This document shows, piece after piece, positions 1-64,000 of a stretch of DNA of 64,000 nt. This stretch comes from Ancylobacter moscoviensis (lineage in GTDB: Bacteria; Pseudomonadota; Alphaproteobacteria; Rhizobiales; Xanthobacteraceae). The position numbers were made by a program, and so were the translations under genes. The notes under the pieces were generated by a model. That model searched no databases. It was not told where the DNA came from and worked only from the letters and a program-made list of their open reading frames with translations. The stretch covers positions 248,001 through 312,000 of the forward strand of contig NZ_VMBP01000003.1 in the NCBI RefSeq assembly GCF_007559435.1, read 5' to 3'. Each line of letters begins with the position of its first letter. Position 1 is the first letter of the stretch.

Positions 1-1242
1 ACGCTGGCGCTGAAGTGGAAGCAGTCCGAGAGCCGGGTCACGCGGCGCGAGCTGGTGGCGATCGAGAATTTCCTCGACCTCGCGCCCGGCACGCTCCCCC
101 CGGTCGATACCGCGCCGGCCCTGCGCTCGGCCCTGCCCGACATGCTGCCACCGCTCAAGCGCCTGCTGTCGCCGGTCAACCTGCTGCCGCGGCTGATGCG
201 CCGGCGCAACTCGCAGGGCGCCGTCTATCTCAACGTCTCGCATGAGGGGCTGAACTCGATCAACGGCGTGCGCTCGATGGTGCGCGGCCACGGGCTGCGG
301 CCGATGTACCTCGTGCACGACCTCATCCCGCTCACCCACCCGGAATATGTCCGCCCGGGCGACGCGGAGAAGCACGAGACGCGCATGCGCACCGTGCTCG
401 CCTCCGCCGAGGCGATCATCAGCAACTCCCATCACACGCTGAACCAGCTCAAATCCTTCGCCGAGCGCAGCGGCATGGCGGTGCCCCCGTCCATCGTCAG
501 TCCCCTCGGGGTGGAGGACGAGTTCGACACCGAGGAAGCGCCGCCGCCGCCGGCCCATCCCTTCTTCCTCACCGTCGGCACCATCGAGCCGCGCAAGAAC
601 CATCTCGTGCTGCTGCATGCCTGGCGCGTGCTGGTGGAGAAGCTGGGCCCCAAGGCGCCGAAGCTGATCATCGTCGGCCGGCGGGGGTGGGAGAACGAGA
701 ACGTCATCGACATCATCGAGCGCTGCCGGAAGCTCGGCGACCACGTGCTGGAGTGCAACCGCCTGCCGGATGTGCACCTGCGCCGGCTGATGAAGCAGGC
801 GCGCGCCGTGCTGTTCCCCTCCTTCGCCGAGGGCTACGGCCTGCCGCTGTTTGAGGCGATGGCGCTGCGCGTGCCGGTGATCTGCTCCGACCTGCAGGCC
901 TTCCGCGACATCGCCGGTTCCGCCCCCTGCTATCTCGACCCGATCGACGGGCTCGGCTGGGCGCGGGCGATCGAGGAATATGCCCGCCCGGATTCGCAGG
1001 CACGCGCCGCACAGATGCGCCAGCTCTCCGGCCTGTGGATGCCGCGCTGGTCGGATCACTTCTCCATCGTCGACCGCATCATCGACGTCGTGGCCCGGCC
1101 GACCGGCACCCCGCGTCCGGTGGCCGGCTGGCGTCCCGCCGCGAGCAGCGAGCGCAGCAGGCCGTTGATTCCGGCCGGCGAGCACGTCGAGGACGTCCGC
1201 GCGCTCTGCTTCGCCGTCCAGCCGCATTCGAGCACGAGGTAG
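1..1242 (+). CDS. GT4-family glycosyltransferase, 5' truncated by window
   Basis: The reading frame is already open at base 1, so the true start lies upstream; the GTG at 55 lies inside this frame and is not a convincing start. The protein reads as a GT-B fold, family GT4 transferase that would add a sugar from a nucleotide donor to a glycan on the cytoplasmic side of the membrane. Visible signs are the donor-domain segment FFLTVGTIEPRKNH (about bases 562-603), the strand IIVGRRGW and the block EGYGLPLFEAM (about 826-860), which carries the E-x7-E donor-binding pair. Donor, acceptor and linkage cannot be read. The neighbouring capsule-type exporter suggests a role in surface polysaccharide assembly. 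The last 50 or so codons look unconserved and lie antisense over the end of the next gene. Confidence 0.85.
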   Translation, partial: TLALKWKQSESRVTRRELVAIENFLDLAPGTLPPVDTAPALRSALPDMLPPLKRLLSPVNLLPRLMRRRNSQGAVYLNVSHEGLNSINGVRSMVRGHGLRPMYLVHDLIPLTHPEYVRPGDAEKHETRMRTVLASAEAIISNSHHTLNQLKSFAERSGMAVPPSIVSPLGVEDEFDTEEAPPPPAHPFFLTVGTIEPRKNHLVLLHAWRVLVEKLGPKAPKLIIVGRRGWENENVIDIIERCRKLGDHVLECNRLPDVHLRRLMKQARAVLFPSFAEGYGLPLFEAMALRVPVICSDLQAFRDIAGSAPCYLDPIDGLGWARAIEEYARPDSQARAAQMRQLSGLWMPRWSDHFSIVDRIIDVVARPTGTPRPVAGWRPAASSERSRPLIPAGEHVEDVRALCFAVQPHSSTR

Positions 1243-2627
1243 TCCGTGGCCGTGTCGTCCGCCAACCCCTCATGCCCGGGAAGGATCGGAGCATGATCGC
1301 CGTAGAAGACCAGCAGCGAGCGGTCCGTCAGCGCGTCGAGCGCTGCCGCCACCGTGCCGAGCATGGCATCGGCATTGGCGAGATGACGCGCGTATTGCTG
1401 CACGGGGTCGGCGATGCCGGACAGGCGGCCGGGGCCGTAGGGGTCGTGCGCCTCCATCGAGACCGACATGAGGAACAGCGGCTCGTCGGCCGTGCTCGCC
1501 GCCCGGATCTCCTCGACGATGCGCCGGGCCACGGCGCGATCGCCGACATAGGGACCGAAACGGTCGCCCGGCGCGAACGCCTCCTCGCCGATAAAGCGCG
1601 CGAAGCCGAGACGGGGGATCGCCCGGTCGCGCCGGAAGAAGCGGGCATCGTGCGGGTGCAGGAAGACGGTGCGCCAGCCGGCACCCCCCAGCGCCCGGGC
1701 CAGCGAGGCCGGGGCCAGCTTCTGCGGCCGCAGATAGGGATCGAAGCGGTCCATGCGCTGGCGCGCGAAGGGCACGCCGGTCAGCATCTCTACCTCGGAG
1801 CGATGGGTGTAGGCGCCGTAGCAGGAGACCTCCAGCCGGCCGTGTGCCATCGCCCCGCGGCGCAGCCGGTCGAGGTTCGGCAGGTCGAGCGGGACGCCCT
1901 CCCGGCGCAGGTCGGCGAAGGATTCCGCCTGCAGGATGATGACGGCGCGGTACGGGCTTTCCCCCGCCGGGACGCCGGCCATTCCACCCGGCCCGGCTCT
2001 CTTGCCGTCACGGCGCCAGAAGACGAAGCCGGCGACCAGCGAGACGCTCAATCCCAGCGTGCCGACGAAGACATTCGCCGGGGTTTCCATCAGGGGCTTC
2101 TCGAGCGAGACGAGGATACCCGCAAGCCCGGCGGGCCGCAGGGCGAAGCCGGCGGCGGCGAGCAGGGCGAGCGCCAAGGCGGCGAGCTGCGCCGCACCGC
2201 CAAGGTCGGACGGCTCCACCGAGGTCCAGGCGGCGATCAGGCCTCCCAGCACGATGACGGCCAGCCCCAGCCCCGCCGCGCTGGCGCGGCCGAGATAGAA
2301 CAGGTCGGGATGGCGGAGCAGCGTCGGCAGGAAGCCGAGATCGCTGAAGACCAGCGGCTCGCGCAGATAGGCGTGCTTCACGCGCGAGATCAGCACGAAG
2401 ACGGCGAGCGTCGCCAGCGCGGCCGCCGCGGCGAAGAAGGGACGCGCCGACAGGCCGAACCAGAGCAGCCAGAGCCAGCCCATGACGACACTGCCCAGAA
2501 GGTGCGCGGCCACGGGCGGGCGCATCGCCCGCGCGCGCTGCGGCACAGCCTGACGATCCAGCCAGCCGGCACCGGCGACCATGATCGCCAGAACGAAAAT
2601 TACCGCGGCCGCCTTGATGGTATTCAC
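1056..2627 (-). CDS. Sulfatase-fold membrane transferase (LTA synthase/OpgB-like)
   Basis: This 523-residue protein begins with several hydrophobic helices (roughly residues 1-150) and continues into an alkaline-phosphatase/sulfatase-type domain. Signature elements are LQAESFADLR (metal ligand Glu), CYGAYTHRSEVEMLTG, whose Thr is the expected nucleophile, and YGDHAPIL near the end (metal ligands Asp and His). Relatives move phosphoglycerol or phosphoethanolamine from phospholipids to glycans outside the inner membrane. That activity is inferred here, since a phosphatase-like role cannot be excluded. It is convergent with the glycosyltransferase and their ends overlap by 187 bp, so its last 50 or so residues, after GDHAPILPG, may be poorly conserved. 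Its context suggests decoration of the exported polysaccharide or a related envelope glycan. Confidence 0.75.
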   Translation of the reverse strand: MNTIKAAAVIFVLAIMVAGAGWLDRQAVPQRARAMRPPVAAHLLGSVVMGWLWLLWFGLSARPFFAAAAALATLAVFVLISRVKHAYLREPLVFSDLGFLPTLLRHPDLFYLGRASAAGLGLAVIVLGGLIAAWTSVEPSDLGGAAQLAALALALLAAAGFALRPAGLAGILVSLEKPLMETPANVFVGTLGLSVSLVAGFVFWRRDGKRAGPGGMAGVPAGESPYRAVIILQAESFADLRREGVPLDLPNLDRLRRGAMAHGRLEVSCYGAYTHRSEVEMLTGVPFARQRMDRFDPYLRPQKLAPASLARALGGAGWRTVFLHPHDARFFRRDRAIPRLGFARFIGEEAFAPGDRFGPYVGDRAVARRIVEEIRAASTADEPLFLMSVSMEAHDPYGPGRLSGIADPVQQYARHLANADAMLGTVAAALDALTDRSLLVFYGDHAPILPGHEGLADDTATDYLVLECGWTAKQSARTSSTCSPAGINGLLRSLLAAGRQPATGRGVPVGRATTSMMRSTMEK

Positions 2628-2820
2628 CGCAACTCCTCACGCACGCTTCGTACAGTCGAGGCGAAGCTAGACAATAAAATTGAATTTTTCCACGAGAAAA
2701 AACACAATAATGAGTTCGATATCTACGCTTATATTGAAGCTGAAGTCTGCCTATCAGCAGAGAGATGCCGCTTTTCAACACACATCGCGGGGGCGCCGCG
2801 TGTCGGGAAAGGTTATTCTC

Positions 2821-4221
2821 ATGAGTAAACTGAACCCAGCTCTCGGCCTGTCCGCATCCAAGGATTTGCCTCCCTCCCGGGACCGGACACCGCCTCTCGG
2901 CCTTCCCAAGGCCAAGGCCTTGCGGCCGGTGCCACACGAAGACATCGACGCGACCAACGAGGCCCCGGTCCGCGCCCGGCCCCGCCCCGCGCGCCCGGTC
3001 GCCCGGCGCGACGCCTTCGCCTTGCCCGAGGCGGAGAGTTCGGAGATCACCGAGGGCCTGCCGCGCTCGCGGCGCCGGCGGCGCTCGGCCGGGCTGTGGG
3101 CATCGTTCCTGCTGATGGTGGTGCTGCCGACCCTGGCGGCGGGCCTCTATTACGGCCTGATGGTCTCCAATCAGTACGTATCGGAGTTCCGCTTCGCGGT
3201 GCGCAACCAGGACTTCGCGCCGGCCGGCACGACCTCCGCCACCAGCGCGCTGGGCGCCGCCGCGCGGGCGGGCGTCTACACCGACAACTTCCTCGTCATC
3301 GACTACCTCACCAGCCGGCAGGCGGTGGAGGACCTGATGGCGACGGTCAACCTCCGGGATATGTACTCCCGCTCCGGTGTCGACCGTCTCTCGCGGCTGC
3401 GCGGCGACGACACGATGGAGAATCTGGTCAGCTACTGGCAGTCGATGATCGACGCCTCGTTCGATCTCGCGACAGGCCTCGCGCTCGTGCGCGTGCGTGC
3501 CTTCACCCCGGAGGACGCCCACAAGATCGCCGCCACACTGGTGACGCAGAGCGAGAAGCTGATCAACGACATCTCGGCGCGCTCGCGGCGGGACGCGGTC
3601 AAGTTCGCCGAGGCGGACGTATCGCGCGCGGAGGAGCGCCTGCGCGGCGCCCGCGCCGACATGCGCCGGTTCCGCGACCTCGAACAGACCCCCGACGCCG
3701 CCCGCACCGCCGGCGGCACGCTCGACCTTGCGATGAAACTGCGCGGGGAACTGGCGGGCCTGCAGTCGCAGCTCGCCTCGCTGCGCACCTACATGGACCC
3801 CAACGCCCCGACCGTGAAGGTGCTGGAGAGCCGCATCGCCGCCACCACCAAGCAGATCGCGACTACCGAGCGCGAGATCGGCAAGGGCGGCCGGGACGGC
3901 CAGACCACCGACGCCTCCACCGGCACGGCGGCAGGAACACAGTCCCGCCTGTCCGACGTCCTGTCGAACTATGAGGACGTCGACCTCAGCCGGCAGTTCG
4001 CCGAGAAGTACTACGACACGACGCTGGCCGCGCTGGAGCTCGCGCGCTCCGAGGCGGCGTCCCAGCAGACCTATGTCGCGACCTATGTGCAGCCCGCCAT
4101 CGCCCAGTCCAGCCAGTATCCGCAGCGCCTGATCTCGACGCTGATCGTGTTCCTGGCGGCAGGCGCGCTGTGGTTCGTCAGCGTCATGATCTTCCTGTCC
4201 ATCCGCGACCACGTGGCGTGA
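2821..4221 (+). CDS. Capsule polysaccharide export inner-membrane protein (KpsE/CtrB family)
   Basis: A polysaccharide co-polymerase-type protein of 466 residues that would span the periplasm between the ABC exporter and the outer-membrane channel. The ATG at 2821 is chosen because GGAAAGG lies just upstream and the frame before it is AT-rich and unlike coding sequence. A polar, proline- and arginine-rich cytoplasmic tail of about 90 residues comes first, then a membrane helix (about 92-114), a periplasmic region rich in predicted helices and coiled coil (about 230-340), and a second helix close to the C-terminus (about 437-460). This two-helix layout with a long periplasmic coil is diagnostic for the family. 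kpsM- and kpsT-like genes follow directly. Confidence 0.88.
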   Translation: MSKLNPALGLSASKDLPPSRDRTPPLGLPKAKALRPVPHEDIDATNEAPVRARPRPARPVARRDAFALPEAESSEITEGLPRSRRRRRSAGLWASFLLMVVLPTLAAGLYYGLMVSNQYVSEFRFAVRNQDFAPAGTTSATSALGAAARAGVYTDNFLVIDYLTSRQAVEDLMATVNLRDMYSRSGVDRLSRLRGDDTMENLVSYWQSMIDASFDLATGLALVRVRAFTPEDAHKIAATLVTQSEKLINDISARSRRDAVKFAEADVSRAEERLRGARADMRRFRDLEQTPDAARTAGGTLDLAMKLRGELAGLQSQLASLRTYMDPNAPTVKVLESRIAATTKQIATTEREIGKGGRDGQTTDASTGTAAGTQSRLSDVLSNYEDVDLSRQFAEKYYDTTLAALELARSEAASQQTYVATYVQPAIAQSSQYPQRLISTLIVFLAAGALWFVSVMIFLSIRDHVA

Positions 4222-4239
4222 GCGGGAAAGCCTAGCGCG

Positions 4240-5064
4240 ATGAGTTACATCCCCCCCTTCGACGCACCCCGCCGCGGCCCGGACCTGAGCCGGATCGCGG
4301 AAGGCCTGCGCACGCAGGGACGCGTCATCATCGCCCTGATGCTGCGCGAGATGCGGCTGCGCTCGGTGCAGTCGCGGCTGAGCTACCTGCTCGCGCTGCT
4401 GGAGCCGATCCTCCAGCTCACGATGATGATGACGATCTTCACCTTCATCGGCCGCCGCCCGGACTTCGGCACCAGCCTGCTGCTGTTCCTCGGCACCGGC
4501 ATCCTGCCGTTCTTCCTGTTCACCCACGTTTCCGGGCGCACGACCGGCGCCATCCGCGCCAGCGGGCTGGTGCGGGCGCTGGCACCCATACAGCCGCTCG
4601 ACATCATGCTGGCGCGGGCGCTGCTGGAGACGGCGACGCTGCTCATCGTCGCCATCCTGCTGTTCACCTTCATCTATGCGACCGGCGTGAAGGACGCGAT
4701 CCCCAGCCGGCCGATGCTCGCCATACAGGGCTTCGCCGCCACGGCGCTGCTCGCCATCGGCGTCGGCCTGATCAACGGCGTGATCGGCGCCTTCTTCCGG
4801 CTCTGGGCGATCATCTACGGGGTGCTGTCGCGCTCGCTCATCTTCATGTCCGGCGTGTTCTTCGTGCCCGACTTCATGCCGCCGCCGATCCGCTATTTCC
4901 TGAGCTGGAACCCGCTGCTGCATGGGCTCGAATGGTTCCGCTCGGGCTTCTACCTGACCTATCCCACCCTCACCCTCGACAAGTCCTATCTGATCGGCTT
5001 CGGCCTCGTGTCGCTGCTGATCGGGCTGGCGCTCGAGCGTGTGTTCCGTCCGAGGCTGATATGA
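4240..5064 (+). CDS. kpsM: Polysaccharide ABC exporter permease (KpsM/ABC-2 type)
   Basis: This 274-residue protein is the membrane channel subunit of an ABC-2 transporter that exports lipid-linked capsular polysaccharide across the inner membrane. Six hydrophobic segments follow a short amphipathic N-terminus with IALMLREMRLRS, a typical interfacial helix of the family. The segment near the end, FLSWNPLLHGLEWFRSGFY, is characteristic of KpsM/BexB proteins. It starts 18 bp after the KpsE-like gene with GGGAAAG as ribosome site, and its stop overlaps the next start as ATGA. That translational coupling points to one complex with the downstream ATPase. Confidence 0.9.
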   Translation: MSYIPPFDAPRRGPDLSRIAEGLRTQGRVIIALMLREMRLRSVQSRLSYLLALLEPILQLTMMMTIFTFIGRRPDFGTSLLLFLGTGILPFFLFTHVSGRTTGAIRASGLVRALAPIQPLDIMLARALLETATLLIVAILLFTFIYATGVKDAIPSRPMLAIQGFAATALLAIGVGLINGVIGAFFRLWAIIYGVLSRSLIFMSGVFFVPDFMPPPIRYFLSWNPLLHGLEWFRSGFYLTYPTLTLDKSYLIGFGLVSLLIGLALERVFRPRLI

Positions 5065-5795
5065 TGGCGGTGGAGATGCGCGACATCGCCAAGACGTTCC
5101 GCTCCGCGCGCGGGCCGAACCACGTCTTCGAGCATCTCAACGCGGCGTTCCCGCGCGGGGCCTCGGTGGGCATTCTCGGGGCGCGCGGCGCCGGCAAGTC
5201 GACGCTCATCCGCCTGATCGGCGGCTCGACCCTGCCCGACCACGGCAAGGTGCGCCGCGTCGGCTCCATCTCGCCGCCGGTCGCGACGACGCAGGCCTAT
5301 CACGCGGCGCTGACCGGCCGGGAGAACCTGCATTTCGTCGCCCGGGTGAACGGTTTCGACGGCGATGCCGCGGCCCGCTTCGTCGCCCGCTTCGCGCAGA
5401 TGGGTGAGGCCATCGACCATCCGCTGTCGAGCTACACGCGCGAGCGCCGCGCCCGCTTCCTCTTCGCCGCCTCCTACGCGATGCCGTTCGACATCTTCAT
5501 CGCGGACGAGGCCCTGTTCGGCGGGGCCGGCGTCTTCCGCGAGCGCTGCGCCGAACTGGTGCAGGCGCGGCGGGCGCAGGCCACGCTCATCTTCACCACG
5601 CGGTCCCCGCAGATGCTGCGCCGCTTCGCCGATATCGGCGCCGTGCTGCATGAGGGGCAACTGCACATGTTCGACCGTATCGGCGACGCCATACGCCTCT
5701 ACCGGACCATCGACGACAGCGCGGCGGACGCCCCGCTGGAGGACGACGATACGGAGGAGCGTTACGTCGACGAGCCCTTCGGGCCACTGGCCTGA
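5061..5795 (+). CDS. kpsT: Polysaccharide ABC exporter ATPase (KpsT-like) with degenerate motifs
   Basis: This is the 244-residue nucleotide-binding subunit paired with the KpsM-like permease; ATG at 5061 overlaps the permease stop. Walker A is GARGAGKST (residues 40-48) and Walker B is FDIFIADEAL, with the catalytic Glu kept. LTGRENLHFVARVNG matches the post-Q-loop segment of KpsT proteins. Two motifs are unusual: the ABC signature, normally SSGMRAR in KpsT, reads SSYTRERRARF, and the switch histidine is replaced (TTRSPQ where SH would be expected). Family membership follows from overall pattern and context. Whether it hydrolyses ATP normally is uncertain. It may use a permissive asymmetric mechanism or have a partner ATPase elsewhere. 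Confidence 0.83.
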   Translation: MMAVEMRDIAKTFRSARGPNHVFEHLNAAFPRGASVGILGARGAGKSTLIRLIGGSTLPDHGKVRRVGSISPPVATTQAYHAALTGRENLHFVARVNGFDGDAAARFVARFAQMGEAIDHPLSSYTRERRARFLFAASYAMPFDIFIADEALFGGAGVFRERCAELVQARRAQATLIFTTRSPQMLRRFADIGAVLHEGQLHMFDRIGDAIRLYRTIDDSAADAPLEDDDTEERYVDEPFGPLA

Positions 5796-5851
5796 AACCT
5801 GTCCATCGCTTTCGGTCGGGACGTTCCCGACCTTACTCTGGAGGAGCCACT

Positions 5852-6046
5852 ATGACCGACATGCCCGAAATCAGCCGACAGCTGGAACGCTTCGTCGCCC
5901 GTCGCCTCGTCGAGTTCGACCAGACGGCTTGGAAGGAGCTGAGCATCCAGAAGCGCAAGGAATGCATCCAGGCGGCACGCCGCGCGCTCAAGGCGGAACG
6001 CCACTTCTTCTCCCGCCAGACCGCTCTGCCGCCCGCGGCCGAGTGA
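5852..6046 (+). CDS. Small helical protein of unknown function in capsule locus
   Basis: A 64-residue protein starting at an ATG preceded by CTGGAGGAG, a strong ribosome site. The sequence is rich in charged residues and likely forms two or three amphipathic helices (RQLERFVARRL, KRKECIQAARRALKAE), with one Cys, no membrane segment and no signal peptide. It lies 56 bp after the KpsT-like gene in the same direction and just before a strong hairpin, so it is probably the last gene of the exporter operon. I do not recognise the family. A cytoplasmic accessory or regulatory role in export is only a guess. Confidence 0.6.
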   Translation: MTDMPEISRQLERFVARRLVEFDQTAWKELSIQKRKECIQAARRALKAERHFFSRQTALPPAAE

Positions 6047-6065
6047 GATCGCCCACCTGAAGCAA

Positions 6066-6097
6066 GCGGACGCCGGCCTCTCGCGGCCGGCGTCCGC
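6066..6097 (+). terminator. Perfect 13-bp stem hairpin ending the exporter operon
   Basis: GCGGACGCCGGCC is followed by a TCTCGC loop and its exact reverse complement. It lies 20 bp after the small-protein stop and before an AT-rich promoter region. No clear T-tract follows, so it could be a terminator without a U-run or an RNA-stabilising 3' hairpin. Confidence 0.65.
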
Positions 6098-6111
6098 GTC
6101 CGCATACTCTA

Positions 6112-6138
6112 TTGTATACAAGTGACGGTACTATAGTA
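6112..6138. promoter_or_regulatory. Two 10-bp palindromes in the promoter region of the polysaccharide export lipoprotein
   Basis: TTGTATACAA (6112-6121) and TACTATAGTA (6129-6138) are both perfect palindromes with centres 17 bp apart. They lie in the AT-rich stretch between the hairpin and the outer-membrane lipoprotein gene. TTGTATACAA has the GT-N2-AC core typical of FCD-type GntR operators. Use as an operator is inferred from form and position. Confidence 0.5.
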
Positions 6139-6270
6139 ACAAACGGAAATTTAGTTCATTTTTTTGTGTTATTCCGAACACATTGAGTGAATATGTTCCG
6201 CCAGTCTCGCCCGTATAGCGAATTCTGAACCTTTATCTGTTCTATAAGTCCCGGATTATATTCAAAGGGA

Positions 6271-7434
6271 TTGGCCGACTTGCTTAACCTTGGTGCGACG
6301 GCCCGCCTCACCGGGCTTGCAGCGTTGTGTATGGCGCTTGGTGGATGTGTTTTCTTCTCCGGGTCGGGGCCTCTGACCCAGGAGGTCGTGTCACCACGGG
6401 AAACGCCGACCGATTACGAGATCGTCGACGTCGACAGCCGCGCGATCAACGCGATGCGCGAATGGCGCTCGACCAGCCTCGCGCGCAGCTTCGGCGCCCG
6501 CCAGGCGGCGCCGGAAACACGGGTGAATGTCGGCGATGCCGTCTCCATCTCGATCTGGGAAGCCGGCTCCGGCGGCCTGTTCGGCGGGCGCGGCGGTGTC
6601 GATGCCGGCTCCGGCAGCGAGACGCTGCCCATCCAGACGGTGGACCGCGACGGCCGCATCAAGGTGCCCTATGTCGGCGACATCTCGGTCGTCGGCAAGC
6701 GTCCGAGCCAGATCGCGCAGACCATCGAGGACGGGCTGAAGGGCAAGGCCATCGAGCCGCAGGTGCTGGTCACGCTGCCCCAGCAGACCGCCTCCTCGGT
6801 CGTCGTGGTCGGCGACCTCACCGGCGCGGGCCGGGTAAACCTCAACGTCAAGGGCGACCGGCTGCTGGAAGTGATCGCGCAGGCCGGCGGCATCAAGGCC
6901 TCGCCGCACGAGACCTTCCTGCGCGTCACGCGCGGCAAGCGCAGCACGACGATGCCCCTTACCGCCGTCCTCGCCAAGCCGGACGAGAACATCTTCATGC
7001 AGCCGGGCGACACGGTGTACGTGTTCCGTCGGCCGCAGACCTTCACGGCGCTGGGTGCGGTGAAGGGCGCCGGCGAGATGCCGATCGACCGCGAGGACTT
7101 CACCGTCGCCTCGGCGATGGGCACCTCCGGCGGCCTGATCGACAACCAGGCCGACCCGAGCGGCGTGTTCATCTTCCGCTACGAGCAGGCGGGCGTGCTG
7201 CGGGCGATCAATCCGGAATCCCCGCATTTGTCCGGCAACAGCGAGGTGCCGGTCGTCTACCGCCTGAACCTGAAGGATCCGACGGGCTACTTCGTCGCCC
7301 GCGCCTTCCCGGTGCGCGCCGGCGACATCGTCTATGTCGCGAATTCGCCCGCCGCCGAGTTCACCAAGTTCCTGCGCATGGCGCTGATGATCAGCTCGGT
7401 GGCGCGCTCGGGCAATGTGGCCTGGACGGAGTAG
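6271..7434 (+). CDS. Outer-membrane polysaccharide export lipoprotein (Wza/KpsD/CtrA family)
   Basis: A 387-residue export channel subunit for surface polysaccharide. The N-terminus is a lipoprotein signal with lipobox LGGC (Cys26), followed by a polysaccharide-export domain with VGDAVSISIWEAGSGGLFGG and VDRDGRIKVPYVGDISVVGK, then SLBB-type repeats such as VVVVGDLTGAGRVNL and TFTALGAVKGAGEMPI. The start is uncertain: TTG at 6271 is nearly touching AAAGGGA, while the in-frame TTG at 6280 has better spacing and still leaves a full signal. The protein is likely anchored in the outer membrane as an oligomer facing the KpsE-like protein. It has its own AT-rich promoter region, separate from the exporter operon. 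Confidence 0.88.
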   Translation: MADLLNLGATARLTGLAALCMALGGCVFFSGSGPLTQEVVSPRETPTDYEIVDVDSRAINAMREWRSTSLARSFGARQAAPETRVNVGDAVSISIWEAGSGGLFGGRGGVDAGSGSETLPIQTVDRDGRIKVPYVGDISVVGKRPSQIAQTIEDGLKGKAIEPQVLVTLPQQTASSVVVVGDLTGAGRVNLNVKGDRLLEVIAQAGGIKASPHETFLRVTRGKRSTTMPLTAVLAKPDENIFMQPGDTVYVFRRPQTFTALGAVKGAGEMPIDREDFTVASAMGTSGGLIDNQADPSGVFIFRYEQAGVLRAINPESPHLSGNSEVPVVYRLNLKDPTGYFVARAFPVRAGDIVYVANSPAAEFTKFLRMALMISSVARSGNVAWTE

Positions 7435-7461
7435 CGCTTCGCCCGCAACCGGGGAGGCAAT

Positions 7462-8589
7462 ATGAGGCGCGGAATTCATCTCGTGTGGGGCGTGGCGCTG
7501 CTCGGCTGCCTCGCCCCGCCGCTCCGGGCGGCCGAGCCGACCTCCATCGCCGACTACATGGTCATGGACGTCTGCGTCGACGCGGCCGACCGCATCGTGC
7601 CCTCGATGGTCCCCGGCGATGCCGGGTGCGAGCGACGCCGCAACATCCGCGCGGACGAGCTTCCTCCCTACGAGCTGCGCAACTTCCTCAACCCCGGCCG
7701 CAGCTGCACCGACGACGGGGGCACGGTTCGCAAGCTCAACCGCCCGGTGGAGCGCGAAGGCCAGACGCGCATCATCTCCTCGACGCAGGGCGTGCCCCCC
7801 TCCCCCTGCAGCGGCAGCCGGGACGGCGCCGCGCGGCCGGAGGACGGCACCGCCTCGATCCAGTGGCACGACGAGGGCTACGGCTTCATCATGGGCAGCT
7901 ACAGCCCGGTCGCGCTGTCGATCTACCAGACGCCGTTCTGCCGTGACGGCAGCAGCTCTTCCCGCCGCTTCTTCCGCGGCTGGGTGATCGCGCCGGCGCA
8001 GGTTCCGGCGACGGGCGAAACGGGCTTCGGCGTGTTCCTCAGCCGCCTCGCCACGGGCTCCGCCTCCCAGCTTCCCACCGCCTGCCCGACCCGCTTCCGC
8101 CGCGCGCTGACGACCTGGCTCGTCACACCCATGCGCTACAAGTCCGGCCGCGAGATGACTTCCATCGTCTCCAACCATTTCGCGCAGGCGAGCCGTGACG
8201 GCCTCTCTCCCGGCCGCACCATGCAGATGGAGCAGACCTACTGGACGCGCGAATTCGGCCTCTCCCGCTGGGAGAAATGGGCGCGGGAAGGCTGGGTCCA
8301 TCCGCGCAGCGGACGCTCGGCCACCGACCTCGCCCGCGAATTGCGCCAGCGCGGCCGCTGCAGCCCACCGGCCGGAGGCACGTTCGACATCTCGCTGCGC
8401 ACCCGCTTCACCGATGCGCCCGGCCATGACGACGCCTATGTGCGCAGCATCGTCGACCCCGGCACCGGCCAGAGCAGCCTCTGGTACATGACCCTGTGCG
8501 AGGACTACACCAACATCCACCCGCGCCCCGCCGACCAGCCGCTGCCGGACGCCTCCGCCATCGCGGACCGCGCCTACTGGGCGCAGTAG
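7462..8589 (+). CDS. Secreted cysteine-rich protein of unknown function
   Basis: This 375-residue protein starts at an ATG behind GGGGAGG and carries a Sec signal peptide (MRRGIHLVWGVALLGCLAPPL, cleaved near LRAAE). The mature part has about eight cysteines spread over its length (for example in MDVCVD, AGCERRR, RSCTDD, SPCSGS, PFCRDG, PTACPT, GRCSPP, TLCEDY), which could form disulfides in the periplasm or outside the cell. No catalytic motif was recognised. It lies 27 bp downstream of the export lipoprotein gene and is probably co-transcribed, so a role in polysaccharide export, modification or attachment is the simplest guess. Confidence 0.7.
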   Translation: MRRGIHLVWGVALLGCLAPPLRAAEPTSIADYMVMDVCVDAADRIVPSMVPGDAGCERRRNIRADELPPYELRNFLNPGRSCTDDGGTVRKLNRPVEREGQTRIISSTQGVPPSPCSGSRDGAARPEDGTASIQWHDEGYGFIMGSYSPVALSIYQTPFCRDGSSSSRRFFRGWVIAPAQVPATGETGFGVFLSRLATGSASQLPTACPTRFRRALTTWLVTPMRYKSGREMTSIVSNHFAQASRDGLSPGRTMQMEQTYWTREFGLSRWEKWAREGWVHPRSGRSATDLARELRQRGRCSPPAGGTFDISLRTRFTDAPGHDDAYVRSIVDPGTGQSSLWYMTLCEDYTNIHPRPADQPLPDASAIADRAYWAQ

Positions 8590-8650
8590 GCGCGGCCATC
8601 GCGAGCAGCCACGTCAAGGTCCTCTCCACCTCCCGCGACACATCGACCAA

Positions 8651-8672
8651 ATTGTTGACAGTTGGCAACAAT
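8651..8672. promoter_or_regulatory. Inverted repeat ATTGTTG-N8-CAACAAT, predicted GntR-regulon operator
   Basis: Perfect 7-bp arms flank an 8-bp spacer, 38 bp before the hydrolase start. The site contains TGTTGACAGTT (8653-8663), shared with sites near 14.6, 14.8 and 23.2 kb. It is a probable operator; the binding protein is inferred to be an FCD GntR regulator of the island. Confidence 0.6.
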
Positions 8673-8710
8673 AGAGTAGACAGAAATCGGAAACAGGAGA
8701 GGAAACGCCC

Positions 8711-9640
8711 ATGGCCATCGCAGAAGCCGTGCCCGAGCTCGTTCCGTCCACCCGGCTGATGGAGGGCTTCGCCCGTCACCGCATCAAGACGCGCGGCGCC
8801 GAGATCAACGTCGCCACCGCCGGCGAAGGACCGCCGCTCCTGCTGATCCACGGCAACCCGCTGACGCTGGTGAGCTGGCACAAGGTCGCCCCCTCGCTCG
8901 CTCGCGACTTCTCCGTCGTCGCCATCGACATGCGCGGCTATGGCGACAGCTCGAAGCCCTATGGCGGCGAGGATCATTCCGGCTATTCCTTCCGGGCCAT
9001 CGGCGAGGATGCCTTCGACGTCATGGACGCACTGGGTCACAAGACATTCGCGGTGGCAGGCCATGACCGAGGCGCGCGCGTCGGGTTCCGCATGTGCCTC
9101 GACCAGCCCCAGCGCATCACCCGCTACGCGGCACTCGACATCGTGCCGACCCACCACGTGCTGAACAACATCACGCTCGGGTGGGCGCGCGAGAGCTACC
9201 ACTGGTTCTTCATGGCGCAGAAAGCCCCCTTCCCGGAGAAACTGCTGGGCGCCGATCTCGATTATTACATGCGCTACAAGCTCAACAAGAAGGGCGTCGG
9301 CCTCGACATCTTCACGCCGGAGGCGATGGAGGAATATATACGCTGCGCCACCCCTGAGCAGATCCACGCCGTCTGCGAGGATTATCGCGCCACCATCACC
9401 GTCGATCTCGACATGGACACGGCGGACTACGGCAAGCGACGCATCGCCTGCCCCACATTGGTGATCTGGGGCGACAACAGCCATTGCGGCCGCCATTTCA
9501 AGCCGGTCGAGGCGTGGTCGGAATGGGCCGACGATCTGGTTGGCTTCTCCGTACCGACCGGCCACTATCCGGCGGAGCATCGGCCGGATCTCATCTATGC
9601 CGCCTTCTATCGCTTCTTCCGCGGCGAGCCGGTGGCATGA
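8711..9640 (+). CDS. Alpha/beta hydrolase, haloacetate (fluoroacetate) dehalogenase-like
   Basis: A 309-residue alpha/beta hydrolase closely patterned on fluoroacetate dehalogenases, which hydrolyse 2-haloacids to 2-hydroxyacids through an aspartyl ester. The oxyanion motif is IHGNPLTLVSWH. The nucleophile elbow GHDRGARVGF gives Asp119, Arg120 and Arg123, the carboxylate-binding arginines of the family. YHWFFMAQ (His164-Trp165) and CEDYRA match halide-pocket residues, and the general-base His285 lies in TGHYPAEH. Real substrates could be other small 2-substituted acids or epoxides, since annotation in this family overreaches. An operator shared with the carboxylate-uptake genes lies in its promoter, and its stop overlaps the rhodanese start. 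Confidence 0.8.
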   Translation: MAIAEAVPELVPSTRLMEGFARHRIKTRGAEINVATAGEGPPLLLIHGNPLTLVSWHKVAPSLARDFSVVAIDMRGYGDSSKPYGGEDHSGYSFRAIGEDAFDVMDALGHKTFAVAGHDRGARVGFRMCLDQPQRITRYAALDIVPTHHVLNNITLGWARESYHWFFMAQKAPFPEKLLGADLDYYMRYKLNKKGVGLDIFTPEAMEEYIRCATPEQIHAVCEDYRATITVDLDMDTADYGKRRIACPTLVIWGDNSHCGRHFKPVEAWSEWADDLVGFSVPTGHYPAEHRPDLIYAAFYRFFRGEPVA

Positions 9641-11223
9641 CCTTCACCCAGGTGACGGCGGAGACGGCGAAGAGCCGTCTCCATGCCGGAGACGAGGTGG
9701 CCCTCCTCGATGTTCGCGAGGCGGCCGCCTTCGGTGACGGGCATGCACTCTTCGCGATCCCTTGCCCTTATAGCCGGCTGGAACTGTCGGCAATTTCGCT
9801 GGTTCCACGCCGGAATTGTCCGATTCTTCTGATCGACGACGATGACGGCACGGCGGAGAAGGCCGCCCGGCGCCTCGCCGCCTGCGGCTATGTCGATCTC
9901 GCGGTCATTACGGGTGGCATGCCGGCCTGGGCAGCGGCCGGGTTCGGCGTCTTCGCGGGCGTCAACGTGCCCAGCAAAACGCTCGGGGAACTGCTCGAAC
10001 ACGATCACCACCCGAGGATGATCCCCGCCGCGACGCTTGCCCTCTGGCAGCGCGAGGGCAAGCCGCACGCCTTTTTCGACGCACGGCCGCCCGGCGAGTT
10101 CGCCAAGATGCGCATCGCCGGGGCTCGCTGCGTGCCCAATGGCGAGCTGGCGCATCGCCTCGCCGCAACGGTTCCGGATGAAGGGACGCCCATCGTCATC
10201 ACCTGCGCCGGCCGGACGCGCGGCATCGTGGGCGCACTTGGCCTGCGCGCGCTCGGCGTTCGCAACCCCGTCTATGCTCTCGAGAACGGAACGCAGGGCT
10301 GGGCGCTCGCGGGTCTGCCGCTGGAGCGCGGCGCAGAGCCCAGCCCGATGCCCGAACTGGATGACGAGGCAGCGGCCATCAGCCGCCGGCGTGCCGACCG
10401 CCTCATCGCCGCCGCCCAGTTGCCTCGCGCCACGGTCGTTCAAGCCCAGACATGGCTCACCGAGAAAGGTCGGACGACGTTCCTGTTCGACCTGCGCAGC
10501 CCAACCGAATGCTCGGCCCGGCCCGTGCCGGGCGCCGTTCCCGTGCTCACGGGGCAGCTCGTGCAGGCGACCGACCAATATGTCGGCGTCCGCCATGCGC
10601 GGTTGATCCTGATGGACGACACCGGGCTCCGGGCCGGGCTCGCCGGGCTTTTCCTGCGCGCACTCGGCTACGAGGTGCACGTCCTTACGCTCAGCGATCA
10701 AAACGATCCGCCGGCCCTGTCGGTCCCCCCTCCCGGCTTGAAGCCGCCGGCAGAGCTGGTCGCGCTTTCCCCCTCGGCCGCGGCCAAGCGCGCCGCGGGC
10801 GGCGTACCGGTGCTCGATCTGCGGTCTTCCGCCGAATGGGAGGAGCGGCGCCTCGCCGGCGCGCACTGGACCCTGCGCGGCCGGACCATCGAACTACCGA
10901 CCGGCACCGAGCGGGTACTGCTCCATGGCGATGCCGGCGCCGCCGCCGCGATGGCTGTCGACCTTGCGGAACACGGCATCGCCTGTGACTGGCTCGCCGC
11001 CGACCTCGATGCCTGCGCCACGGCCGGCTGGGCGATCGACGGGAAACGCCGGCCAATGAGCCGGGGCGAAGCGCTGGACCGCATCTGGTTCGTGCACGAT
11101 CGCCATGACGGCAACGAAGAAGCCTCGCGTCGCTACCTCGCCTGGGAGATGGGCCTCGTCGCCCAGCTCGACGAAGATGAGCGCGCTTCCTTCGGCTGGG
11201 TTCCCATCGACACACTCGCCTGA
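9637..11223 (+). CDS. Four-domain rhodanese-like protein
   Basis: A 528-residue protein built of four tandem rhodanese-type domains (about 1-120, 125-255, 275-380, 390-510). The ATG at 9637 overlaps the hydrolase stop as ATGA, so translation is probably coupled. Only domain 2 keeps the catalytic cysteine (Cys190 in VITCAGRTRG). The matching loops of domains 1, 3 and 4 read LLIDDDDGT, LILMDDTG and LLHGDAG. It could be a sulfurtransferase with one active and three inactive scaffolding domains. The physiological sulfur donor and acceptor are unknown. Pairing with a dehalogenase-like hydrolase is unusual and suggests a joint task in the island's pathway, or simple co-regulation. Confidence 0.82.
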   Translation: MTFTQVTAETAKSRLHAGDEVALLDVREAAAFGDGHALFAIPCPYSRLELSAISLVPRRNCPILLIDDDDGTAEKAARRLAACGYVDLAVITGGMPAWAAAGFGVFAGVNVPSKTLGELLEHDHHPRMIPAATLALWQREGKPHAFFDARPPGEFAKMRIAGARCVPNGELAHRLAATVPDEGTPIVITCAGRTRGIVGALGLRALGVRNPVYALENGTQGWALAGLPLERGAEPSPMPELDDEAAAISRRRADRLIAAAQLPRATVVQAQTWLTEKGRTTFLFDLRSPTECSARPVPGAVPVLTGQLVQATDQYVGVRHARLILMDDTGLRAGLAGLFLRALGYEVHVLTLSDQNDPPALSVPPPGLKPPAELVALSPSAAAKRAAGGVPVLDLRSSAEWEERRLAGAHWTLRGRTIELPTGTERVLLHGDAGAAAAMAVDLAEHGIACDWLAADLDACATAGWAIDGKRRPMSRGEALDRIWFVHDRHDGNEEASRRYLAWEMGLVAQLDEDERASFGWVPIDTLA

Positions 11224-11245
11224 CGCCCAAGCATTCCCAAAGTCG

Positions 11246-11284
11246 AAAGCCCCTCCATCGCCGGTGGAGGGGCTTTGTTTTCTT
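11246..11284 (+). terminator. Intrinsic terminator after the rhodanese gene
   Basis: AAAGCCCCTCCA pairs perfectly with TGGAGGGGCTTT across a 7-base loop and is followed by GTTTTCTT. It ends the hydrolase-rhodanese operon. Confidence 0.9.
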
Positions 11285-11300
11285 GTGATCCACCGCTCAA

Positions 11301-11329
11301 GAAAACGGGGCGGGTTCGCACCCGCCCCG
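11301..11329 (-). terminator. Intrinsic terminator after tctA
   Basis: On the minus strand CGGGGCGGGT, a 4-base loop and its exact complement are followed by TTTTCTT. It terminates the tctCBA operon, back to back with the terminator of the convergent rhodanese operon. Confidence 0.88.
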
Positions 11330-11358
11330 CTGGGGGAGCAATCGGGAGACGGGCAGCT

Positions 11359-12933
11359 TCAGCCCTTGCTGGCCGTGGTGTGAGCCCCGCGAGCCGCGTC
11401 CTCCTGCTGAAGGCGCAGCATGGCCGCCTCCTCCTCGGCCTCGGCCTTGTTCTGCTTGCGCTTGCCCCAGGCGGTCATCGCCAGCGAGGCGAACATCACC
11501 GCGAAGATGGCGAGCGCGCCGGGACGCTCAAGGATGTAAAGCGGGTTGCCGCCGCTGAGCTGGTAGGAACGCAGGAACTCCGTTTCCAGCATGCGCCCGA
11601 GCAGGATGCCGACCACCACCGCCGCGACCGGGTACTGGTAGCGGGCGAGCGCGTAGCCGAGCAGGGCGAAGACGAAGAGCGTTATCGGCCCGGCCGTCTC
11701 GCCGGTCACGGCGTAGGTGCCGAGGGTAGCGATGACGAGGATGGCCGGCAGCACGTAGCGGGTGCGGACCCGGACGATGTTCGAGGCGACGTAGATGAAG
11801 CCGATGCCCACCGCCAGCAGCACGATCGCCTGGACGATGTTGTTGAGGATGATGGCATAAACCATCGGCTTCTGCGTCTCGATGAAGCTCGGGCCCGGCA
11901 CGATGTTGTGCATCATGAACGCCGCGATCAGGATCGCGGTCGCGCCGCCGCCGGGAATGCCGAGCGCCAGCATGGTCGCCATGGACCCGCCCTCGGCGCT
12001 GGCGACGGCGGACTCGGCCGCCACCACGCCCTTGGGGTTGCCCTTGCCGAAGGTCGCGCTGTCCTTGGCGGTGCGCTTGGTCTCCGCATAGGCGATCAGG
12101 TTGCCGATGGACGAGCCGACGCCGGGCACGGCGCCGATGACGATGCCTATGATCGAGCCACGCAGCAGCACGCCCGGAAACTTCAGCGTGCCCCAGCAGC
12201 CCTTGAGGATGCGGCGCACACTGACTTCGCGGGCCCCCTCGGCCTCGATGATGTAGTCACGGCCAGCAAGGCTCAGGAGCTGGCCCGCCGCCAGCAGGCC
12301 GATCATCGCGGGAATGGGCGCGATGCCGTCGAGCAGCACCGGAATGCCCATCGTGCCTCGGGTGAAGCCGGCGGTGTTCATGCCCACAGTGCCGAGCAGG
12401 ATGCCGAAGGCGGCGGCGAGCAGGCCGCGGCTGATGTAGGTCGAGCCGAGAGAGCCGAGCAGCAGCATGCCCCAGATCGCCACCGCGAACATCTCCACCG
12501 GTCCGATGCGCAGCACGATGTCGGCGAGCGGCTCCACCACGAGCAGCAGCAGGAGATAGCCGCCAATGCCGCAGATGGTGGAAGCGAACAGCGCGTAGCC
12601 CAGCGCCTCATTGTGTTCGCCCTTCTTCGACATGGCATAGCCGTCGAAGGTCGTGGCGAAGGAGGATGGCGATCCTGGTATGTTCATCAGGATGGCCGGT
12701 ACCGACCCTCCGAAGCCGGCGCCGGTATAGACCGAGGTCAGGAAGACGATGGCCGAGAAGAAGTCCATGTAGAGCGACATCGGCAGCACGATCGCCATCG
12801 CCATGGTGATCGAGATGCCGGGAATGGCGCTGAAGACGAGGCCGACGATCAGCCCGGGGACGATCCATCCCCAGGAACCGACCGACGAGAACATGATGCC
12901 CAGCGCATCCTGAAAGGCGGAAAGATCGATCAT
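11359..12933 (-). CDS. tctA: Tripartite tricarboxylate transporter large membrane subunit TctA
   Basis: This 524-residue protein has about 11-12 hydrophobic helices and is the main permease of a tripartite tricarboxylate transporter, which imports citrate-like carboxylates using a periplasmic receptor and an ion gradient. Family features include SAIPGISITMAMAIVLPMSL, GIPVLLDGIAPIPAMIGL and ALGIPGGGATAILIAAFMM. Length is normal for TctA. It follows tctB by 9 bp and ends just before an intrinsic terminator. The ligand is set mainly by TctC and cannot be deduced from this subunit. Confidence 0.93.
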   Translation of the reverse strand: MIDLSAFQDALGIMFSSVGSWGWIVPGLIVGLVFSAIPGISITMAMAIVLPMSLYMDFFSAIVFLTSVYTGAGFGGSVPAILMNIPGSPSSFATTFDGYAMSKKGEHNEALGYALFASTICGIGGYLLLLLVVEPLADIVLRIGPVEMFAVAIWGMLLLGSLGSTYISRGLLAAAFGILLGTVGMNTAGFTRGTMGIPVLLDGIAPIPAMIGLLAAGQLLSLAGRDYIIEAEGAREVSVRRILKGCWGTLKFPGVLLRGSIIGIVIGAVPGVGSSIGNLIAYAETKRTAKDSATFGKGNPKGVVAAESAVASAEGGSMATMLALGIPGGGATAILIAAFMMHNIVPGPSFIETQKPMVYAIILNNIVQAIVLLAVGIGFIYVASNIVRVRTRYVLPAILVIATLGTYAVTGETAGPITLFVFALLGYALARYQYPVAAVVVGILLGRMLETEFLRSYQLSGGNPLYILERPGALAIFAVMFASLAMTAWGKRKQNKAEAEEEAAMLRLQQEDAARGAHTTASKG

Positions 12934-12942
12934 GTTCGCGCC

Positions 12943-13443
12943 TCACAGGATGGTGGTGAACATGGGAAAGGGGATCAGCGCGCGGAAGCCGTAGATCGCG
13001 ACCACGGTGACGACGAGCGAGAAGATCAGCAGGTGAAGCGGCCGGCGCTCGCCGCAAATCGCCATGGCGGCGGCGGTGAACAGGAACAACGCGATGTCGA
13101 AGCCGATGACATCGAGGAGCACCACCATCAGGCCCAGCGAGATACCGAGCGCCGCCATGCGGATCATATCGGAACGTTCGGAGGGCAGGGTCGGCGACAG
13201 CGGGTCCTGCTCGGCCGGCGCCTTCGCCATCTCCCGCGCATCCACCTTGCGGAAGCACTGCGGAAGGATGAAGAGGTACATGGCCAGCGCGAATATCGCG
13301 ACAGGCTGGACCAGAAGAATATTGTTGATGCTGAGCGAAACGCTGCGGGCGTCGAGCAGATACCAGAAGATGGCAACCGCGATCAGCGTGATGAGTGTCA
13401 GATGGCCGTAATCGATGGCGTAGGTGTGCCGACCGATGCGCAT
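12943..13443 (-). CDS. tctB: Tripartite tricarboxylate transporter small membrane subunit TctB
   Basis: The 166-residue small permease subunit has four hydrophobic helices (LTLITLIAVAIFWYLL, QPVAIFALAMYLFI and two more) and a polar central loop, the usual TctB layout. The ATG at 13443 is preferred because GGAG lies 6 bp before it. The ATG two codons earlier touches the ribosome site, and longer in-frame extensions are not membrane-like. It lies between tctC and tctA, in the classical order. Confidence 0.88.
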   Translation of the reverse strand: MRIGRHTYAIDYGHLTLITLIAVAIFWYLLDARSVSLSINNILLVQPVAIFALAMYLFILPQCFRKVDAREMAKAPAEQDPLSPTLPSERSDMIRMAALGISLGLMVVLLDVIGFDIALFLFTAAAMAICGERRPLHLLIFSLVVTVVAIYGFRALIPFPMFTTIL

Positions 13444-13520
13444 CGTCATCTCCGTTAGCCAGAGGAAGGAGAGCGAAGACGGACGGAGAACGGGCGCCGT
13501 CCGCCTTCCATTGATGCGGG

Positions 13521-14516
13521 TTACTTCAGAAGGTCGACGTACTTGGCCATCTTGGCGGCGTTGTCGAGATAGGCCTTGTCCGACGCTTCGGGGCCGTACC
13601 AAGTCGTTGCCAGTTCCTGCAGCTTGAGCGTCTCGATGGCCTTCGGGTTCTTGCTCGCCCGCTCAACCGCACCGACAAGGAACTTGTAGATCTCGGGCTG
13701 CTCGTTCCTGAGCTTGGTCGTCACCGCCCAGCCGCGCTGCGAGCCTTCGACGAAGTCGGTCTTCAGGCCGCTCTCGGAGACCAGCGGAGCCTCGGGGAAC
13801 CAATCGACCTTTTCGCCCGCAAAGATGGCGAGGGGACGGATCTTCGACTTGAGCGGCAGGAAGCCCTCGCCGCCGACGAAGCCGACATCGACCTGCGCGC
13901 CGGCCGTGGCGTTGCGGGCGGGACCGCCGCCATCATAGGTCACGATGCGCAGCTTGGTCGGATCGATCTCGGCCGCCTGGAAAGCGAGGATCATGTTGGC
14001 GTAGTCGGCGGAAGCCGGCTGCACGCCGATGCTCAGGCTGCCCGGATCGGCCTTCAGCTTCTCGATCACCTCCGCGAAAGTCTTGATCTCGCTGCCCGCC
14101 GAAGTGGCCGCCAGCGTGTAGTCGCGCGACGGCAGGTTCAGCATCGCGAAATCTTCAACCTTGTAGGGTGCGTTCTGCAGCAGGACGGTGAGCGGAATAT
14201 AGGGGGCCGCGGACGTGCACAGGATGCTGTAGCCGTCTGCCGGCTGGTTCAGCGCATAGGAATTGCCGAGCTGGGTGCCGGCGCCCGGCTTGTTCACGAT
14301 TACCATCGGCTGGCCGATCTCCTTTTCGAGATACGGCATGAAAGCGCGCGAGAGCCGGTCGTTGTAGCCTCCCGTCGCGAACGGCACGATCACGTTGATC
14401 GGGCGCGAGGGATAGTTCGCGGCGCGCACGATCGACGGCATGGCGACGAGACCGCCGGCGACCGCCAGCCCGCCCGCCGTGATTTTGAATGCATCTCTGC
14501 GTGTGAAATCTGTCAT
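13521..14516 (-). CDS. tctC: TctC/Bug-type solute receptor with Tat signal
   Basis: A 331-residue periplasmic binding protein of the Bug/TctC family. The N-terminus MTDFTRRDAFKITAGG carries a twin-arginine motif, so it is probably exported folded. Family signatures are YPSRPINVIVPFATGGYNDRLSRA and VIVNKPGAGTQLGNSYAL near the ligand loops. Bug receptors bind carboxylates through two water molecules plus specific contacts, so the ligand cannot be named. It is the first gene of tctCBA. A predicted operator lies about 103 bp upstream of the start at 14619-14626, consistent with induction by the substrate through one of the island's GntR proteins. Confidence 0.9.
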   Translation of the reverse strand: MTDFTRRDAFKITAGGLAVAGGLVAMPSIVRAANYPSRPINVIVPFATGGYNDRLSRAFMPYLEKEIGQPMVIVNKPGAGTQLGNSYALNQPADGYSILCTSAAPYIPLTVLLQNAPYKVEDFAMLNLPSRDYTLAATSAGSEIKTFAEVIEKLKADPGSLSIGVQPASADYANMILAFQAAEIDPTKLRIVTYDGGGPARNATAGAQVDVGFVGGEGFLPLKSKIRPLAIFAGEKVDWFPEAPLVSESGLKTDFVEGSQRGWAVTTKLRNEQPEIYKFLVGAVERASKNPKAIETLKLQELATTWYGPEASDKAYLDNAAKMAKYVDLLK

Positions 14517-14618
14517 GTTTTCCTCCCGCCGTTCCATCTGAATCGGTCGTCTCGTGGCAATGGCTGCGCGACCGTGTGGGTTCAGGCTGGGACTCAGACT
14601 GTCTCCGCATCCGTCAAC

Positions 14619-14626
14619 TGTCAACA
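14619..14626 (-). promoter_or_regulatory. TGTTGACA operator motif upstream of tctC
   Basis: On the minus strand the sequence reads CTGTTGACAGTTGACGG. It shares TGTTGACAGTT with three other promoters of the island and lies 103 bp upstream of tctC. The GT-N2-AC core fits FCD-type GntR regulators. Confidence 0.55.
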
Positions 14627-14763
14627 GATTTGCAGACCGCTTCGCTGGAATACCAGAGCGTCATGGCGGCAAGTCAGCGCGGCCACTGCTTTTCCTGTCA
14701 ATGAAATTAGCGACCGAACCGCATGGACGTGCTGCTCGCCACGTGAATGCGGCACCTTTGTTC

Positions 14764-14771
14764 TGTTGACA
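14764..14771 (+). promoter_or_regulatory. TGTTGACA operator motif upstream of the abrB operon
   Basis: The sequence CTGTTGACAGTTTTC matches the copy before the tartrate dehydrogenase gene over 15 bases. It lies about 170 bp before the abrB-family start. Confidence 0.55.
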
Positions 14772-14943
14772 GTTTTCACTCAAGCTGGCTCAATCATTCC
14801 AGGCTCCGCCGGCGGACATTGCCGCTTCGAGATGGAAGCCATGGGAGATTCGCCATGTCCATCGGCTCGCCCGACCGCTCACGACTGCCACCGGCATCAG
14901 CCGTGAAGGCTTTTGATCGGCGCGCCGGAGCGGCGGACAGCTG

Positions 14944-16050
14944 ATGGCCGAAATCCCAGAGGATTCGAACCAGACCGGCGCGCTGGGCTCCCCTGTGTTC
15001 CGCTGGTGGCTGCGGTTGATTGCGACCTATTCGATCGCCGCCGTCGCCGGCTATCTGGCCTCGCTCATTCATATTCCCCTGCCCTGGATGCTCGGACCGC
15101 TCTTCGTCTGCGGCACGCTCACCCTGCTGGGCGTCCCGTTGCAGGCAGGCCCTCATCTGCGCGAGATCGGACAGGTCATCGTGGGCCTTGCCATCGGCAT
15201 GCGCTTCACGCCTCATCTTCTGCTCGTCTCGCTGGAGCTGCTCCCGGCGATGCTGGCGGCGACCCTCTACATCATCGCCGCAACCTTCCTCGGCGCCCTG
15301 CTGATGCGTCCGCTTGCGCGGATCGATCCGACCACGGCCTTCTTCGCCACCGCCGCCGGCGGCATGGCCGACATGGCGGTGGTGGCCGCGGCGCGGGGCG
15401 GCGACACGAATGCCGTCTCCATCGTCCACGCCCTGCGGGTGACGACCGTGGTCAGCGTCGTGCCCTTCATGGTGTTCGCCTTCGGGGAACAGGGCACGGT
15501 CACCGCCGTCGATCCCGCCACCTCGCATGACGTGATGCTCCTGCTGCTGGCCCTTGCCGTCGCCTATCTCGGCGCCCAGCTTCTGCGTCCCACTGTGATC
15601 CCCAATCCGTGGCTGCTCGGCTCGCTATTGCCGAGTGCGGCGCTCGGCGCCTCCGGACTGCTCAACGTGGCGGTGCCCGGCCTACTCATCGTGGCGGCGC
15701 AGATCATGATCGGCGTCTGGCTCAGCATGCGGTTCCGGCGTGATCTGTTCATGCGCCTGCCCCGCGTGGCTGCCGCCGGCCTGCTGGTCGCGCTGCTGCT
15801 GATCCTCGCCGCCGCCATCGGCGCGGAGGTCCTCTCCTTTGCGACCGGCCTGCCCCTGACGACGAGCTTCCTCGCCCTGGCGCCGGCCGCCATCACCGAG
15901 ATGGTGCTCACCGCCAAGGCCATGCACGCCGACGCCGAGCTCGTGACCGCCTTTCACATCGTGCGCATCGCGGTGATCGCCTCGACCATCCTGGTGGTGT
16001 TTCGCGTCTACCGCCTTGTCCTGAGGAGCCATTATGAATCTGGGGTTTGA
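14944..16050 (+). CDS. AbrB-family membrane protein, putative carboxylate transporter
   Basis: A 368-residue integral membrane protein with about ten helices and the two-fold AbrB repeat. The motifs IHIPLPWMLGPLFVCG and REIGQVIVGLAIGMRFTP, and in the second half NVAVPGLLIVAAQIMIGVWL, mark PF05145, the family once misnamed ammonia monooxygenase. Members often sit next to TctABC genes and are thought to be transporters, without firm biochemistry. It opens the plus-strand operon of the island, divergent from tctC, and its end overlaps the SDR gene by 17 bp. Export of a product or an alternative uptake route are both possible. Confidence 0.8.
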   Translation: MAEIPEDSNQTGALGSPVFRWWLRLIATYSIAAVAGYLASLIHIPLPWMLGPLFVCGTLTLLGVPLQAGPHLREIGQVIVGLAIGMRFTPHLLLVSLELLPAMLAATLYIIAATFLGALLMRPLARIDPTTAFFATAAGGMADMAVVAAARGGDTNAVSIVHALRVTTVVSVVPFMVFAFGEQGTVTAVDPATSHDVMLLLLALAVAYLGAQLLRPTVIPNPWLLGSLLPSAALGASGLLNVAVPGLLIVAAQIMIGVWLSMRFRRDLFMRLPRVAAAGLLVALLLILAAAIGAEVLSFATGLPLTTSFLALAPAAITEMVLTAKAMHADAELVTAFHIVRIAVIASTILVVFRVYRLVLRSHYESGV

Positions 16051-16828
16051 CGGCCGTCGCGCCGTCATCGTGGGCGGCAGCTACGGTATCGGCGAGGCCA
16101 CCGCCGACATTCTGCTGCGTGAAGGCGCGGAGGTGATCATCGCTTCACGCAGCCGCGACAATCTCGAGGCCGCCGCCGCACGCCTCGTCCAGGCGAGCGG
16201 TCGTGCCCCGCACATCTTCGTCGCGGATGTCGTGAAGGACGCACAATCGGCCACCGCGCTGGCGGAGGAGGCCGGACGACGCTGGGGCGCGCTGGATATC
16301 CTCGTCAGCGCCGTCGGCGGCAGCGTGCGCGCCGATTTCGCCGAGCTGACCGACGAGGACTGGCTGGCCAGCTACCAGTTCAACGTCCTCTCGACCGTGC
16401 GCACCATCCGCGCCGGCGTGCCGCTGCTCGCGAAGGGCAAGGCGCCGGCCGTCGTCACGCTGGGCGCCGCCGCGGCCAAGATGCCCTACGCGCATCAGGT
16501 CATGACCAACGTCCACAAGGCCGGGCTGCTCGGCCTCGTGAAGACGCTGGCGCTGGAACTCGGCGAACAGGGCATTCGGATCAACAGTGTCGGGCCGGGC
16601 CGCACCAGGACCCCGCTCTGGATCAACCGCGCCACCCGCATCGCCGCCGAGCGCGGCGTCGCCATCGAGGACGTCTTCGAGGAATTCTCGCACGAAATCC
16701 CCCTCAAGCGCTTCGCCGAGCCAGCCGAGATCGCGGTGATGGTCGCGTGGCTCGCCAGCCCGCTCGCCAGCTACGTCACCGGCCAGGCCATCAATGTCGA
16801 CGGCGGCATCGCGCGCGGCCTCGTTTAA
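16034..16828 (+). CDS. SDR-family protein with altered catalytic residues
   Basis: A 264-residue short-chain dehydrogenase/reductase-type protein. The N-terminal Rossmann motif is VGGSYGIGEAT, the later segment is DILVSAVGG, and the C-terminus is YVTGQAINVDGG, all typical. The catalytic part is not: in the block MTNVHKAGLLGLVKTLALEL the lysine (Lys162) is present, but the position four before it, normally Tyr, is Thr158. The preceding Ser is also absent (VTLGAAAAKMPYAHQ). Tyr151 in the nearby PYAHQ could take over, or the protein may bind cofactor without classical oxidoreductase chemistry. It overlaps the abrB-family gene and is followed after 11 bp by an MmgE/PrpD gene, so all three are probably one operon. 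Confidence 0.78.
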   Translation: MNLGFDGRRAVIVGGSYGIGEATADILLREGAEVIIASRSRDNLEAAAARLVQASGRAPHIFVADVVKDAQSATALAEEAGRRWGALDILVSAVGGSVRADFAELTDEDWLASYQFNVLSTVRTIRAGVPLLAKGKAPAVVTLGAAAAKMPYAHQVMTNVHKAGLLGLVKTLALELGEQGIRINSVGPGRTRTPLWINRATRIAAERGVAIEDVFEEFSHEIPLKRFAEPAEIAVMVAWLASPLASYVTGQAINVDGGIARGLV

Positions 16829-16839
16829 AGGAGAAGAAA

Positions 16840-18207
16840 ATGTCCGACAAAGACGTGACGAAGAAGCTCGCCGCCTGGATCGTGGGGTGCCGGCTCGACG
16901 ACATTCCCACCCCGGTACGCGAGGAGGGCGTGCGGACCTTCTTCAACTGGATGGGCTGCGCCGTGGGTGGTGCGCGCCACGAGACCGTCGACCGGGCACT
17001 CGCCGGCATCACCCCCTTCGCCGGCAAGCCGCAGGCGACGGTGATCGGCCGCGGCGAACGTCTCGACGTGCCGAACGCGGCGCTCGTCAACGGCATATCC
17101 TCGCATGTGCTCGACTATGACGACACGCATCTGAAGACCATCATCCACCCCGCCGGCCCGGTCGCTTCTGCCCTGCTCGCCGCGGCGGAATACCACCCCC
17201 TCTCCGGCCGCGACTTCCTAAACGCGCTGATCGTCGGCGTGGAGGTCGAGTGCCGGATCGGCAACAGCGTCTATCCCGACCATTACGACCGCGGCTGGCA
17301 CATCACCGGCACCACCGGCGTGTTCGGCGCCGCCGCCGCCGTCGGCCACATGCTGAAGCTCGACGAGCGGCAGATGACCTGGGCCCTCGGCATCGCCGCC
17401 ACGCAGGCCTCGGGCCTGCGCGAGATGTTCGGCACCATGTGCAAGAGCCTGCATCCCGGTGCGGCGGCACGGAACGGAGCGCTCGCCGCCTTCCTCGCCC
17501 AGGCCGGTTTCGACAGCTCGCTACAGTCGATCGAGGCGCCGCGCGGCTTCGCCAACGTGCTTTCGACCAAGCAGGACTACGAGGAGATCCTCGGCGGGCT
17601 TGGTGAACGCTGGGAAGCGGGGCTGAACTCCTACAAGCCCTTCGCCTGCGGCATCGTCATCCATCCGACCATCGATGGCTGCCAGCAGCTTCGCGAGGAA
17701 CTGGGCACCGATGTCGGGCGCATCGCGGCGGTGCGTCTGCGTACCAATCCGCTTGTGCTTGAGCTGACCGGCAAGCGTGAGCCGAAGACAGGGCTGGAGA
17801 CCAAGTTCAGCGTCTTCCACGCCGCTGCCTGCGCACTGCTGCGTGGCGACGGGTCGCCCACCGCCTTCACCGACGAGGCGGCCAACGCCCCGGAGCTGAT
17901 CGCCCTGCGCCGCAAGGTGGAGGCCACCTCCGATCCCTCGATCCACGAAGCCTCGGTCGTCATCGAGGTGGAGTTCGAGGACGGCCGGCGTATCGAGCGC
18001 GTGATCGAGCGCGCCATCGGCAGCCATGACCGGCCGCTGAGCAACGAACAGCTCGAGCGCAAGTTCGCCCACCAGTCCGCCCTCGTGGTCGGCACCGAGG
18101 TGACGGACCGGCTGATGGCCCTGTGCTGGCGCCTGCCGGAGCTGGCGGATGTGGGCGAGATCGCCCGCGCTTCCGTGCCCGCCGGCCTGCGCGACGCGGC
18201 GGAGTGA
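16840..18207 (+). CDS. MmgE/PrpD-family protein, first copy
   Basis: A 455-residue member of the MmgE/PrpD family, whose known activities include 2-methylcitrate dehydration, cis-aconitate decarboxylation and iminodisuccinate epimerisation, all on di- and tricarboxylates. ATG at 16840 follows AAAGGAG. The conserved substrate-pocket region is SSHVLDYDDTHLKTIIHPAG, followed by GVEVECRIGNSV, HITGTTGVFGAAAAVG and MCKSLHPGAAARNG. Length fits the family. The exact reaction is unknown. Among the family it looks like the broad dehydratase/racemase group. The dehydrogenase gene starts 4 bp after its stop. A second, diverged copy lies at 24.4 kb. Confidence 0.85.
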   Translation: MSDKDVTKKLAAWIVGCRLDDIPTPVREEGVRTFFNWMGCAVGGARHETVDRALAGITPFAGKPQATVIGRGERLDVPNAALVNGISSHVLDYDDTHLKTIIHPAGPVASALLAAAEYHPLSGRDFLNALIVGVEVECRIGNSVYPDHYDRGWHITGTTGVFGAAAAVGHMLKLDERQMTWALGIAATQASGLREMFGTMCKSLHPGAAARNGALAAFLAQAGFDSSLQSIEAPRGFANVLSTKQDYEEILGGLGERWEAGLNSYKPFACGIVIHPTIDGCQQLREELGTDVGRIAAVRLRTNPLVLELTGKREPKTGLETKFSVFHAAACALLRGDGSPTAFTDEAANAPELIALRRKVEATSDPSIHEASVVIEVEFEDGRRIERVIERAIGSHDRPLSNEQLERKFAHQSALVVGTEVTDRLMALCWRLPELADVGEIARASVPAGLRDAAE

Positions 18208-18211
18208 GGCC

Positions 18212-19309
18212 ATGACGACGCACACGCCTCTGCGCATCGGCGTTCTCGAAGGCGACGATATCGGGCATGAAATCGTGCCCGCCGCCCACCGCATCGCCGC
18301 CGCGGCCGCGCGCGCCTGCGGGCTTGCCGTGGACTGGCAGCCCATGCCCATCGGCCGCCGGGCGCTGGACGAGCATGGCCACACCATGCCGCCCGGCACG
18401 CTGGAGAAACTGGCCGAGCTGGACGGCTTCGTCCTCGGGCCCATCGGACATCAGGCCTATCCGAAGGTGCCGGAAGCCATCAATCCGCACCCGATCCTGC
18501 GCAAGAGCTTCGACCTCTTCGCCAATGTCCGTCCCACCCGGTCCTATCCCGGCCTCGGCTGCCTCTATGACGATATCGATCTCGTCATCGTGCGGGAGAA
18601 CAATGAGGGCTTCCAGCCCGACCGCAACGTGGTGGCAGGTTCCGGCGAATTCCGCCCGACGCACGACACCACCATCTCGGTCCGCGTCATCACCCGCGAG
18701 GGCAGCCGCAAGGTGGCGCTGGCGGCGCTGGAGATCGCCCGGGCCCGCCGCAAGCGGCTGACGGTCGTGCACAAGAACACGGTGTTCAAGCTCGGCTGCG
18801 GCATGTTCGTCGAGGAGTGCTACCGCGCCGGCAAGGACTTCCCCGATGTCATCATCGAGGAAGTCATCGTCGACACCTTCGCCATGAAGCTGGTGCGCGA
18901 GCCGCAGCGCTTCGACACCGTCGTGACCACCAACATGTTCGGCGACATCCTCACCGACGAAGCGGCCGGTCTCGTCGGCGGGCTCGGCATGGCGCCGGGC
19001 CTGTGCATCGGCCGTGGCGACATCGCCATGGCGCAGGCGACGCACGGCTCCGCGCCCGATATCGCCGGCAAGGGGCTGGCAAACCCCTACGCGATGATCG
19101 AATCCACCCGGATGCTGATCGAATGGCTCGGCCGCCGGCGGAACCTTCCCGCCGCCGGCCGCGCGAGCGCCCTGATGAAGGCCGGCATCGACGCCGCGCT
19201 GGCGAACCCCGCCACCCGCACCCCCGACATTCGCGGCACCGGCACCCAGATCGACATGGTCGACGCCATCCTCGGCTTTATGGAGAACCACGCTCATGCG
19301 GCGGCATAA
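18212..19309 (+). CDS. Isocitrate/isopropylmalate dehydrogenase-family protein lacking the usual Tyr
   Basis: A 365-residue beta-decarboxylating dehydrogenase-type protein. It has LEGDDIGHEIV at the N-terminus (usually GDGIG), the substrate arm RKSFDLFANVRPTRSY, Lys in VVHKNTVFKLG, metal ligands in TTNMFGDILTDEAAGLVGG and the dinucleotide loop HGSAPDIAGKGLANP. Odd point: in the motif RENxEGxY the usually catalytic Tyr is Gln135 (VRENNEGFQPDRN). The family oxidises 2-hydroxyacids with a 3-carboxylate (isopropylmalate, isocitrate, tartrate, D-malate), and here the proton-relay residue is changed. It lies between the MmgE/PrpD gene and a second dehydrogenase that it overlaps by 14 bp, so it may form a heteromeric enzyme with it. 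That is inference. Confidence 0.82.
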   Translation: MTTHTPLRIGVLEGDDIGHEIVPAAHRIAAAAARACGLAVDWQPMPIGRRALDEHGHTMPPGTLEKLAELDGFVLGPIGHQAYPKVPEAINPHPILRKSFDLFANVRPTRSYPGLGCLYDDIDLVIVRENNEGFQPDRNVVAGSGEFRPTHDTTISVRVITREGSRKVALAALEIARARRKRLTVVHKNTVFKLGCGMFVEECYRAGKDFPDVIIEEVIVDTFAMKLVREPQRFDTVVTTNMFGDILTDEAAGLVGGLGMAPGLCIGRGDIAMAQATHGSAPDIAGKGLANPYAMIESTRMLIEWLGRRRNLPAAGRASALMKAGIDAALANPATRTPDIRGTGTQIDMVDAILGFMENHAHAAA

Positions 19310-20402
19310 GATCGCTCTCATTCCCGGAGACGGCATCGGCTCCGACGTCATCCACGCAGGCCGGCAGGTGCTCGATGCGCTGGCGGCGGCCGATGGCGGC
19401 TTCGGCTTCGATTTCGAGAGCTTCGACTGGGGCTCGGATCGCTACCGACGTGTCGGCAAGATGATGCCCGACGACGGCGTCGATACGCTGCGCGGCTTCG
19501 ATGCCATCTATTTCGGCGCTGTCGGCGACCCGAAGATCCCAGACCACATCACGCTGTGGGAACTGCGCCTCGCCATCTGCCAGGGCCTCGACCAGTACGC
19601 CAATGTGCGCCCCTCCCGGCTGCTGCCCAACATCACCGGCCCGCTGCGCCCCGATCTCGGCCGCGACATTGACTGGGTGATCGTGCGCGAGAACAGCGAG
19701 GGCGAATATGCCGGCGCCGGCGGACGGGCACATCGCGGCCTGCCGATCGAGGTCGGCCTCGACGTCTCGGTCTTCACCCGCACCGGCGTCGAGCGCATCG
19801 CCCGCTTCGCCTGCGAACTCGCCATGTCCCGCCCCCGGCGCAAGCTCACCATCGTCACCAAGTCCAATGCCCAGCGCCACGGCATGGTGCTGTGGGACGA
19901 GGTGTGCCGCTCCGTGGTGAAGGACTTCCCCGCCCTCGACGTCGACTGGATGCTGGTCGACGCCATGACGATGCGGCTGGTGCTGCGCCCCGGCACGGTG
20001 GATACGGTGCTCGCCACCAACCTGCACGCGGACGTGCTCTCCGATCTCGCCTCGGCGCTGAGCGGCAGCCTCGGCATCGGCGCCACCGCCAATCTGGCGC
20101 CGGACCGCTCGGCCCCATCGATGTTCGAGCCCATCCACGGATCCGGCTTCGATCTGATCGGCAAGGGCATCGCCAATCCTATCGGCGCCCTCTGGAGCGC
20201 CGTGCTGATGCTGGAGCATCTGGGCGAGGCGAAAGCAGCCGGGCGGCTCATGGATGCCATCGAACGGGTAACGGCGGAAGGAACGACGCTGACACCCGAT
20301 CTCGGCGGCACGGCCCGCACGGACGAGGTGACGCGCGCCGTGATCGGCCTTATTGAACGACAGAATGACGCGACACCGGGAGCTTCCCGTCACGTCGCGT
20401 AG
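19296..20402 (+). CDS. Isopropylmalate/tartrate dehydrogenase-family protein, second copy
   Basis: A 368-residue NAD(P)-dependent beta-decarboxylating dehydrogenase. It keeps the classical residues: LIPGDGIGSDVI, Tyr in RENSEGEYAGAGG, Lys in VTKSNAQRHGM, metal ligands in ATNLHADVLSDLASALSGS and the cofactor loop HGSGFDLIGKGIANP. GKMMPDDGVDTLRGFDAIYFGAVG and DQYANVRPSRLLP resemble tartrate dehydrogenases more than leucine-pathway LeuB. Likely substrates are tartrate-, malate- or alkylmalate-like acids. It overlaps the preceding homologue by 14 bp and is followed by the first GntR gene, with a palindromic operator in the 42-bp gap. Confidence 0.83.
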   Translation: MRRHKIALIPGDGIGSDVIHAGRQVLDALAAADGGFGFDFESFDWGSDRYRRVGKMMPDDGVDTLRGFDAIYFGAVGDPKIPDHITLWELRLAICQGLDQYANVRPSRLLPNITGPLRPDLGRDIDWVIVRENSEGEYAGAGGRAHRGLPIEVGLDVSVFTRTGVERIARFACELAMSRPRRKLTIVTKSNAQRHGMVLWDEVCRSVVKDFPALDVDWMLVDAMTMRLVLRPGTVDTVLATNLHADVLSDLASALSGSLGIGATANLAPDRSAPSMFEPIHGSGFDLIGKGIANPIGALWSAVLMLEHLGEAKAAGRLMDAIERVTAEGTTLTPDLGGTARTDEVTRAVIGLIERQNDATPGASRHVA

Positions 20403-20426
20403 ATACTACAAGCCTTCCAGCCTGAG

Positions 20427-20438
20427 ATTGTTTACAAT
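20427..20438. promoter_or_regulatory. Palindrome ATTGT-TT-ACAAT before the first GntR gene
   Basis: Perfect 5-bp arms lie around TT, ending 6 bp before the ATG of the GntR gene. The GT-N2-AC core is typical of FCD GntR operators. Position suggests autoregulation by roadblock or ribosome-site masking. Confidence 0.6.
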
Positions 20439-20444
20439 TAACGA

Positions 20445-21146
20445 ATGAGCATGGAAAGCGATTCCGGTCATTTGAACGATCTCTCCGTTGTGAAGAGCGT
20501 TTCCCTCACGAGCGCGCTCGAGAAGGAGCTCGAGCGCCTCATCCTGACGGGCGAGCTGGAGCCGGGCGAGCGGATCAACGAGATCCATCTCTCGAACCGC
20601 TTCGGCACCAGCCGCGGCCCGATCCGCGAGGCCACCCGCAGCCTGGAAGCCAAGGGCCTCGTCGAGGTCGTGCGCAACCGGGGCGTCTTCGTGCGCCGGC
20701 TGTCGGTCGAGGACGCCATCGAGATCTACGACGTGCGCGCTGCGCTGTTCGGCCAGGCTGGGCGTTTGCTCGCCGAGCGGATGACCGACGAGTTGCTCGC
20801 CGAGCTTACGCGTCTTGTCGACGAGATGGACGTGGTCGCCGAGCGGGGCAGCTTCGACGAGTACTACCCCCTCAATCTCGCCTTCCACAATCTCATCGTC
20901 AGCTCGTGCGGCAATCGCACGCTGATGGCCGAGTACCACCGCTTCGTGAACAAGCTGCATCTGTTCCGGGCCCGCGCGCTGGTTCAGGGCGGCGGCCTCG
21001 CCGTGTCGAACCGCGAGCATCGCGCCATGCTGGAAGCGCTGGCCTCCGGCGACGGCGACCGGGCGCAGATGACGCATTGGCGGCATGTCGCGCTCGCCAA
21101 GCGCCGCCTCATCGCCGCCGTCGACGGCGCCTCGCGCATCGACTGA
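20445..21146 (+). CDS. GntR-family regulator with FCD domain, first copy
   Basis: A 233-residue regulator with an N-terminal winged helix (LEKELERLILTGELEPGERI, then SNRFGTSRGPIREATRSLEAKG) and an all-helical FCD ligand domain starting near VEDAIEIYDVRAALFG. The histidines in LAFHNLIV and NREHRAML are of the type that bind a metal and a carboxylate effector. FCD regulators usually repress catabolic genes for organic acids and release DNA when the acid binds. The gene is last in the plus-strand operon, preceded by its own palindrome, and is a paralogue of the divergent regulator at 22.2-22.9 kb. Confidence 0.9.
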   Translation: MSMESDSGHLNDLSVVKSVSLTSALEKELERLILTGELEPGERINEIHLSNRFGTSRGPIREATRSLEAKGLVEVVRNRGVFVRRLSVEDAIEIYDVRAALFGQAGRLLAERMTDELLAELTRLVDEMDVVAERGSFDEYYPLNLAFHNLIVSSCGNRTLMAEYHRFVNKLHLFRARALVQGGGLAVSNREHRAMLEALASGDGDRAQMTHWRHVALAKRRLIAAVDGASRID

Positions 21147-21166
21147 CCATTCCGCTGCCATCGCCC

Positions 21167-22192
21167 TCAGGCAGCGGCGCGCGCTTCGATCCTGCGCGCC
21201 GCCACGCGGGCGGCGAGGCGGACGGCGGACTGGAAGGCCCCGATATCAGCCACGCCCTTGCCCACGATATCGAAGGCCGTGCCGTGCGCCGGCGTGGTGA
21301 AGACGACTTCCAGCCCGGCGGTGATCGTCACGCCCTTGTTGAAGCCCTTGAGCTTTGTCGCGATCTGCCCCTGGTCGTGATACATCGCCAGCACGCTGTC
21401 ATAGGCGCCGGCGAAGGCCTTCAGATAGACGGTATCGGACGGGAACGGCCCGCTGCAGTCGATCCCCTCCTTCGCCATGGCCTCGACCGCCGGGCGGATG
21501 ATCTCGATCTCCTCGGTGCCGAACAGCCCCCCCTCCCCGCCATGCGGGTTGAGCGCCGCGACGGCGATGCGGGGGCTTTCGATGCCCGCCTTGCGCATCG
21601 TGTCGTCGGCGAGCCGCAGCGCGCCGCAGACAGACTCAAAGGTCACCTGATCGAGCGCCGTGCGCAGCGAGACATGCGAGGTGACGCGGGTCATCCACTG
21701 GCCTTCCAGCACGTTCATCTCGCTGAAAGGGCCCTTGTGGTCGAGCAGGTGGGCGAACATCTTGTGCTCGTCCGGGAAACGCCAGCCGCCGTTGAACATC
21801 GCCTGCTTGTTGAGTGGGGCGAAGCACACGCCATCGACCTCGCCCGCCTTGGCGAAGTCGATGGCGCGGGCAAGCGTGTCGCCCGTCAACCGACCTGAAT
21901 CCGGGTTTGCCACGCCCAGCTCGAACCCGCTCGGATCGATGTTGCCGAGGTCGACGAGCGGGATTTCGGGGGCGCTCCAGTCCACCGCCGCCGGGGAAGC
22001 GTAGCGCCGCACGTTCAGCGTGACGCCCGCATGACCGGCTCCCATCTCCAATACGCGGGCGTCGCCGACCACCACGAGCCGTACCACCTCGCGCATGCCG
22101 CCCTCGACCAGAAGGCGTGCCGTCTGCTCCGGACCGATGCCGGTGCAGTCGCCGGGAACGAGAGCGAGAACGGGGAGCGGATCGCGCGTCAT
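21167..22192 (-). CDS. PdxA-family hydroxyacid-phosphate dehydrogenase (PdxA2-like)
   Basis: A 341-residue member of the PdxA family, NAD- and metal-dependent dehydrogenases that oxidise a phosphorylated hydroxy acid and decarboxylate it. Metal-site motifs are VTSHVSLRTAL, AMYHDQGQIATK and PAHGTAFDIVGKG; NPHGGEGGLFG is also typical. The start LALVPGDCTGIGPEQTARLL matches the family. It sits directly after a GntR gene, away from vitamin B6 genes, and therefore resembles catabolic PdxA2-type enzymes acting on 4-phospho-threonate-like compounds. No DUF1537 kinase, the usual partner of PdxA2, is in the window, so the substrate may be an unphosphorylated acid or come from a distant kinase. Confidence 0.85.
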   Translation of the reverse strand: MTRDPLPVLALVPGDCTGIGPEQTARLLVEGGMREVVRLVVVGDARVLEMGAGHAGVTLNVRRYASPAAVDWSAPEIPLVDLGNIDPSGFELGVANPDSGRLTGDTLARAIDFAKAGEVDGVCFAPLNKQAMFNGGWRFPDEHKMFAHLLDHKGPFSEMNVLEGQWMTRVTSHVSLRTALDQVTFESVCGALRLADDTMRKAGIESPRIAVAALNPHGGEGGLFGTEEIEIIRPAVEAMAKEGIDCSGPFPSDTVYLKAFAGAYDSVLAMYHDQGQIATKLKGFNKGVTITAGLEVVFTTPAHGTAFDIVGKGVADIGAFQSAVRLAARVAARRIEARAAA

Positions 22193-22197
22193 GGCAC

Positions 22198-22938
22198 TTA
22201 CCTGTCTTTGAAACGGGAATTTCGTGGATCGAGCGGTCCGGGCCGCGCGTCGGTGGCCGTCTCGTCCTCCAGCGTGCGCAGGAAGCGCGCCTTGCCGGCG
22301 AGGATGTGCCGTTCGAGAAGGCGCGCGGCGGCCGTACCGTCGCTCTGGCTGAGAGCGTCGAGGATCGCCTTGTGCTCGTCGTTCGAGGTGCGCATGGAGC
22401 CCGGCAGCACGAGGCCCCGGCGGCGGAACAGGTGCAGTTCCGCCTCCAGCAACGGATAGAGCTCGATCAGCTTGGCGTTGTCGGAAGCGACGACCACCTG
22501 GCGGTGGAACTCGTTGTTGAGCGTGTAGAAGGCGGCGATATCCGGCACATCGATTGCCGCCTCCATCTGCCGGATGAGCTCTTCCAGTGCGCGCAGCTGG
22601 GTGGTCGGGATGATGGACGCCGCCAGCCGCCCCGCAGTGCCGAACAGGCCGGCGCGGATATCGTAGAGATCCAGCGCCTCCTTGGTGCTGACCTCGCGCA
22701 CGAAGAAGCCGCGATTGAGCTCGCTGCGCAACAGGCCGATCTGCTCCAGCGCCCGGCAGGCCTCGCGCACCGGCCCCCGGCTGATGCCGAGCTTGAGCGC
22801 CAGCGAGCTCTCATTGATGCGCGTCCCGCCGGTCAGCTCGCCAGCACCGATCATGCGCTCGATCTCGCGCTGGATCACCGGCACGAAGGACGCGGTGCGC
22901 GGAGTACGGGCGGGGTTGGCGGGCGAGCGTCGGAGCAT
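22198..22938 (-). CDS. GntR-family regulator with FCD domain, second copy
   Basis: A 246-residue FCD-type GntR regulator. The winged helix contains LALKLGISRGPVREACRALEQIG and the wing LNRGFFVREVS; the FCD part starts near KEALDLYDIRAGLFG, with histidines in NEFHRQVVV and NDEHKAIL. It forms an operon with the PdxA-family gene 5 bp downstream and is divergent from the tartrate dehydrogenase gene. TGTCAACA (the complement of TGTTGACA) lies 30 bp before its start, the same core as in four other promoters of the island, which makes it the best candidate for the regulon's master regulator. Its sequence parallels the first GntR protein, so cross-binding is plausible. Confidence 0.9.
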   Translation of the reverse strand: MLRRSPANPARTPRTASFVPVIQREIERMIGAGELTGGTRINESSLALKLGISRGPVREACRALEQIGLLRSELNRGFFVREVSTKEALDLYDIRAGLFGTAGRLAASIIPTTQLRALEELIRQMEAAIDVPDIAAFYTLNNEFHRQVVVASDNAKLIELYPLLEAELHLFRRRGLVLPGSMRTSNDEHKAILDALSQSDGTAAARLLERHILAGKARFLRTLEDETATDARPGPLDPRNSRFKDR

Positions 22939-22967
22939 GGCGACATTTCATCCGCGAAAAAGGATAT

Positions 22968-22975
22968 TGTCAACA
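22968..22975 (-). promoter_or_regulatory. TGTTGACA motif 30 bp before the second GntR gene
   Basis: The minus strand reads AGTGTTGACAATATCC. It shares the 8-base core TGTTGACA with the other island sites but not the following GTT. It is a likely autoregulatory operator. Confidence 0.55.
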
Positions 22976-23150
22976 CTAAGGGTCACAATCGGCAAAATCT
23001 CGAGCATTCTGTCGCCGATCTCATCTTCCGCTAGGGCACCCAAAAAGATCGCGTCGAGAGCCAGAAAATCCTTTCAAATAAACGTAAATATCCACATCTC
23101 AATCCATACACATACCTTCCCACGCCGCCATTCGGGAGCCACCTCTTCTA

Positions 23151-23168
23151 AAAACTGTTGACAGTTTT
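23151..23168. promoter_or_regulatory. Inverted repeat AAAACTG-TTGA-CAGTTTT before the tartrate dehydrogenase gene
   Basis: Perfect 7-bp arms lie around TTGA, 70 bp before the start codon. It is the most symmetrical copy of the island motif and contains TGTTGACAGTT. It is probably the main operator for the tartrate dehydrogenase-MmgE operon. Confidence 0.65.
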
Positions 23169-23238
23169 CGATTGATTGAACACCATCCCTCCACCGGCGG
23201 ACGTTCCGGGCCGTGCCGCCAGACATTCAGGAGTTCCC

Positions 23239-24324
23239 ATGACGACATATTCCGTAGCGGTCATTCCCGGCGACGGGATCGGCAACGAGGTCGTGCCCGA
23301 GGCGCAGCGCGTGCTGGAGGCCGTTGCGCGCTCCGGCGGCTTTTCCTTCGACTGGACCCATTACGACTGGAGTTGCGAACGCTTCGCCAGGACCGGCGCC
23401 ATGATGCCCGCGGACGGCCTCGCGCAGATCCGCGACAAGGACGCCATCTTCCTCGGCGCCGTCGGCTTTCCCGGCGTGCCGGATCACGTCTCGCTCTGGG
23501 GCCTGCTCATCCCCATCCGCCGCGGCTTCCACCAGTATGTGAACCTGCGCCCGGTGAAGCTGCTCGCCGGCGTCGAGAGCCCGCTGAAGGGCCGCGAGCC
23601 CGGCTCGATCGACTTCTACGTCGTGCGCGAGAACAACGAGGGCGAATATTCCTCCATCGGCGGCCGGCTTTATGACGGGCTCGACGACGAGCTGGTGATG
23701 CAGCAGTCCATTTTCACCCGCCGTGGCTGCGACCGCGTGATGCGCTACGCCTTCGAGCTGGCCAAGGGCCGCAAGAAGCACGTCACCTCGGCCACCAAGT
23801 CGAACGGCATCAGCCACACCATGCCGTACTGGGATGAGCGCTTCGCGGCGATTTCCAGGGAATATCCCGGCTTCACCACCGACCAGTTCCACATCGACAT
23901 CCTGACCGCGCATTTCGTACGCAATCCGGATTGGTTCGACGTGATCGTTGCCTCCAACCTGTTCGGCGACATCCTTTCCGATCTGGGTCCGGCGGTGGTC
24001 GGCTCGATCGGCATCGCGCCCGGCGGCAACATCAACCCGGAGAAGGAATATCCCTCCATGTTCGAGCCGGTGCACGGCTCGGCGCCGGATATCGCCGGCA
24101 AGGGCGTCGCCAACCCGATCGGCCAGATCTGGTCCGGCGCGATGATGCTGCGCCATCTCGGCGAAGAGGCCGCCGCCGCCGCCATCGAGGGCGCCATCGA
24201 GAAGGTGCTCGCCCGCCGCGACAGCCTTACCCGCGATCTCGGCGGCAAGGCCGGCACGCGCGAGCTCGCCGACGCCATCATCGGCGCGCTCCCCTTCTCC
24301 CTCGCCCGCGCGCCGGCGGCCTGA
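23239..24324 (+). CDS. ttuC: Tartrate dehydrogenase/decarboxylase-like enzyme
   Basis: A 361-residue beta-decarboxylating dehydrogenase. ATG at 23239 follows AGGAG. Motifs are VIPGDGIGNEVV, GAMMPADGLAQIRDKDAIFLGAVG, PDHVSLWGLLIPIRRGF, YVNLRPVKLLAGV, Tyr in RENNEGEYSSIGG, Lys in ATKSNGISHTM, metal ligands in VIVASNLFGDILSDLGPAVVG and the cofactor loop HGSAPDIAGKGVANP. This pattern matches tartrate dehydrogenase/D-malate dehydrogenase (TtuC/DmlA) rather than LeuB. Such enzymes turn L- or meso-tartrate into oxaloglycolate or glycerate and D-malate into pyruvate with NAD and Mn. It leads an operon with an MmgE/PrpD gene and has a predicted GntR operator upstream. Confidence 0.82.
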   Translation: MTTYSVAVIPGDGIGNEVVPEAQRVLEAVARSGGFSFDWTHYDWSCERFARTGAMMPADGLAQIRDKDAIFLGAVGFPGVPDHVSLWGLLIPIRRGFHQYVNLRPVKLLAGVESPLKGREPGSIDFYVVRENNEGEYSSIGGRLYDGLDDELVMQQSIFTRRGCDRVMRYAFELAKGRKKHVTSATKSNGISHTMPYWDERFAAISREYPGFTTDQFHIDILTAHFVRNPDWFDVIVASNLFGDILSDLGPAVVGSIGIAPGGNINPEKEYPSMFEPVHGSAPDIAGKGVANPIGQIWSGAMMLRHLGEEAAAAAIEGAIEKVLARRDSLTRDLGGKAGTRELADAIIGALPFSLARAPAA

Positions 24325-24362
24325 GCCACGCCACACGCTGAACGAACAACAGGAAACGCTCC

Positions 24363-25790
24363 ATGACGCTGCACCAGACCAACCCCGCGCAGGCCCAGCC
24401 CATCGTCGAGGGGCTCACCCACGACGTCGCCGAATTCGTCGTCGGCACAAGCTATGCCGACCTGCCGGCGGAGGTGATCGAGCTCGGCAAGAAGTCGATC
24501 CTCGACGGCATCGGTCTCGCCCTGTCCGGCTCGGTGGCCAAGAGCGGCGAATACATCCAGTCCTATCTGGCCGGCCTCGGCATCAAGGACGGACCGGCCA
24601 CGGTGATCGGCACCTCGCTGAAAGTGCCCCCGCGCTTCGCCGCCTTCGCTAATGGCGTCGGCATCCACGCCGACGACTATGACGACACCCAGCTCGCCGT
24701 CGCCAAGGATCGTGTCTACGGCCTGCTCACCCACCCCACCGCCCCGGCGCTGCCCGCCGCGCTGGCGGTCGCCGAGGCCGGTGGCCGGTCGGGCGCCGAT
24801 ACGATGCTCGCCTACCATCTCGGGGTCGAGGTGGAGTGCAAGATCGCCGAGGCGATCAACCCGCGCCACTACCAGCACGGTTTCCACGCCACCGCGACCT
24901 GCGGCACCTATGCCGCTGCCGCCGCCGCGTCGAAGCTCAAGGGGCTGGATGTCGAGCAGGTCGTGCGCGCTTTCGGCTGCGCCGGCAGCCAGTCGGCCGG
25001 CCTGCGCGAGAACTTCGGCACCATGATGAAGCCGTTCCATGCCGGCCGCTCCTCGGAGAGCGGCGTCGTCGCGGCTGATTTCGCCGCGCTCGGCTGGACC
25101 ACGACCGACAAGATCCTGGAGGCGCCCCGCGGCTTCTTCCAGGCGGCGGGTGGCGGTTTCGATGCCGGCGCGATCGTCGGCAAGCTCGGCCAGCCCTGGA
25201 CGTTCGTCTTCCCCGGCGTCTCGATCAAGCCGCATCCGTCGGGCTCGCTCACCCATCCGGGCATGACCAAGATGCTGGAATTGATCCGCACCCATGGGAT
25301 CAAGGCGGAGGACGTCGAGCGCGTCGATGTCGGCACCAACCAGAACATGCCGAACGCGCTGATTCATCACCGCCCGAAGAACGAGCTTCAGGCCAAGTTC
25401 TCCATGGAATTCTGCATGGCGATCCTGCTGCTCGACGGGCGCGGCAGCCTGCCGGAGTTCACCGACGAGGTGGTCGAGCGCGAAGACGTCAAGGCGATGA
25501 TCGAGAAGGTGAACTTCCACGTCCATCCGGAGGCCGAGGCCGCCGGCTACGACAAGATGACCACCATCATCGACATCCACATGAAGGACGGGCGCACCAT
25601 CTCCGGCCGCTCCGACTTCGGCAAGGGCAGCCCGGCCAACCCGATGACCTATGACGAGGCCGCCGACAAGTTCCGTGGCTGCGCCGAGTTTGCCAAGTGG
25701 GACAAGGCAAAGACCGAGGCCATCATCGAGACGGTGCGCCGCCTCGAGCAGGTCGCCGACATCCGCGAACTCACGCGCCTGTGCGCCTGA
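24363..25790 (+). CDS. MmgE/PrpD-family protein, second copy
   Basis: A 475-residue MmgE/PrpD protein, 38 bp after the tartrate dehydrogenase gene. Conserved segments are GIHADDYDDTQLA, THPTAPALPAALAVAE, GVEVECKIAEAINPRHY, HATATCGTYAAAAA and KPFHAGRSSESG. It shares the DYDDT pocket motif with the copy at 16.8 kb but differs elsewhere, as expected for paralogues acting on related substrates or steps. Known family reactions are dehydration, decarboxylation or epimerisation of polycarboxylates. Pairing each MmgE/PrpD gene with dehydrogenase genes suggests isomerise-then-oxidise steps, though this is inference. Confidence 0.85.
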   Translation: MTLHQTNPAQAQPIVEGLTHDVAEFVVGTSYADLPAEVIELGKKSILDGIGLALSGSVAKSGEYIQSYLAGLGIKDGPATVIGTSLKVPPRFAAFANGVGIHADDYDDTQLAVAKDRVYGLLTHPTAPALPAALAVAEAGGRSGADTMLAYHLGVEVECKIAEAINPRHYQHGFHATATCGTYAAAAAASKLKGLDVEQVVRAFGCAGSQSAGLRENFGTMMKPFHAGRSSESGVVAADFAALGWTTTDKILEAPRGFFQAAGGGFDAGAIVGKLGQPWTFVFPGVSIKPHPSGSLTHPGMTKMLELIRTHGIKAEDVERVDVGTNQNMPNALIHHRPKNELQAKFSMEFCMAILLLDGRGSLPEFTDEVVEREDVKAMIEKVNFHVHPEAEAAGYDKMTTIIDIHMKDGRTISGRSDFGKGSPANPMTYDEAADKFRGCAEFAKWDKAKTEAIIETVRRLEQVADIRELTRLCA

Positions 25791-25804
25791 TCCCACCGCA
25801 ATGG

Positions 25805-25841
25805 AAAGGGCGCCCGTCGCATCGCCGCGCGGGCGCCCTTT
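25805..25841. terminator. Bidirectional terminator between the island and the cyd operon
   Basis: AAAGGGCGCCCG and its perfect complement enclose a 13-base loop, followed by TTTGT on the plus strand and preceded by AAA, which gives a short T-run on the minus strand. It lies between two convergent operons. Confidence 0.85.
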
Positions 25842-25865
25842 GTCATGTCAGGACAATCCGTCCGT

Positions 25866-26012
25866 TCAGCGCGGCCGGCGCGCGCTTGCCGGGGCCGGCT
25901 GCGGCTTGGCCCTGGAACGGGCCAGATCGTCCATCAGCTCGTACCACATGGCGTTGAGCACGGCGAAGGCCGCCGCCAGCGGCAGGCCGAGAAGCCAGGC
26001 GAAATACCACAT
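25866..26012 (-). CDS. cydX: Cytochrome bd oxidase small subunit CydX
   Basis: This 48-residue frame reads MWYFAWLLGLPLAAAFAVLN and then a charged tail ending in RRPR. MWYFAWxLG is the hallmark of CydX/YbgT, the single-helix subunit that stabilises the haem groups of cytochrome bd oxidase. It lies 15 bp after cydB with a GAGGGGAGGAG ribosome site, in the expected last position of the operon. The tail is longer and more basic than in the 37-residue E. coli protein. It is short enough to be missed by length-filtered gene calling. Confidence 0.92.
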   Translation of the reverse strand: MWYFAWLLGLPLAAAFAVLNAMWYELMDDLARSRAKPQPAPASARRPR

Positions 26013-26027
26013 GTCGCTCTCCTCCCC

Positions 26028-27185
26028 TCAATAGGCGTGGCTGCTGTCGTTCTGGATCGCCCGCGCGTCCACCTTCCCCCACAGCACGCGGTAGACCCAC
26101 GTGGTGTAGGCGACGATGATCGGGATGAAGATCACGGTCACGACCAGCATGATGAACAAAGTGAGATGGCTCGACGAGGCGTCCCACACCGTCAGGCTGG
26201 ACCCCGGATCGAGCGAGGACGGCAGGATGAAGGGGAACATCGACAGCCCCACTGTCGCGATGATGCCGAAGATCGACACGGCGCTCACCAGCAGCGCGCC
26301 GATTTCGGCGCGGACGCGCAGCAGGACAAGGCAGGCCAGCGCGCCGACGAGGCCGAGCGCGGGCCCCGCCAGCATCCAGGGATGCGCGGCATAGTTGGCG
26401 AACCAGGCGCCGGGGGCCAGCTCGACCGTCTTGGCGAGCGGGTTGGAAGGCCCTCCGGCGACGATCCCGCCGGTGATGCGATAGCCTTCGTCGCCGAACC
26501 ACAGCCACACGCCGCCAAGCGCGAACAGGGCGATGGTCAGCACCGCGGCAACGCTGCCCGCCATCCGGGAGCGCGCCGCGACGTCGCCTTGCGTCTTCAG
26601 AACCAGCCAGCCGGCACCGTGCATGACCAGCATCGCCACCGAGAGCAGCCCGCACAGCAGGCCGAACGGGTTGAGCAGTTCGAACAGCGTCGTACCGTCA
26701 TAGAAGATGCGCAGGTCGTTGTTCAGGTGGAAGGGCACGCCCTGCAGCACATTGCCGACCGCCACGCCCATCACCAGCGCCGGCACGAGGCCGCCGATGA
26801 ACAGCGCCCAGTCCCAGGCTCCGCGCCACAGCGCGCTGTCGCGCTTGGAGCGGTACTTGAAGCCGACGGGGCGCAGGATGAGCGCGAACAGGATCGCGAA
26901 CATGGCGAGGTAGAAGCCGGAGAAGGACACCGCATAGAGCGGCGGCCATGCGGCGAAGATCGCGCCGCCGCCGAGGATCAGCCACACCTGGTTGCCTTCC
27001 CAGACGGGGCCAACCGAGTTGATGACCACCCGCCGTTCGAGGTCGGTCCTCGCGACGAAGGGCAGCAGGATGTCCGTGCCGAGGTCGAAGCCGTCCATCA
27101 CGGCAAAGCCGATCAGCAGGACGCCGAGCAGCAGCCACCAGATGACGCGCAGCGTGTCGTAGTCGATGAGCGTGTGAAGGATCAT
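26028..27185 (-). CDS. cydB: Cytochrome bd ubiquinol oxidase subunit II
   Basis: This 385-residue subunit pairs with CydA and completes the quinol oxidase that reduces oxygen to water with high affinity. ATG at 27185 lies 4 bp after the cydA stop. The N-terminus [35 protein letters not shown] is shown here only in part: the block [15 protein letters not shown] is the family signature, followed by [20 protein letters not shown]. Eight to nine helices are visible. Length agrees with E. coli CydB (379). Confidence 0.95.
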
Positions 27186-27189
27186 GGTC

Positions 27190-28767
27190 CTACTCCGCGG
27201 CGACGAGGTTGGCGGGAACGAGTTCGGCGTCCGGCTCCTCATCCGGCTCCGGCCCCTTGGCGATGGCGCGGACCATCAGCGTCATCTCGATGATGATGAG
27301 CACCGTGTAGATCAGCGCGAAGCCGATGATCGTGGTGAGCACGGTGGCCGCCCCGAGGCTGGAGACGGCGGCGGCGGTCGGCAGCACGCCCTCGATGATC
27401 CAGGGCTGGCGGCCGAACTCCGCCACCACCCAGCCCAGCTCCGCTGCAATCCACGGTAGTGGGATGGCGAGTACTGCTACCCACAACATGGGACGGTAGC
27501 AATCGAGTAGCCGGCGGGCAGAGAGGAAGAAGAAGCTCGCGGTGAGCGCGATGAAGAAGAAGCCGAGCCCGACCATGATTCGGAACGACCAGAACAGCGT
27601 CGGCACGCTCGGCACCGTGTCCCACGCGGCCTGCGCGATCTGGTCGGGTGTGGCCTGGCGGGGGTCGTCGACGTAGCGTCGCAATAGCAAGGCGTAGCCG
27701 AGATCGGCGCCGTTGTCCTCGAACGCCTCGCGGACCTGCGGCGGGATGGCGGCCGGGCTGCTGGCGGCGCGGATCTTCTGCAGGGCGTCGAAGGCGACGA
27801 TGCCGTCGCGGATCCGATCCTCCGCCTTCCGCACCAGTTCGTCGATGCCGGGCACGACGGTGTCGAGCGAGCGCGTCGCGATGAGGCCCAGCGCCCACGG
27901 GATGCGCACGGCGAAATGGGTCTCCCGGTCGGTCTGGCTCGGCAGGCCGAACACGGTGAAGGCGGCCGGCGCCGGCTCGGTCTCCCACATCGCCTCGATG
28001 GCGGCGAGCTTCATTTTCTGATGTTCTGTCGTGAGATAGCCGCTCTCGTCGCCCAGCACGACGACCGACAGCGAAGCCGCGAGGCCGAAGGAGGCGGCGA
28101 CCGTCATCGAACGCTTGGCGATCTCGATATGGCGGCCCTTCAGCAGGTACCAGGCGGAGACGCCGAGTACGAAGATGGAAGCCGTCACGTAGCCGGCGGA
28201 GACGGTGTGGACGAACTTCGCCTGCGCCACCGGGTTCGTCACCACGGCGAAGAAATCGGTGATCTCCATGCGCATGGTCTGCGGATTGAACGCCGCGCCG
28301 GTCGGATTCTGCATCCAGCCATTGGCGATGAGAATCCACAAAGCCGAAAAATTGGAACCCAGAGCAACGGCCCAGGTGGCGATGAGATGACCGATCTTGG
28401 ACAGCCGGTCCCAGCCGAAGAAGAACAGGCCGACGAAGGTCGCCTCAAGGAAGAAGGCCATCAGCCCTTCGATCGCCAGCGGGGCGCCGAAGATGTCGCC
28501 GACATAGTGGCTGTAATAGCTCCAGTTCATGCCGAACTGGAATTCCATCACGATGCCGGTGGCAACGCCGAGCACGAAATTGATGCCGAACAGCGTGCCC
28601 CAGAACTTGGTCATCTGCCGCCAGATACGCCGGCCGGTCATGACATAGACCGTCTCCATGACCGCCAGGAGCACCGAAAGTCCCAGCGTCAACGGCACGA
28701 AAAGGAAATGATACAGCGCCGTCATTGCGAATTGCAGGCGCGAGAGGTCGACGACATCGAGTTCCAT
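27190..28767 (-). CDS. cydA: Cytochrome bd ubiquinol oxidase subunit I
   Basis: A 525-residue haem-bearing subunit. His20 (MTALYHF) is the expected haem b595 ligand; FVHTVSAGY carries the second His, and the Met in [11 protein letters not shown] fits the third ligand. FFLEATFVG holds the proton-channel glutamates. [20 protein letters not shown] marks the quinol-binding Q-loop, and the long insertion after it places the enzyme in the long-Q-loop subfamily like E. coli bd-I. The operon order is regulator-cydD-cydC-cydA-cydB-cydX, so assembly factors and oxidase are made together, typically under low oxygen. Confidence 0.96.
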
Positions 28768-28814
28768 GGTCGGTTCCGGTTGCTTTCCGGTCTCCTGTCG
28801 GTCTTCGGGGGTGT

Positions 28815-30503
28815 CTAGTCAGGTCGAAGCGTGGCGAGCGCGGCGTCGAACGCCGGTTCTCCTTTGTTGGCAATGGCTTGGATGCGGCCGTCGGCGATGA
28901 GGACGATGCGGTCGGCCACCTCCGCCTCGCGTCGCAGGTGAGTAGCAAAAACCGTAGCGTTTCCGTGCGACACGGCTGCTACTCGCGCTACCACGTCGCG
29001 CGCCGTAGCACCGTCCAGTCCCTCGGTCGGCTCGTCGAGCAGCCAGAGCGGCGCGGCGCGCAGGAACAGACGGGCGAGTGCGAGCCGGCGGGCCTGTCCG
29101 CCCGAGAGGCCGAGACCGCCCTCGCCCAGAAGCGTGCCGAGCCCCTCCGGCAGGGCGGCGACCACCGCGCCGAGGCCGGCGGCCTCGAGGGCGGCGAGAA
29201 GGCGGGCGTCGTCGGCATCGGGATCGGCGATGAGCAGGTTGCCGCGCAGCGTGTCGCGGAACAGCTCGGTACGCTGGGTGAGCAGGGTCGAGGATACGGC
29301 GGCGAGGCGGCCGGCCTTGATGCCGATCTCCCCGGCGATGGCGGCGAGCAGCGTCGACTTGCCCGCCCCGCTCGCGCCCACGATGGCCAGCCGCTCGCCC
29401 GCGCGGACGACGAGATCGACGCCGGTGAGCACCGGGCGGGTCGAGCCGGCATGACCGACGGCCACGCCATCGAGGCGCAGGGCCACGCCCGGCTCCGGCG
29501 CCGGCAGCGCGGACGCCACGACGGGAGCGGCCAGACGCGGCGCGACGCGACGTGCGGCGATGAGCGCGCGCTCGCATTCGACCACGCCGCGCTTGAGCAT
29601 CCCGAAGGGATCGAAGGCGGCGAGCGCGACGAGCAGCAGCAGCGCCGCCAGCGGGGCGTCGACGACGCCCTCCCCCTTCAGCGCCGCCGCGACGAGCAGC
29701 GCCAGCGCCAGCAGCAGACCGCCGGCGGCGGACAGGGCGGCGCCGGTGAAGACCTCGACGCGGTTGAGCGCGTCGTCGGCTTCGCCCTGCCGCCGGTCGG
29801 CCTCGACGAGGGCCTCGCGCTGGGCGGCCAGACGGCCGGTCATGACGAGCTCGGTCTGGCCGGCCACCAGATCGATGGCGCGGGCGCGCAGCACTTCCAG
29901 CGCATGGGCGCGGCGGCGCCCCGGACGGCGCGCGGCGCGCAGGCCCAGAAGGGGAATCAGGAAGCCGCAGCCCAGCACCACGGCGGCGAAGGCGAACGCG
30001 GTGCCCGGATCGATGAAGCCGATGAAGACGGCCGCCGCCAGCGTGACCGCGATGGCCGCCAGCACCGGCACGAGCACGCGCAGATAGAGCGAATCCAGCG
30101 CGTCGATATCAAGGGTGAGGCGGAACAGCAGCCGCGCGGGACGATCGGCGAGCCGGCCCGCCGCCTCGGGCGCCGCCCAGCCGAGGAAGAGCCGCTCGCG
30201 CAGGCCCGCCAGCACGGCCAGCGCGGCATCGTGCGTGACCAGCCGCTCGCCGTAGCGGGCGACGGTGCGGGTGATGGCGAAGAAACGGATGCCGGCCGAG
30301 GGGGCGAAGACGTCGAAGGCCACGGCGCCGACGGCGGAAAGCCCGGCAAGGGCGGTGGCGGTGATGAACCAGCCGGACAGTCCGAGCAGCGCGGTGCCGG
30401 CGATCAGCGTCAGCGCCGCCAGCGCGATGCCGCCCAGCAGCGCCAGTCGGCGCTCGGCGAAGAACAGGCGCAGGATCGCGCCCATGGAGCGCAGCGCGGT
30501 CAT
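28815..30503 (-). CDS. cydC: Thiol reductant ABC exporter subunit CydC
   Basis: A 562-residue fused permease-ATPase that, with CydD, exports glutathione and cysteine to the periplasm, a condition for cytochrome bd assembly. Six hydrophobic helices occupy about residues 15-290, starting with LLGGIALAALTLIAGTALLG. The ATPase follows, with Walker A VGASGAGKST, signature LSGGQARRLALARL and Walker B LWLLDEPTEGLD. Its start overlaps the cydD stop as ATGA. The cydA gene starts 47 bp later, so all are probably one transcript. Confidence 0.93.
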   Translation of the reverse strand: MTALRSMGAILRLFFAERRLALLGGIALAALTLIAGTALLGLSGWFITATALAGLSAVGAVAFDVFAPSAGIRFFAITRTVARYGERLVTHDAALAVLAGLRERLFLGWAAPEAAGRLADRPARLLFRLTLDIDALDSLYLRVLVPVLAAIAVTLAAAVFIGFIDPGTAFAFAAVVLGCGFLIPLLGLRAARRPGRRRAHALEVLRARAIDLVAGQTELVMTGRLAAQREALVEADRRQGEADDALNRVEVFTGAALSAAGGLLLALALLVAAALKGEGVVDAPLAALLLLVALAAFDPFGMLKRGVVECERALIAARRVAPRLAAPVVASALPAPEPGVALRLDGVAVGHAGSTRPVLTGVDLVVRAGERLAIVGASGAGKSTLLAAIAGEIGIKAGRLAAVSSTLLTQRTELFRDTLRGNLLIADPDADDARLLAALEAAGLGAVVAALPEGLGTLLGEGGLGLSGGQARRLALARLFLRAAPLWLLDEPTEGLDGATARDVVARVAAVSHGNATVFATHLRREAEVADRIVLIADGRIQAIANKGEPAFDAALATLRPD

Positions 30504-32251
30504 GGGGCCACCTCCCCGTTGCCGAGCGGGATCACCCGGTCCATCCGCGCCGCCAGAAGCGGATCGTGGGTGGCGAGGATCAGCGTGCGCCCGCGCGCCA
30601 GCTCCAGCAGACCGTCCGCCACTTCGGCCGCCGTGTCGCTGTCGAGATGGGCAGTCGGCTCGTCCGCGAGGATGAGGCCGGCATCCGGCGTCGCCGCGAG
30701 CCGGGCCAGCGCGAGACGCAGCGCCTCGCCGCCCGACAGGCCGCGCCCGCCCTCGCCGATAGGGGCCGGCCCGCGCAGCGCGGCGACCTCTTCCAGCCGC
30801 GCCACCCGCAGGGCGGCGCGCACCGTCTCGGCGTCGATGCCGGCGCGGCCGAGACCGATATTGCCCTTGAGCGTACCGGCGAAGATGTGCGGCTGCTGGC
30901 CGATATAGGCCATGCCGGCGCGCAGGCGCGCGGCGCTCTCGCCCGTCAGCGCCTCGCCGCCGACGAAGACCTGCCCGGCCTGAGGCGGAGCGAGGCCGGC
31001 GACGAGCGCCAGCAGGGTCGACTTGCCGGCGCCGCTCGGCGCGAAGAGCGCCACATGCTCGCCCGGCGCCACCGTGAGATCGAAGCCGTCGAACAGCGGC
31101 GCGGAGGAACCGGAACCGGCGCGGTGGGCGTGGACGAAGCGCACGCCTTCCAGCCGCACTTCCGGCGCGCTACCGGAACGCGCGGGCACCGGCTCGTCCG
31201 TGCCGACCACCGGCAGGCCGTCCGCGCCCAGCCGGTCGAGCGCCGCAAGGGCCGCCTGCCCGGCGGCACGATCGTGCCACGCGGCGGAGAGGTCGCGCAG
31301 CGGCTCGAAGAAGGCCGGCGCGACGAGCAGGATGAACAGGCCCTCGCCGAGACCGAGGCGGGCTCCCCACGCGCCGAAGCCGATCATGCCCAGCAGATGG
31401 AAGCCGATATAGCCCGCCACCATGGCGACGCCGACGGCGGAGAACAGCTCCAGCACCGCCGAGGACAGGAAGGCGATGCGGAGCACCGCCATGGTGCGCT
31501 GCCGGAGATTTTCCGCATCCGCGCGCAGCCGCCGGGCGGTGGCTTCCACCGCGCCGAAGCTGCGGATGGTGGCGAGGCCGCGCAGCCGGTCCAGCAGGAA
31601 GGCGTTCATGCCGCCGATCTCGACGAGCTGGGCCTCGCTCGCCTCCTTCGCCCGCCAGCCGATCAGCGCCATGAAGAGCGGGATCAGCGGCGCGCAGACC
31701 GCGAGGATGAGCGCCGCCGCCCAGGAGAGGGGCAGCACGCAGGCGAGGATGACCAGCGGCACGACCACCGCCCGGTAGCGGGCCGGCAGGAAGCGCGAGA
31801 GATAGGGCACCACCGCCTCCGCCTGCTCGGCCAGCACGCTGGCGGCGAGGCCGGAGGGAGGGCGGGCGATATCGAGCGGGGAGCGGCGCGCCAGCGCCAC
31901 GGCCGCCACCGCGCGGCGGCGAGACAGTTCCGCCCGCGCGGCGCGGAAGGCGATGCGTCCGCCACCGGCCTCGGCCAGCGCGCGCACGAGGCCAAGCCCG
32001 GCGATGCCAGCCGCCGGCAGCGTGACCTCGGCCAGTCCGCCGCCGGACGCGAGCGCCGCGACCGCCCCGGCGAGCAGGGCCGCCTGCGGCAGCCAGAGCA
32101 GCGCAGCGGCGATCTGCAACGCAAGGGCGGCGCGCAGGCCGGGAACGGCATCCGAGGCGGCCCGACGGGCGGGCGCGGGCTCCGACGCGGCGCCGGGGGC
32201 TATTGCGGGAGTAGCTGTCGCCGGGGCGGCTGTGGCGGGGGTGGCGCTCAT
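30500..32251 (-). CDS. cydD: Thiol reductant ABC exporter subunit CydD
   Basis: A 583-residue partner of CydC. After an alanine- and proline-rich N-terminal tail of about 30 residues come six helices and an ATPase domain with Walker A FAPSGAGKST, signature LSGGEALRLALARL and Walker B GLILADEPTAHLD. The ATG at 32251 follows the regulator stop as TGACATG with GGAG 11 bp upstream. An in-frame ATG at 32272 would overlap the regulator by 20 bp and is less likely. Confidence 0.93.
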   Translation of the reverse strand: MSATPATAAPATATPAIAPGAASEPAPARRAASDAVPGLRAALALQIAAALLWLPQAALLAGAVAALASGGGLAEVTLPAAGIAGLGLVRALAEAGGGRIAFRAARAELSRRRAVAAVALARRSPLDIARPPSGLAASVLAEQAEAVVPYLSRFLPARYRAVVVPLVILACVLPLSWAAALILAVCAPLIPLFMALIGWRAKEASEAQLVEIGGMNAFLLDRLRGLATIRSFGAVEATARRLRADAENLRQRTMAVLRIAFLSSAVLELFSAVGVAMVAGYIGFHLLGMIGFGAWGARLGLGEGLFILLVAPAFFEPLRDLSAAWHDRAAGQAALAALDRLGADGLPVVGTDEPVPARSGSAPEVRLEGVRFVHAHRAGSGSSAPLFDGFDLTVAPGEHVALFAPSGAGKSTLLALVAGLAPPQAGQVFVGGEALTGESAARLRAGMAYIGQQPHIFAGTLKGNIGLGRAGIDAETVRAALRVARLEEVAALRGPAPIGEGGRGLSGGEALRLALARLAATPDAGLILADEPTAHLDSDTAAEVADGLLELARGRTLILATHDPLLAARMDRVIPLGNGEVAP

Positions 32252-32252
32252 G

Positions 32253-32882
32253 TCACCGCGCGGCTCCGCCATCCGGTTCGCCGTCGCCGGGCGGAATATC
32301 GGCCGGCTGGGACCCACTCGCCTTCGCCTTGGACCGGCGGCCGAGCGAGACGATCCGGTCCTTGGTCTCCAGCAGGCGGCTGATCTTCGAGCCCAGGCTC
32401 AGCAGGTTGGCGAGGCGCTCGGTCTCCAGCCGCTTCACGTCGTCGTACCAGTTGGTGAGCTGCTCGATGAGGCCGTGCATCTGCGCCATGCGCTGCTGGG
32501 CGTAGCGCTCCTTCTCGCTGCCGGGCTGCTGCATGAGGATCTCGCGCAGCACCGAGAGGGTGGGGTCGACCTCGCGCTTCTTGCGCTCCTCGGCGAGGGT
32601 GCGCAGGATCTGCCAGACATCGTCGGGCGTGGTGAAGAAGTCGCGCCGGTCGTCGGGCAGATGGCGCAGCAGGACGAGGTTCCACGCCTGCAATTCGCGC
32701 AGGCTCATCGAGACGTTGGAGCGCGAGATGCCGAGCGCCTCGACGATCTCGTCAGCGCAGAGCGGCTCGGGCGAGACATAGAGCAGCGCGTAGATCTGCC
32801 CGACGGTGCGGTTGATGCCCCAGCGGCTGCCCATCTCGCCGAAATGCAGCACGAAGGACTGGATGAGGGGCGGCAGGTTCAC
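32253..32882 (-). CDS. GbsR/MarR-like transcriptional regulator of the cyd operon
   Basis: A 209-residue winged-helix regulator. The N-terminus FGEMGSRWGINRTVGQIYALL and the HTH core LCADEIVEALGISRSNVSMSLRELQAWNLV are the pattern of the GbsR/DUF-type MarR branch. A long helical C-terminus (about 110-180) probably dimerises; no cysteine or haem-binding motif stands out. It is the first gene of the cydDCABX operon, directly coupled to cydD. A perfect 24-bp palindrome lies 58 bp upstream. The simplest model is an autoregulator that controls the whole operon; its signal is unknown. Confidence 0.82.
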   Translation of the reverse strand: MNLPPLIQSFVLHFGEMGSRWGINRTVGQIYALLYVSPEPLCADEIVEALGISRSNVSMSLRELQAWNLVLLRHLPDDRRDFFTTPDDVWQILRTLAEERKKREVDPTLSVLREILMQQPGSEKERYAQQRMAQMHGLIEQLTNWYDDVKRLETERLANLLSLGSKISRLLETKDRIVSLGRRSKAKASGSQPADIPPGDGEPDGGAAR

Positions 32883-32939
32883 GGCGGCGGGGTCCTGGCT
32901 GGCGGAGGCGGGAGGCGCCTCGAAATTCGTCGTCTACGA

Positions 32940-32963
32940 TAATTTCAGAAATTTCTGAAATTA
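32940..32963. promoter_or_regulatory. Perfect 24-bp palindrome upstream of the cyd regulator
   Basis: Each half is TAATTTCAGAAA and the second half is its exact reverse complement, with no spacer. It lies in a short AT-rich patch 58 bp before the regulator start. Size and form fit a MarR-type dimer operator, most likely for the adjacent regulator. Confidence 0.75.
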
Positions 32964-33031
32964 ATAGCCGCGATTTATTCCAATCCTGCGACAGGGGAAA
33001 CGCCGATCTGTCCGGATCGCACGGGTGTGAT

Positions 33032-33050
33032 GCGGGAAGAGCGTTCCCGC
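33032..33050 (-). terminator. Hairpin after the YeeE/YedE gene pair
   Basis: GCGGGAA, a 5-base loop and TTCCCGC lie 7 bp after the stop of the last gene of the sulfur operon. No T-run follows, so function as a terminator is uncertain. Confidence 0.4.
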
Positions 33051-33056
33051 CCGGCG

Positions 33057-33473
33057 TCAGGTGCGACGTTCGGCGAGCGCCCGCGCCGCCCACATTCCCG
33101 CGAGCATGGCCGGCACGAAGACCAGCGTGCCCGGCGCGCCGAGGCCGAGGGCGGTGAAGGCCGGGCCGGGGCAGAAGCCGCCGAGCCCCCAGCCGATGCC
33201 GAACAGCGCCGGCCCGAGGATGAGGCGCGCGTCGATGTCGGTGCGCGTCGGCACCTGGAAGCGCTCCGCCAGCAGCGGCGCCGGCCGCGCCAGCACCAGC
33301 CGGTAGCCGATGAAGGCGACGACCACCGCCCCGCCCATGACGAAGGCGAGGGAGGGATCGAAGGTGCCGAACAGGTCGAGGAAGTTCAGCACCTTGGCGG
33401 GGTTGCCCATGCCGGAGACGATGAGCCCGACGCCGAACAGCAGGCCGAGGCCGAGATTGACCAGGATCGACAT
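33057..33473 (-). CDS. YeeE/YedE-family sulfur transporter half, second
   Basis: A 138-residue membrane protein with four helices. GVGLIVSGMGNPAKVLNFLD and GIGWGLGGFCPGPAFTALG are hallmarks of the YeeE/YedE (DUF6691) family, in which conserved Cys residues line the pore and pass thiosulfate-like sulfur compounds. Together with the upstream 142-residue protein it makes the two-part version of YeeE. The pair follows the BigR gene, so it probably moves sulfur species linked to sulfide detoxification. Direction of transport is unknown. Confidence 0.85.
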   Translation of the reverse strand: MSILVNLGLGLLFGVGLIVSGMGNPAKVLNFLDLFGTFDPSLAFVMGGAVVVAFIGYRLVLARPAPLLAERFQVPTRTDIDARLILGPALFGIGWGLGGFCPGPAFTALGLGAPGTLVFVPAMLAGMWAARALAERRT

Positions 33474-33476
33474 GGC

Positions 33477-33905
33477 TCAGCCTCCGATCAGGTGGCGGAC
33501 GACGAAGACGGTGAGGAAGCCGGCCACCATGAAGATGGCGGTGGCGACGAAGGAGCGGCGCGACAGGCGCGACAGGCCGCATACGCCATGGCCCGAGGTG
33601 CAGCCCCCGCCCCACACCGAGCCGAAGCCGACCAGCAGGCCGGCGGCGAGCATCAACGGGGTATTGGAGGAAACCGTCTGGACCACCGGCGCCCCGGTGA
33701 CGCCGGCCACCAGGAACGGCGCGGCGACGAGGCCGGCGATGAAGGCCAGCCGGCCGGCGACGGCATTGTCGCGCCAGGGCGGCAGCGCCCGGCTGGCGAT
33801 GCCGCTGATGCCGGCGATGCGCCCTTCCAGCAGCATCATCAGCACGGCGCTGAGGCCGATCAGCATGCCGCCGATGAGGGAGGCGACGGGGGTGAACTCA
33901 GTCAT
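33477..33905 (-). CDS. YeeE/YedE-family sulfur transporter half, first
   Basis: A 142-residue membrane protein with four to five helices and the motif [26 protein letters not shown], here split as [16 protein letters not shown] followed by VCGLSRLS. This GGGCTSGHG loop contains the conserved pore cysteine of YeeE proteins. The N-terminal [24 protein letters not shown] is also typical. Its start overlaps the end of the BigR gene by 8 bp, and the second half-transporter follows 3 bp after its stop. Confidence 0.87.
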
Positions 33906-34254
33906 GATTTTCCTGCCCCTGCCCGGCCGCTTCGCCGCCCGAAGGCGCGCAGAACAGCCGGTGCATGGTGATGATGAAGGTCTCCACCCGCGGGTCGGCG
34001 AGGCGATAGAAGACCTGCTTGCCCTCCTTGCGTCCGACGATCAGCCCCGCCTCGCGCAGCGCGGCGAGCTGCTGCGACAGGCCGGGCTGGCGGATGCCGA
34101 GCAAATCCTCCAGCTCGCGCACCGAGCGCTCGCCGTCGACCAGCGCGCAGGCGACCAGCAGCCGGTCGGGGTTCGACAGCTTCTTGAGGAAGGCCGAGGC
34201 CTCGTCGACCCGGGCCTTCATTCCGGCAACCTCGCTGGAGAGCGTCTCGATCAT
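33898..34254 (-). CDS. bigR: ArsR-family persulfide-sensing repressor (BigR/SqrR type)
   Basis: A 118-residue winged-helix repressor. The recognition region is DLLGIRQPGLSQQLAALREAGLI and the wing GRKEGKQVFYRLAD. Two cysteines, Cys36 (LLVACALVDG) and Cys102 (HRLFCAPS), are 66 residues apart, exactly as Cys42 and Cys108 are in BigR, which link by disulfide or polysulfide when sulfide rises and so release DNA. The gene lies between the Blh gene and the YeeE pair, the usual BigR operon. AT-rich dyads upstream of the operon (35430-35471) are candidate binding sites. Confidence 0.87.
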   Translation of the reverse strand: MIETLSSEVAGMKARVDEASAFLKKLSNPDRLLVACALVDGERSVRELEDLLGIRQPGLSQQLAALREAGLIVGRKEGKQVFYRLADPRVETFIITMHRLFCAPSGGEAAGQGQENHD

Positions 34255-34258
34255 CGTG

Positions 34259-35140
34259 TCAGTCCCAGGCGGCTCCCCTGAGCACGTCGAGCGGGATCTT
34301 GAGATAGCGAACCCCGTTCGATTCCGGCTCCGGCAGCCGTCCTCCGTTGGTGTTGATCTGCAGGGATTGCAGGATCAGCTTGGGCATGGGCAGGCTCCGG
34401 TCGCGCGCCTCGCGGATCGCGACGAAGTCCGCCTGCGTCCTGCACCGCGCCATGTGGATGTTCGTCGCCTTCTGCTCGGCGACGGTGGATTCCCACAGCG
34501 GCCGGCGCCCGCCCGGCTGGTAGTCATGGCCGGTGAAGATACGGGTCTCGTCGGGAAGCGCCAGAATGTCCTGGATCGACGTCCACAGCACGCTGGCGCT
34601 GCCGCCGGGAAAATCCGCCCGCGCCGTGCCGCTGTCCGGCATGAACAGCGTGTCATGGACGAAGGCCGCATCGCCGATGACATAGGTGACGGAGGCCAGC
34701 GTGTGGCCCGGCGAGAACATCACCCTCGCGTCGATGCCGCCCACCTTGAAGGTGTCGCCGTTGGCGAAGAGGCGATCCCATTGCGAGCCGTCGGCGGGAA
34801 AGTCGGGCCAGTTGTAATAGCCCTTCCAGAGCGTCTGTACGTCCTTCACCCGCTCGCCGATGGCGGTCGGGGCGCCGGTCTTCTGCCTGAGATAGCGGGC
34901 GGCGGAGAAATGGTCGGCGTGCGGGTGGGTATCGAGGATCCACTCCACCGCGTAGCCGCGCTCCCGCACGAAGTCGAGGATGCGGTCGGCGTTGAGGGTG
35001 GCGGTCTGGCCGGACTTCTCGTCGAAATCGTGCACGGGATCGACGATGGCGCAGCGCTTCGTCGAGGGGTCGGCAACGACATACTGGATCGACCATGTGC
35101 GGGGGTCGAAAAACCCTGTCACTTCAGGCTTCTGGGTCAT
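34259..35140 (-). CDS. blh: Beta-lactamase-like persulfide dioxygenase (Blh/ETHE1-type)
   Basis: A 293-residue metallo-beta-lactamase-fold protein. The iron-binding motif THPHADH, the later His in FSPGHTLASVTY, the Asp in VHDTLFMPDSG and TGHDYQPGG follow the persulfide dioxygenase pattern with one metal site. The family oxidises glutathione persulfide to sulfite, removing sulfide. It lacks a rhodanese domain of its own. It starts 30 bp after the small membrane protein and ends 4 bp before BigR. Confidence 0.88.
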   Translation of the reverse strand: MTQKPEVTGFFDPRTWSIQYVVADPSTKRCAIVDPVHDFDEKSGQTATLNADRILDFVRERGYAVEWILDTHPHADHFSAARYLRQKTGAPTAIGERVKDVQTLWKGYYNWPDFPADGSQWDRLFANGDTFKVGGIDARVMFSPGHTLASVTYVIGDAAFVHDTLFMPDSGTARADFPGGSASVLWTSIQDILALPDETRIFTGHDYQPGGRRPLWESTVAEQKATNIHMARCRTQADFVAIREARDRSLPMPKLILQSLQINTNGGRLPEPESNGVRYLKIPLDVLRGAAWD

Positions 35141-35170
35141 GGCTCGCTCCTCGCCGTCGTCACCCGCGCC

Positions 35171-35374
35171 TCATTTGCGCCCGCTCAGCGGACAGGACGA
35201 GAAGCCGAACACGGAATAGAGCGGGCAGTTGCCGACGAGGCCGGTGAGCAGCGGCACGAGGCCGACCAGACCGAACCAACGCGCGCCGCTGTCGAGCACG
35301 AAGAGCAGCGACAGCAGAACCAGCCCGACGAGGATGCGCAGCGTGCGGTCGAGGCTTCCGAGATTGCGGGTCAT
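35171..35374 (-). CDS. DUF2892 small membrane protein
   Basis: A 67-residue protein with two helices (ILVGLVLLSLLFVLD and WFGLVGLVPLLTGLVGNCPLY). The ends MTRNLGSLDRTLR and NCPLYSVFGFSSC are the DUF2892 (YgaP-like C-terminal) signature, which in other proteins is fused to rhodanese domains. The two cysteines at the end may handle sulfane sulfur. ATG at 35374 is chosen because longer upstream extensions run into the AT-rich promoter. It is the first gene of the BigR operon. Confidence 0.85.
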   Translation of the reverse strand: MTRNLGSLDRTLRILVGLVLLSLLFVLDSGARWFGLVGLVPLLTGLVGNCPLYSVFGFSSCPLSGRK

Positions 35375-35429
35375 GATGTCCGTCCCCTGAGCAGGCAGGT
35401 CCGTTCCTGCCGTCTCTTGAGGTAATTCA

Positions 35430-35471
35430 ATTGCAGAAAATTGCAATCATAAAAACGCAAGTATTTTTGCG
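35430..35471. promoter_or_regulatory. AT-rich dyads upstream of the persulfide operon
   Basis: ATTGCA-N6-TGCAAT (35430-35447) and CGCAA-N6-TTGCG (35456-35471) are two perfect inverted repeats placed 56-97 bp before the first gene. BigR is known to bind an AT-rich inverted repeat in its own promoter. Which dyad is bound here is not known. Confidence 0.55.
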
Positions 35472-35496
35472 CAGGTATTTTTCCTTAAGGCGGAAA

Positions 35497-35522
35497 CCGG
35501 GCGGCCCCGCAAGGCCGCCCGG
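35497..35522 (-). terminator. Hairpin after the glutathione transferase gene
   Basis: CCGGGCGGCC and its exact complement enclose a 6-base loop, 18 bp after the stop on the minus strand. TTTCC follows the stem, giving a weak T-tract. Confidence 0.7.
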
Positions 35523-35539
35523 CTCGTCGAGGCGCGGCG

Positions 35540-36409
35540 CTACTGCGCCGCCAGCTTGTCCTGCGTGCGGGTCTCGAAGTCGCTGGCGTCGTGACGCTCG
35601 TGCAACTGCTCGGAGGGCTCGCCCCAGGTGCGGTTGACGATGCGCCCGCGCTGCACCGCCGGCCGGGCGGCGATCGCGTCCGCCCAGCGCAGGACGTTCT
35701 TGTAGTCCTGCGCGGAGATGAACTCGGCGGCGTTGTAGGCCCAGCCCTTCACCAGCGCGCCATACCAGGGGAAGGAGGCGATGTCGGCGATGCTGTACTC
35801 CGGGCCGGCGAGATACTCGCTCTCCGCCAGACGTCGGTCGAGCACGTCCAGCAGGCGCTTGGTCTCCATGGTGAAGCGGTCGATGGCGTACTGGATCTTC
35901 ACCGGCGCATAGGCATAGAAATGGCCGAAGCCGCCGCCGACATAGGGCGCGCTACCCATCTGCCAGAACAGCCAGGACAGGCACTCGGCGCGCCGGGCCG
36001 GATCGGCGGGCAGGAAGGTGCCGAACTTCTCGGCGAGATGGAGCAGGATCGCGCCGGATTCGAAGACGCGGACGGGCGTGTCGCCCGAACGGTCGAGCAG
36101 CGCCGGGATCTTGGAGTTCGGATTGACCGCGACGAAGCCGCTGCCGAATTGGTCGCCCTCGCCGATGCGGATCAGCCAGGCATCGTATTCCGCGCCGGCG
36201 TGCCCGGCGGCGAGCAGTTCCTCCAGAAGGATCGTGACCTTCTGCCCGTTGGGCGTCGCCAGCGAATAGAGCTGGAGCGGATGACGCCCGACGGGGAGCT
36301 CCTTCTCATGCGTCGCCCCGGCGATGGGGCGGTTGATGTTGGCGAAGGCGCCGCCGCTGGGCTTGTCCCAGGTCCAGACCTTCGGCGGCGTGTATTCGGA
36401 CGCGCTCAT
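35540..36409 (-). CDS. yghU: YghU-type glutathione S-transferase/disulfide reductase
   Basis: A 289-residue protein, close to the 288 of E. coli YghU. The N-terminal tail YTPPKVWTWDKPSGGAFANI and HPLQLYSLATPNGQKVTILLEELL start the thioredoxin-like domain, which uses Asn/Thr rather than Cys (YSLATPNGQK). The C-terminal helical domain begins near PARRAECLSWLFWQMG. The family reduces disulfides with two bound glutathiones. It lies next to the persulfide operon but with its own hairpin, so it is probably a separate unit. ATG at 36409 is preferred to an upstream extension rich in Arg and Pro. Confidence 0.87.
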   Translation of the reverse strand: MSASEYTPPKVWTWDKPSGGAFANINRPIAGATHEKELPVGRHPLQLYSLATPNGQKVTILLEELLAAGHAGAEYDAWLIRIGEGDQFGSGFVAVNPNSKIPALLDRSGDTPVRVFESGAILLHLAEKFGTFLPADPARRAECLSWLFWQMGSAPYVGGGFGHFYAYAPVKIQYAIDRFTMETKRLLDVLDRRLAESEYLAGPEYSIADIASFPWYGALVKGWAYNAAEFISAQDYKNVLRWADAIAARPAVQRGRIVNRTWGEPSEQLHERHDASDFETRTQDKLAAQ

Positions 36410-36581
36410 GCGCAACTCCCGTCCTGATGGATCCATGGCACCGCCCGTCGCGGGGCGCGCGGGCGCCCCGGCGTGCGATACCGGTCGGCTGACATGTAAG
36501 CCGGCCGGCGGGATCGTCCAGACACCCTCGGCGCGCATGACCCACGCACGAGGCGGGTAGCGGGAAACGAGGCGCCCGCGC

Positions 36582-38000
36582 TCACACCGCCCGGCGCGCC
36601 GGGGCGTAGAAGCTCTCGGACATGTCGGTCTCGTTCAGGGTGAAGCGATGGTCGATGGGCGGCTGGGCGCGCTGCTCGCAGTCGAGCCGCGGGCAGATGC
36701 GGCAGCCCACGCCGATCGGCACGGTCTGCGAGGGATCGTTGAGGTTGATGCCGTCGGAATAGACCATCTGCTGGGCATGGCTGATGTGGCAGCCGAGCCC
36801 GATGGACAGGTGCCGGCGCAGCGCGTTGTGCCGGTAGCCGCCCTTGGTGATCGACTTGGCGATGCAGAAATAGCGCTGGCCCTCCGGCATCTGGCTGACC
36901 TGCACGTTGATCCGCTCGGGATGGAAAAAGGCGGCATAGACGTTCCAGCGCGGGCAGGCGCCGGAATGGCGGGAGATGTGGATGCCCGACAGCGAGAAGC
37001 GCTTGGAGATGTTACCGGCGATGTCGGTGCGCACGAGATGCAGCGGGATGCCGCTCATGCCCGGCCGCTGCAGCGTGGTCATGCGGTGGCAGATCTGCTC
37101 GAAGCTGGTACGGAAGCGGCGCTGGATGCGCTCGATGTCGTAGCGCGTCTCCTGGCACGCCTTCAGGAACGGCTCGTAGGGCATGATGAGCGCGGCGGCG
37201 AAATAGCTCGCCAGCGCGTTGCGCGTGACCACCGGCGCGTCGGCGGAGAGGTTGCCGGCCTCGATCAGCTCGTCGATCTGCCGGGAGGCGGCGAGCAGGC
37301 CGAGCTGGTGGGCGACGGCGAACAGCGCCGATTCCGGCGGCAGCACCTCGGCGGTGATCAGCTCATGCGCGCCCGCGTCGTAGCGCCGGGCGATGCCGGC
37401 GGGCAGCGAGGCGGAGCGCCAGTTCAGCCCGAACACGTTGGAGAGATAGGTCTTCAAACCGTATTCGAAGGAATCCGAGGCGAAGTCGATGTCGCGGCGA
37501 ATGCGCTCGGCGGCGACCTCCAGCGTCGGGAAATAATTGGCGTTCTCCTGGATGAAGTCGGAGACGGCATCGGTGGCCGGATGCGAGCCGGCATCGTCGT
37601 CCAGCGCGCCGGTGGCGCCGGTGCGGTGCGCCTCGCGCAGCGTCTTGAACTGGTCGAACAGGCGCACCACCGCGCGGCCCACCGTCGGGTTGGAGGCGGC
37701 GAGATCGCGGATGTCCTGGTTGGTCAGCGCGTGCTCGGCGAAGAGCTCGTCGCTGAAAAGCTCCATCAGGTCGCCGACGAGGCGGGGCTCGTCATTCTCC
37801 ACCAGCTCGCCCGGCTCGATGCCGAAATAGCCGGAGATCTTCATCAGCAGCGGCACGGTGATGCGCCGGCGATTGTGCTCGATGAGGTTGAGATAGCTCG
37901 CGGAAATGCCGAGCGCGGTCGCGAGGTCCGCCTGCGAGATACGCTTGGTGCGGCGCAGCCTCTGCACCCGGCTGCCGATGCGCGGTTCGGTGGCGAGCAT
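36582..38000 (-). CDS. ScfR/RamB-like regulator of acetate or short-chain acyl metabolism
   Basis: A 472-residue regulator. An XRE-type HTH lies at the N-terminus (RISQADLATALGISASYLNLIEHNRR), followed by an ImmA/IrrE-like middle region and a C-terminal domain with cysteines in CHISHAQQM, GVGCRICPRLDC and CPRWN. This is the short-chain fatty acyl regulator family, which includes RamB of actinobacteria, controlling isocitrate lyase and malate synthase. It is divergent from the aceA operon with a TTTACA-rich gap between, so control of the glyoxylate shunt is strongly suggested. A CoA thioester effector is inferred from the family. Confidence 0.83.
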   Translation of the reverse strand: MLATEPRIGSRVQRLRRTKRISQADLATALGISASYLNLIEHNRRRITVPLLMKISGYFGIEPGELVENDEPRLVGDLMELFSDELFAEHALTNQDIRDLAASNPTVGRAVVRLFDQFKTLREAHRTGATGALDDDAGSHPATDAVSDFIQENANYFPTLEVAAERIRRDIDFASDSFEYGLKTYLSNVFGLNWRSASLPAGIARRYDAGAHELITAEVLPPESALFAVAHQLGLLAASRQIDELIEAGNLSADAPVVTRNALASYFAAALIMPYEPFLKACQETRYDIERIQRRFRTSFEQICHRMTTLQRPGMSGIPLHLVRTDIAGNISKRFSLSGIHISRHSGACPRWNVYAAFFHPERINVQVSQMPEGQRYFCIAKSITKGGYRHNALRRHLSIGLGCHISHAQQMVYSDGINLNDPSQTVPIGVGCRICPRLDCEQRAQPPIDHRFTLNETDMSESFYAPARRAV

Positions 38001-38019
38001 GGCCGCCTCCTTTGCTCGA

Positions 38020-38040
38020 TTTACAAAACACGCGTGTAAA
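38020..38040. promoter_or_regulatory. TTTACA-N9-TGTAAA inverted repeat between regulator and aceA operon
   Basis: Perfect 6-bp arms surround a core containing the 10-bp palindrome ACACGCGTGT (38028-38037). Further TTTACA copies follow on the plus strand at 38042 and near 38113. It starts 20 bp before the ScfR-like start, so it could mediate autoregulation and aceA control. Confidence 0.6.
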
Positions 38041-38143
38041 CTTTACAAGTCTTATCAGCTTAACACGCTCAAATCATTATAATTATTGCCTTTCCGTGTC
38101 GAGTGTTAAATCTTTACATCACACCTCGAACGGAGGAACGGAG

Positions 38144-38395
38144 ATGACACGCAATCAGCATGACGGCCCGCACAACGGCCAGCCCGACGGCAGCGAGGAA
38201 TTCGTCACCATCGTCGGCGGCACCGCCGAGGAGATCAGCCGGGCGTTTCGCGAACAGGGCCTCGCCGAGCAGGACTACGCCGTGGTCCACCGCATCGGCC
38301 GCCACCGCTTCGCCCTGCCCACCGGGCAGGACCTGCTGTCGCTCCTCGACGGCCGCCAGCTCGTGGCCGCCACCTATACCCGCCGGGCCCGCTAG
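38144..38395 (+). CDS. Small conserved-looking protein before aceA
   Basis: An 83-residue protein with a strong ribosome site (CGGAGGAACGGAG) before ATG at 38144. It has no signal or membrane helix. The middle, [39 protein letters not shown], is given here only by its ends: EEFVTIVGG and [11 protein letters not shown]. It looks like a compact alpha/beta fold. The family was not recognised. It lies first in the aceA operon, 149 bp before aceA, and so may be co-regulated with the glyoxylate shunt. Confidence 0.65.
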
Positions 38396-38544
38396 CGGGA
38401 TGGCTGCCAGGCCGCGCTTCCGGCCGATCCGCCTCGAGGACGCACGACGCGCCCCGACCCGCGGACCGGCCCGCGCGGGTGCCGCCCCCTCCACGGCGCC
38501 CGCGCCTTCCTCACCCCTTTCCGACACATCAGCCGAGAAGAACC

Positions 38545-39840
38545 ATGCTGGACACGCTTCGCACCACGCCCGACAGCTTCCCCGCCCCGCACTGGGCGCC
38601 GGAGCGCTGGAACGGCATCCGCCGCACCTACGGGCCCGCTGAGGTTGCCCGCCTCGCCGGCTCGCTGCGCATCGAGCAGACGCTGGCGCAGAACGGCGCC
38701 CGCCGCCTGTGGGAACTGCTGCAGAGCCAGGACTACGTGCCGACCCTCGGCACCTACACCGGCATCCAGGCGGTGCAGCAGGTGAAAGCGGGGCTGGAGG
38801 CGATCTACCTCTCCGGCTGGCAGGTCGCGGCCGACGCCAACTCGTCGGGCGACATGTATCCCGACCAGAGCCTCTACCCGGTCGACAGCGTCCCGGCGGT
38901 GGTCCGGCGCATCAACAAGGCGCTGGCCCGCGCCGACCAGATCCAGACCATGGAGAAGGCCGACGGCGCCAAGGGGCCGGAATACGACTTCTTCGTGCCG
39001 ATCATCGCCGACGCCGAGGCCGGCTTCGGCGGCCAGCTCAACGCCTATGAGCTGACCAAGGCGCTGATCGAGGCCGGCGCGGCCGCGGTCCATTTCGAGG
39101 ACCAGCTCGCCTCGGAGAAGAAGTGCGGCCATCTCGGCGGCAAGGTACTGGTGCCCACCCGCCAGTTCATCCGCACGCTCAACGCCGCGCGCCTCGCCGC
39201 CGACGTGCTCGGCGTGCCGACCGTCCTGATGGCGCGCACGGATGCGGAATCCGCCCGGCTCATCACCTCCGACATCGACGAGCTGGACCGGCCCTTCATC
39301 ACCGGCGAGCGCACGCCGGAAGGCTTCTACCGCTACAATGGCGGCTTCGACGCCGGCATCGCCCGCGCCATCGCCTACGCGCCCTATGCCGACCTGCTGT
39401 GGTGCGAGACCTCGACCCCGAGCCTGGAGGACGCGCGGCGCTTCGCCGAGGGCGTGCACAAGGTCCACCCGGGCAAGATGCTCGCCTACAACTGCTCGCC
39501 CTCCTTCAACTGGGCCAAGCACATGGACAAGGCGCAGATGAAGATCTTCCAGCGCGAGCTGGGGGCGATGGGCTACCGCTACCAGTTCATCACGCTGGCC
39601 GGCTTCCACAACCAGTGCTTCACCACCTTCGAGCTGGCGCGGCGCTACCGCGAGGACGGCATGGCCGCCTATTCCGAGCTGCAGCAGGCGGAGTTCGCGG
39701 CCGAGGCGAAGGGCTTCTCCGCCATGCGCCACCAGCGCGAGGTCGGCACCAGCTACTTCGACGCCATCGCCACCGTGCTCAGCGAGGGCGCTTCCTCGAC
39801 CACGGCGATGAAGGAATCGACCGAGACGGCGCAGTTCTGA
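38545..39840 (+). CDS. aceA: Isocitrate lyase
   Basis: A 431-residue enzyme that splits isocitrate into glyoxylate and succinate, the first step of the glyoxylate shunt. The catalytic loop KKCGH is at residues 192-196, with the nucleophile/base Cys194. [39 protein letters not shown] and YNCSPSFNW are family blocks. Length matches E. coli AceA (434). The start at 38545 follows AGCCGAGAAG. The divergent ScfR-like gene and the downstream glcB complete an acetate-use module. Confidence 0.96.
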
Positions 39841-39846
39841 GAGCTC

Positions 39847-39937
39847 GTCATCCCGGGACGTGAGCACGGCGAGCCCGGAGCGGGCCGGGGGAAGGTCCGC
39901 TTCGCGGTCCGGCAAAGGCCGGGCGGCCCGGGATGAC
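39847..39937. repeat. Palindromic repeat, copy 1 (after aceA)
   Basis: GTCATCCCGGG at one end and its exact complement at the other enclose GC-rich inner dyads. It is the most diverged of five intergenic copies in this window and lies between aceA and glcB. Confidence 0.7.
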
Positions 39938-40123
39938 ACCTTCATCGGCTTGCGCGGCTTCAACACCGCGCGAACCGCCGAAGTGAAGAGGGCGCCCCCT
40001 TGCGGGGCGCGCCTCTCCGACTATGTGCGATATTGCGCCGCACCCGTCCACATTGCATAGCACAATCGAAGAGGTGTCGCCGCAAGGCGACGCCTGCCTT
40101 CCATTCGACCGAAGGAACCCGTC

Positions 40124-42301
40124 ATGAGCTATACCGACGTCGCCGGCCTGAAGGTGAATTCCACCCTTGTCGACTTCATCAACGATGAAGCGATCCCCGG
40201 AACCGGGGTGGAGGTAGCCGCCTTCTGGGAGAGCTTCGCCGGCATCGTGCGTGACCTCGCCCCGCGCAACAAGGAACTGCTGCAGCGCCGCGACGAGCTG
40301 CAGGCGCAGATCGACGCCTGGCACCGCGCGCACAGGAACAAGCCGGTCGACCCCGCCGCCTACGAGGTCTTCCTCGCCGAGATCGGCTACCTGCTGCCCG
40401 AGCCCGAGCCCTTCGAGGTCGTCACCGCCAAGGTCGACGAGGAGCTGGCCCGCATTCCCGGACCGCAGCTCGTCGTGCCGGTGACCAATGCCCGCTACGC
40501 GCTCAATGCCGCCAACGCCCGCTGGGGCAGCCTCTACGACGCGCTCTACGGCACCGACGCGCTGCCCGAGGACAACGGCGCCAGCCGTTCCAACGGCTTC
40601 AACGCCGTCCGCGCCCAGCGCGTGATCGAGCGTGCCCGCACCTTCCTCGACGAGAGCGTGCCGCTCGCCACCGGCAGCCACGCCGACGCGACCGCCTATC
40701 GCGTGAGCGGCGGCAAGCTCGAAGCCACGCTGGCCTCGGGCGCCGTCACCGGGCTGAAGGACCCCGCGCAGTTCGCCGGCTTCGACGGCGCGGCGGAAGC
40801 GCCCTCCTCGGTGCTGCTGGTCAATCACGGCCTGCACATCGACATCGTGATCGACCGCACCCATCGCATCGGCAAGACCGACGCGGCCGGCATCGCCGAC
40901 ATCGTGATCGAGGCCGCCGTCACCACCATCGTCGACTGCGAGGACAGCGTCGCGGCCGTCGATGCCGAGGACAAGGTGCTGGTCTATCGCAACTGGCTCG
41001 GCCTGATGAAGGGCACGCTCAGCGCCACCTTCGCCAAGGGCCGCGAGACGGTGGAGCGCAGCCTCGCCGACGACCGCCACTACACCGCGCCGGACGGCAG
41101 CGGGCTGACCCTGCACGGGCGCAGCCTGATGCTGGTGCGCAATGTCGGCCAGCACATGCTGACCGACGCCGTGCTGGACGCGCAGGGCAACGAGATTCCC
41201 GAGAGCATCCTCGACGCCGCCGTCACCACGCTGATTGCGCTGCACGACCTCAAGGGCACCGGCAAGCTGCGCAACAGCCGCGCCGGCTCGGTCTACATCG
41301 TGAAGCCGAAGATGCACGGCCCGGAGGAGGTCGCCCTCGCGGTCGAGCTGTTCGCCCGCGTCGAGAAGCTGCTCGGCCTCGAGGCCAACACGCTGAAGAT
41401 CGGCATCATGGACGAGGAGCGCCGCACCAGCGCCAACCTCTCCGCCTCCATCCGCGCCGCCCGCGAGCGCGTCGTCTTCATCAATACCGGCTTCCTCGAC
41501 CGCACCGGCGACGAGATCCACACCTCGATCGAGGCGGGCCCGATGGTGCGCAAGAACGAGATGAAGGCGCAGGCCTGGATCAAGGCCTATGAGGACAACA
41601 ACGTCGACGCGGGCCTCGAAGCCCATCTCGACGGCCACGGCCAGATCGGCAAGGGCATGTGGGCGATGCCGGACCGCATGGCCGACATGCTGGTGCAGAA
41701 GATCGCCCATCCGCTCGCCGGCGCCAACACAGCCTGGGTGCCCTCGCCGACCGCCGCCACGCTGCACGCCCTGCACTATCACAAGGTCGACGTGTTCAAG
41801 CGCCAGGCCGAGCTGCGCTCGCGGGCGCGCGCCTCCAAGCGCGACCTGCTGACCATCCCGGCGGTCGACCGCGGCAACTGGGAGCCGGCAGCCGTGCAGG
41901 AAGAGCTGGACAACAACATCCAGGGCATCCTCGGCTATGTCGTGCGCTGGATCGACCAGGGCGTCGGCTGCTCCAAGGTGCCGGACATCCACGATGTCGG
42001 GCTGATGGAAGACCGCGCGACGCTGCGCATCTCCTCCCAGCACGTCGCCAACTGGCTGCTGCACCGCGTCGTTACCCCGGAGCAGGTCGAGGAGACGCTG
42101 CGCCGCATGGCCAAGGTGGTCGACGGGCAGAATGCCGGCGACCCCGACTACACGCCGTTGGCCCCGGCCTATGACGGCGTCGCCTTCCGCGCCGCGCGCG
42201 ACCTCATCTTCGAGGGCCGCACGCAGCCGAACGGCTACACCGAGTTCGTGCTGACCCGCCGCCGCCGCGAGGCCAAGCAGGCGCAGGCGGCCGCCGCCTG
42301 A
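40124..42301 (+). CDS. glcB: Malate synthase G
   Basis: A 725-residue monomeric malate synthase that condenses glyoxylate with acetyl-CoA. Recognised blocks are [26 protein letters not shown], shown here by its parts [14 protein letters not shown] and [11 protein letters not shown], then [27 protein letters not shown] (with the conserved Arg/Glu/Asp metal site nearby) and [18 protein letters not shown] carrying the catalytic Asp/Glu region. Length fits isoform G (723 in E. coli). A 283-bp gap with a palindromic repeat separates it from aceA, so it may have its own promoter. Confidence 0.96.
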
Positions 42302-42337
42302 GCGCGGCCTCCCCCCTCGAGGAAACGCCAAAAAGCG

Positions 42338-42369
42338 AAGGCCGTGCCGGGGAACCGGCACGGCCTTTC
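42338..42369. terminator. Terminator after glcB
   Basis: AAGGCCGTGCCGG, loop GGAA and the exact complement form a 13-bp stem, with TTTCC following. A run AAAAGCG before the stem lets it act in both directions between convergent genes. Confidence 0.85.
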
Positions 42370-42428
42370 CGATTCAGGGCGCCCGCCTTTGCAGGCGCGC
42401 TTTACAAACGGCCTTTACAGGCGCCGCG

Positions 42429-43040
42429 TCATTCCGGCGGCGCCCAGCGTGTGGTGAGCGCCTCGACATCCGGGCGCGGACGGTCCGCCGGCGTCTCCGC
42501 CGCCGTGCCGACATGCAGGATGCCGGCGACGCGCTCGCCCTCTCCGAGGCCGAGGATGCGACGCGCCTCCGCATCGCTGGCCGCCCAGCCCGTCACCCAG
42601 ATGGCGTCGAAGCCCAGCGCCCGCGCGCCGGTGAGCAGGTTCATGCACACTGCGCCGGCGGACAGCTCCTGCTCGAATTCGGGAATCATCGTGCCGCCGA
42701 CCGGGCGGCTGACCACGATCACCGCCAGCGGCGCGGGGAAGAGGCGCGACATGATGCCGGCGAATTTCTCGCGCTTCTCCGGCGGCATCTGCGGGTTGCG
42801 GGCGCGATAGGCTTCCGCCAGCAGGGCGCCGACCTCGCCGCGCGCGGCGCCCTCGATGAGAATGAAGCGCCAGGGCACCAGCATGGCGTGATCGGGCACG
42901 CGGGCGGCGATGGCGAGCAGCCGGCACGTCTCCTCCGGGTCCGGCCCGGGGGCGTGGAGACCGGCGGCGGAGACGGAGCGGCGGCGCTCCAGCGCGGCCA
43001 GCCATTCCGGCTGCGGCGGGCGACGGGTGGGTGAGGACAT
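42429..43040 (-). CDS. Nitroreductase-family flavoprotein (YdjA-like)
   Basis: A 203-residue FMN-dependent oxidoreductase of the nitroreductase fold. ERRRSVSAAGLHAPGPD holds the FMN-phosphate arginines, PWRFILIEG the second FMN segment, and ALGFDAIWVTGWAASDAEARRILGLGEGE, here named by GFDAIWVTGW, the C-terminal block. The short length and the RRS start are closest to the YdjA group. Natural substrate unknown. ATG at 43040 is chosen because the upstream extension lies over a promoter region and the divergent GNAT gene. Confidence 0.85.
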   Translation of the reverse strand: MSSPTRRPPQPEWLAALERRRSVSAAGLHAPGPDPEETCRLLAIAARVPDHAMLVPWRFILIEGAARGEVGALLAEAYRARNPQMPPEKREKFAGIMSRLFPAPLAVIVVSRPVGGTMIPEFEQELSAGAVCMNLLTGARALGFDAIWVTGWAASDAEARRILGLGEGERVAGILHVGTAAETPADRPRPDVEALTTRWAPPE

Positions 43041-43206
43041 GAGCGAAGCCTTCCCGATGAGGTCAGCCGCGCTATATCGGACCCGGCCGAGAAATTCATC
43101 CCGCACGATCAATCGGGGGGCGACGCGGCACGCATTTTGGTCGACAATATCCCATGGCGTCCGAACGCTGCGACAGACCCATAAGGGGCGCCCCAAGGAG
43201 CAGAGC

Positions 43207-43527
43207 ATGAGCATGAACGGCGACATTCCGGTGCGCGACAACCGCGCCGCCGACCGCTTCGAAATCGACCTGGAGGGCCATCTGGCGATCGCGCAGTACA
43301 TTCTCGCGCCGGACCACATCATCTTCACCCATACCGAGGTGCCGGCGGAACTCGGCGGGCGCGGCCTTGCGACGCGGCTGGTCGAGGCCGGGCTTGCCAG
43401 CGCCCGCCAGCGCGGCCTGTCGGTGGTTCCGCGCTGCTCGGTGTTCGGCCGCTACATGATGAAGCATCCCGAGACGCATGACCTGATGGCGCCGGAGATC
43501 CGCGCCACGCTCGGCCTGCCGGTCTGA
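43207..43527 (+). CDS. Small GNAT-type acetyltransferase (YjdJ/NATD1-like)
   Basis: A 106-residue minimal GNAT domain. ILAPDHIIFTHTEVPAEL is followed by GGRGLATRLVEAGLASARQRGL, the acetyl-CoA loop (Q/RGxGxA type), and VPRCSVFGRYMMKHPE, the signature of the NATD1/YidJ group. ATG at 43207 follows AAGGAG. Substrate unknown; the group is widespread in proteobacteria. Confidence 0.88.
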   Translation: MSMNGDIPVRDNRAADRFEIDLEGHLAIAQYILAPDHIIFTHTEVPAELGGRGLATRLVEAGLASARQRGLSVVPRCSVFGRYMMKHPETHDLMAPEIRATLGLPV

Positions 43528-43726
43528 GCCACGGGTCTGGGCCACGGGTCTGGACCGCCGGTCTGCGCCGCCAGCCGGAACGGAGGGTCTTCGCCGGGGG
43601 AAAAACCGCTGCTCCATACCGTTCGTTAACGCTGTGCTCCTAACCATGAAGCACGGCCGAGACGGCGCCCCGCGCGCCTCCCGGCGCGAGGCCCAACGGC
43701 AGAAGCGGTAAAGGTTCCAGCGTCCC

Positions 43727-46513
<2,787 letters not shown>

Positions 46514-46543
46514 CACTGCCCGAAGGCTGGCCGGTTCCTCCGG

Positions 46544-47065
46544 TCAGCCGGGGTCCGGCGTCCCGTCATCCGGCGGGCGCCCGCTGTCGCCCCTGATGCC
46601 GGCGCGGGACGCGACGCGCTCCACCAGGCGCTCGATGGGGTTCACCACCACCAGAAGCCCCATGGTGATGAGCATCCCCAGCGCGATCAGGCGCCAGCTC
46701 GCCAGCGCGCAGGCGATGCCCAGCGCGGCGGTCGCCCAGACGGTGGCCGCCGTCGTCAGCCGGTGGCCCTGCATCCCCTCCGCGTCGCTGCGCAGCACCA
46801 CGCCGGCGCCGATGAAGCCGACCCCGGTCAGCACGCCCTGAAGCACCCCCTGCACGACGCGGCTCATCGCGTCGGGATGCAGCGCGACCTCGCCGACGCG
46901 GATCGCGGTGAGCGACACCAGCGTCGCCCCCATGCAGACCAGCCCGAGCGTGCGCATGCCCACGACCTTGCCCTTCAGGTCGCGGTTGGTGCCGATCACC
47001 ATGCCGATGACGGTCGCCGCCAGCAGGCGCAGCAGGTTGTCGAGATCGGCGTCGTCGAAGAACAT
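46544..47065 (-). CDS. mgtC: MgtC/SapB-family membrane protein
   Basis: A 173-residue inner-membrane protein with four to five helices. RLLAATVIGMVIGTNRDLKGK, MRTLGLVCMGATLVSL and GVLTGVGFIGAGVVLR are the MgtC core. MgtC proteins help survival in low Mg2+ and inside hosts, and in Salmonella regulate ATP synthase. Two starts are possible: ATG at 47065 or GTG at 47080. A hairpin (47070-47092) overlaps that interval and would cover the ribosome site of the ATG. The C-terminal cytoplasmic part is short. Confidence 0.87.
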   Translation of the reverse strand: MFFDDADLDNLLRLLAATVIGMVIGTNRDLKGKVVGMRTLGLVCMGATLVSLTAIRVGEVALHPDAMSRVVQGVLQGVLTGVGFIGAGVVLRSDAEGMQGHRLTTAATVWATAALGIACALASWRLIALGMLITMGLLVVVNPIERLVERVASRAGIRGDSGRPPDDGTPDPG

Positions 47066-47069
47066 CAAA

Positions 47070-47092
47070 GCCCCGCTCACTCAACGCGGGGC
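47070..47092 (-). promoter_or_regulatory. Hairpin at the translation start of mgtC
   Basis: GCCCCGC and its complement GCGGGGC enclose 9 bases and end 5 bp before the ATG of mgtC. It could sequester the ribosome site. The short distance makes translational control possible, but an unrelated structure is equally possible. Confidence 0.4.
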
Positions 47093-47098
47093 ACGGAC

Positions 47099-47128
47099 TT
47101 TCGCTGAAAAGCGAAATTGGATCCAATT
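47099..47128. promoter_or_regulatory. Two dyads in the mgtC / SSADH divergent promoter
   Basis: TTTCGC-N6-GCGAAA (47099-47116) is followed at once by the perfect 14-bp palindrome AATTGGATCCAATT (47115-47128). They are candidate operators for the divergent promoters; no regulator gene is adjacent. Confidence 0.45.
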
Positions 47129-47214
47129 CCCCTACGGCAGGCTACCTTTACCCCTTCCCGTCCGGCGCCGGGGCGATTAGGTATGCCCAGCATCCTAGCT
47201 TGAAAGGTTCGGCC

Positions 47215-48675
47215 ATGCAGCACTCCGTGTCCTATCCCGACGTCCTGCTCTTCATCGACGGCCAGTGGCGCGGAGGCAGCAACCACGGCGGTGCGCCGGC
47301 GACCCAGCCGATCGTCAACCCGGCGACGGAAGAGACCATCGGCACCCTCGCCAATGCCAGCCGGGCCGATCTCGACGCGGCGCTGGCGGCGGCCGAGAAG
47401 GGCTTCGCCGTGTGGCGCCACACCGCCGCGCACGAGCGCTACAAGCTGATGCGCAAGGCCGCCGAGCTGCTGCGCGAGCGCGCCGAGAGCATCGCCCAGA
47501 TCATGACCATGGAGCAGGGCAAGCCGCTGCCCGAGGCGCGCATGGAGACGCAGGCGGCCGCCGATACCATCGACTGGTTCGCCGAGGAAGCCCGCCGCCA
47601 GTATGGCCGGCTGATTCCCGCCCGCGCCGCCGGCGTGCAGCAGATCGTCCACCGCGAGCCGGTCGGCGTGGTCGCCGCCTTCACGCCCTGGAACTTCCCG
47701 ATCAATCAGGCCGTTCGCAAGGTCTCGGCGGCGCTCGCCGCCGGCTGCGCGGTGATCCTGAAGGGACCGGAGGAGACCCCGGCGAGCTGCGCCGCGCTGA
47801 TCAAGGCCTATGAGGATGCCGGCCTGCCCAAGGGCGTCGTCAACCTCGTCTTCGGCGTGCCGGCGGAAATCTCCAGCTACCTGATCCCGCACCCGATCGT
47901 GAAGAAGATCTCCTTCACCGGCTCGACCGTGGTGGGCAAGCAGCTCGCGGCGCTGGCCGGCGCGCACATGAAGCGCGTCACCATGGAACTCGGCGGCCAT
48001 GCCCCGGCCGTGGTGTTCGAGGACGCCGACGTCGACGTGGCGGTGAAGCTGCTCTCCGGCGCCAAGTTCCGCAATGCCGGGCAGGTCTGCGTCTCGCCGA
48101 CCCGCTTCCTCGTGCACGAGGACATCTATGCCCGCTTCGTCGACGGCTTCACCGAGGCGGTGCAGGCGATCAAGGTCGGCAACGGCCTCGACGAGGGCGT
48201 GCGCATGGGCCCACTGGCCAATCCGCGCCGCGTCGAGGCGATGGAGGCGCTGACCGCCGACGCCGTTTCCAAGGGTGCCACGCTGCGCGCCGGCGGCTCG
48301 CGCATCGGCAACAAGGGCTATTTCTTCCAGCCCACCGTGCTGACCGACCTGCCGGCCGACGCGCGCATCCTCAACGAGGAGCCCTTCGGGCCGATCGTCC
48401 CGATCATGCCCTTCTCCTCCACCGAAGCGGTGATCGAGGAGGCGAACCGCCTGCCCTACGGGCTCGCCGCCTATGCCTACACCACCTCCTCCGCCCGCGC
48501 CGACGAGTTCGCCCGCCGGGTGGAAAGCGGCATGGTCTCGATCAACCACCACGGCCTCGCTTTGCCGGAGACGCCCTTCGGTGGCATCAAGGATTCCGGC
48601 TACGGCTCGGAAGGCGGCACCGAGGCCATGGAAGCCTATGTGAACACCAAGTTCGTCACCCAGCTGGGTGTGTGA
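47215..48675 (+). CDS. gabD: NAD(P)-dependent succinate-semialdehyde dehydrogenase-like ALDH
   Basis: A 486-residue aldehyde dehydrogenase. The catalytic Glu258 (MELGGHAPAVV) and Cys292 (NAGQVCVSPTR) are in place. MTMEQGKPLPEARME and TPWNFPINQAVRKV are typical of the succinate-semialdehyde dehydrogenase group, which oxidises the product of 4-aminobutyrate breakdown to succinate. Other semialdehydes, such as 2,5-dioxovalerate, are possible. ATG at 47215 with AAAGG is preferred to TTG at 47200. A hairpin follows the gene. Confidence 0.85.
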   Translation: MQHSVSYPDVLLFIDGQWRGGSNHGGAPATQPIVNPATEETIGTLANASRADLDAALAAAEKGFAVWRHTAAHERYKLMRKAAELLRERAESIAQIMTMEQGKPLPEARMETQAAADTIDWFAEEARRQYGRLIPARAAGVQQIVHREPVGVVAAFTPWNFPINQAVRKVSAALAAGCAVILKGPEETPASCAALIKAYEDAGLPKGVVNLVFGVPAEISSYLIPHPIVKKISFTGSTVVGKQLAALAGAHMKRVTMELGGHAPAVVFEDADVDVAVKLLSGAKFRNAGQVCVSPTRFLVHEDIYARFVDGFTEAVQAIKVGNGLDEGVRMGPLANPRRVEAMEALTADAVSKGATLRAGGSRIGNKGYFFQPTVLTDLPADARILNEEPFGPIVPIMPFSSTEAVIEEANRLPYGLAAYAYTTSSARADEFARRVESGMVSINHHGLALPETPFGGIKDSGYGSEGGTEAMEAYVNTKFVTQLGV

Positions 48676-48680
48676 GACGG

Positions 48681-48700
48681 GGCCGCCCTCGCAGGCGGCC
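48681..48700 (+). terminator. Hairpin after the ALDH gene
   Basis: GGCCGCC, a 6-base loop and GGCGGCC lie 5 bp after the stop. No T-run is present. A palindromic repeat follows and could contribute to 3' end protection. Confidence 0.5.
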
Positions 48701-48715
48701 ACTCCCCTGTCGAAC

Positions 48716-48803
48716 GTCATGCCCGGGCTTGGCCCGGGCATTCACGCCTTGGTCCGGTTCCATGCAGGACGTCGTGGATCCCCGGGCCGAGCCCGGGGAT
48801 GAC
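48716..48803. repeat. Palindromic repeat, copy 2
   Basis: Starts GTCATGCCCGGGCTTGGCC, with an internal GCCCGGGC dyad, and ends CCGGGGATGAC. Between the two dyads lies TGGATCC. Same layout as copies 3-5. It lies between the ALDH and EamA genes. Confidence 0.8.
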
Positions 48804-48944
48804 GGCGGATCTGGCGGTTATCGGCAGGCTCCACGTCGATCGATCCACCGACGGTAGAAGATGCGGCGCTCCACGACGCTCTCCAGCTAAGCTTGCGCGC
48901 ACGCAGCAATTTACGAATCGCCCCCTGAGGCCTGTCCCCCATTC

Positions 48945-49787
48945 ATGGAACCCAGCGTCTTCATGGCGGTCATCGCCGCCGCCGCGATGCATGCGGGCTG
49001 GAACGCCGTCCTCAAGATCCGGCTCGATCCCTTCCTCGCCGTGGTGCTGGTCAATGCCGCCTGCGGCATCATCGCCCTGCCGGTGGCGCTTTATCTCGGC
49101 CTGCCGGAGCCGCATGTCTGGCCGTGGATCCTCGCCTCGGTCCTCATCCATCTCGTCTACTATCTGACGCTGAGCGGCGCCTACCGGCGCGCCGACATGG
49201 GGCTCGTCTATCCCATCGCGCGGGGCAGCGCGCCGCTGCTCACCACCATCCTCTCGGTGACGCTGGTGGGCGAGGCGGTGGACGCCCAGGGCTTCCTCGG
49301 CGTGGCGCTGCTGGCGCTCGGCATCCTGACCATCGCCTGGCGCCGGGCCGGCTTCGCCGCCTTCGACCGCACGGCGCTACGCCTCGCGCTGATGTGCGGC
49401 CTTTCCATCACCGCCTACACGCTGGTCGACGGCCTCGGGGCGCGCAGCGCCTCCTCGCCGCACCTCTACACCTCCTGGCTGTTCGTGATGGACAGCCTGC
49501 TGATCACCCTCGTCGGCCTCGCCTGGAAGGGGCCGCGCGCGCTGGCGCCGACGCTCTCCTTCATCGGGCCGGGCTTCGCCGGCGGGGCGATGTCGCTCGC
49601 CGCCTACTGGATCTCGATCTGGGCGATGACGAAGGCGCCCATCGGCCTCGTCGCGGCGGTGCGCGAATCCGGCGTGCTGTTCGGCGCGGTCATCGCCGTG
49701 GTGGTGCTGCACGAGCCGCTGCGCCGCGAGCGCATCCTCGCCGCCGCCCTCATCGTCGCCGGGCTGGCGCTGATCAAGCTGCATTGA
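48945..49787 (+). CDS. EamA/DMT-family transporter
   Basis: A 280-residue protein with ten hydrophobic helices in two EamA repeats (about 1-135 and 145-280). AAAMHAGWNAVLKI and TLSGAYRRADMGLVYPIARGSAPLL are typical of the first repeat; AAVRESGVLFGAVIAVVVLHEPL of the second. Such drug/metabolite transporters export or import small metabolites such as amino acids; the substrate cannot be told. It stands alone between two palindromic repeats. Confidence 0.87.
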   Translation: MEPSVFMAVIAAAAMHAGWNAVLKIRLDPFLAVVLVNAACGIIALPVALYLGLPEPHVWPWILASVLIHLVYYLTLSGAYRRADMGLVYPIARGSAPLLTTILSVTLVGEAVDAQGFLGVALLALGILTIAWRRAGFAAFDRTALRLALMCGLSITAYTLVDGLGARSASSPHLYTSWLFVMDSLLITLVGLAWKGPRALAPTLSFIGPGFAGGAMSLAAYWISIWAMTKAPIGLVAAVRESGVLFGAVIAVVVLHEPLRRERILAAALIVAGLALIKLH

Positions 49788-49828
49788 ATCATCGAGAAGA
49801 TCGGTCAGACGCGGTCCACCCGCATGCC

Positions 49829-49922
49829 GTCATGGCCGGGCTTGGCCCGGCCATCCACGTCTTCGGGAACGCCGTGCGACCAGCCCAAGTCGTGGATCCC
49901 CGGGCCAAGCCCCGGGGATGAC
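49829..49922. repeat. Palindromic repeat, copy 3
   Basis: Starts GTCATGGCCGGGCTTGGCC and ends CCCCGGGGATGAC, with internal dyads GGCCGGGC...GCCCGGCC and GGGCCAAGCCCC. It is nearly the same length as copy 2, between the EamA and helicase genes. Confidence 0.8.
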
Positions 49923-49981
49923 GGTCCACGGAAGCCGTCCCCATATTCGCCCCGTCGTCCCTCCTGTGCTCCATTGCGCCG

Positions 49982-51307
49982 ATGAACGAGAAAACGTCGC
50001 TGCCGATTCGTCCCGCCATCCCGGAGAACGCCTTCGCCGGACCGCTCGCCGTGGTCGGCTCCGGCGCGCCGCTGGTGATGGTGCTGGGCGGCGCGGGCAC
50101 GGGAAAGACCACCTTCCTGCACGCGCTCCGGCGGCATGGCGGCGGCCGGCAGGCCTTTCTCGCGCCGACCGGCGTCGCCGCGCTGCAGCTCGGCGGGCAG
50201 ACCATCCATTCCTTCTTCGGCCTGCCGCCGCGCCTCGTCGACCCCGACCAGGTGAAGCCGCGCTCGCCGAAGCGCACGCTGATGAAGAAGCTGGAACGCC
50301 TCGTCATCGACGAGATCTCGATGGTGCGGGCGGACGTTCTCGACGCCGTGGACCGGTCCTTGCGCATCGCGCGCGGCAACCCCGAGCCTTTCGGCGGGGT
50401 GCAGGTGGTGCTGGTCGGCGATTTCCTGCAATTGCCACCGGTGGTGCCCACGGCCGAGCGCGAGATCCTCGGCCATCTCGGCTATGAGGGCCCCTTCGCC
50501 TTCGACGCGCGGGTGCTGCGCGAGGTGGAGCCGACGCGCCTGCCCTTCCTGCAGGTGCACCGGCAGACCGACGACGCCTTCGTCGGCGTCCTCGCCGAGC
50601 TGCGCACCGGCCGCTATGTGGCGGACGCGGTGGCCGCCATCAATGAGGCCTCCTACCGCGAGCACCGGTCGGGGCGCATCCCGGTGGTGCTGGCGCCGAC
50701 CAATATGCGGGTCGACGCCTACAACCGGCGCGGCCTCGACGCCCTGCACGATGAAGGACGCCTCTACGAGGGCAAGAGCGAGGGCGAGTTCGACCTCGCC
50801 AATGACCGCCTGCCGGTGCCGGAGACGCTGGCGCTGAAGATCGGCGCACGGGTGATGACGGTGCGCAACGACCCCGAAAAGCAGTGGGTGAACGGCTCGG
50901 TCGGCACTGTCACCGGCCTCGCGCCTGACCGCGCCTTCGTGCGGCTGGACGGGGCCGGGCTGGTCGAGATCGAGCGCACCAGCTGGGAGCGCATCCGCTA
51001 CGACTGGGACGAGGCGACGGGCAAGGTCGCGGCCAAGGTGGTCGGCACCTACACGCAGCTGCCCCTCGTCCCCGCCTGGGCGGTGACGGTGCACAAGGCG
51101 CAGGGGCTGACGCTGGACGACGTGCGCATCGACTTCGACAGCGGCGCCTTCGCCGCAGGGCAGGCCTATGTCGCGCTCTCGCGCGCCCGCTCGCTGGAGG
51201 GACTCTCGCTCGCCCGGCCGCTACGGACCTCCGACATCCGCATCGACCGCCGCGTCGCCGCCTTCACCGCCGCCTTCGAGGCGGGCGCGGCGCTCGCCCC
51301 GGCCTAG
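49982..51307 (+). CDS. Pif1/RecD-like ATP-dependent DNA helicase
   Basis: A 441-residue superfamily 1B helicase. Walker A is GGAGTGKTTF, motif Ia APTGVAALQLGGQTIHSFF, Walker B LERLVIDEISMVRADVLD, motif III VLVGDFLQLPPVV, and the C-terminal block is WAVTVHKAQGLTLDDV followed by YVALSRARSLEGL. Pif1 enzymes unwind 5'-3' and resolve G-quadruplexes and R-loops. No extra nuclease domain is seen. Bacterial Pif1 proteins of this size are common. The gene has its own start 60 bp after a palindromic repeat. Confidence 0.9.
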   Translation: MNEKTSLPIRPAIPENAFAGPLAVVGSGAPLVMVLGGAGTGKTTFLHALRRHGGGRQAFLAPTGVAALQLGGQTIHSFFGLPPRLVDPDQVKPRSPKRTLMKKLERLVIDEISMVRADVLDAVDRSLRIARGNPEPFGGVQVVLVGDFLQLPPVVPTAEREILGHLGYEGPFAFDARVLREVEPTRLPFLQVHRQTDDAFVGVLAELRTGRYVADAVAAINEASYREHRSGRIPVVLAPTNMRVDAYNRRGLDALHDEGRLYEGKSEGEFDLANDRLPVPETLALKIGARVMTVRNDPEKQWVNGSVGTVTGLAPDRAFVRLDGAGLVEIERTSWERIRYDWDEATGKVAAKVVGTYTQLPLVPAWAVTVHKAQGLTLDDVRIDFDSGAFAAGQAYVALSRARSLEGLSLARPLRTSDIRIDRRVAAFTAAFEAGAALAPA

Positions 51308-51364
51308 CGGCTTTACAAAATCCATATTGTTGATAGATTATACTTCTCAGTCGGAGAGGGATCG

Positions 51365-51511
51365 ATGAGTCAGGCCGGCATCCGCCGTTATCGCGACAAG
51401 CTGCTGTTCGCCCTGGCTTATGGCGCCGTTGTGGGCGCCGTCCTTTTCGCGCAGCCGTTCCGCGACGCGCCGTCCGCTCCCCCTGTCGCCGTTGCGGAAA
51501 CCGCCCGCTGA
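51365..51511 (+). CDS. 48-residue single-helix membrane protein
   Basis: This short frame starts at ATG 51365 behind GGAGAGGGATCG and encodes one hydrophobic helix (LLFALAYGAVVGAVLFAQ) with a basic N-terminus (RRYRDK) and a Pro/Ala tail. The topology would be N-in. No family was recognised. It lies 57 bp after the helicase gene and 97 bp before the Rrf2 gene in the same direction. The good ribosome site and clean membrane segment favour a real gene over chance. Confidence 0.6.
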   Translation: MSQAGIRRYRDKLLFALAYGAVVGAVLFAQPFRDAPSAPPVAVAETAR

Positions 51512-51608
51512 TTTCGCCTTCTGGTAAAAGTCCGACTGATCTACCATCTATATAGCGTGTTGCCGGCGGAGATTCGCTCCGGCCGCGCGTGCTGGGTGAT
51601 ATGCGGAT

Positions 51609-52058
51609 ATGTTGACCAACAAAGGCAAGTACGGCCTGAAGGCCATGCTGTTCCTTGCGCGGCTCGAACCGGGATCGAGCGCGATGGGCCAGGAAATCGC
51701 CACCGCGAACAATATCCCCAAGAAGTTCCTCGACGCGATCCTGCTCGAACTGCGCAACGCCGGCATGCTGCGCTCGAAGAAGGGGCCGGGCGGCGGCTAT
51801 GCGCTCGCCAAGTCGCCCCGCGAGATCCGCATCGGCCACATCATCCGCACGCTGGACGGGCCGCTGGCGCCGATCAACTGCGCCAGCAAGAGCGCCTACG
51901 TCCCCTGCCAGGACTGCGAGGACCTTAAGACCTGCTCGGTGCGCATCACCATGAGCAAGGTGCGCGACGCCATGTCGGACATCCTCGACGGCATGTCGCT
52001 GCAGGACATGATCGTCTTCGCCGAAACGCCCAACGCAGACCTCATGTACAACATATGA
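51609..52058 (+). CDS. Rrf2-family regulator with cysteine cluster
   Basis: A 149-residue winged-helix regulator. The HTH block is [28 protein letters not shown] and the wing [15 protein letters not shown]. Four cysteines follow ([22 protein letters not shown]), spaced in a way that could hold an Fe-S cluster or sense redox or thiols, as in many Rrf2 proteins. It is neither RirA nor a clear IscR. Its stop overlaps the start of the methylglyoxal synthase gene as ATGA, so the two are translationally coupled. Confidence 0.88.
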
Positions 52059-52456
52059 CGCTGGGTGCCTCGCTTGGACCGGGCCTCGTCGGCCTCGTCG
52101 CCCATGACAGCAAGAAGGACGAGATGGTCGCCTGGGCCATCGCCCACCGGCACGTCCTCGCCCGTTTCCAGATCGTCGCCACCGGCACGACGGGCGGGCG
52201 CATCCTCGAAGCCTGCCCGGAGCTGCGGCTGACGCGGCTGAAGAGCGGCCCGCTGGGCGGCGACCAACAGATCGGCGCGCTGATCGCCGAGGGCCGGGTG
52301 CGGGCGCTGGTGTTCTTCGTCGACCCGCTGACCGCGCAGCCGCACGACGTCGACGTGAAGGCGCTGATGCGGGTGGCTCTGGTCTACGACATCCCGCTGG
52401 CGCTCAACCCCGCCACCGCGCAGATGCTGATCGCGGCCGTGGCGGCGGACGAATAG
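52055..52456 (+). CDS. mgsA: Methylglyoxal synthase
   Basis: A 133-residue enzyme that turns dihydroxyacetone phosphate into methylglyoxal and phosphate, a bypass used when phosphate is short or sugar phosphates accumulate. [10 protein letters not shown] (His17, Lys21), ATGTTGG phosphate loop, [14 protein letters not shown] with the catalytic Asp, and [14 protein letters not shown] with His are all conserved. Length is normal. It is coupled to the Rrf2 gene, an unusual pairing that suggests redox or thiol control of methylglyoxal production. Confidence 0.94.
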
Positions 52457-52477
52457 ACAACCTCCCGCAGTAACGTC

Positions 52478-52559
52478 GTCATGGTCGGGCTGGGCCCGGC
52501 CATCCATTTCTTGGCGCGTGAGGAAAGCCGTGGATTCCCGGGTCAAGCCCGGGGATGGC
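52478..52559. repeat. Palindromic repeat, copy 4
   Basis: Starts GTCATGGTCGGGCTGGGCC and ends CCCGGGGATGGC, with changes in the outer arms compared with copies 2 and 3. It lies between the convergent mgsA and acyl-CoA dehydrogenase genes. Confidence 0.75.
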
Positions 52560-52576
52560 GGGCTGCTTCGAGACCC

Positions 52577-53812
52577 TCAGAAGAACGCCTGATGCCCGGT
52601 AATCGCCCGGCCGAGGATCAGGGCGTGAATGTCGTGCGTGCCCTCATAGGTGTTCACCGTCTCGAGGTTCACCATGTGCCGCATGACCGGGAACTCGCCG
52701 GAGATGCCGTTGCCGCCGTGCATGTCGCGGGCGAGGCGGGCGATGTCGAGCGCCTTGCCGCAATTGTTGCGCTTCAGCATCGAGATGGCCTCGACGGGGA
52801 GTTGCCCCTCGTCGAACAGACGGCCGGCGCGCAGCGCGAGCTGGAGGCCCAGCGCGATTTCGGTCGCCATGTCCGCGAGCTTCTTCTGGATGAGCTGCGT
52901 CGCCGCCAGCGGCTTGCCGAACTGCTTGCGGTCCAGCGTGTACTGGCGCGCCGAGGTGTAGCAGGCCTCCGCCGCGCCCATCACGCCCCAGCCGATGCCG
53001 AAGCGGGCGCGGTTGAGGCAGCCGAACGGGCCCTTGAGGCCGGAAACGGTCGGCAGCAGGTTCTCCTCCGGCACCTCGACGCCGTCCATCACGATCTCGC
53101 CGGTGATGGAGGCGCGCAGCGAGAGCTTGTTCTCGATCTTCGGGGTCGAGAAGCCCTTCATGCCGCGCTCCAGCAGGAAGCCGCGGATCTCGTTGTCATG
53201 GGCGGCAGACTTCGCCCACACCACCGCGACATCGGCGATGGGCGAATTGGTGATCCACATCTTCGAGCCGGTGAGACGATAGCCGCCGTCGATCTTCTCG
53301 GCGCGGGTGCGCATGCCGGCGGGGTCGGAGCCGGCATCCGGCTCGGTGAGGCCGAAGCAGCCGATCAGCTCGCCGGTGGCCAGCTTCGGCAGGAACTTGC
53401 GCTTCTGCGCCTCGCTGCCATAGGCGTTGATCGGGTGCATGACGAGCGAGGACTGCACGCTCATGGCCGAGCGGTAGCCGGAATCCACCCGCTCCACCTC
53501 CCGCGCGACGAGGCCGTAGGAGACATAGCCGAGGCCGGCGCCGCCATATTCCTCCGGGATGGTGGGACCGAGCAGGCCCAGCTCACCCATCTCGTTCATG
53601 ATCTCACGGTCGAAGCGCTCCTCCATGAAAGCGGAGGCGACGCGCGGCAGCAGCTTCTCCTGCGCGTAGTCGCGCGCCGTGTCGCGAACCAGCCGCTCCT
53701 CCTCGGTGAGCTGGTCATCGAGGCCGAACGGATCGGCCCAGTCGAAGACGGCCCGTGCCGGCTTGGCGGGGGCCGATGCGGCGGCGAGAGCGGAAGACGG
53801 CGCGGCACTCAT
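52577..53812 (-). CDS. gcdH: Glutaryl-CoA dehydrogenase
   Basis: A 411-residue acyl-CoA dehydrogenase. The catalytic base Glu390 lies in [20 protein letters not shown], a sequence typical of glutaryl-CoA dehydrogenase. [16 protein letters not shown] carries the Arg that binds the distal carboxylate, and [18 protein letters not shown] is the FAD/substrate block. The enzyme oxidises and decarboxylates glutaryl-CoA to crotonyl-CoA in lysine and tryptophan breakdown, passing electrons to ETF. It is a single gene in this window. Confidence 0.92.
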
Positions 53813-54090
53813 GAGAAAATCTCCCGAACGAGCCGGCGGCGACGAGCGACGGATGACGCCGGCTCCATGCTCTTACAACTTCGCACGGCAGGATGCATCC
53901 GGCGGGTTGCCGACCCGGCGCGCGGCTTCAAGGCTCCCCTGCGTCATGCGACTTTGGTCGGGGGGTGGGGTGTGATTGCGCAATATTCGGACACGTGTTT
54001 CAGTTTCGAGATCGGACCGCGGCGACCAAAAACCGGCCATCCCGATCAACAGGGAACGCCAGCCGCCGTCCTCAAGAGGGGACTAATTCC

Positions 54091-55689
54091 ATGCCGGCCA
54101 TCAACACGAAAGTGGCCCTTGCGGCTGCCATGCTCACCGCGTTCGCGGCGCCCGCCTACGCGGCCAAGACGCTGGTCTACTGCTCCGAAGGCAGCCCGGA
54201 AAACTTCACGCCCGCGCTCAACATCACCGGCACCAGCTTCGACGCGGCGCGCCCGGTCTACAACCAGCTCGTCGAATTCGAGCGCGGCACCACCAACGTC
54301 GTTCCCGCCCTCGCCGAGAGCTGGACGGTGAGCGACGACGGCAAGGAGATCACCTTCAAGCTGCGCAAGGGGGTGAAGTTCCACTCGGGCGTCAACGGCT
54401 TCACGCCGACCCGCGACTTCAACGCCGACGACGTGCTGTTCTCGTTCGAGCGCCAGTGGAAGCCCGAGAACCCGTATCACAAGGTTACGGGCGGCGCGTA
54501 TGACTACTTCAACGACATGGGCATGCCCGGCCTGCTCAAGTCGATCGACAAGGTGGACGACTACACGGTGAAGTTCGTGCTGACCGAGCCGAACGCGCCG
54601 ATGCTGGCGAACCTCGCGATGGACTTCGCCACGATCATGTCGAAGGAATATGCCGACTTCCTGCTGAAGAAGGGCGCGCCCGAACAGCTCGACCAGATTC
54701 CGGTCGGCACCGGCCCCTTCCAGTTCGTGACCTACCAGAAGGACGCGGTGATCCGCTTCAAGGCGTTCCCGGCCTATTTTGAGGGCCCGGCCAAGATCGA
54801 CAACCTCGTCTACGCCATCACCCCCGACCCGACCGCGCGCTACGCCAAGCTGAAGAAGGGCGAGTGCCATGTGATGATCGCGCCCAACCCGGCCGACATC
54901 GCCGGCATGAAGACCGACCCGGCGGTGAACCTGCTCTCGCAGCCGGGCCTGAACATCGCCTACTGGGCCTTCAACGTCGAGAAGCCCCCCTTCGACAAGA
55001 AGGAGGTCCGGCAGGCCTTCAACCTGGCGATCGACAAGGCGGCGATCATCAAGGACGTCTACCAGGGCGCCGGTCAGGCGGCGGTCAATCCGATCCCGCC
55101 GACCATCTGGTCCTACAACACCGCCGTGAAGGACTACGCCTACGACCCGGAGAAGGCCAAGGCCATGCTGGCGGCGGCGGGCGTGAAGACGCCGCTCGAC
55201 ATCGACCTGTGGTGGATGCCGGTGCAGCGCCCCTACAACCCCAACGCCAAGCGCATCGCCGAGATGATGCAGTCCGATCTCTCCAAGCTCGGCATCAACG
55301 CCAAGCTCGTCTCCTATGAGTGGGGTGAGTACCGCAAGCGCATGCAGGAAGGCGAGCACATGACCGGCCAGCTCGGCTGGACCGGCGACAATGGCGACCC
55401 GGACAACTTCTTCTTCCTGCTCGGCTGCCCCGCCGCGCGCAAGGGCGGCCAGAATCTCGCCAAGTGGTGCAACAAGGACTTCGACGCGCTGATCACCAAG
55501 GCCCGCACCATCGCCGACAAGGACGAGCGCACCAAGCTCTACGAGCAGGCGCAGGTGATCTTCAAGGAAGAGGCGCCCTGGTTCACCATCGCCCATTCGG
55601 TGGTCTACGAGCCGACCCGGAAGGAAGTGGTCGACTACAAGGTCAGCCCCTTCGGCCGGCATGAATTCTACGGCGTCGACCTGAAGTGA
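54091..55689 (+). CDS. dppA: Dipeptide-type ABC transporter substrate-binding protein
   Basis: A 532-residue periplasmic receptor of the SBP family 5. A Sec signal is present (MPAINTKVALAAAMLTAFAAP, cleaved after YAA), then KTLVYCSEGSPENFTPALN and FKLRKGVKFHSGVNGF. ATG at 54091 follows AGAGGGGA. The sequence ends GRHEFYGVDLK like DppA proteins that bind dipeptides or haem. It is followed by a palindromic repeat and then the permease and ATPase genes, so it is the receptor of this importer. Confidence 0.9.
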   Translation: MPAINTKVALAAAMLTAFAAPAYAAKTLVYCSEGSPENFTPALNITGTSFDAARPVYNQLVEFERGTTNVVPALAESWTVSDDGKEITFKLRKGVKFHSGVNGFTPTRDFNADDVLFSFERQWKPENPYHKVTGGAYDYFNDMGMPGLLKSIDKVDDYTVKFVLTEPNAPMLANLAMDFATIMSKEYADFLLKKGAPEQLDQIPVGTGPFQFVTYQKDAVIRFKAFPAYFEGPAKIDNLVYAITPDPTARYAKLKKGECHVMIAPNPADIAGMKTDPAVNLLSQPGLNIAYWAFNVEKPPFDKKEVRQAFNLAIDKAAIIKDVYQGAGQAAVNPIPPTIWSYNTAVKDYAYDPEKAKAMLAAAGVKTPLDIDLWWMPVQRPYNPNAKRIAEMMQSDLSKLGINAKLVSYEWGEYRKRMQEGEHMTGQLGWTGDNGDPDNFFFLLGCPAARKGGQNLAKWCNKDFDALITKARTIADKDERTKLYEQAQVIFKEEAPWFTIAHSVVYEPTRKEVVDYKVSPFGRHEFYGVDLK

Positions 55690-55734
55690 CATGAAAAGGC
55701 CGACGCCGCCGGGCGTGGCCATCACCGCTTCACC

Positions 55735-55795
55735 GTCATCCCCGGGCTGCGGCCCGGGGATCCACGCCTTGCACGCAGGCGGCATCGTGGATGAC
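55735..55795. repeat. Palindromic repeat, copy 5 (inside the ABC importer operon)
   Basis: Starts GTCATCCCCGGGCTGCGGCC, with a strong CCCCGGG dyad, and ends at GGATGAC. Related GC-rich inverted sequence (GGCCGGG...CCCGGCC) continues to about 55827. It fills most of the 201-bp gap between receptor and permease genes. Confidence 0.75.
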
Positions 55796-55890
55796 CGGGA
55801 CGCACCCGGCCGGGACATGCCCGGCCACGATGCGTCCGACCGCGACACGTCCGGCAGCCACACCGCCTCGACGGGATCCCCCGCACCGAC

Positions 55891-56904
55891 ATGCTGAAAC
55901 TCTTTCTCCGCCGCGTCGCGCTGACGCTGCCGACCTTCGTGGCGCTGATGTTCGTCACCTTCGTCGCGGTGCGCCTGGTGCCGGGCGACCCCATCGAGGT
56001 GCGCACCGGCGAACGCGGCATCTCGCCCGAGCGCCTCGCCCAGTTCCGCCACGAGCTCGGCCTCGACCGGCCGATCTGGCAGCAGTTCCTCGACTATGCG
56101 AACGGCCTGCTGCACGGCGATTTCGGCGTTTCCATCGTCACCAAGACGCCGGTGCTGAACGAATTCCTCATCCTCTTCCCGGCGACGCTGGAACTCGCCT
56201 TCTGCGCGCTGGTCTTCGCCATCGTGCTCGGCATTCCGGCCGGCGTGCTGGCCGCCGTGAAGCGCGGTTCCATCTTCGACCACACGGTGATGACGGCGGC
56301 GCTGGCGGGCTATTCCATGCCGATCTTCTGGTGGGGCCTGCTGCTGATCATGTTCATGTCGGAATATCTCGGGCTGACGCCCGTCTCCGGCCGCATGGAC
56401 CTGATCAACTACTATTTCGAGCCCGTCACCGGCTTCATGCTGATCGACAGCCTGCTCTCCGACCAGGAGGGCGCGTTCGGCGCGGCGGTGGCGCACCTCA
56501 TCCTGCCCTCCATCGTGCTCGGCACCATCCCGCTCGCCGTCATCGCCCGCATGACGCGCTCCTCCATGCTGGAGGTGCTGGGCGAGGACTATGTGCGCAC
56601 CGCCCGCGCCAAGGGCCTCTCGCCGCTGCGGGTGGTAGGGCTGCACGCGCTGCGCAACGCGCTGATCCCCGTGGTGACGGTGATCGGCCTGCAGACCGGC
56701 ACACTGCTCGCCGGCGCGGTGCTGACCGAGACCATCTTCGCCTGGCCGGGGGTCGGCAAATGGCTGATCGAGTCGATCTCGCGCCGCGACTACCCGGCCC
56801 TGCAGGGCGGCATCATGCTGATCTCGGGCATCGTCATCCTCGTGAATCTCATCGTCGATCTGCTCTATGTCGCGATCAACCCGAGGATCCGTCATGGCGG
56901 GTGA
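55891..56904 (+). CDS. dppB: Dipeptide-type ABC transporter permease 1
   Basis: A 337-residue permease with six helices. MFVTFVAVRLVPGDPIEVRTGE at the N-terminus, here in part VAVRLVPGDPIEVR, and the EAA loop EDYVRTARAKGLSPLRVVGLHALRNALIP are typical of DppB/OppB. TETIFAWPGVGKWLIESI and DYPALQGGIML end the protein in the usual way. It overlaps the next permease by 11 bp. Confidence 0.93.
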   Translation: MLKLFLRRVALTLPTFVALMFVTFVAVRLVPGDPIEVRTGERGISPERLAQFRHELGLDRPIWQQFLDYANGLLHGDFGVSIVTKTPVLNEFLILFPATLELAFCALVFAIVLGIPAGVLAAVKRGSIFDHTVMTAALAGYSMPIFWWGLLLIMFMSEYLGLTPVSGRMDLINYYFEPVTGFMLIDSLLSDQEGAFGAAVAHLILPSIVLGTIPLAVIARMTRSSMLEVLGEDYVRTARAKGLSPLRVVGLHALRNALIPVVTVIGLQTGTLLAGAVLTETIFAWPGVGKWLIESISRRDYPALQGGIMLISGIVILVNLIVDLLYVAINPRIRHGG

Positions 56905-57844
56905 CAGCATGGCGGGTGACAACATGAGGGAAGGCCCGGCCTTCGATCCCGCCGCCATTGCCATGGTAGAAACGGTGCCGCCCGAGGTTTCCTCGCTGCG
57001 CGCCTTCTGGTCCGCCTTCAGCGAGAACCGTGGCGCGGTGCTCGGCCTCATGGTGGTGGCGTTCATCGCGCTGCTGGCGATCTTCGCCCCATGGGTGGCG
57101 CCGCACTCCCCGGTCGAGCAGTTCCGGCAGTTCGTGCAGCAGCCGCCAGTCTGGGCGGGCGGAAGCTGGCAGTTCCCCTTCGGCACCGACGCGGTGGGGC
57201 GCGACGTGCTCTCGCGCCTCATCTACGGCGCGCGCATCTCGCTCGGCATCGGCCTCTCCGTGATGGTCGTCTCGGTGGCGCTGGGCATCGTGCTCGGCCT
57301 CGCCAGCGCCTTCATGCGCGGCGTCGTCGAGGTGGTGGTGATGCGGATCATGGACGTGGTGGTGGCGATCCCCAGCCTCGTGCTCGCCATCCTCGTGGTG
57401 GCGGTGCTGGGGCCGAGCCTCGCCAACACCATCATCGCCGTCACGGTGGTCTATCTGCCGCGCTATGTGCGCCTGGTGCGCGCCGCCGCCATCGCCGAGC
57501 TGTCGAAGGAATACGTCGTCGCGGCGCAGGTCGCCGGCGTCGGCAAGCTCCGGCTGATGTTCGTCACCGTGCTGCCGAACTGCCTCGCGCCGCTGATCGT
57601 GCAGGCGGCGCTCGGCATTTCCGACGCCATCCTCGAGGCCGCCGCGCTCGGCTTCCTCGGCCTCGGCGCGCAGCCGCCGACCCCGGAATGGGGCGCCATG
57701 TTGGCCGACAGCCGCGAGTTCATCCGCTCGGCGCCGTGGATCGTGACGCTGCCGGGCCTCGCCATCCTCGTCACCGTGGTGGCGATCAACCTGATGGGCG
57801 ACGGCCTGCGCGATGCGCTCGACCCGAAGCTGAGGAGAAGCTGA
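56894..57844 (+). CDS. dppC: Dipeptide-type ABC transporter permease 2
   Basis: A 316-residue permease. ATG at 56894 is preferred, with three more in-frame ATG codons close by. NRGAVLGLMVVAFIALLAIFAPWVAPH is the conserved first helix (core GLMVVAFIALLAIFAPWVAP), and FPFGTDAVGRDVLSRLIYGARISL and the EAA loop KEYVVAAQVAGVGKLRLMFVTVLPN, given by parts, follow DppC. It overlaps the ATPase gene by one base. Confidence 0.93.
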   Translation: MAGDSMAGDNMREGPAFDPAAIAMVETVPPEVSSLRAFWSAFSENRGAVLGLMVVAFIALLAIFAPWVAPHSPVEQFRQFVQQPPVWAGGSWQFPFGTDAVGRDVLSRLIYGARISLGIGLSVMVVSVALGIVLGLASAFMRGVVEVVVMRIMDVVVAIPSLVLAILVVAVLGPSLANTIIAVTVVYLPRYVRLVRAAAIAELSKEYVVAAQVAGVGKLRLMFVTVLPNCLAPLIVQAALGISDAILEAAALGFLGLGAQPPTPEWGAMLADSREFIRSAPWIVTLPGLAILVTVVAINLMGDGLRDALDPKLRRS

Positions 57845-58829
57845 TGCCCCTGCTCTCCATCCGCAACCTGTCCGTCACCTTCGCCACCTCGCGCGGCCCG
57901 TTCCGCGCGGTGGACGGGGTCGACCTCGACGTCGAGGCGGGCGAGCTGGTCGCCATCGTCGGCGAAAGCGGCTCCGGCAAGTCGGTCGCCATGCTGGCGG
58001 TGATGGGCCTCCTGCCGTGGACCGCCACGGTGACGGCCGACCGGCTGACCTTCGACGGGCGCGACATGCTCGCCCTCTCCGCCCGCGGGCGGCGGAAGAT
58101 CATCGGGCGCGACCTCGCCATGATCTTCCAGGAACCGATGTCGAGCCTGAACCCCTGCTTCACCGTCGGCTTCCAGATCCGCGAGGCGATGAAGGCGCAT
58201 CTCGACCTCTCGCGTGCCGAGCGGCAGGCGCGGGCGGTCGAGCTGCTGGAACTGGTCGGCATCCCCGAACCGGAGCGGCGGCTGAGCGCCTTCCCGCACC
58301 AGCTCTCCGGCGGCATGAGCCAGCGCGTGATGATCGCCATGGCGCTCGCCTGCAAGCCGAAGCTGATCATCGCCGACGAGCCGACCACCGCGCTCGACGT
58401 GACGATACAGGCGCAGATACTGGACCTTCTGCTCCGCCTGCAGAAGGACAGCGGCGTGGGCCTCGTGCTGATCACCCATGACATGGGCGTGGTGGCGGAG
58501 ACGGCGCAGCGGGTCTGCGTGCACTATGCCGGCCAGCAAGTGGAGATGCAGGAGACGCGCGGCCTGTTCCGCGATCCGCACCACCCCTACACCGCCGCCC
58601 TGCTCGCGGCGCTGCCCGAGCGCGCGCAGGGGCGGATGCTGCCCTCCATTCCCGGCGTGGTGCCGGGGCTGGCCGACCGGCCGAAGGGCTGCCTGTTCTC
58701 GCCACGCTGCCGCTTCGCCACCGACACCTGCCGCAACGTGCCGCCGCCGCGCGCGGGAGCGGAGTTCGGCTTCGCGCTGTGCCACACCCCGCTGCTCGCG
58801 GGCGTGCCGCAACGCCGGGAGATCGCGGC

Positions 58830-58833
<4 letters not shown>
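57844..58833 (+). CDS. dppD: Dipeptide-type ABC transporter ATPase 1
   Basis: A 329-residue ATPase. Walker A VGESGSGKS, Q-loop MIFQEPMSSLNPCF, signature LSGGMSQRVMIAMAL, Walker B LIIADEPTTALD and switch His in LITHDMGVVAE are all intact. The C-terminal oligopeptide extension has the cysteine pattern GCLFSPRCRFATDTCRNV typical of DppD/OppD, which bind an Fe-S cluster. It overlaps dppF as ATGA. Confidence 0.94.
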
Positions 58834-59846
<1,013 letters not shown>

Positions 59847-59866
59847 GCACCGGCTCGTCTGGCGAG

Positions 59867-60364
59867 ATGGACATCCGCCCGGAGACGGCCGCCGACCGGA
59901 GGGCGGTGCATGCGCTGAACCGCGCCGCCTTCGGCCAGCCGGTCGAGGCCGATCTCGTCGACCGCCTGCGGGCGGACGGTGACGTGGTGCTGTCGCTCGT
60001 CGCGGTCGAGGGCACGGGCGCGGACGAGGCATTGCTCGGCCATGTTCTGCTCAGCCGCATGGCGGCGCCGCTGCGCGCCCTCGCGCTCGGCCCGCTGGCG
60101 GTGCGGCCGGACCGGCAGCGACAGGGCATCGGCGCCGCACTGGTGCACGCCGCCATCGACCATGCCCTCCGTCACGGCTGGCAGACCATCTTCGTGCTGG
60201 GCGAGCCGAACTATTACCGCCGCTTCGGCTTCGATGCCGGGCTCGCCGCCGGTTTCGCCTCGCCCTATGCCGGGCCGTACTTCATGGCGCTGGCTCTCGA
60301 TGGCGACCTGCCGGCGCGCACCGGCGACCTGCGCCACGCGCCGGCCTTCGCCGATCTCGGCTAG
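59867..60364 (+). CDS. GNAT N-acetyltransferase (YhbS-like)
   Basis: A 165-residue GNAT enzyme. IRPETAADRRAVHALNRAAFG starts the fold, given here by IRPETAADRRAVHALN; ALGPLAVRPDRQRQGIGAALVHAAI contains the acetyl-CoA loop RQRQGIGAAL, and VLGEPNYYRRFGFD is the YhbS-type end. Acceptor unknown. It lies 20 bp after dppF in the same direction and may be read through from the importer operon. Confidence 0.87.
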   Translation: MDIRPETAADRRAVHALNRAAFGQPVEADLVDRLRADGDVVLSLVAVEGTGADEALLGHVLLSRMAAPLRALALGPLAVRPDRQRQGIGAALVHAAIDHALRHGWQTIFVLGEPNYYRRFGFDAGLAAGFASPYAGPYFMALALDGDLPARTGDLRHAPAFADLG

Positions 60365-60384
60365 CTCCCCGTCCTCACCCGCCA

Positions 60385-61254
60385 TTACCGCGGGCTGAAC
60401 TGTACCGGCACGGTGAAGACGATGGTGCCACCCGGCACTTCCGGCGGTGGCGCTGGGACCGGCGAGGCACGGCGGACCATGGCGACCGCCTCCTGATCGA
60501 AGGCCGGATTGCCCGAGCTGCCGGCCAGCCGTGCCGAGAGCACCTGGCCGGAACGGTTGATCGAGAAGGACACCCGCGCCCGTCCGCTGCCGCTCGCCCC
60601 GCCGGGATAGCGCTTGTGGCGGTTGAGATGGGCCATCAGCCGCGAGCGCCAATTGGCGGGCGCCCGGCTATTCGCCGACGACGCACCGGAAGTCGGGGCG
60701 GCGACACGGTCCGAGCGCGCCGCGTCGAGCGACGGCGCGGAGGTGGTGCGCGGCGCCGGGGGCTTGTCGCTCTTGTCGCGCTCGCGCGGCTTGGGCTTCG
60801 GCTTCGGCCGTTGCTTCGGCGGATCGGGCTTCTTCTCGCGCGGCTTCAGCTCGGCGGCAAGCGGTGGAGGCGGAGGCAACGGCACCTCGATCTCGGGGGC
60901 CGGCGACTCGGTCACTTCCGGCACCGGCTCCTCTTCCTCCACGGGCTCGGGCGGCGGCACGTCCTCGTCCTTGGCAAGAGGATCGGGCGGAACCTCTTCC
61001 TCGACTTTTTCCGGCGCTTCCACCATCTGCGGGCCGGGCGGCAGCTCCAGCGGCTCGGACTCCGGCGCGACCGGCATCTCGGCAAGCTCGATCATGATCG
61101 CCGCCGGCTCTTCGGCCGCGACGATCGGCGGCTCGGACATCATGTAGCCGAGCGCCCCGCCATGCACCGCCAGCACGACGGCGCCGCAGGTCAGCCAGAT
61201 GCCGGCCTCGCGCAGCTTGTGGCGCGGGCCACCCTTGAGCAGCAGAAGGCTCAT
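60385..61254 (-). CDS. tonB: Energy transducer TonB
   Basis: A 289-residue protein with one N-terminal helix (WLTCGAVVLAVHGGALGYMM), a long Pro/Glu- and Pro/Lys-rich periplasmic spacer (about 45-180) and a C-terminal TonB domain (NWRSRLMAHLNRHKRYP, then SINRSGQVLSARLAGSSGN). It carries proton-motive energy from ExbB/ExbD to outer-membrane receptors for iron and vitamin B12. ATG overlaps the exbD stop as ATGA. Regulation is probably by iron, but no box was recognised with confidence upstream of exbB. Confidence 0.92.
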   Translation of the reverse strand: MSLLLLKGGPRHKLREAGIWLTCGAVVLAVHGGALGYMMSEPPIVAAEEPAAIMIELAEMPVAPESEPLELPPGPQMVEAPEKVEEEVPPDPLAKDEDVPPPEPVEEEEPVPEVTESPAPEIEVPLPPPPPLAAELKPREKKPDPPKQRPKPKPKPRERDKSDKPPAPRTTSAPSLDAARSDRVAAPTSGASSANSRAPANWRSRLMAHLNRHKRYPGGASGSGRARVSFSINRSGQVLSARLAGSSGNPAFDQEAVAMVRRASPVPAPPPEVPGGTIVFTVPVQFSPR

Positions 61255-61775
61255 GGGGCCGGCGCCCCCGAGGCAGGAGCCGCGGGAGCCGGGTTCGCGG
61301 GGGCCGCGCCAGCGGGGGCAGCACCCGCCGGAGCACCCGGCGCGGCGGCCGGCTGGCCGGCCATTTCCAGCCCGACCAGCGCGATCTTGAGATAGCCCGC
61401 CGCGCGCAGGAGGTTCATCACCTCCATCAGGTCGCCATAGGCGACCGCCTTGTCGGCGCGCAGGAAGATGCGCGTGTCGCGCTTGCCTTCGGTGGTGCGG
61501 TCCAGCGTGGCGCCGAGTTCGCCGCGCGCGATGTCCTCATTGCCGAGGGCGAGGACGAGATCATCCTTCACGGTGAGGTAGACGGGCTTGTCGGGGCGCG
61601 GCTGCACCTGCGCATTGGAGGCCGGCAGGTCCACCGCCACGTCGACGGTGGAGAGCGGGGCGGCCACCATGAAGATGATCAGCAGCACCAGGATCACGTC
61701 GATGAACGGCGTGACGTTGATCTCGTGGTTCTCGACGAGATCGTCGCTGTCGCTGCTCTGGAGCTTGGCGGCCAT
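61251..61775 (-). CDS. exbD: TonB-system biopolymer transport protein ExbD
   Basis: A 174-residue protein with one helix. [22 protein letters not shown] contains the proton-carrying Asp of ExbD (core [18 protein letters not shown]), and [19 protein letters not shown] follows as the periplasmic start. The C-terminal tail is unusual: about 35 residues of Ala, Pro and Gly after [10 protein letters not shown], longer than in E. coli ExbD (141). It lies 6 bp after exbB. Confidence 0.92.
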
Positions 61776-61781
61776 GCCGGC

Positions 61782-62882
61782 TCACTCCGCCGCTGCGCGC
61801 AGGCGCGCCGCCTCGGAGCGCACCGCCTCGGGACGGGCGCGGCGCGCCACGTCGCGCCGGTCGAGATCGCGGGAGAGCAGGCGCAGCACCTCGGCCGAGG
61901 CGTCGCCCATCAGCACGCGATAGCCGGACACCTGGCGGGAGAAGTGGTTGTAGATCACCACCGCCGGAATGGCCGCGACGAGGCCGATGGCGGTGGCGAG
62001 CAGCGCCTCGGCAATGCCCGGCGCCACCACGGCGAGATTGGTGGTCTGCGCCTTCGAGATGCCGATGAAGGAGTTCATGATGCCCCACACCGTGCCGAAC
62101 AGGCCGACGAAGGGGGCGGTGGCGCCGATGGTGGCGAGGAGGCCAGTGCCGCGCGTGATGGCACGCCCCGCCGCCACCTCGATACGGCTGAGCGAAATCG
62201 ACACGCGCTCCTTGATACCGTCGGCTGGCAGGTCGCCGGAGCGCTGGAGCTCGAGATCGGTGGTGCGCAGCATGGCACCCGCCGGGCCGGCGGCGCCGAC
62301 CTTACGCGCCTCGTCCAGCGAGGCGCTGGCGAGATAGCCTCTCAGCGCGCGCCGCAGGCGTGCCTTGGCGACCATCAGTTCCAGCGACTTGGCGAGCCAG
62401 ACCGTCCAGGTCACGACCGAGGCGAAGGCGAGGCCGATCATCACCGCCTTCACCACCCAGTCGGCGGCCATGAACATGCCCCAGGGGGACAGGTCGTGCG
62501 GAAGCTGGGCGGCGACGGAGGCGTCCTCGCCTTCCGTGGCGGACGTGGCCAGCGCGGGATCCGCAGCGCCGGGCGTCGTCGCGCCGGCATCGGCCGCCGC
62601 GCCGGCCGGGACCAGAGGCGGCACCAGCGGATCGGCGGCTTCCGCGGTCGCGGGCGCGCCCGTCTGGACGGCGGGGGCCGGGGTCTGGACGGACGGAGCC
62701 ACGGCAGGGGGGGACTGGACGACGGGCGCCGTCGGCGCGGGAACGCCGGTCTGTGCCGTGGCCTCGGCCGCCGGTTGCTGCGCCAGGGCCTGCATCCCCG
62801 CCGGAGCGGCGAGCAGAACGGCGAGCGCCAGCAGCGCGCTCAGGCCGGTGCGATGCGGAGAAGTCCTGCGAAGTGTCGGCAT
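61782..62882 (-). CDS. exbB: TonB-system proton channel ExbB with N-terminal extension
   Basis: A 366-residue MotA/TolQ/ExbB channel protein. A signal-like segment ([19 protein letters not shown]) is followed by a Pro/Ala/Thr-rich stretch of about 90 residues and then the normal ExbB core with three helices: [38 protein letters not shown] and [16 protein letters not shown]. The periplasmic extension is typical of the long ExbB subgroup in alphaproteobacteria. ATG at 62882 is used; an in-frame start at 62921 would add 13 residues. Confidence 0.92.
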
Positions 62883-63097
62883 GGCGGGTTTCCGAAGTTC
62901 CGGTCGGCCGCCACGCCACACGTTCCATCACGGACGTATCGGCGGGCCGGCCCGTCAGTTACCGGCTTCCATAAACCCGCAAGCGCGCGCTCGACAATAT
63001 AAAAACGCCCGAAACGGCAACTGTAGAACACTTCAAAACAATGAATACGCTGACGAAATCCAGTTTATCATCGTTCTAGACTGAGAAATATTGCCAA

Positions 63098-64000
63098 CTA
63101 CGAAGCGATGACCTTTCCGGGATTGAGCGTACCCGCCGGATCCAGCGCCGCCTTGAGCCGGTGCATCAGGTCGAGGCCGACCGGGTCCGCGTAATGCGCC
63201 AGTTCCTCGCGCTTGAGCACGCCGATGCCGTGCTCGGCGGCGATGGAGCCGTCCATGTCCACCACGATGTCGTGAACGATACGGTTGAAGGTCTCCCACA
63301 TGCCGATGAAGGCAGCCTTCTCCATGCCCACGGGCTGGCTGAGGTTGAAGTGGATATTGCCGTCGCCGACATGGCCGAACGGACAGGGCCGCAGCCCCGG
63401 CAGCGCCGCCATGCAGGCGGGGAGCGCCCGGCCGAGGAACTCCGGCACCCGCGAAACCGGCACCGAGACGTCGTGCTTGATCGAGCCGCCCTCGTGCTTC
63501 TGCGCCTCCGACATGTCCTCGCGCAGCCGCCACATATTGGCCGCCTGCGCCTCGCTGGCGGCGATCACCGCGTCGGTCACCTCGCCGGCCTCCATCGCCG
63601 CGCCGAGGCTTTCCTCCATCAGCGCGGCGAGGTCGAAGGCGCGGGTCGGGGCGGAGAACTCGGCCAGCACATACCAGTCATGGGTGTCGCGGAAGGGACG
63701 CACGACGCCCGGCATGTGCTTCAGCACCGTCTCGACGCCGAACGCCGCCATCAGCTCGAAGGTGGTGAGGGCGTCCCCCGCCTCGCCGCGCAGGCGCTTG
63801 AGCAAGGCGAGAGCGGCCTGCGGGTCGGGCACGGCGAGGAAGGCGGTGGTGCGCTGCACCGGCCGGGGAAACAGCTTGAGCACGGCGGCGGTGATGATGC
63901 CGAGCGTTCCCTCGGTGCCGAGGAAGAGCTGCTTCAGGTCATAGCCGGCGTTGTTCTTGCGCAGCCGCTTGAGGCCGTTCCACACCCGCCCGTCGGCGAG
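63098..64000 (-). CDS. FAD-linked 2-hydroxyacid dehydrogenase (GlcD/D2HGDH-like), 5' truncated by window
   Basis: The C-terminal 300 residues of an FAD-binding oxidase; the frame is open to the window edge, so the N-terminus lies outside. KNNAGYDLKQLFLGTEGTLGIIT is the end of the FAD domain, seen as NAGYDLKQLFLGTEGTLG, while PFGHVGDGNIHFNL with metal-binding histidines and AAEHGIGVLKREE are conserved C-terminal blocks. The family oxidises D-lactate, glycolate or D-2-hydroxyglutarate. The pattern is nearest to the D-2-hydroxyglutarate/D-lactate group, but this cannot be fixed from the fragment. Confidence 0.85.
   Translation of the reverse strand, partial: LADGRVWNGLKRLRKNNAGYDLKQLFLGTEGTLGIITAAVLKLFPRPVQRTTAFLAVPDPQAALALLKRLRGEAGDALTTFELMAAFGVETVLKHMPGVVRPFRDTHDWYVLAEFSAPTRAFDLAALMEESLGAAMEAGEVTDAVIAASEAQAANMWRLREDMSEAQKHEGGSIKHDVSVPVSRVPEFLGRALPACMAALPGLRPCPFGHVGDGNIHFNLSQPVGMEKAAFIGMWETFNRIVHDIVVDMDGSIAAEHGIGVLKREELAHYADPVGLDLMHRLKAALDPAGTLNPGKVIAS

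Follow-up and report, generated by a model that had tools for sequence, protein, structure and literature searches.

A set of genes for organic-acid uptake and breakdown is probably switched together by one or two related GntR proteins that act through a common palindrome. In the window (the whole 64-kb stretch of DNA that was analyzed) this palindrome stands at six sites (Table 1), in five of which it is laid over a -35-like hexamer; we read it, with a probability of about 0.8, as the operator of an FCD/FadR-type GntR repressor, with GntR1 as the main regulator and GntR2 as its paralogue. A preliminary description had proposed a common operator, a single regulon and an FCD GntR regulator, a prediction now well supported by sites at orthologous places, by sites in front of related GntR genes and by gene sets in other families.

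Table 1. Genes, motif copies and candidate operators of the cluster, in window coordinates
Feature	Position	Strand	Remarks
Alpha/beta hydrolase (hyd), fluoroacetate-dehalogenase-like	8711..9640	+	Pfam, alignments
Multi-domain rhodanese protein	9637..11223	+	Pfam, 3 stretches
tctA	11359..12933	-	
tctB	12943..13602	-	
tctC	13521..14516	-	ATG at 14516 chosen over longer TTG frame
Operon abrB-SDR-mmgE1-Iso_dh-tartrate dehydrogenase 1 (ttc1)	14944..20402	+	
gntR1, GntR with FCD domain	20445..21146	+	
pdxA-like dehydrogenase	21167..22192	-	
gntR2, GntR with FCD domain	22198..22938	-	
Operon tartrate dehydrogenase 2 (ttc2) and mmgE2	23239..25790	+	
TGTTGACA copy	8653-8660	+	Motif scan
TGTTGACA copy	14619-14626	-	Motif scan
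TGTTGACA copy	14764-14771	+	Motif scan
TGTTGACA copy	22968-22975	-	Motif scan
TGTTGACA copy	23156-23163	+	Motif scan
Operator 1 (candidate), AATTGTTGACAGTT	8650..8663	+	Hydrolase-rhodanese promoter; -35-like TTGACA 8655-8660
Operator 2 (candidate), ATCTGTTGACAGTT	14616..14629	-	tctC promoter; -35-like TTGACA 14619-14624, CAGTCT 17 bp on
Operator 3 (candidate), TTCTGTTGACAGTT	14761..14774	+	abrB promoter; -35-like 14766-14771, -10-like CTCAAT 14789-14794
Operator 4 (candidate), GATTGTTTACAATT	20426..20439	+	Before gntR1, 16 bp from start; without TTGACA
Operator 5 (candidate), TAGTGTTGACAATA	22965..22978	-	gntR2-pdxA promoter; -35-like TTGACA 22968-22973
Operator 6 (candidate), AACTGTTGACAGTT	23153..23166	+	ttc2 promoter; perfect inverted repeat; -35-like 23158-23163

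The motif in the window and the genome

Five copies of TGTTGACA occur in the window, at the places and on the strands first reported for them, against 0.41 expected; none of 100 shuffles gets to five. Each stands in front of a gene start and faces that gene, and four (8653, 14616 on the minus strand, 14764 and 23156) extend to the 11-mer TGTTGACAGTT; on both points the preliminary description was right. A scan of the 4.18-Mb genome, which it had proposed as a check, finds the 11-mer in the window only: four copies in all, with ~0.28 expected genome-wide from the composition of the window and no match to the reversed TGTTGACAGTT that served as a control pattern. The shorter TGTTGACA has 14 copies genome-wide, nine of them elsewhere than in the window; none of these nine is followed by GTT, and seven overlap an open frame of at least 150 codons (read stop to stop). 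Window shuffles and whole-genome counts rule out a chance origin of the motif, and the differing flanks of the six sites rule out a dispersed repeat as its source. A near-site within the rhodanese gene shows no conservation.

Some particulars have to be revised. The five promoters that had been linked stand, but a sixth site, operator 4 before gntR1, had been missed. Two perfect inverted repeats had been claimed; only operator 6 is perfect over 14 bp, and at 14619 (minus) and 14764 only the inner 10 bp match perfectly. The hydrolase, said to be 3 kb from the carboxylate-uptake system, has its promoter ~6 kb from that of tctC.

A palindrome merged with a -35 hexamer

The part of the motif that a protein would read is predicted to be the palindrome AAYTGT-N2-ACARTT, within which TTGACA looks like a -35 hexamer. 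The motif can thus be read as a composite with two layers, an operator whose arms would be read by the protein and a TTGACA that would be read by RNA polymerase; the fixed orientation of the motif is then explained by the hexamer inside it. In the bare sequence, such a merged operator can be taken for an ordinary promoter element. All six sites have the form TTGT-N2-ACA(A/G) with the 2-nt spacing of an FCD (FadR)-type operator. FadR-subfamily sites are described as TKGT/ACMA boxes, some of them spaced by 2 nt (PMC4494728), and GT and AC are likewise 2 nt apart here; on this comparison, made by published boxes and spacing alone, the candidate operator falls into the GT-N2-AC class already known for FCD/FadR-type GntR proteins.

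At the five promoters with a -35-like hexamer, the center of the palindrome is TG, giving TTGACA towards the gene, in 84 of 88 copies in the genus, and CG in four; these four are among the 18 hyd copies and still have the palindromic arms. The gntR1 site, in most copies 16 bp ahead of the start codon, has TT (10), CT (6) or CA (2) at its center and retains the arms in 18/18. A -10-like hexamer, which in a sigma70-type promoter would follow at 16-18 bp, lies at 17 bp in all 17 abrB copies (CTCTAT in 10, CTCAAT in 5, CTGTAT in 2) and, as CAGTCT, in 14 of the 17 tctC copies; it is weaker at ttc2 and gntR2 (only weak at gntR2), and no clear one is seen at hyd.

Conservation within the genus

The closest named relatives belong to Ancylobacter and other Xanthobacteraceae. 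Orthologues of GntR1 (at least 89%) and GntR2 (at least 72%) are found in 17 of 30 genus genomes, and the 11-mer TGTTGACAGTT in the same 17 and in none of the other 13; the genomes are related, and these counts are not independent events. The genus holds 66 copies of TGTTGACAGTT, 63 of them at this gene set, and 14 copies of the reversed control (30 genomes). That a motif travels with its locus is expected; the informative point is that non-orthologous promoters have the same motif. Gene order is conserved across the genus loci, and the conservation in related genomes on which the proposal of a regulon had been staked is seen: the five sites and the sixth before gntR1 each recur at the orthologous place in the 17 genomes. 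TGT-N2-ACA stands at the place of operator 1 in 18/18 hyd copies, and TGTTGACA lies at -102 to -132 of tctC in 17/17, with 80-91% identity of tctC in the 16 genus loci besides the window.

Of 106 promoter copies, 105 have the full core TGT-N2-ACA; each copy was picked as the best match in a range of distances, a choice that favours matches, and gene matches below 55% identity and missing genes, mainly on the short contigs L064 and L065, had been dropped from these rows. Complementarity between the arms is seen in 72/106 at position 5 and in 68/106 at position 6, versus 10-28/106 at positions 7-12. Position 4 is complementary in just 41/106, its right side being G in structural promoters and mostly A in GntR promoters.

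The site in the family and the order

Beyond the genus the bare 11-mer is non-specific: at least one copy is present in 130 of 391 family genomes (113 of 361 outside the genus), only 17 of the 391 have an orthologue of GntR1 or GntR2 at E 1e-70, and none of the 113 11-mer-bearing genomes has a close orthologue of either. Because some multi-copy matches look like repeats, the bare 11-mer was left out as evidence outside the genus; TGTTGACAGTT matches lie at most 110 bases from a contig end in G032 (3/3), G030 (2/3) and G037 (2/8), and two further matches in G037 have a common flank.

In other families of the order, the palindrome accompanies 12 of 24 listings of GntR genes and is missing at 12; three of the 24 listings come without upstream DNA, two of these repeat genes listed elsewhere, and two of the 12 matches are neighboring promoter sites (tctC and ttc2 of G665). 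G665, a genome from beyond the family, carries the two GntR genes together with most of the gene set, and its hyd site AACTGTCGACAGTT, without TTGACA, retains the arms. Four others (G701, G429, G516 and G574) have the site, a GntR1 orthologue (57-63%) and some of the set in rearranged form. In these four, a GntR2 orthologue was not found, since the best P0001 match is either GntR1 or, for G429, a paralogue at 39%; kept with the site and much of the gene set, GntR1 is thus the more conserved partner. TGTTGACA points towards the gene at the tctC and mmgE2 promoters of G701, G429 and G574, and G516 has a perfect GATTGTCGACAATC palindrome, without TTGACA. The hydrolase is present in the examined stretch of G665 and G516 only.

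The two GntR proteins and their relatives

GntR1 and GntR2 both exceed the Pfam cut-offs for GntR, the N-terminal winged helix, and for FCD at the C terminus, as FadR-subfamily proteins do, share 39% identity and have SRGP[VI]REA in common; neither reaches the cut-off of TIGR03338 phnR_burk (230.3 and 209.7 bits, respectively, against 271.5). The best PDB match for both is 7xp0, which we take to be P. aeruginosa PrpR (PmiR). A TGT-N2-ACA palindrome stands within 300 bp upstream of 21 out of 28 additional related GntR genes, a sample that includes many mutual orthologues, and is lacking at the other 7; the background is a mean of 0.375 over 200 shuffles and 3 of 354 tiles, the tile control being used because the ORF control (33/238) takes in main-locus promoters and is unusable. 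The neighbors of these genes include MmgE-, PdxA- and TctA-like genes. Two TGTCGACA sites also lie upstream of an outgroup GntR gene with an SRAP helix (L133), so the site extends beyond the SRGP clade. This recurrence before many related uncharacterized FCD GntR genes of the order offers a handle for predicting their regulons.

A model for regulation and its rivals

How would the site work? A palindrome laid over the -35 hexamer suggests repression by covering the promoter: without ligand, the repressor dimer would sit on the -35 box and keep off (i) uptake by tctCBA; (ii) catabolism by abrB-SDR-mmgE1-idh-ttc1, ttc2-mmgE2 and pdxA; and (iii) the hydrolase-rhodanese operon. Binding of a small di- or hydroxycarboxylate, the probable ligand, to the FCD domain would free the promoters. 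Of the two proteins, GntR1 is probably the older one and the main regulator, and GntR2 a paralogue whose site would be identical or almost so; we propose that the two auto- and cross-regulate for that reason, with the gntR1 site standing apart as the one that does not overlap a -35 hexamer.

The preliminary description had favored gntR2 as the regulator. Its own promoter does have a conserved TGTTGACA in 18/18 copies, and TGTTGACA also lies before the genes of two GntR2-like paralogues (L016 and L017), but gntR1 also has a site conserved in 18/18, and the four genomes with the site, much of the set and a GntR1 orthologue are those in which the GntR2 orthologue was not found. The evidence does not single gntR2 out, and that GntR2 alone regulates all sites while GntR1 controls something else is unlikely. 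Nor would every FCD protein have to repress: CitO binds and activates when induced by citrate (PMC4746285), and a GntR activator, or one with a dual effect, is conceivable at these promoters. We regard this as quite improbable: in five promoters the palindrome sits on the -35-like hexamer itself, where a dimer, once bound, should keep RNA polymerase out, and DgoR (PMC7674646) and P. aeruginosa PrpR (PMC9765439), proteins of the same type, are described as repressors.

Could the motif instead be merely a strong sigma70-type promoter signature, shared by genes without a common regulator? Five of the six sites do contain TTGACA, directed towards the gene, but the arms are kept where it is missing (at gntR1, in the hyd copies with a CG center, in G516 and at hyd of G665), and we therefore reject a plain -35 signature; the absence of the 11-mer from the rest of the genome also argues against it and leaves it only the slightest chance. 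Repression from an operator merged with the promoter remains our preferred reading.

Enzymes of the predicted regulon

The products of ttc1 (508.1 bits) and ttc2 (553 bits) exceed the curated cut-off of 470.4 for tartrate dehydrogenase (TIGR02089). Aligned with 3r3u, the hydrolase keeps HDRGAR, HW, CEDYRA and the Asp and His positions of fluoroacetate dehalogenases, presumably their functional positions; the epoxide hydrolases 4bat and 4b9a match it about as well as fluoroacetate dehalogenases do. A PrpR/PmiR-type 2-methylcitrate operon (prpB/prpC/prpD) was considered and set aside: the MmgE/PrpD-fold proteins stay far below the prpD equivalog cut-offs (56.1, 29.7 and 26.4 bits for mmgE1), and neither prpB nor prpC has a match among the scanned regulon proteins.

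The result is a predicted regulon for a catabolic cluster that would link one specific uptake system with an enzyme resembling fluoroacetate dehalogenases; as judged from sequence, it is a sound prediction and would be an addition to the known GT-N2-AC kind of FCD/FadR operator. A bolder and only tentative reading is a circuit of two repressors: the FCD GntR protein would have been duplicated, both copies would use the six operators, promoter and operator would evolve as a single sequence at the five sites where the palindrome coincides with the -35 hexamer, and the site would be kept while operons reshuffle across six families of the order. Co-control of the dehalogenase-like hydrolase with carboxylate uptake and oxidation might then mark an undescribed pathway for halogenated or epoxidised dicarboxylates that ends in tartrate-/malate-type chemistry.

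Relation to known systems

A search of the open-licence literature on this gene set, or on the genus with GntR, gave no match beyond PMC12542641. Among the closest described parallels is P. aeruginosa PrpR (PA0797), a GntR-family repressor of the 2-methylcitrate operon with a predicted palindrome, ATTGTCGACAAT, before its own gene; it binds that region and represses (PMC9765439). Shared with the present case are an FCD GntR, a GT-N2-AC palindrome and a carboxylate operon that encodes a PrpD-type enzyme. The PrpR operon, as described there, is composed of prpB, prpC and prpD, whereas tartrate dehydrogenases, TctCBA, PdxA and the hydrolase are found here; and, unlike the TG center that makes TTGACA here, ATTGTCGACAAT as printed does not contain this hexamer. 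Paired paralogues are likewise known in C. glutamicum, in which GntR1 and GntR2 are described as repressors of the same promoters (PMC2230225), as site sharing would predict here; that pair serves a gluconate regulon in a different phylum, and the identical gene names are a coincidence.

A near-operator and related GntR genes

The rhodanese gene of the hydrolase-rhodanese operon contains a near-operator (see table), and GTGTTGACAATT occupies the matching coding place in two loci of relatives, L061 and L063. Because this near-operator has been lost in many relatives, it is only a candidate for the role of a second operator. The regulon is adjoined by two long open frames, neither of which has a match in Pfam or anything above 45% among the fetched relatives.

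Additional features in and beside the predicted regulon
Feature	Window position	Sequence
Near-operator in rhodanese gene	9782-9795	AACTGTCGGCAATT
Long open frame	7462-8589	
Long open frame	25845-27293	

A third GntR gene lies divergent to the hydrolase operon in three contigs (L054, L062, and L065), with operator 1, the predicted site in the operon promoter, between the two; in L065, this gene is accompanied by an MmgE-type gene. Similar sites are present in another genus of the family (the L167-L170 set): genome G102 carries several AACTGTTGACAGTT-type sites within 28 kb that also include MmgE-like genes and a GntR gene distantly related to GntR1 (33%), and G073 has one such site 170 bp before a GntR gene similar to that of G102. 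These sites look like another regulon that shares the window operator.

Paralogous GntR genes in eight loci (L118, L119, L122, L125, L126, and L128-L130) are preceded, at ~40-60 bp, by AATTGTTGACACTT, with C as the final base in L119. These upstream sites have CTT, as opposed to GTT at the window locus, a difference that could possibly be a specificity switch separating parallel regulons within one cell.
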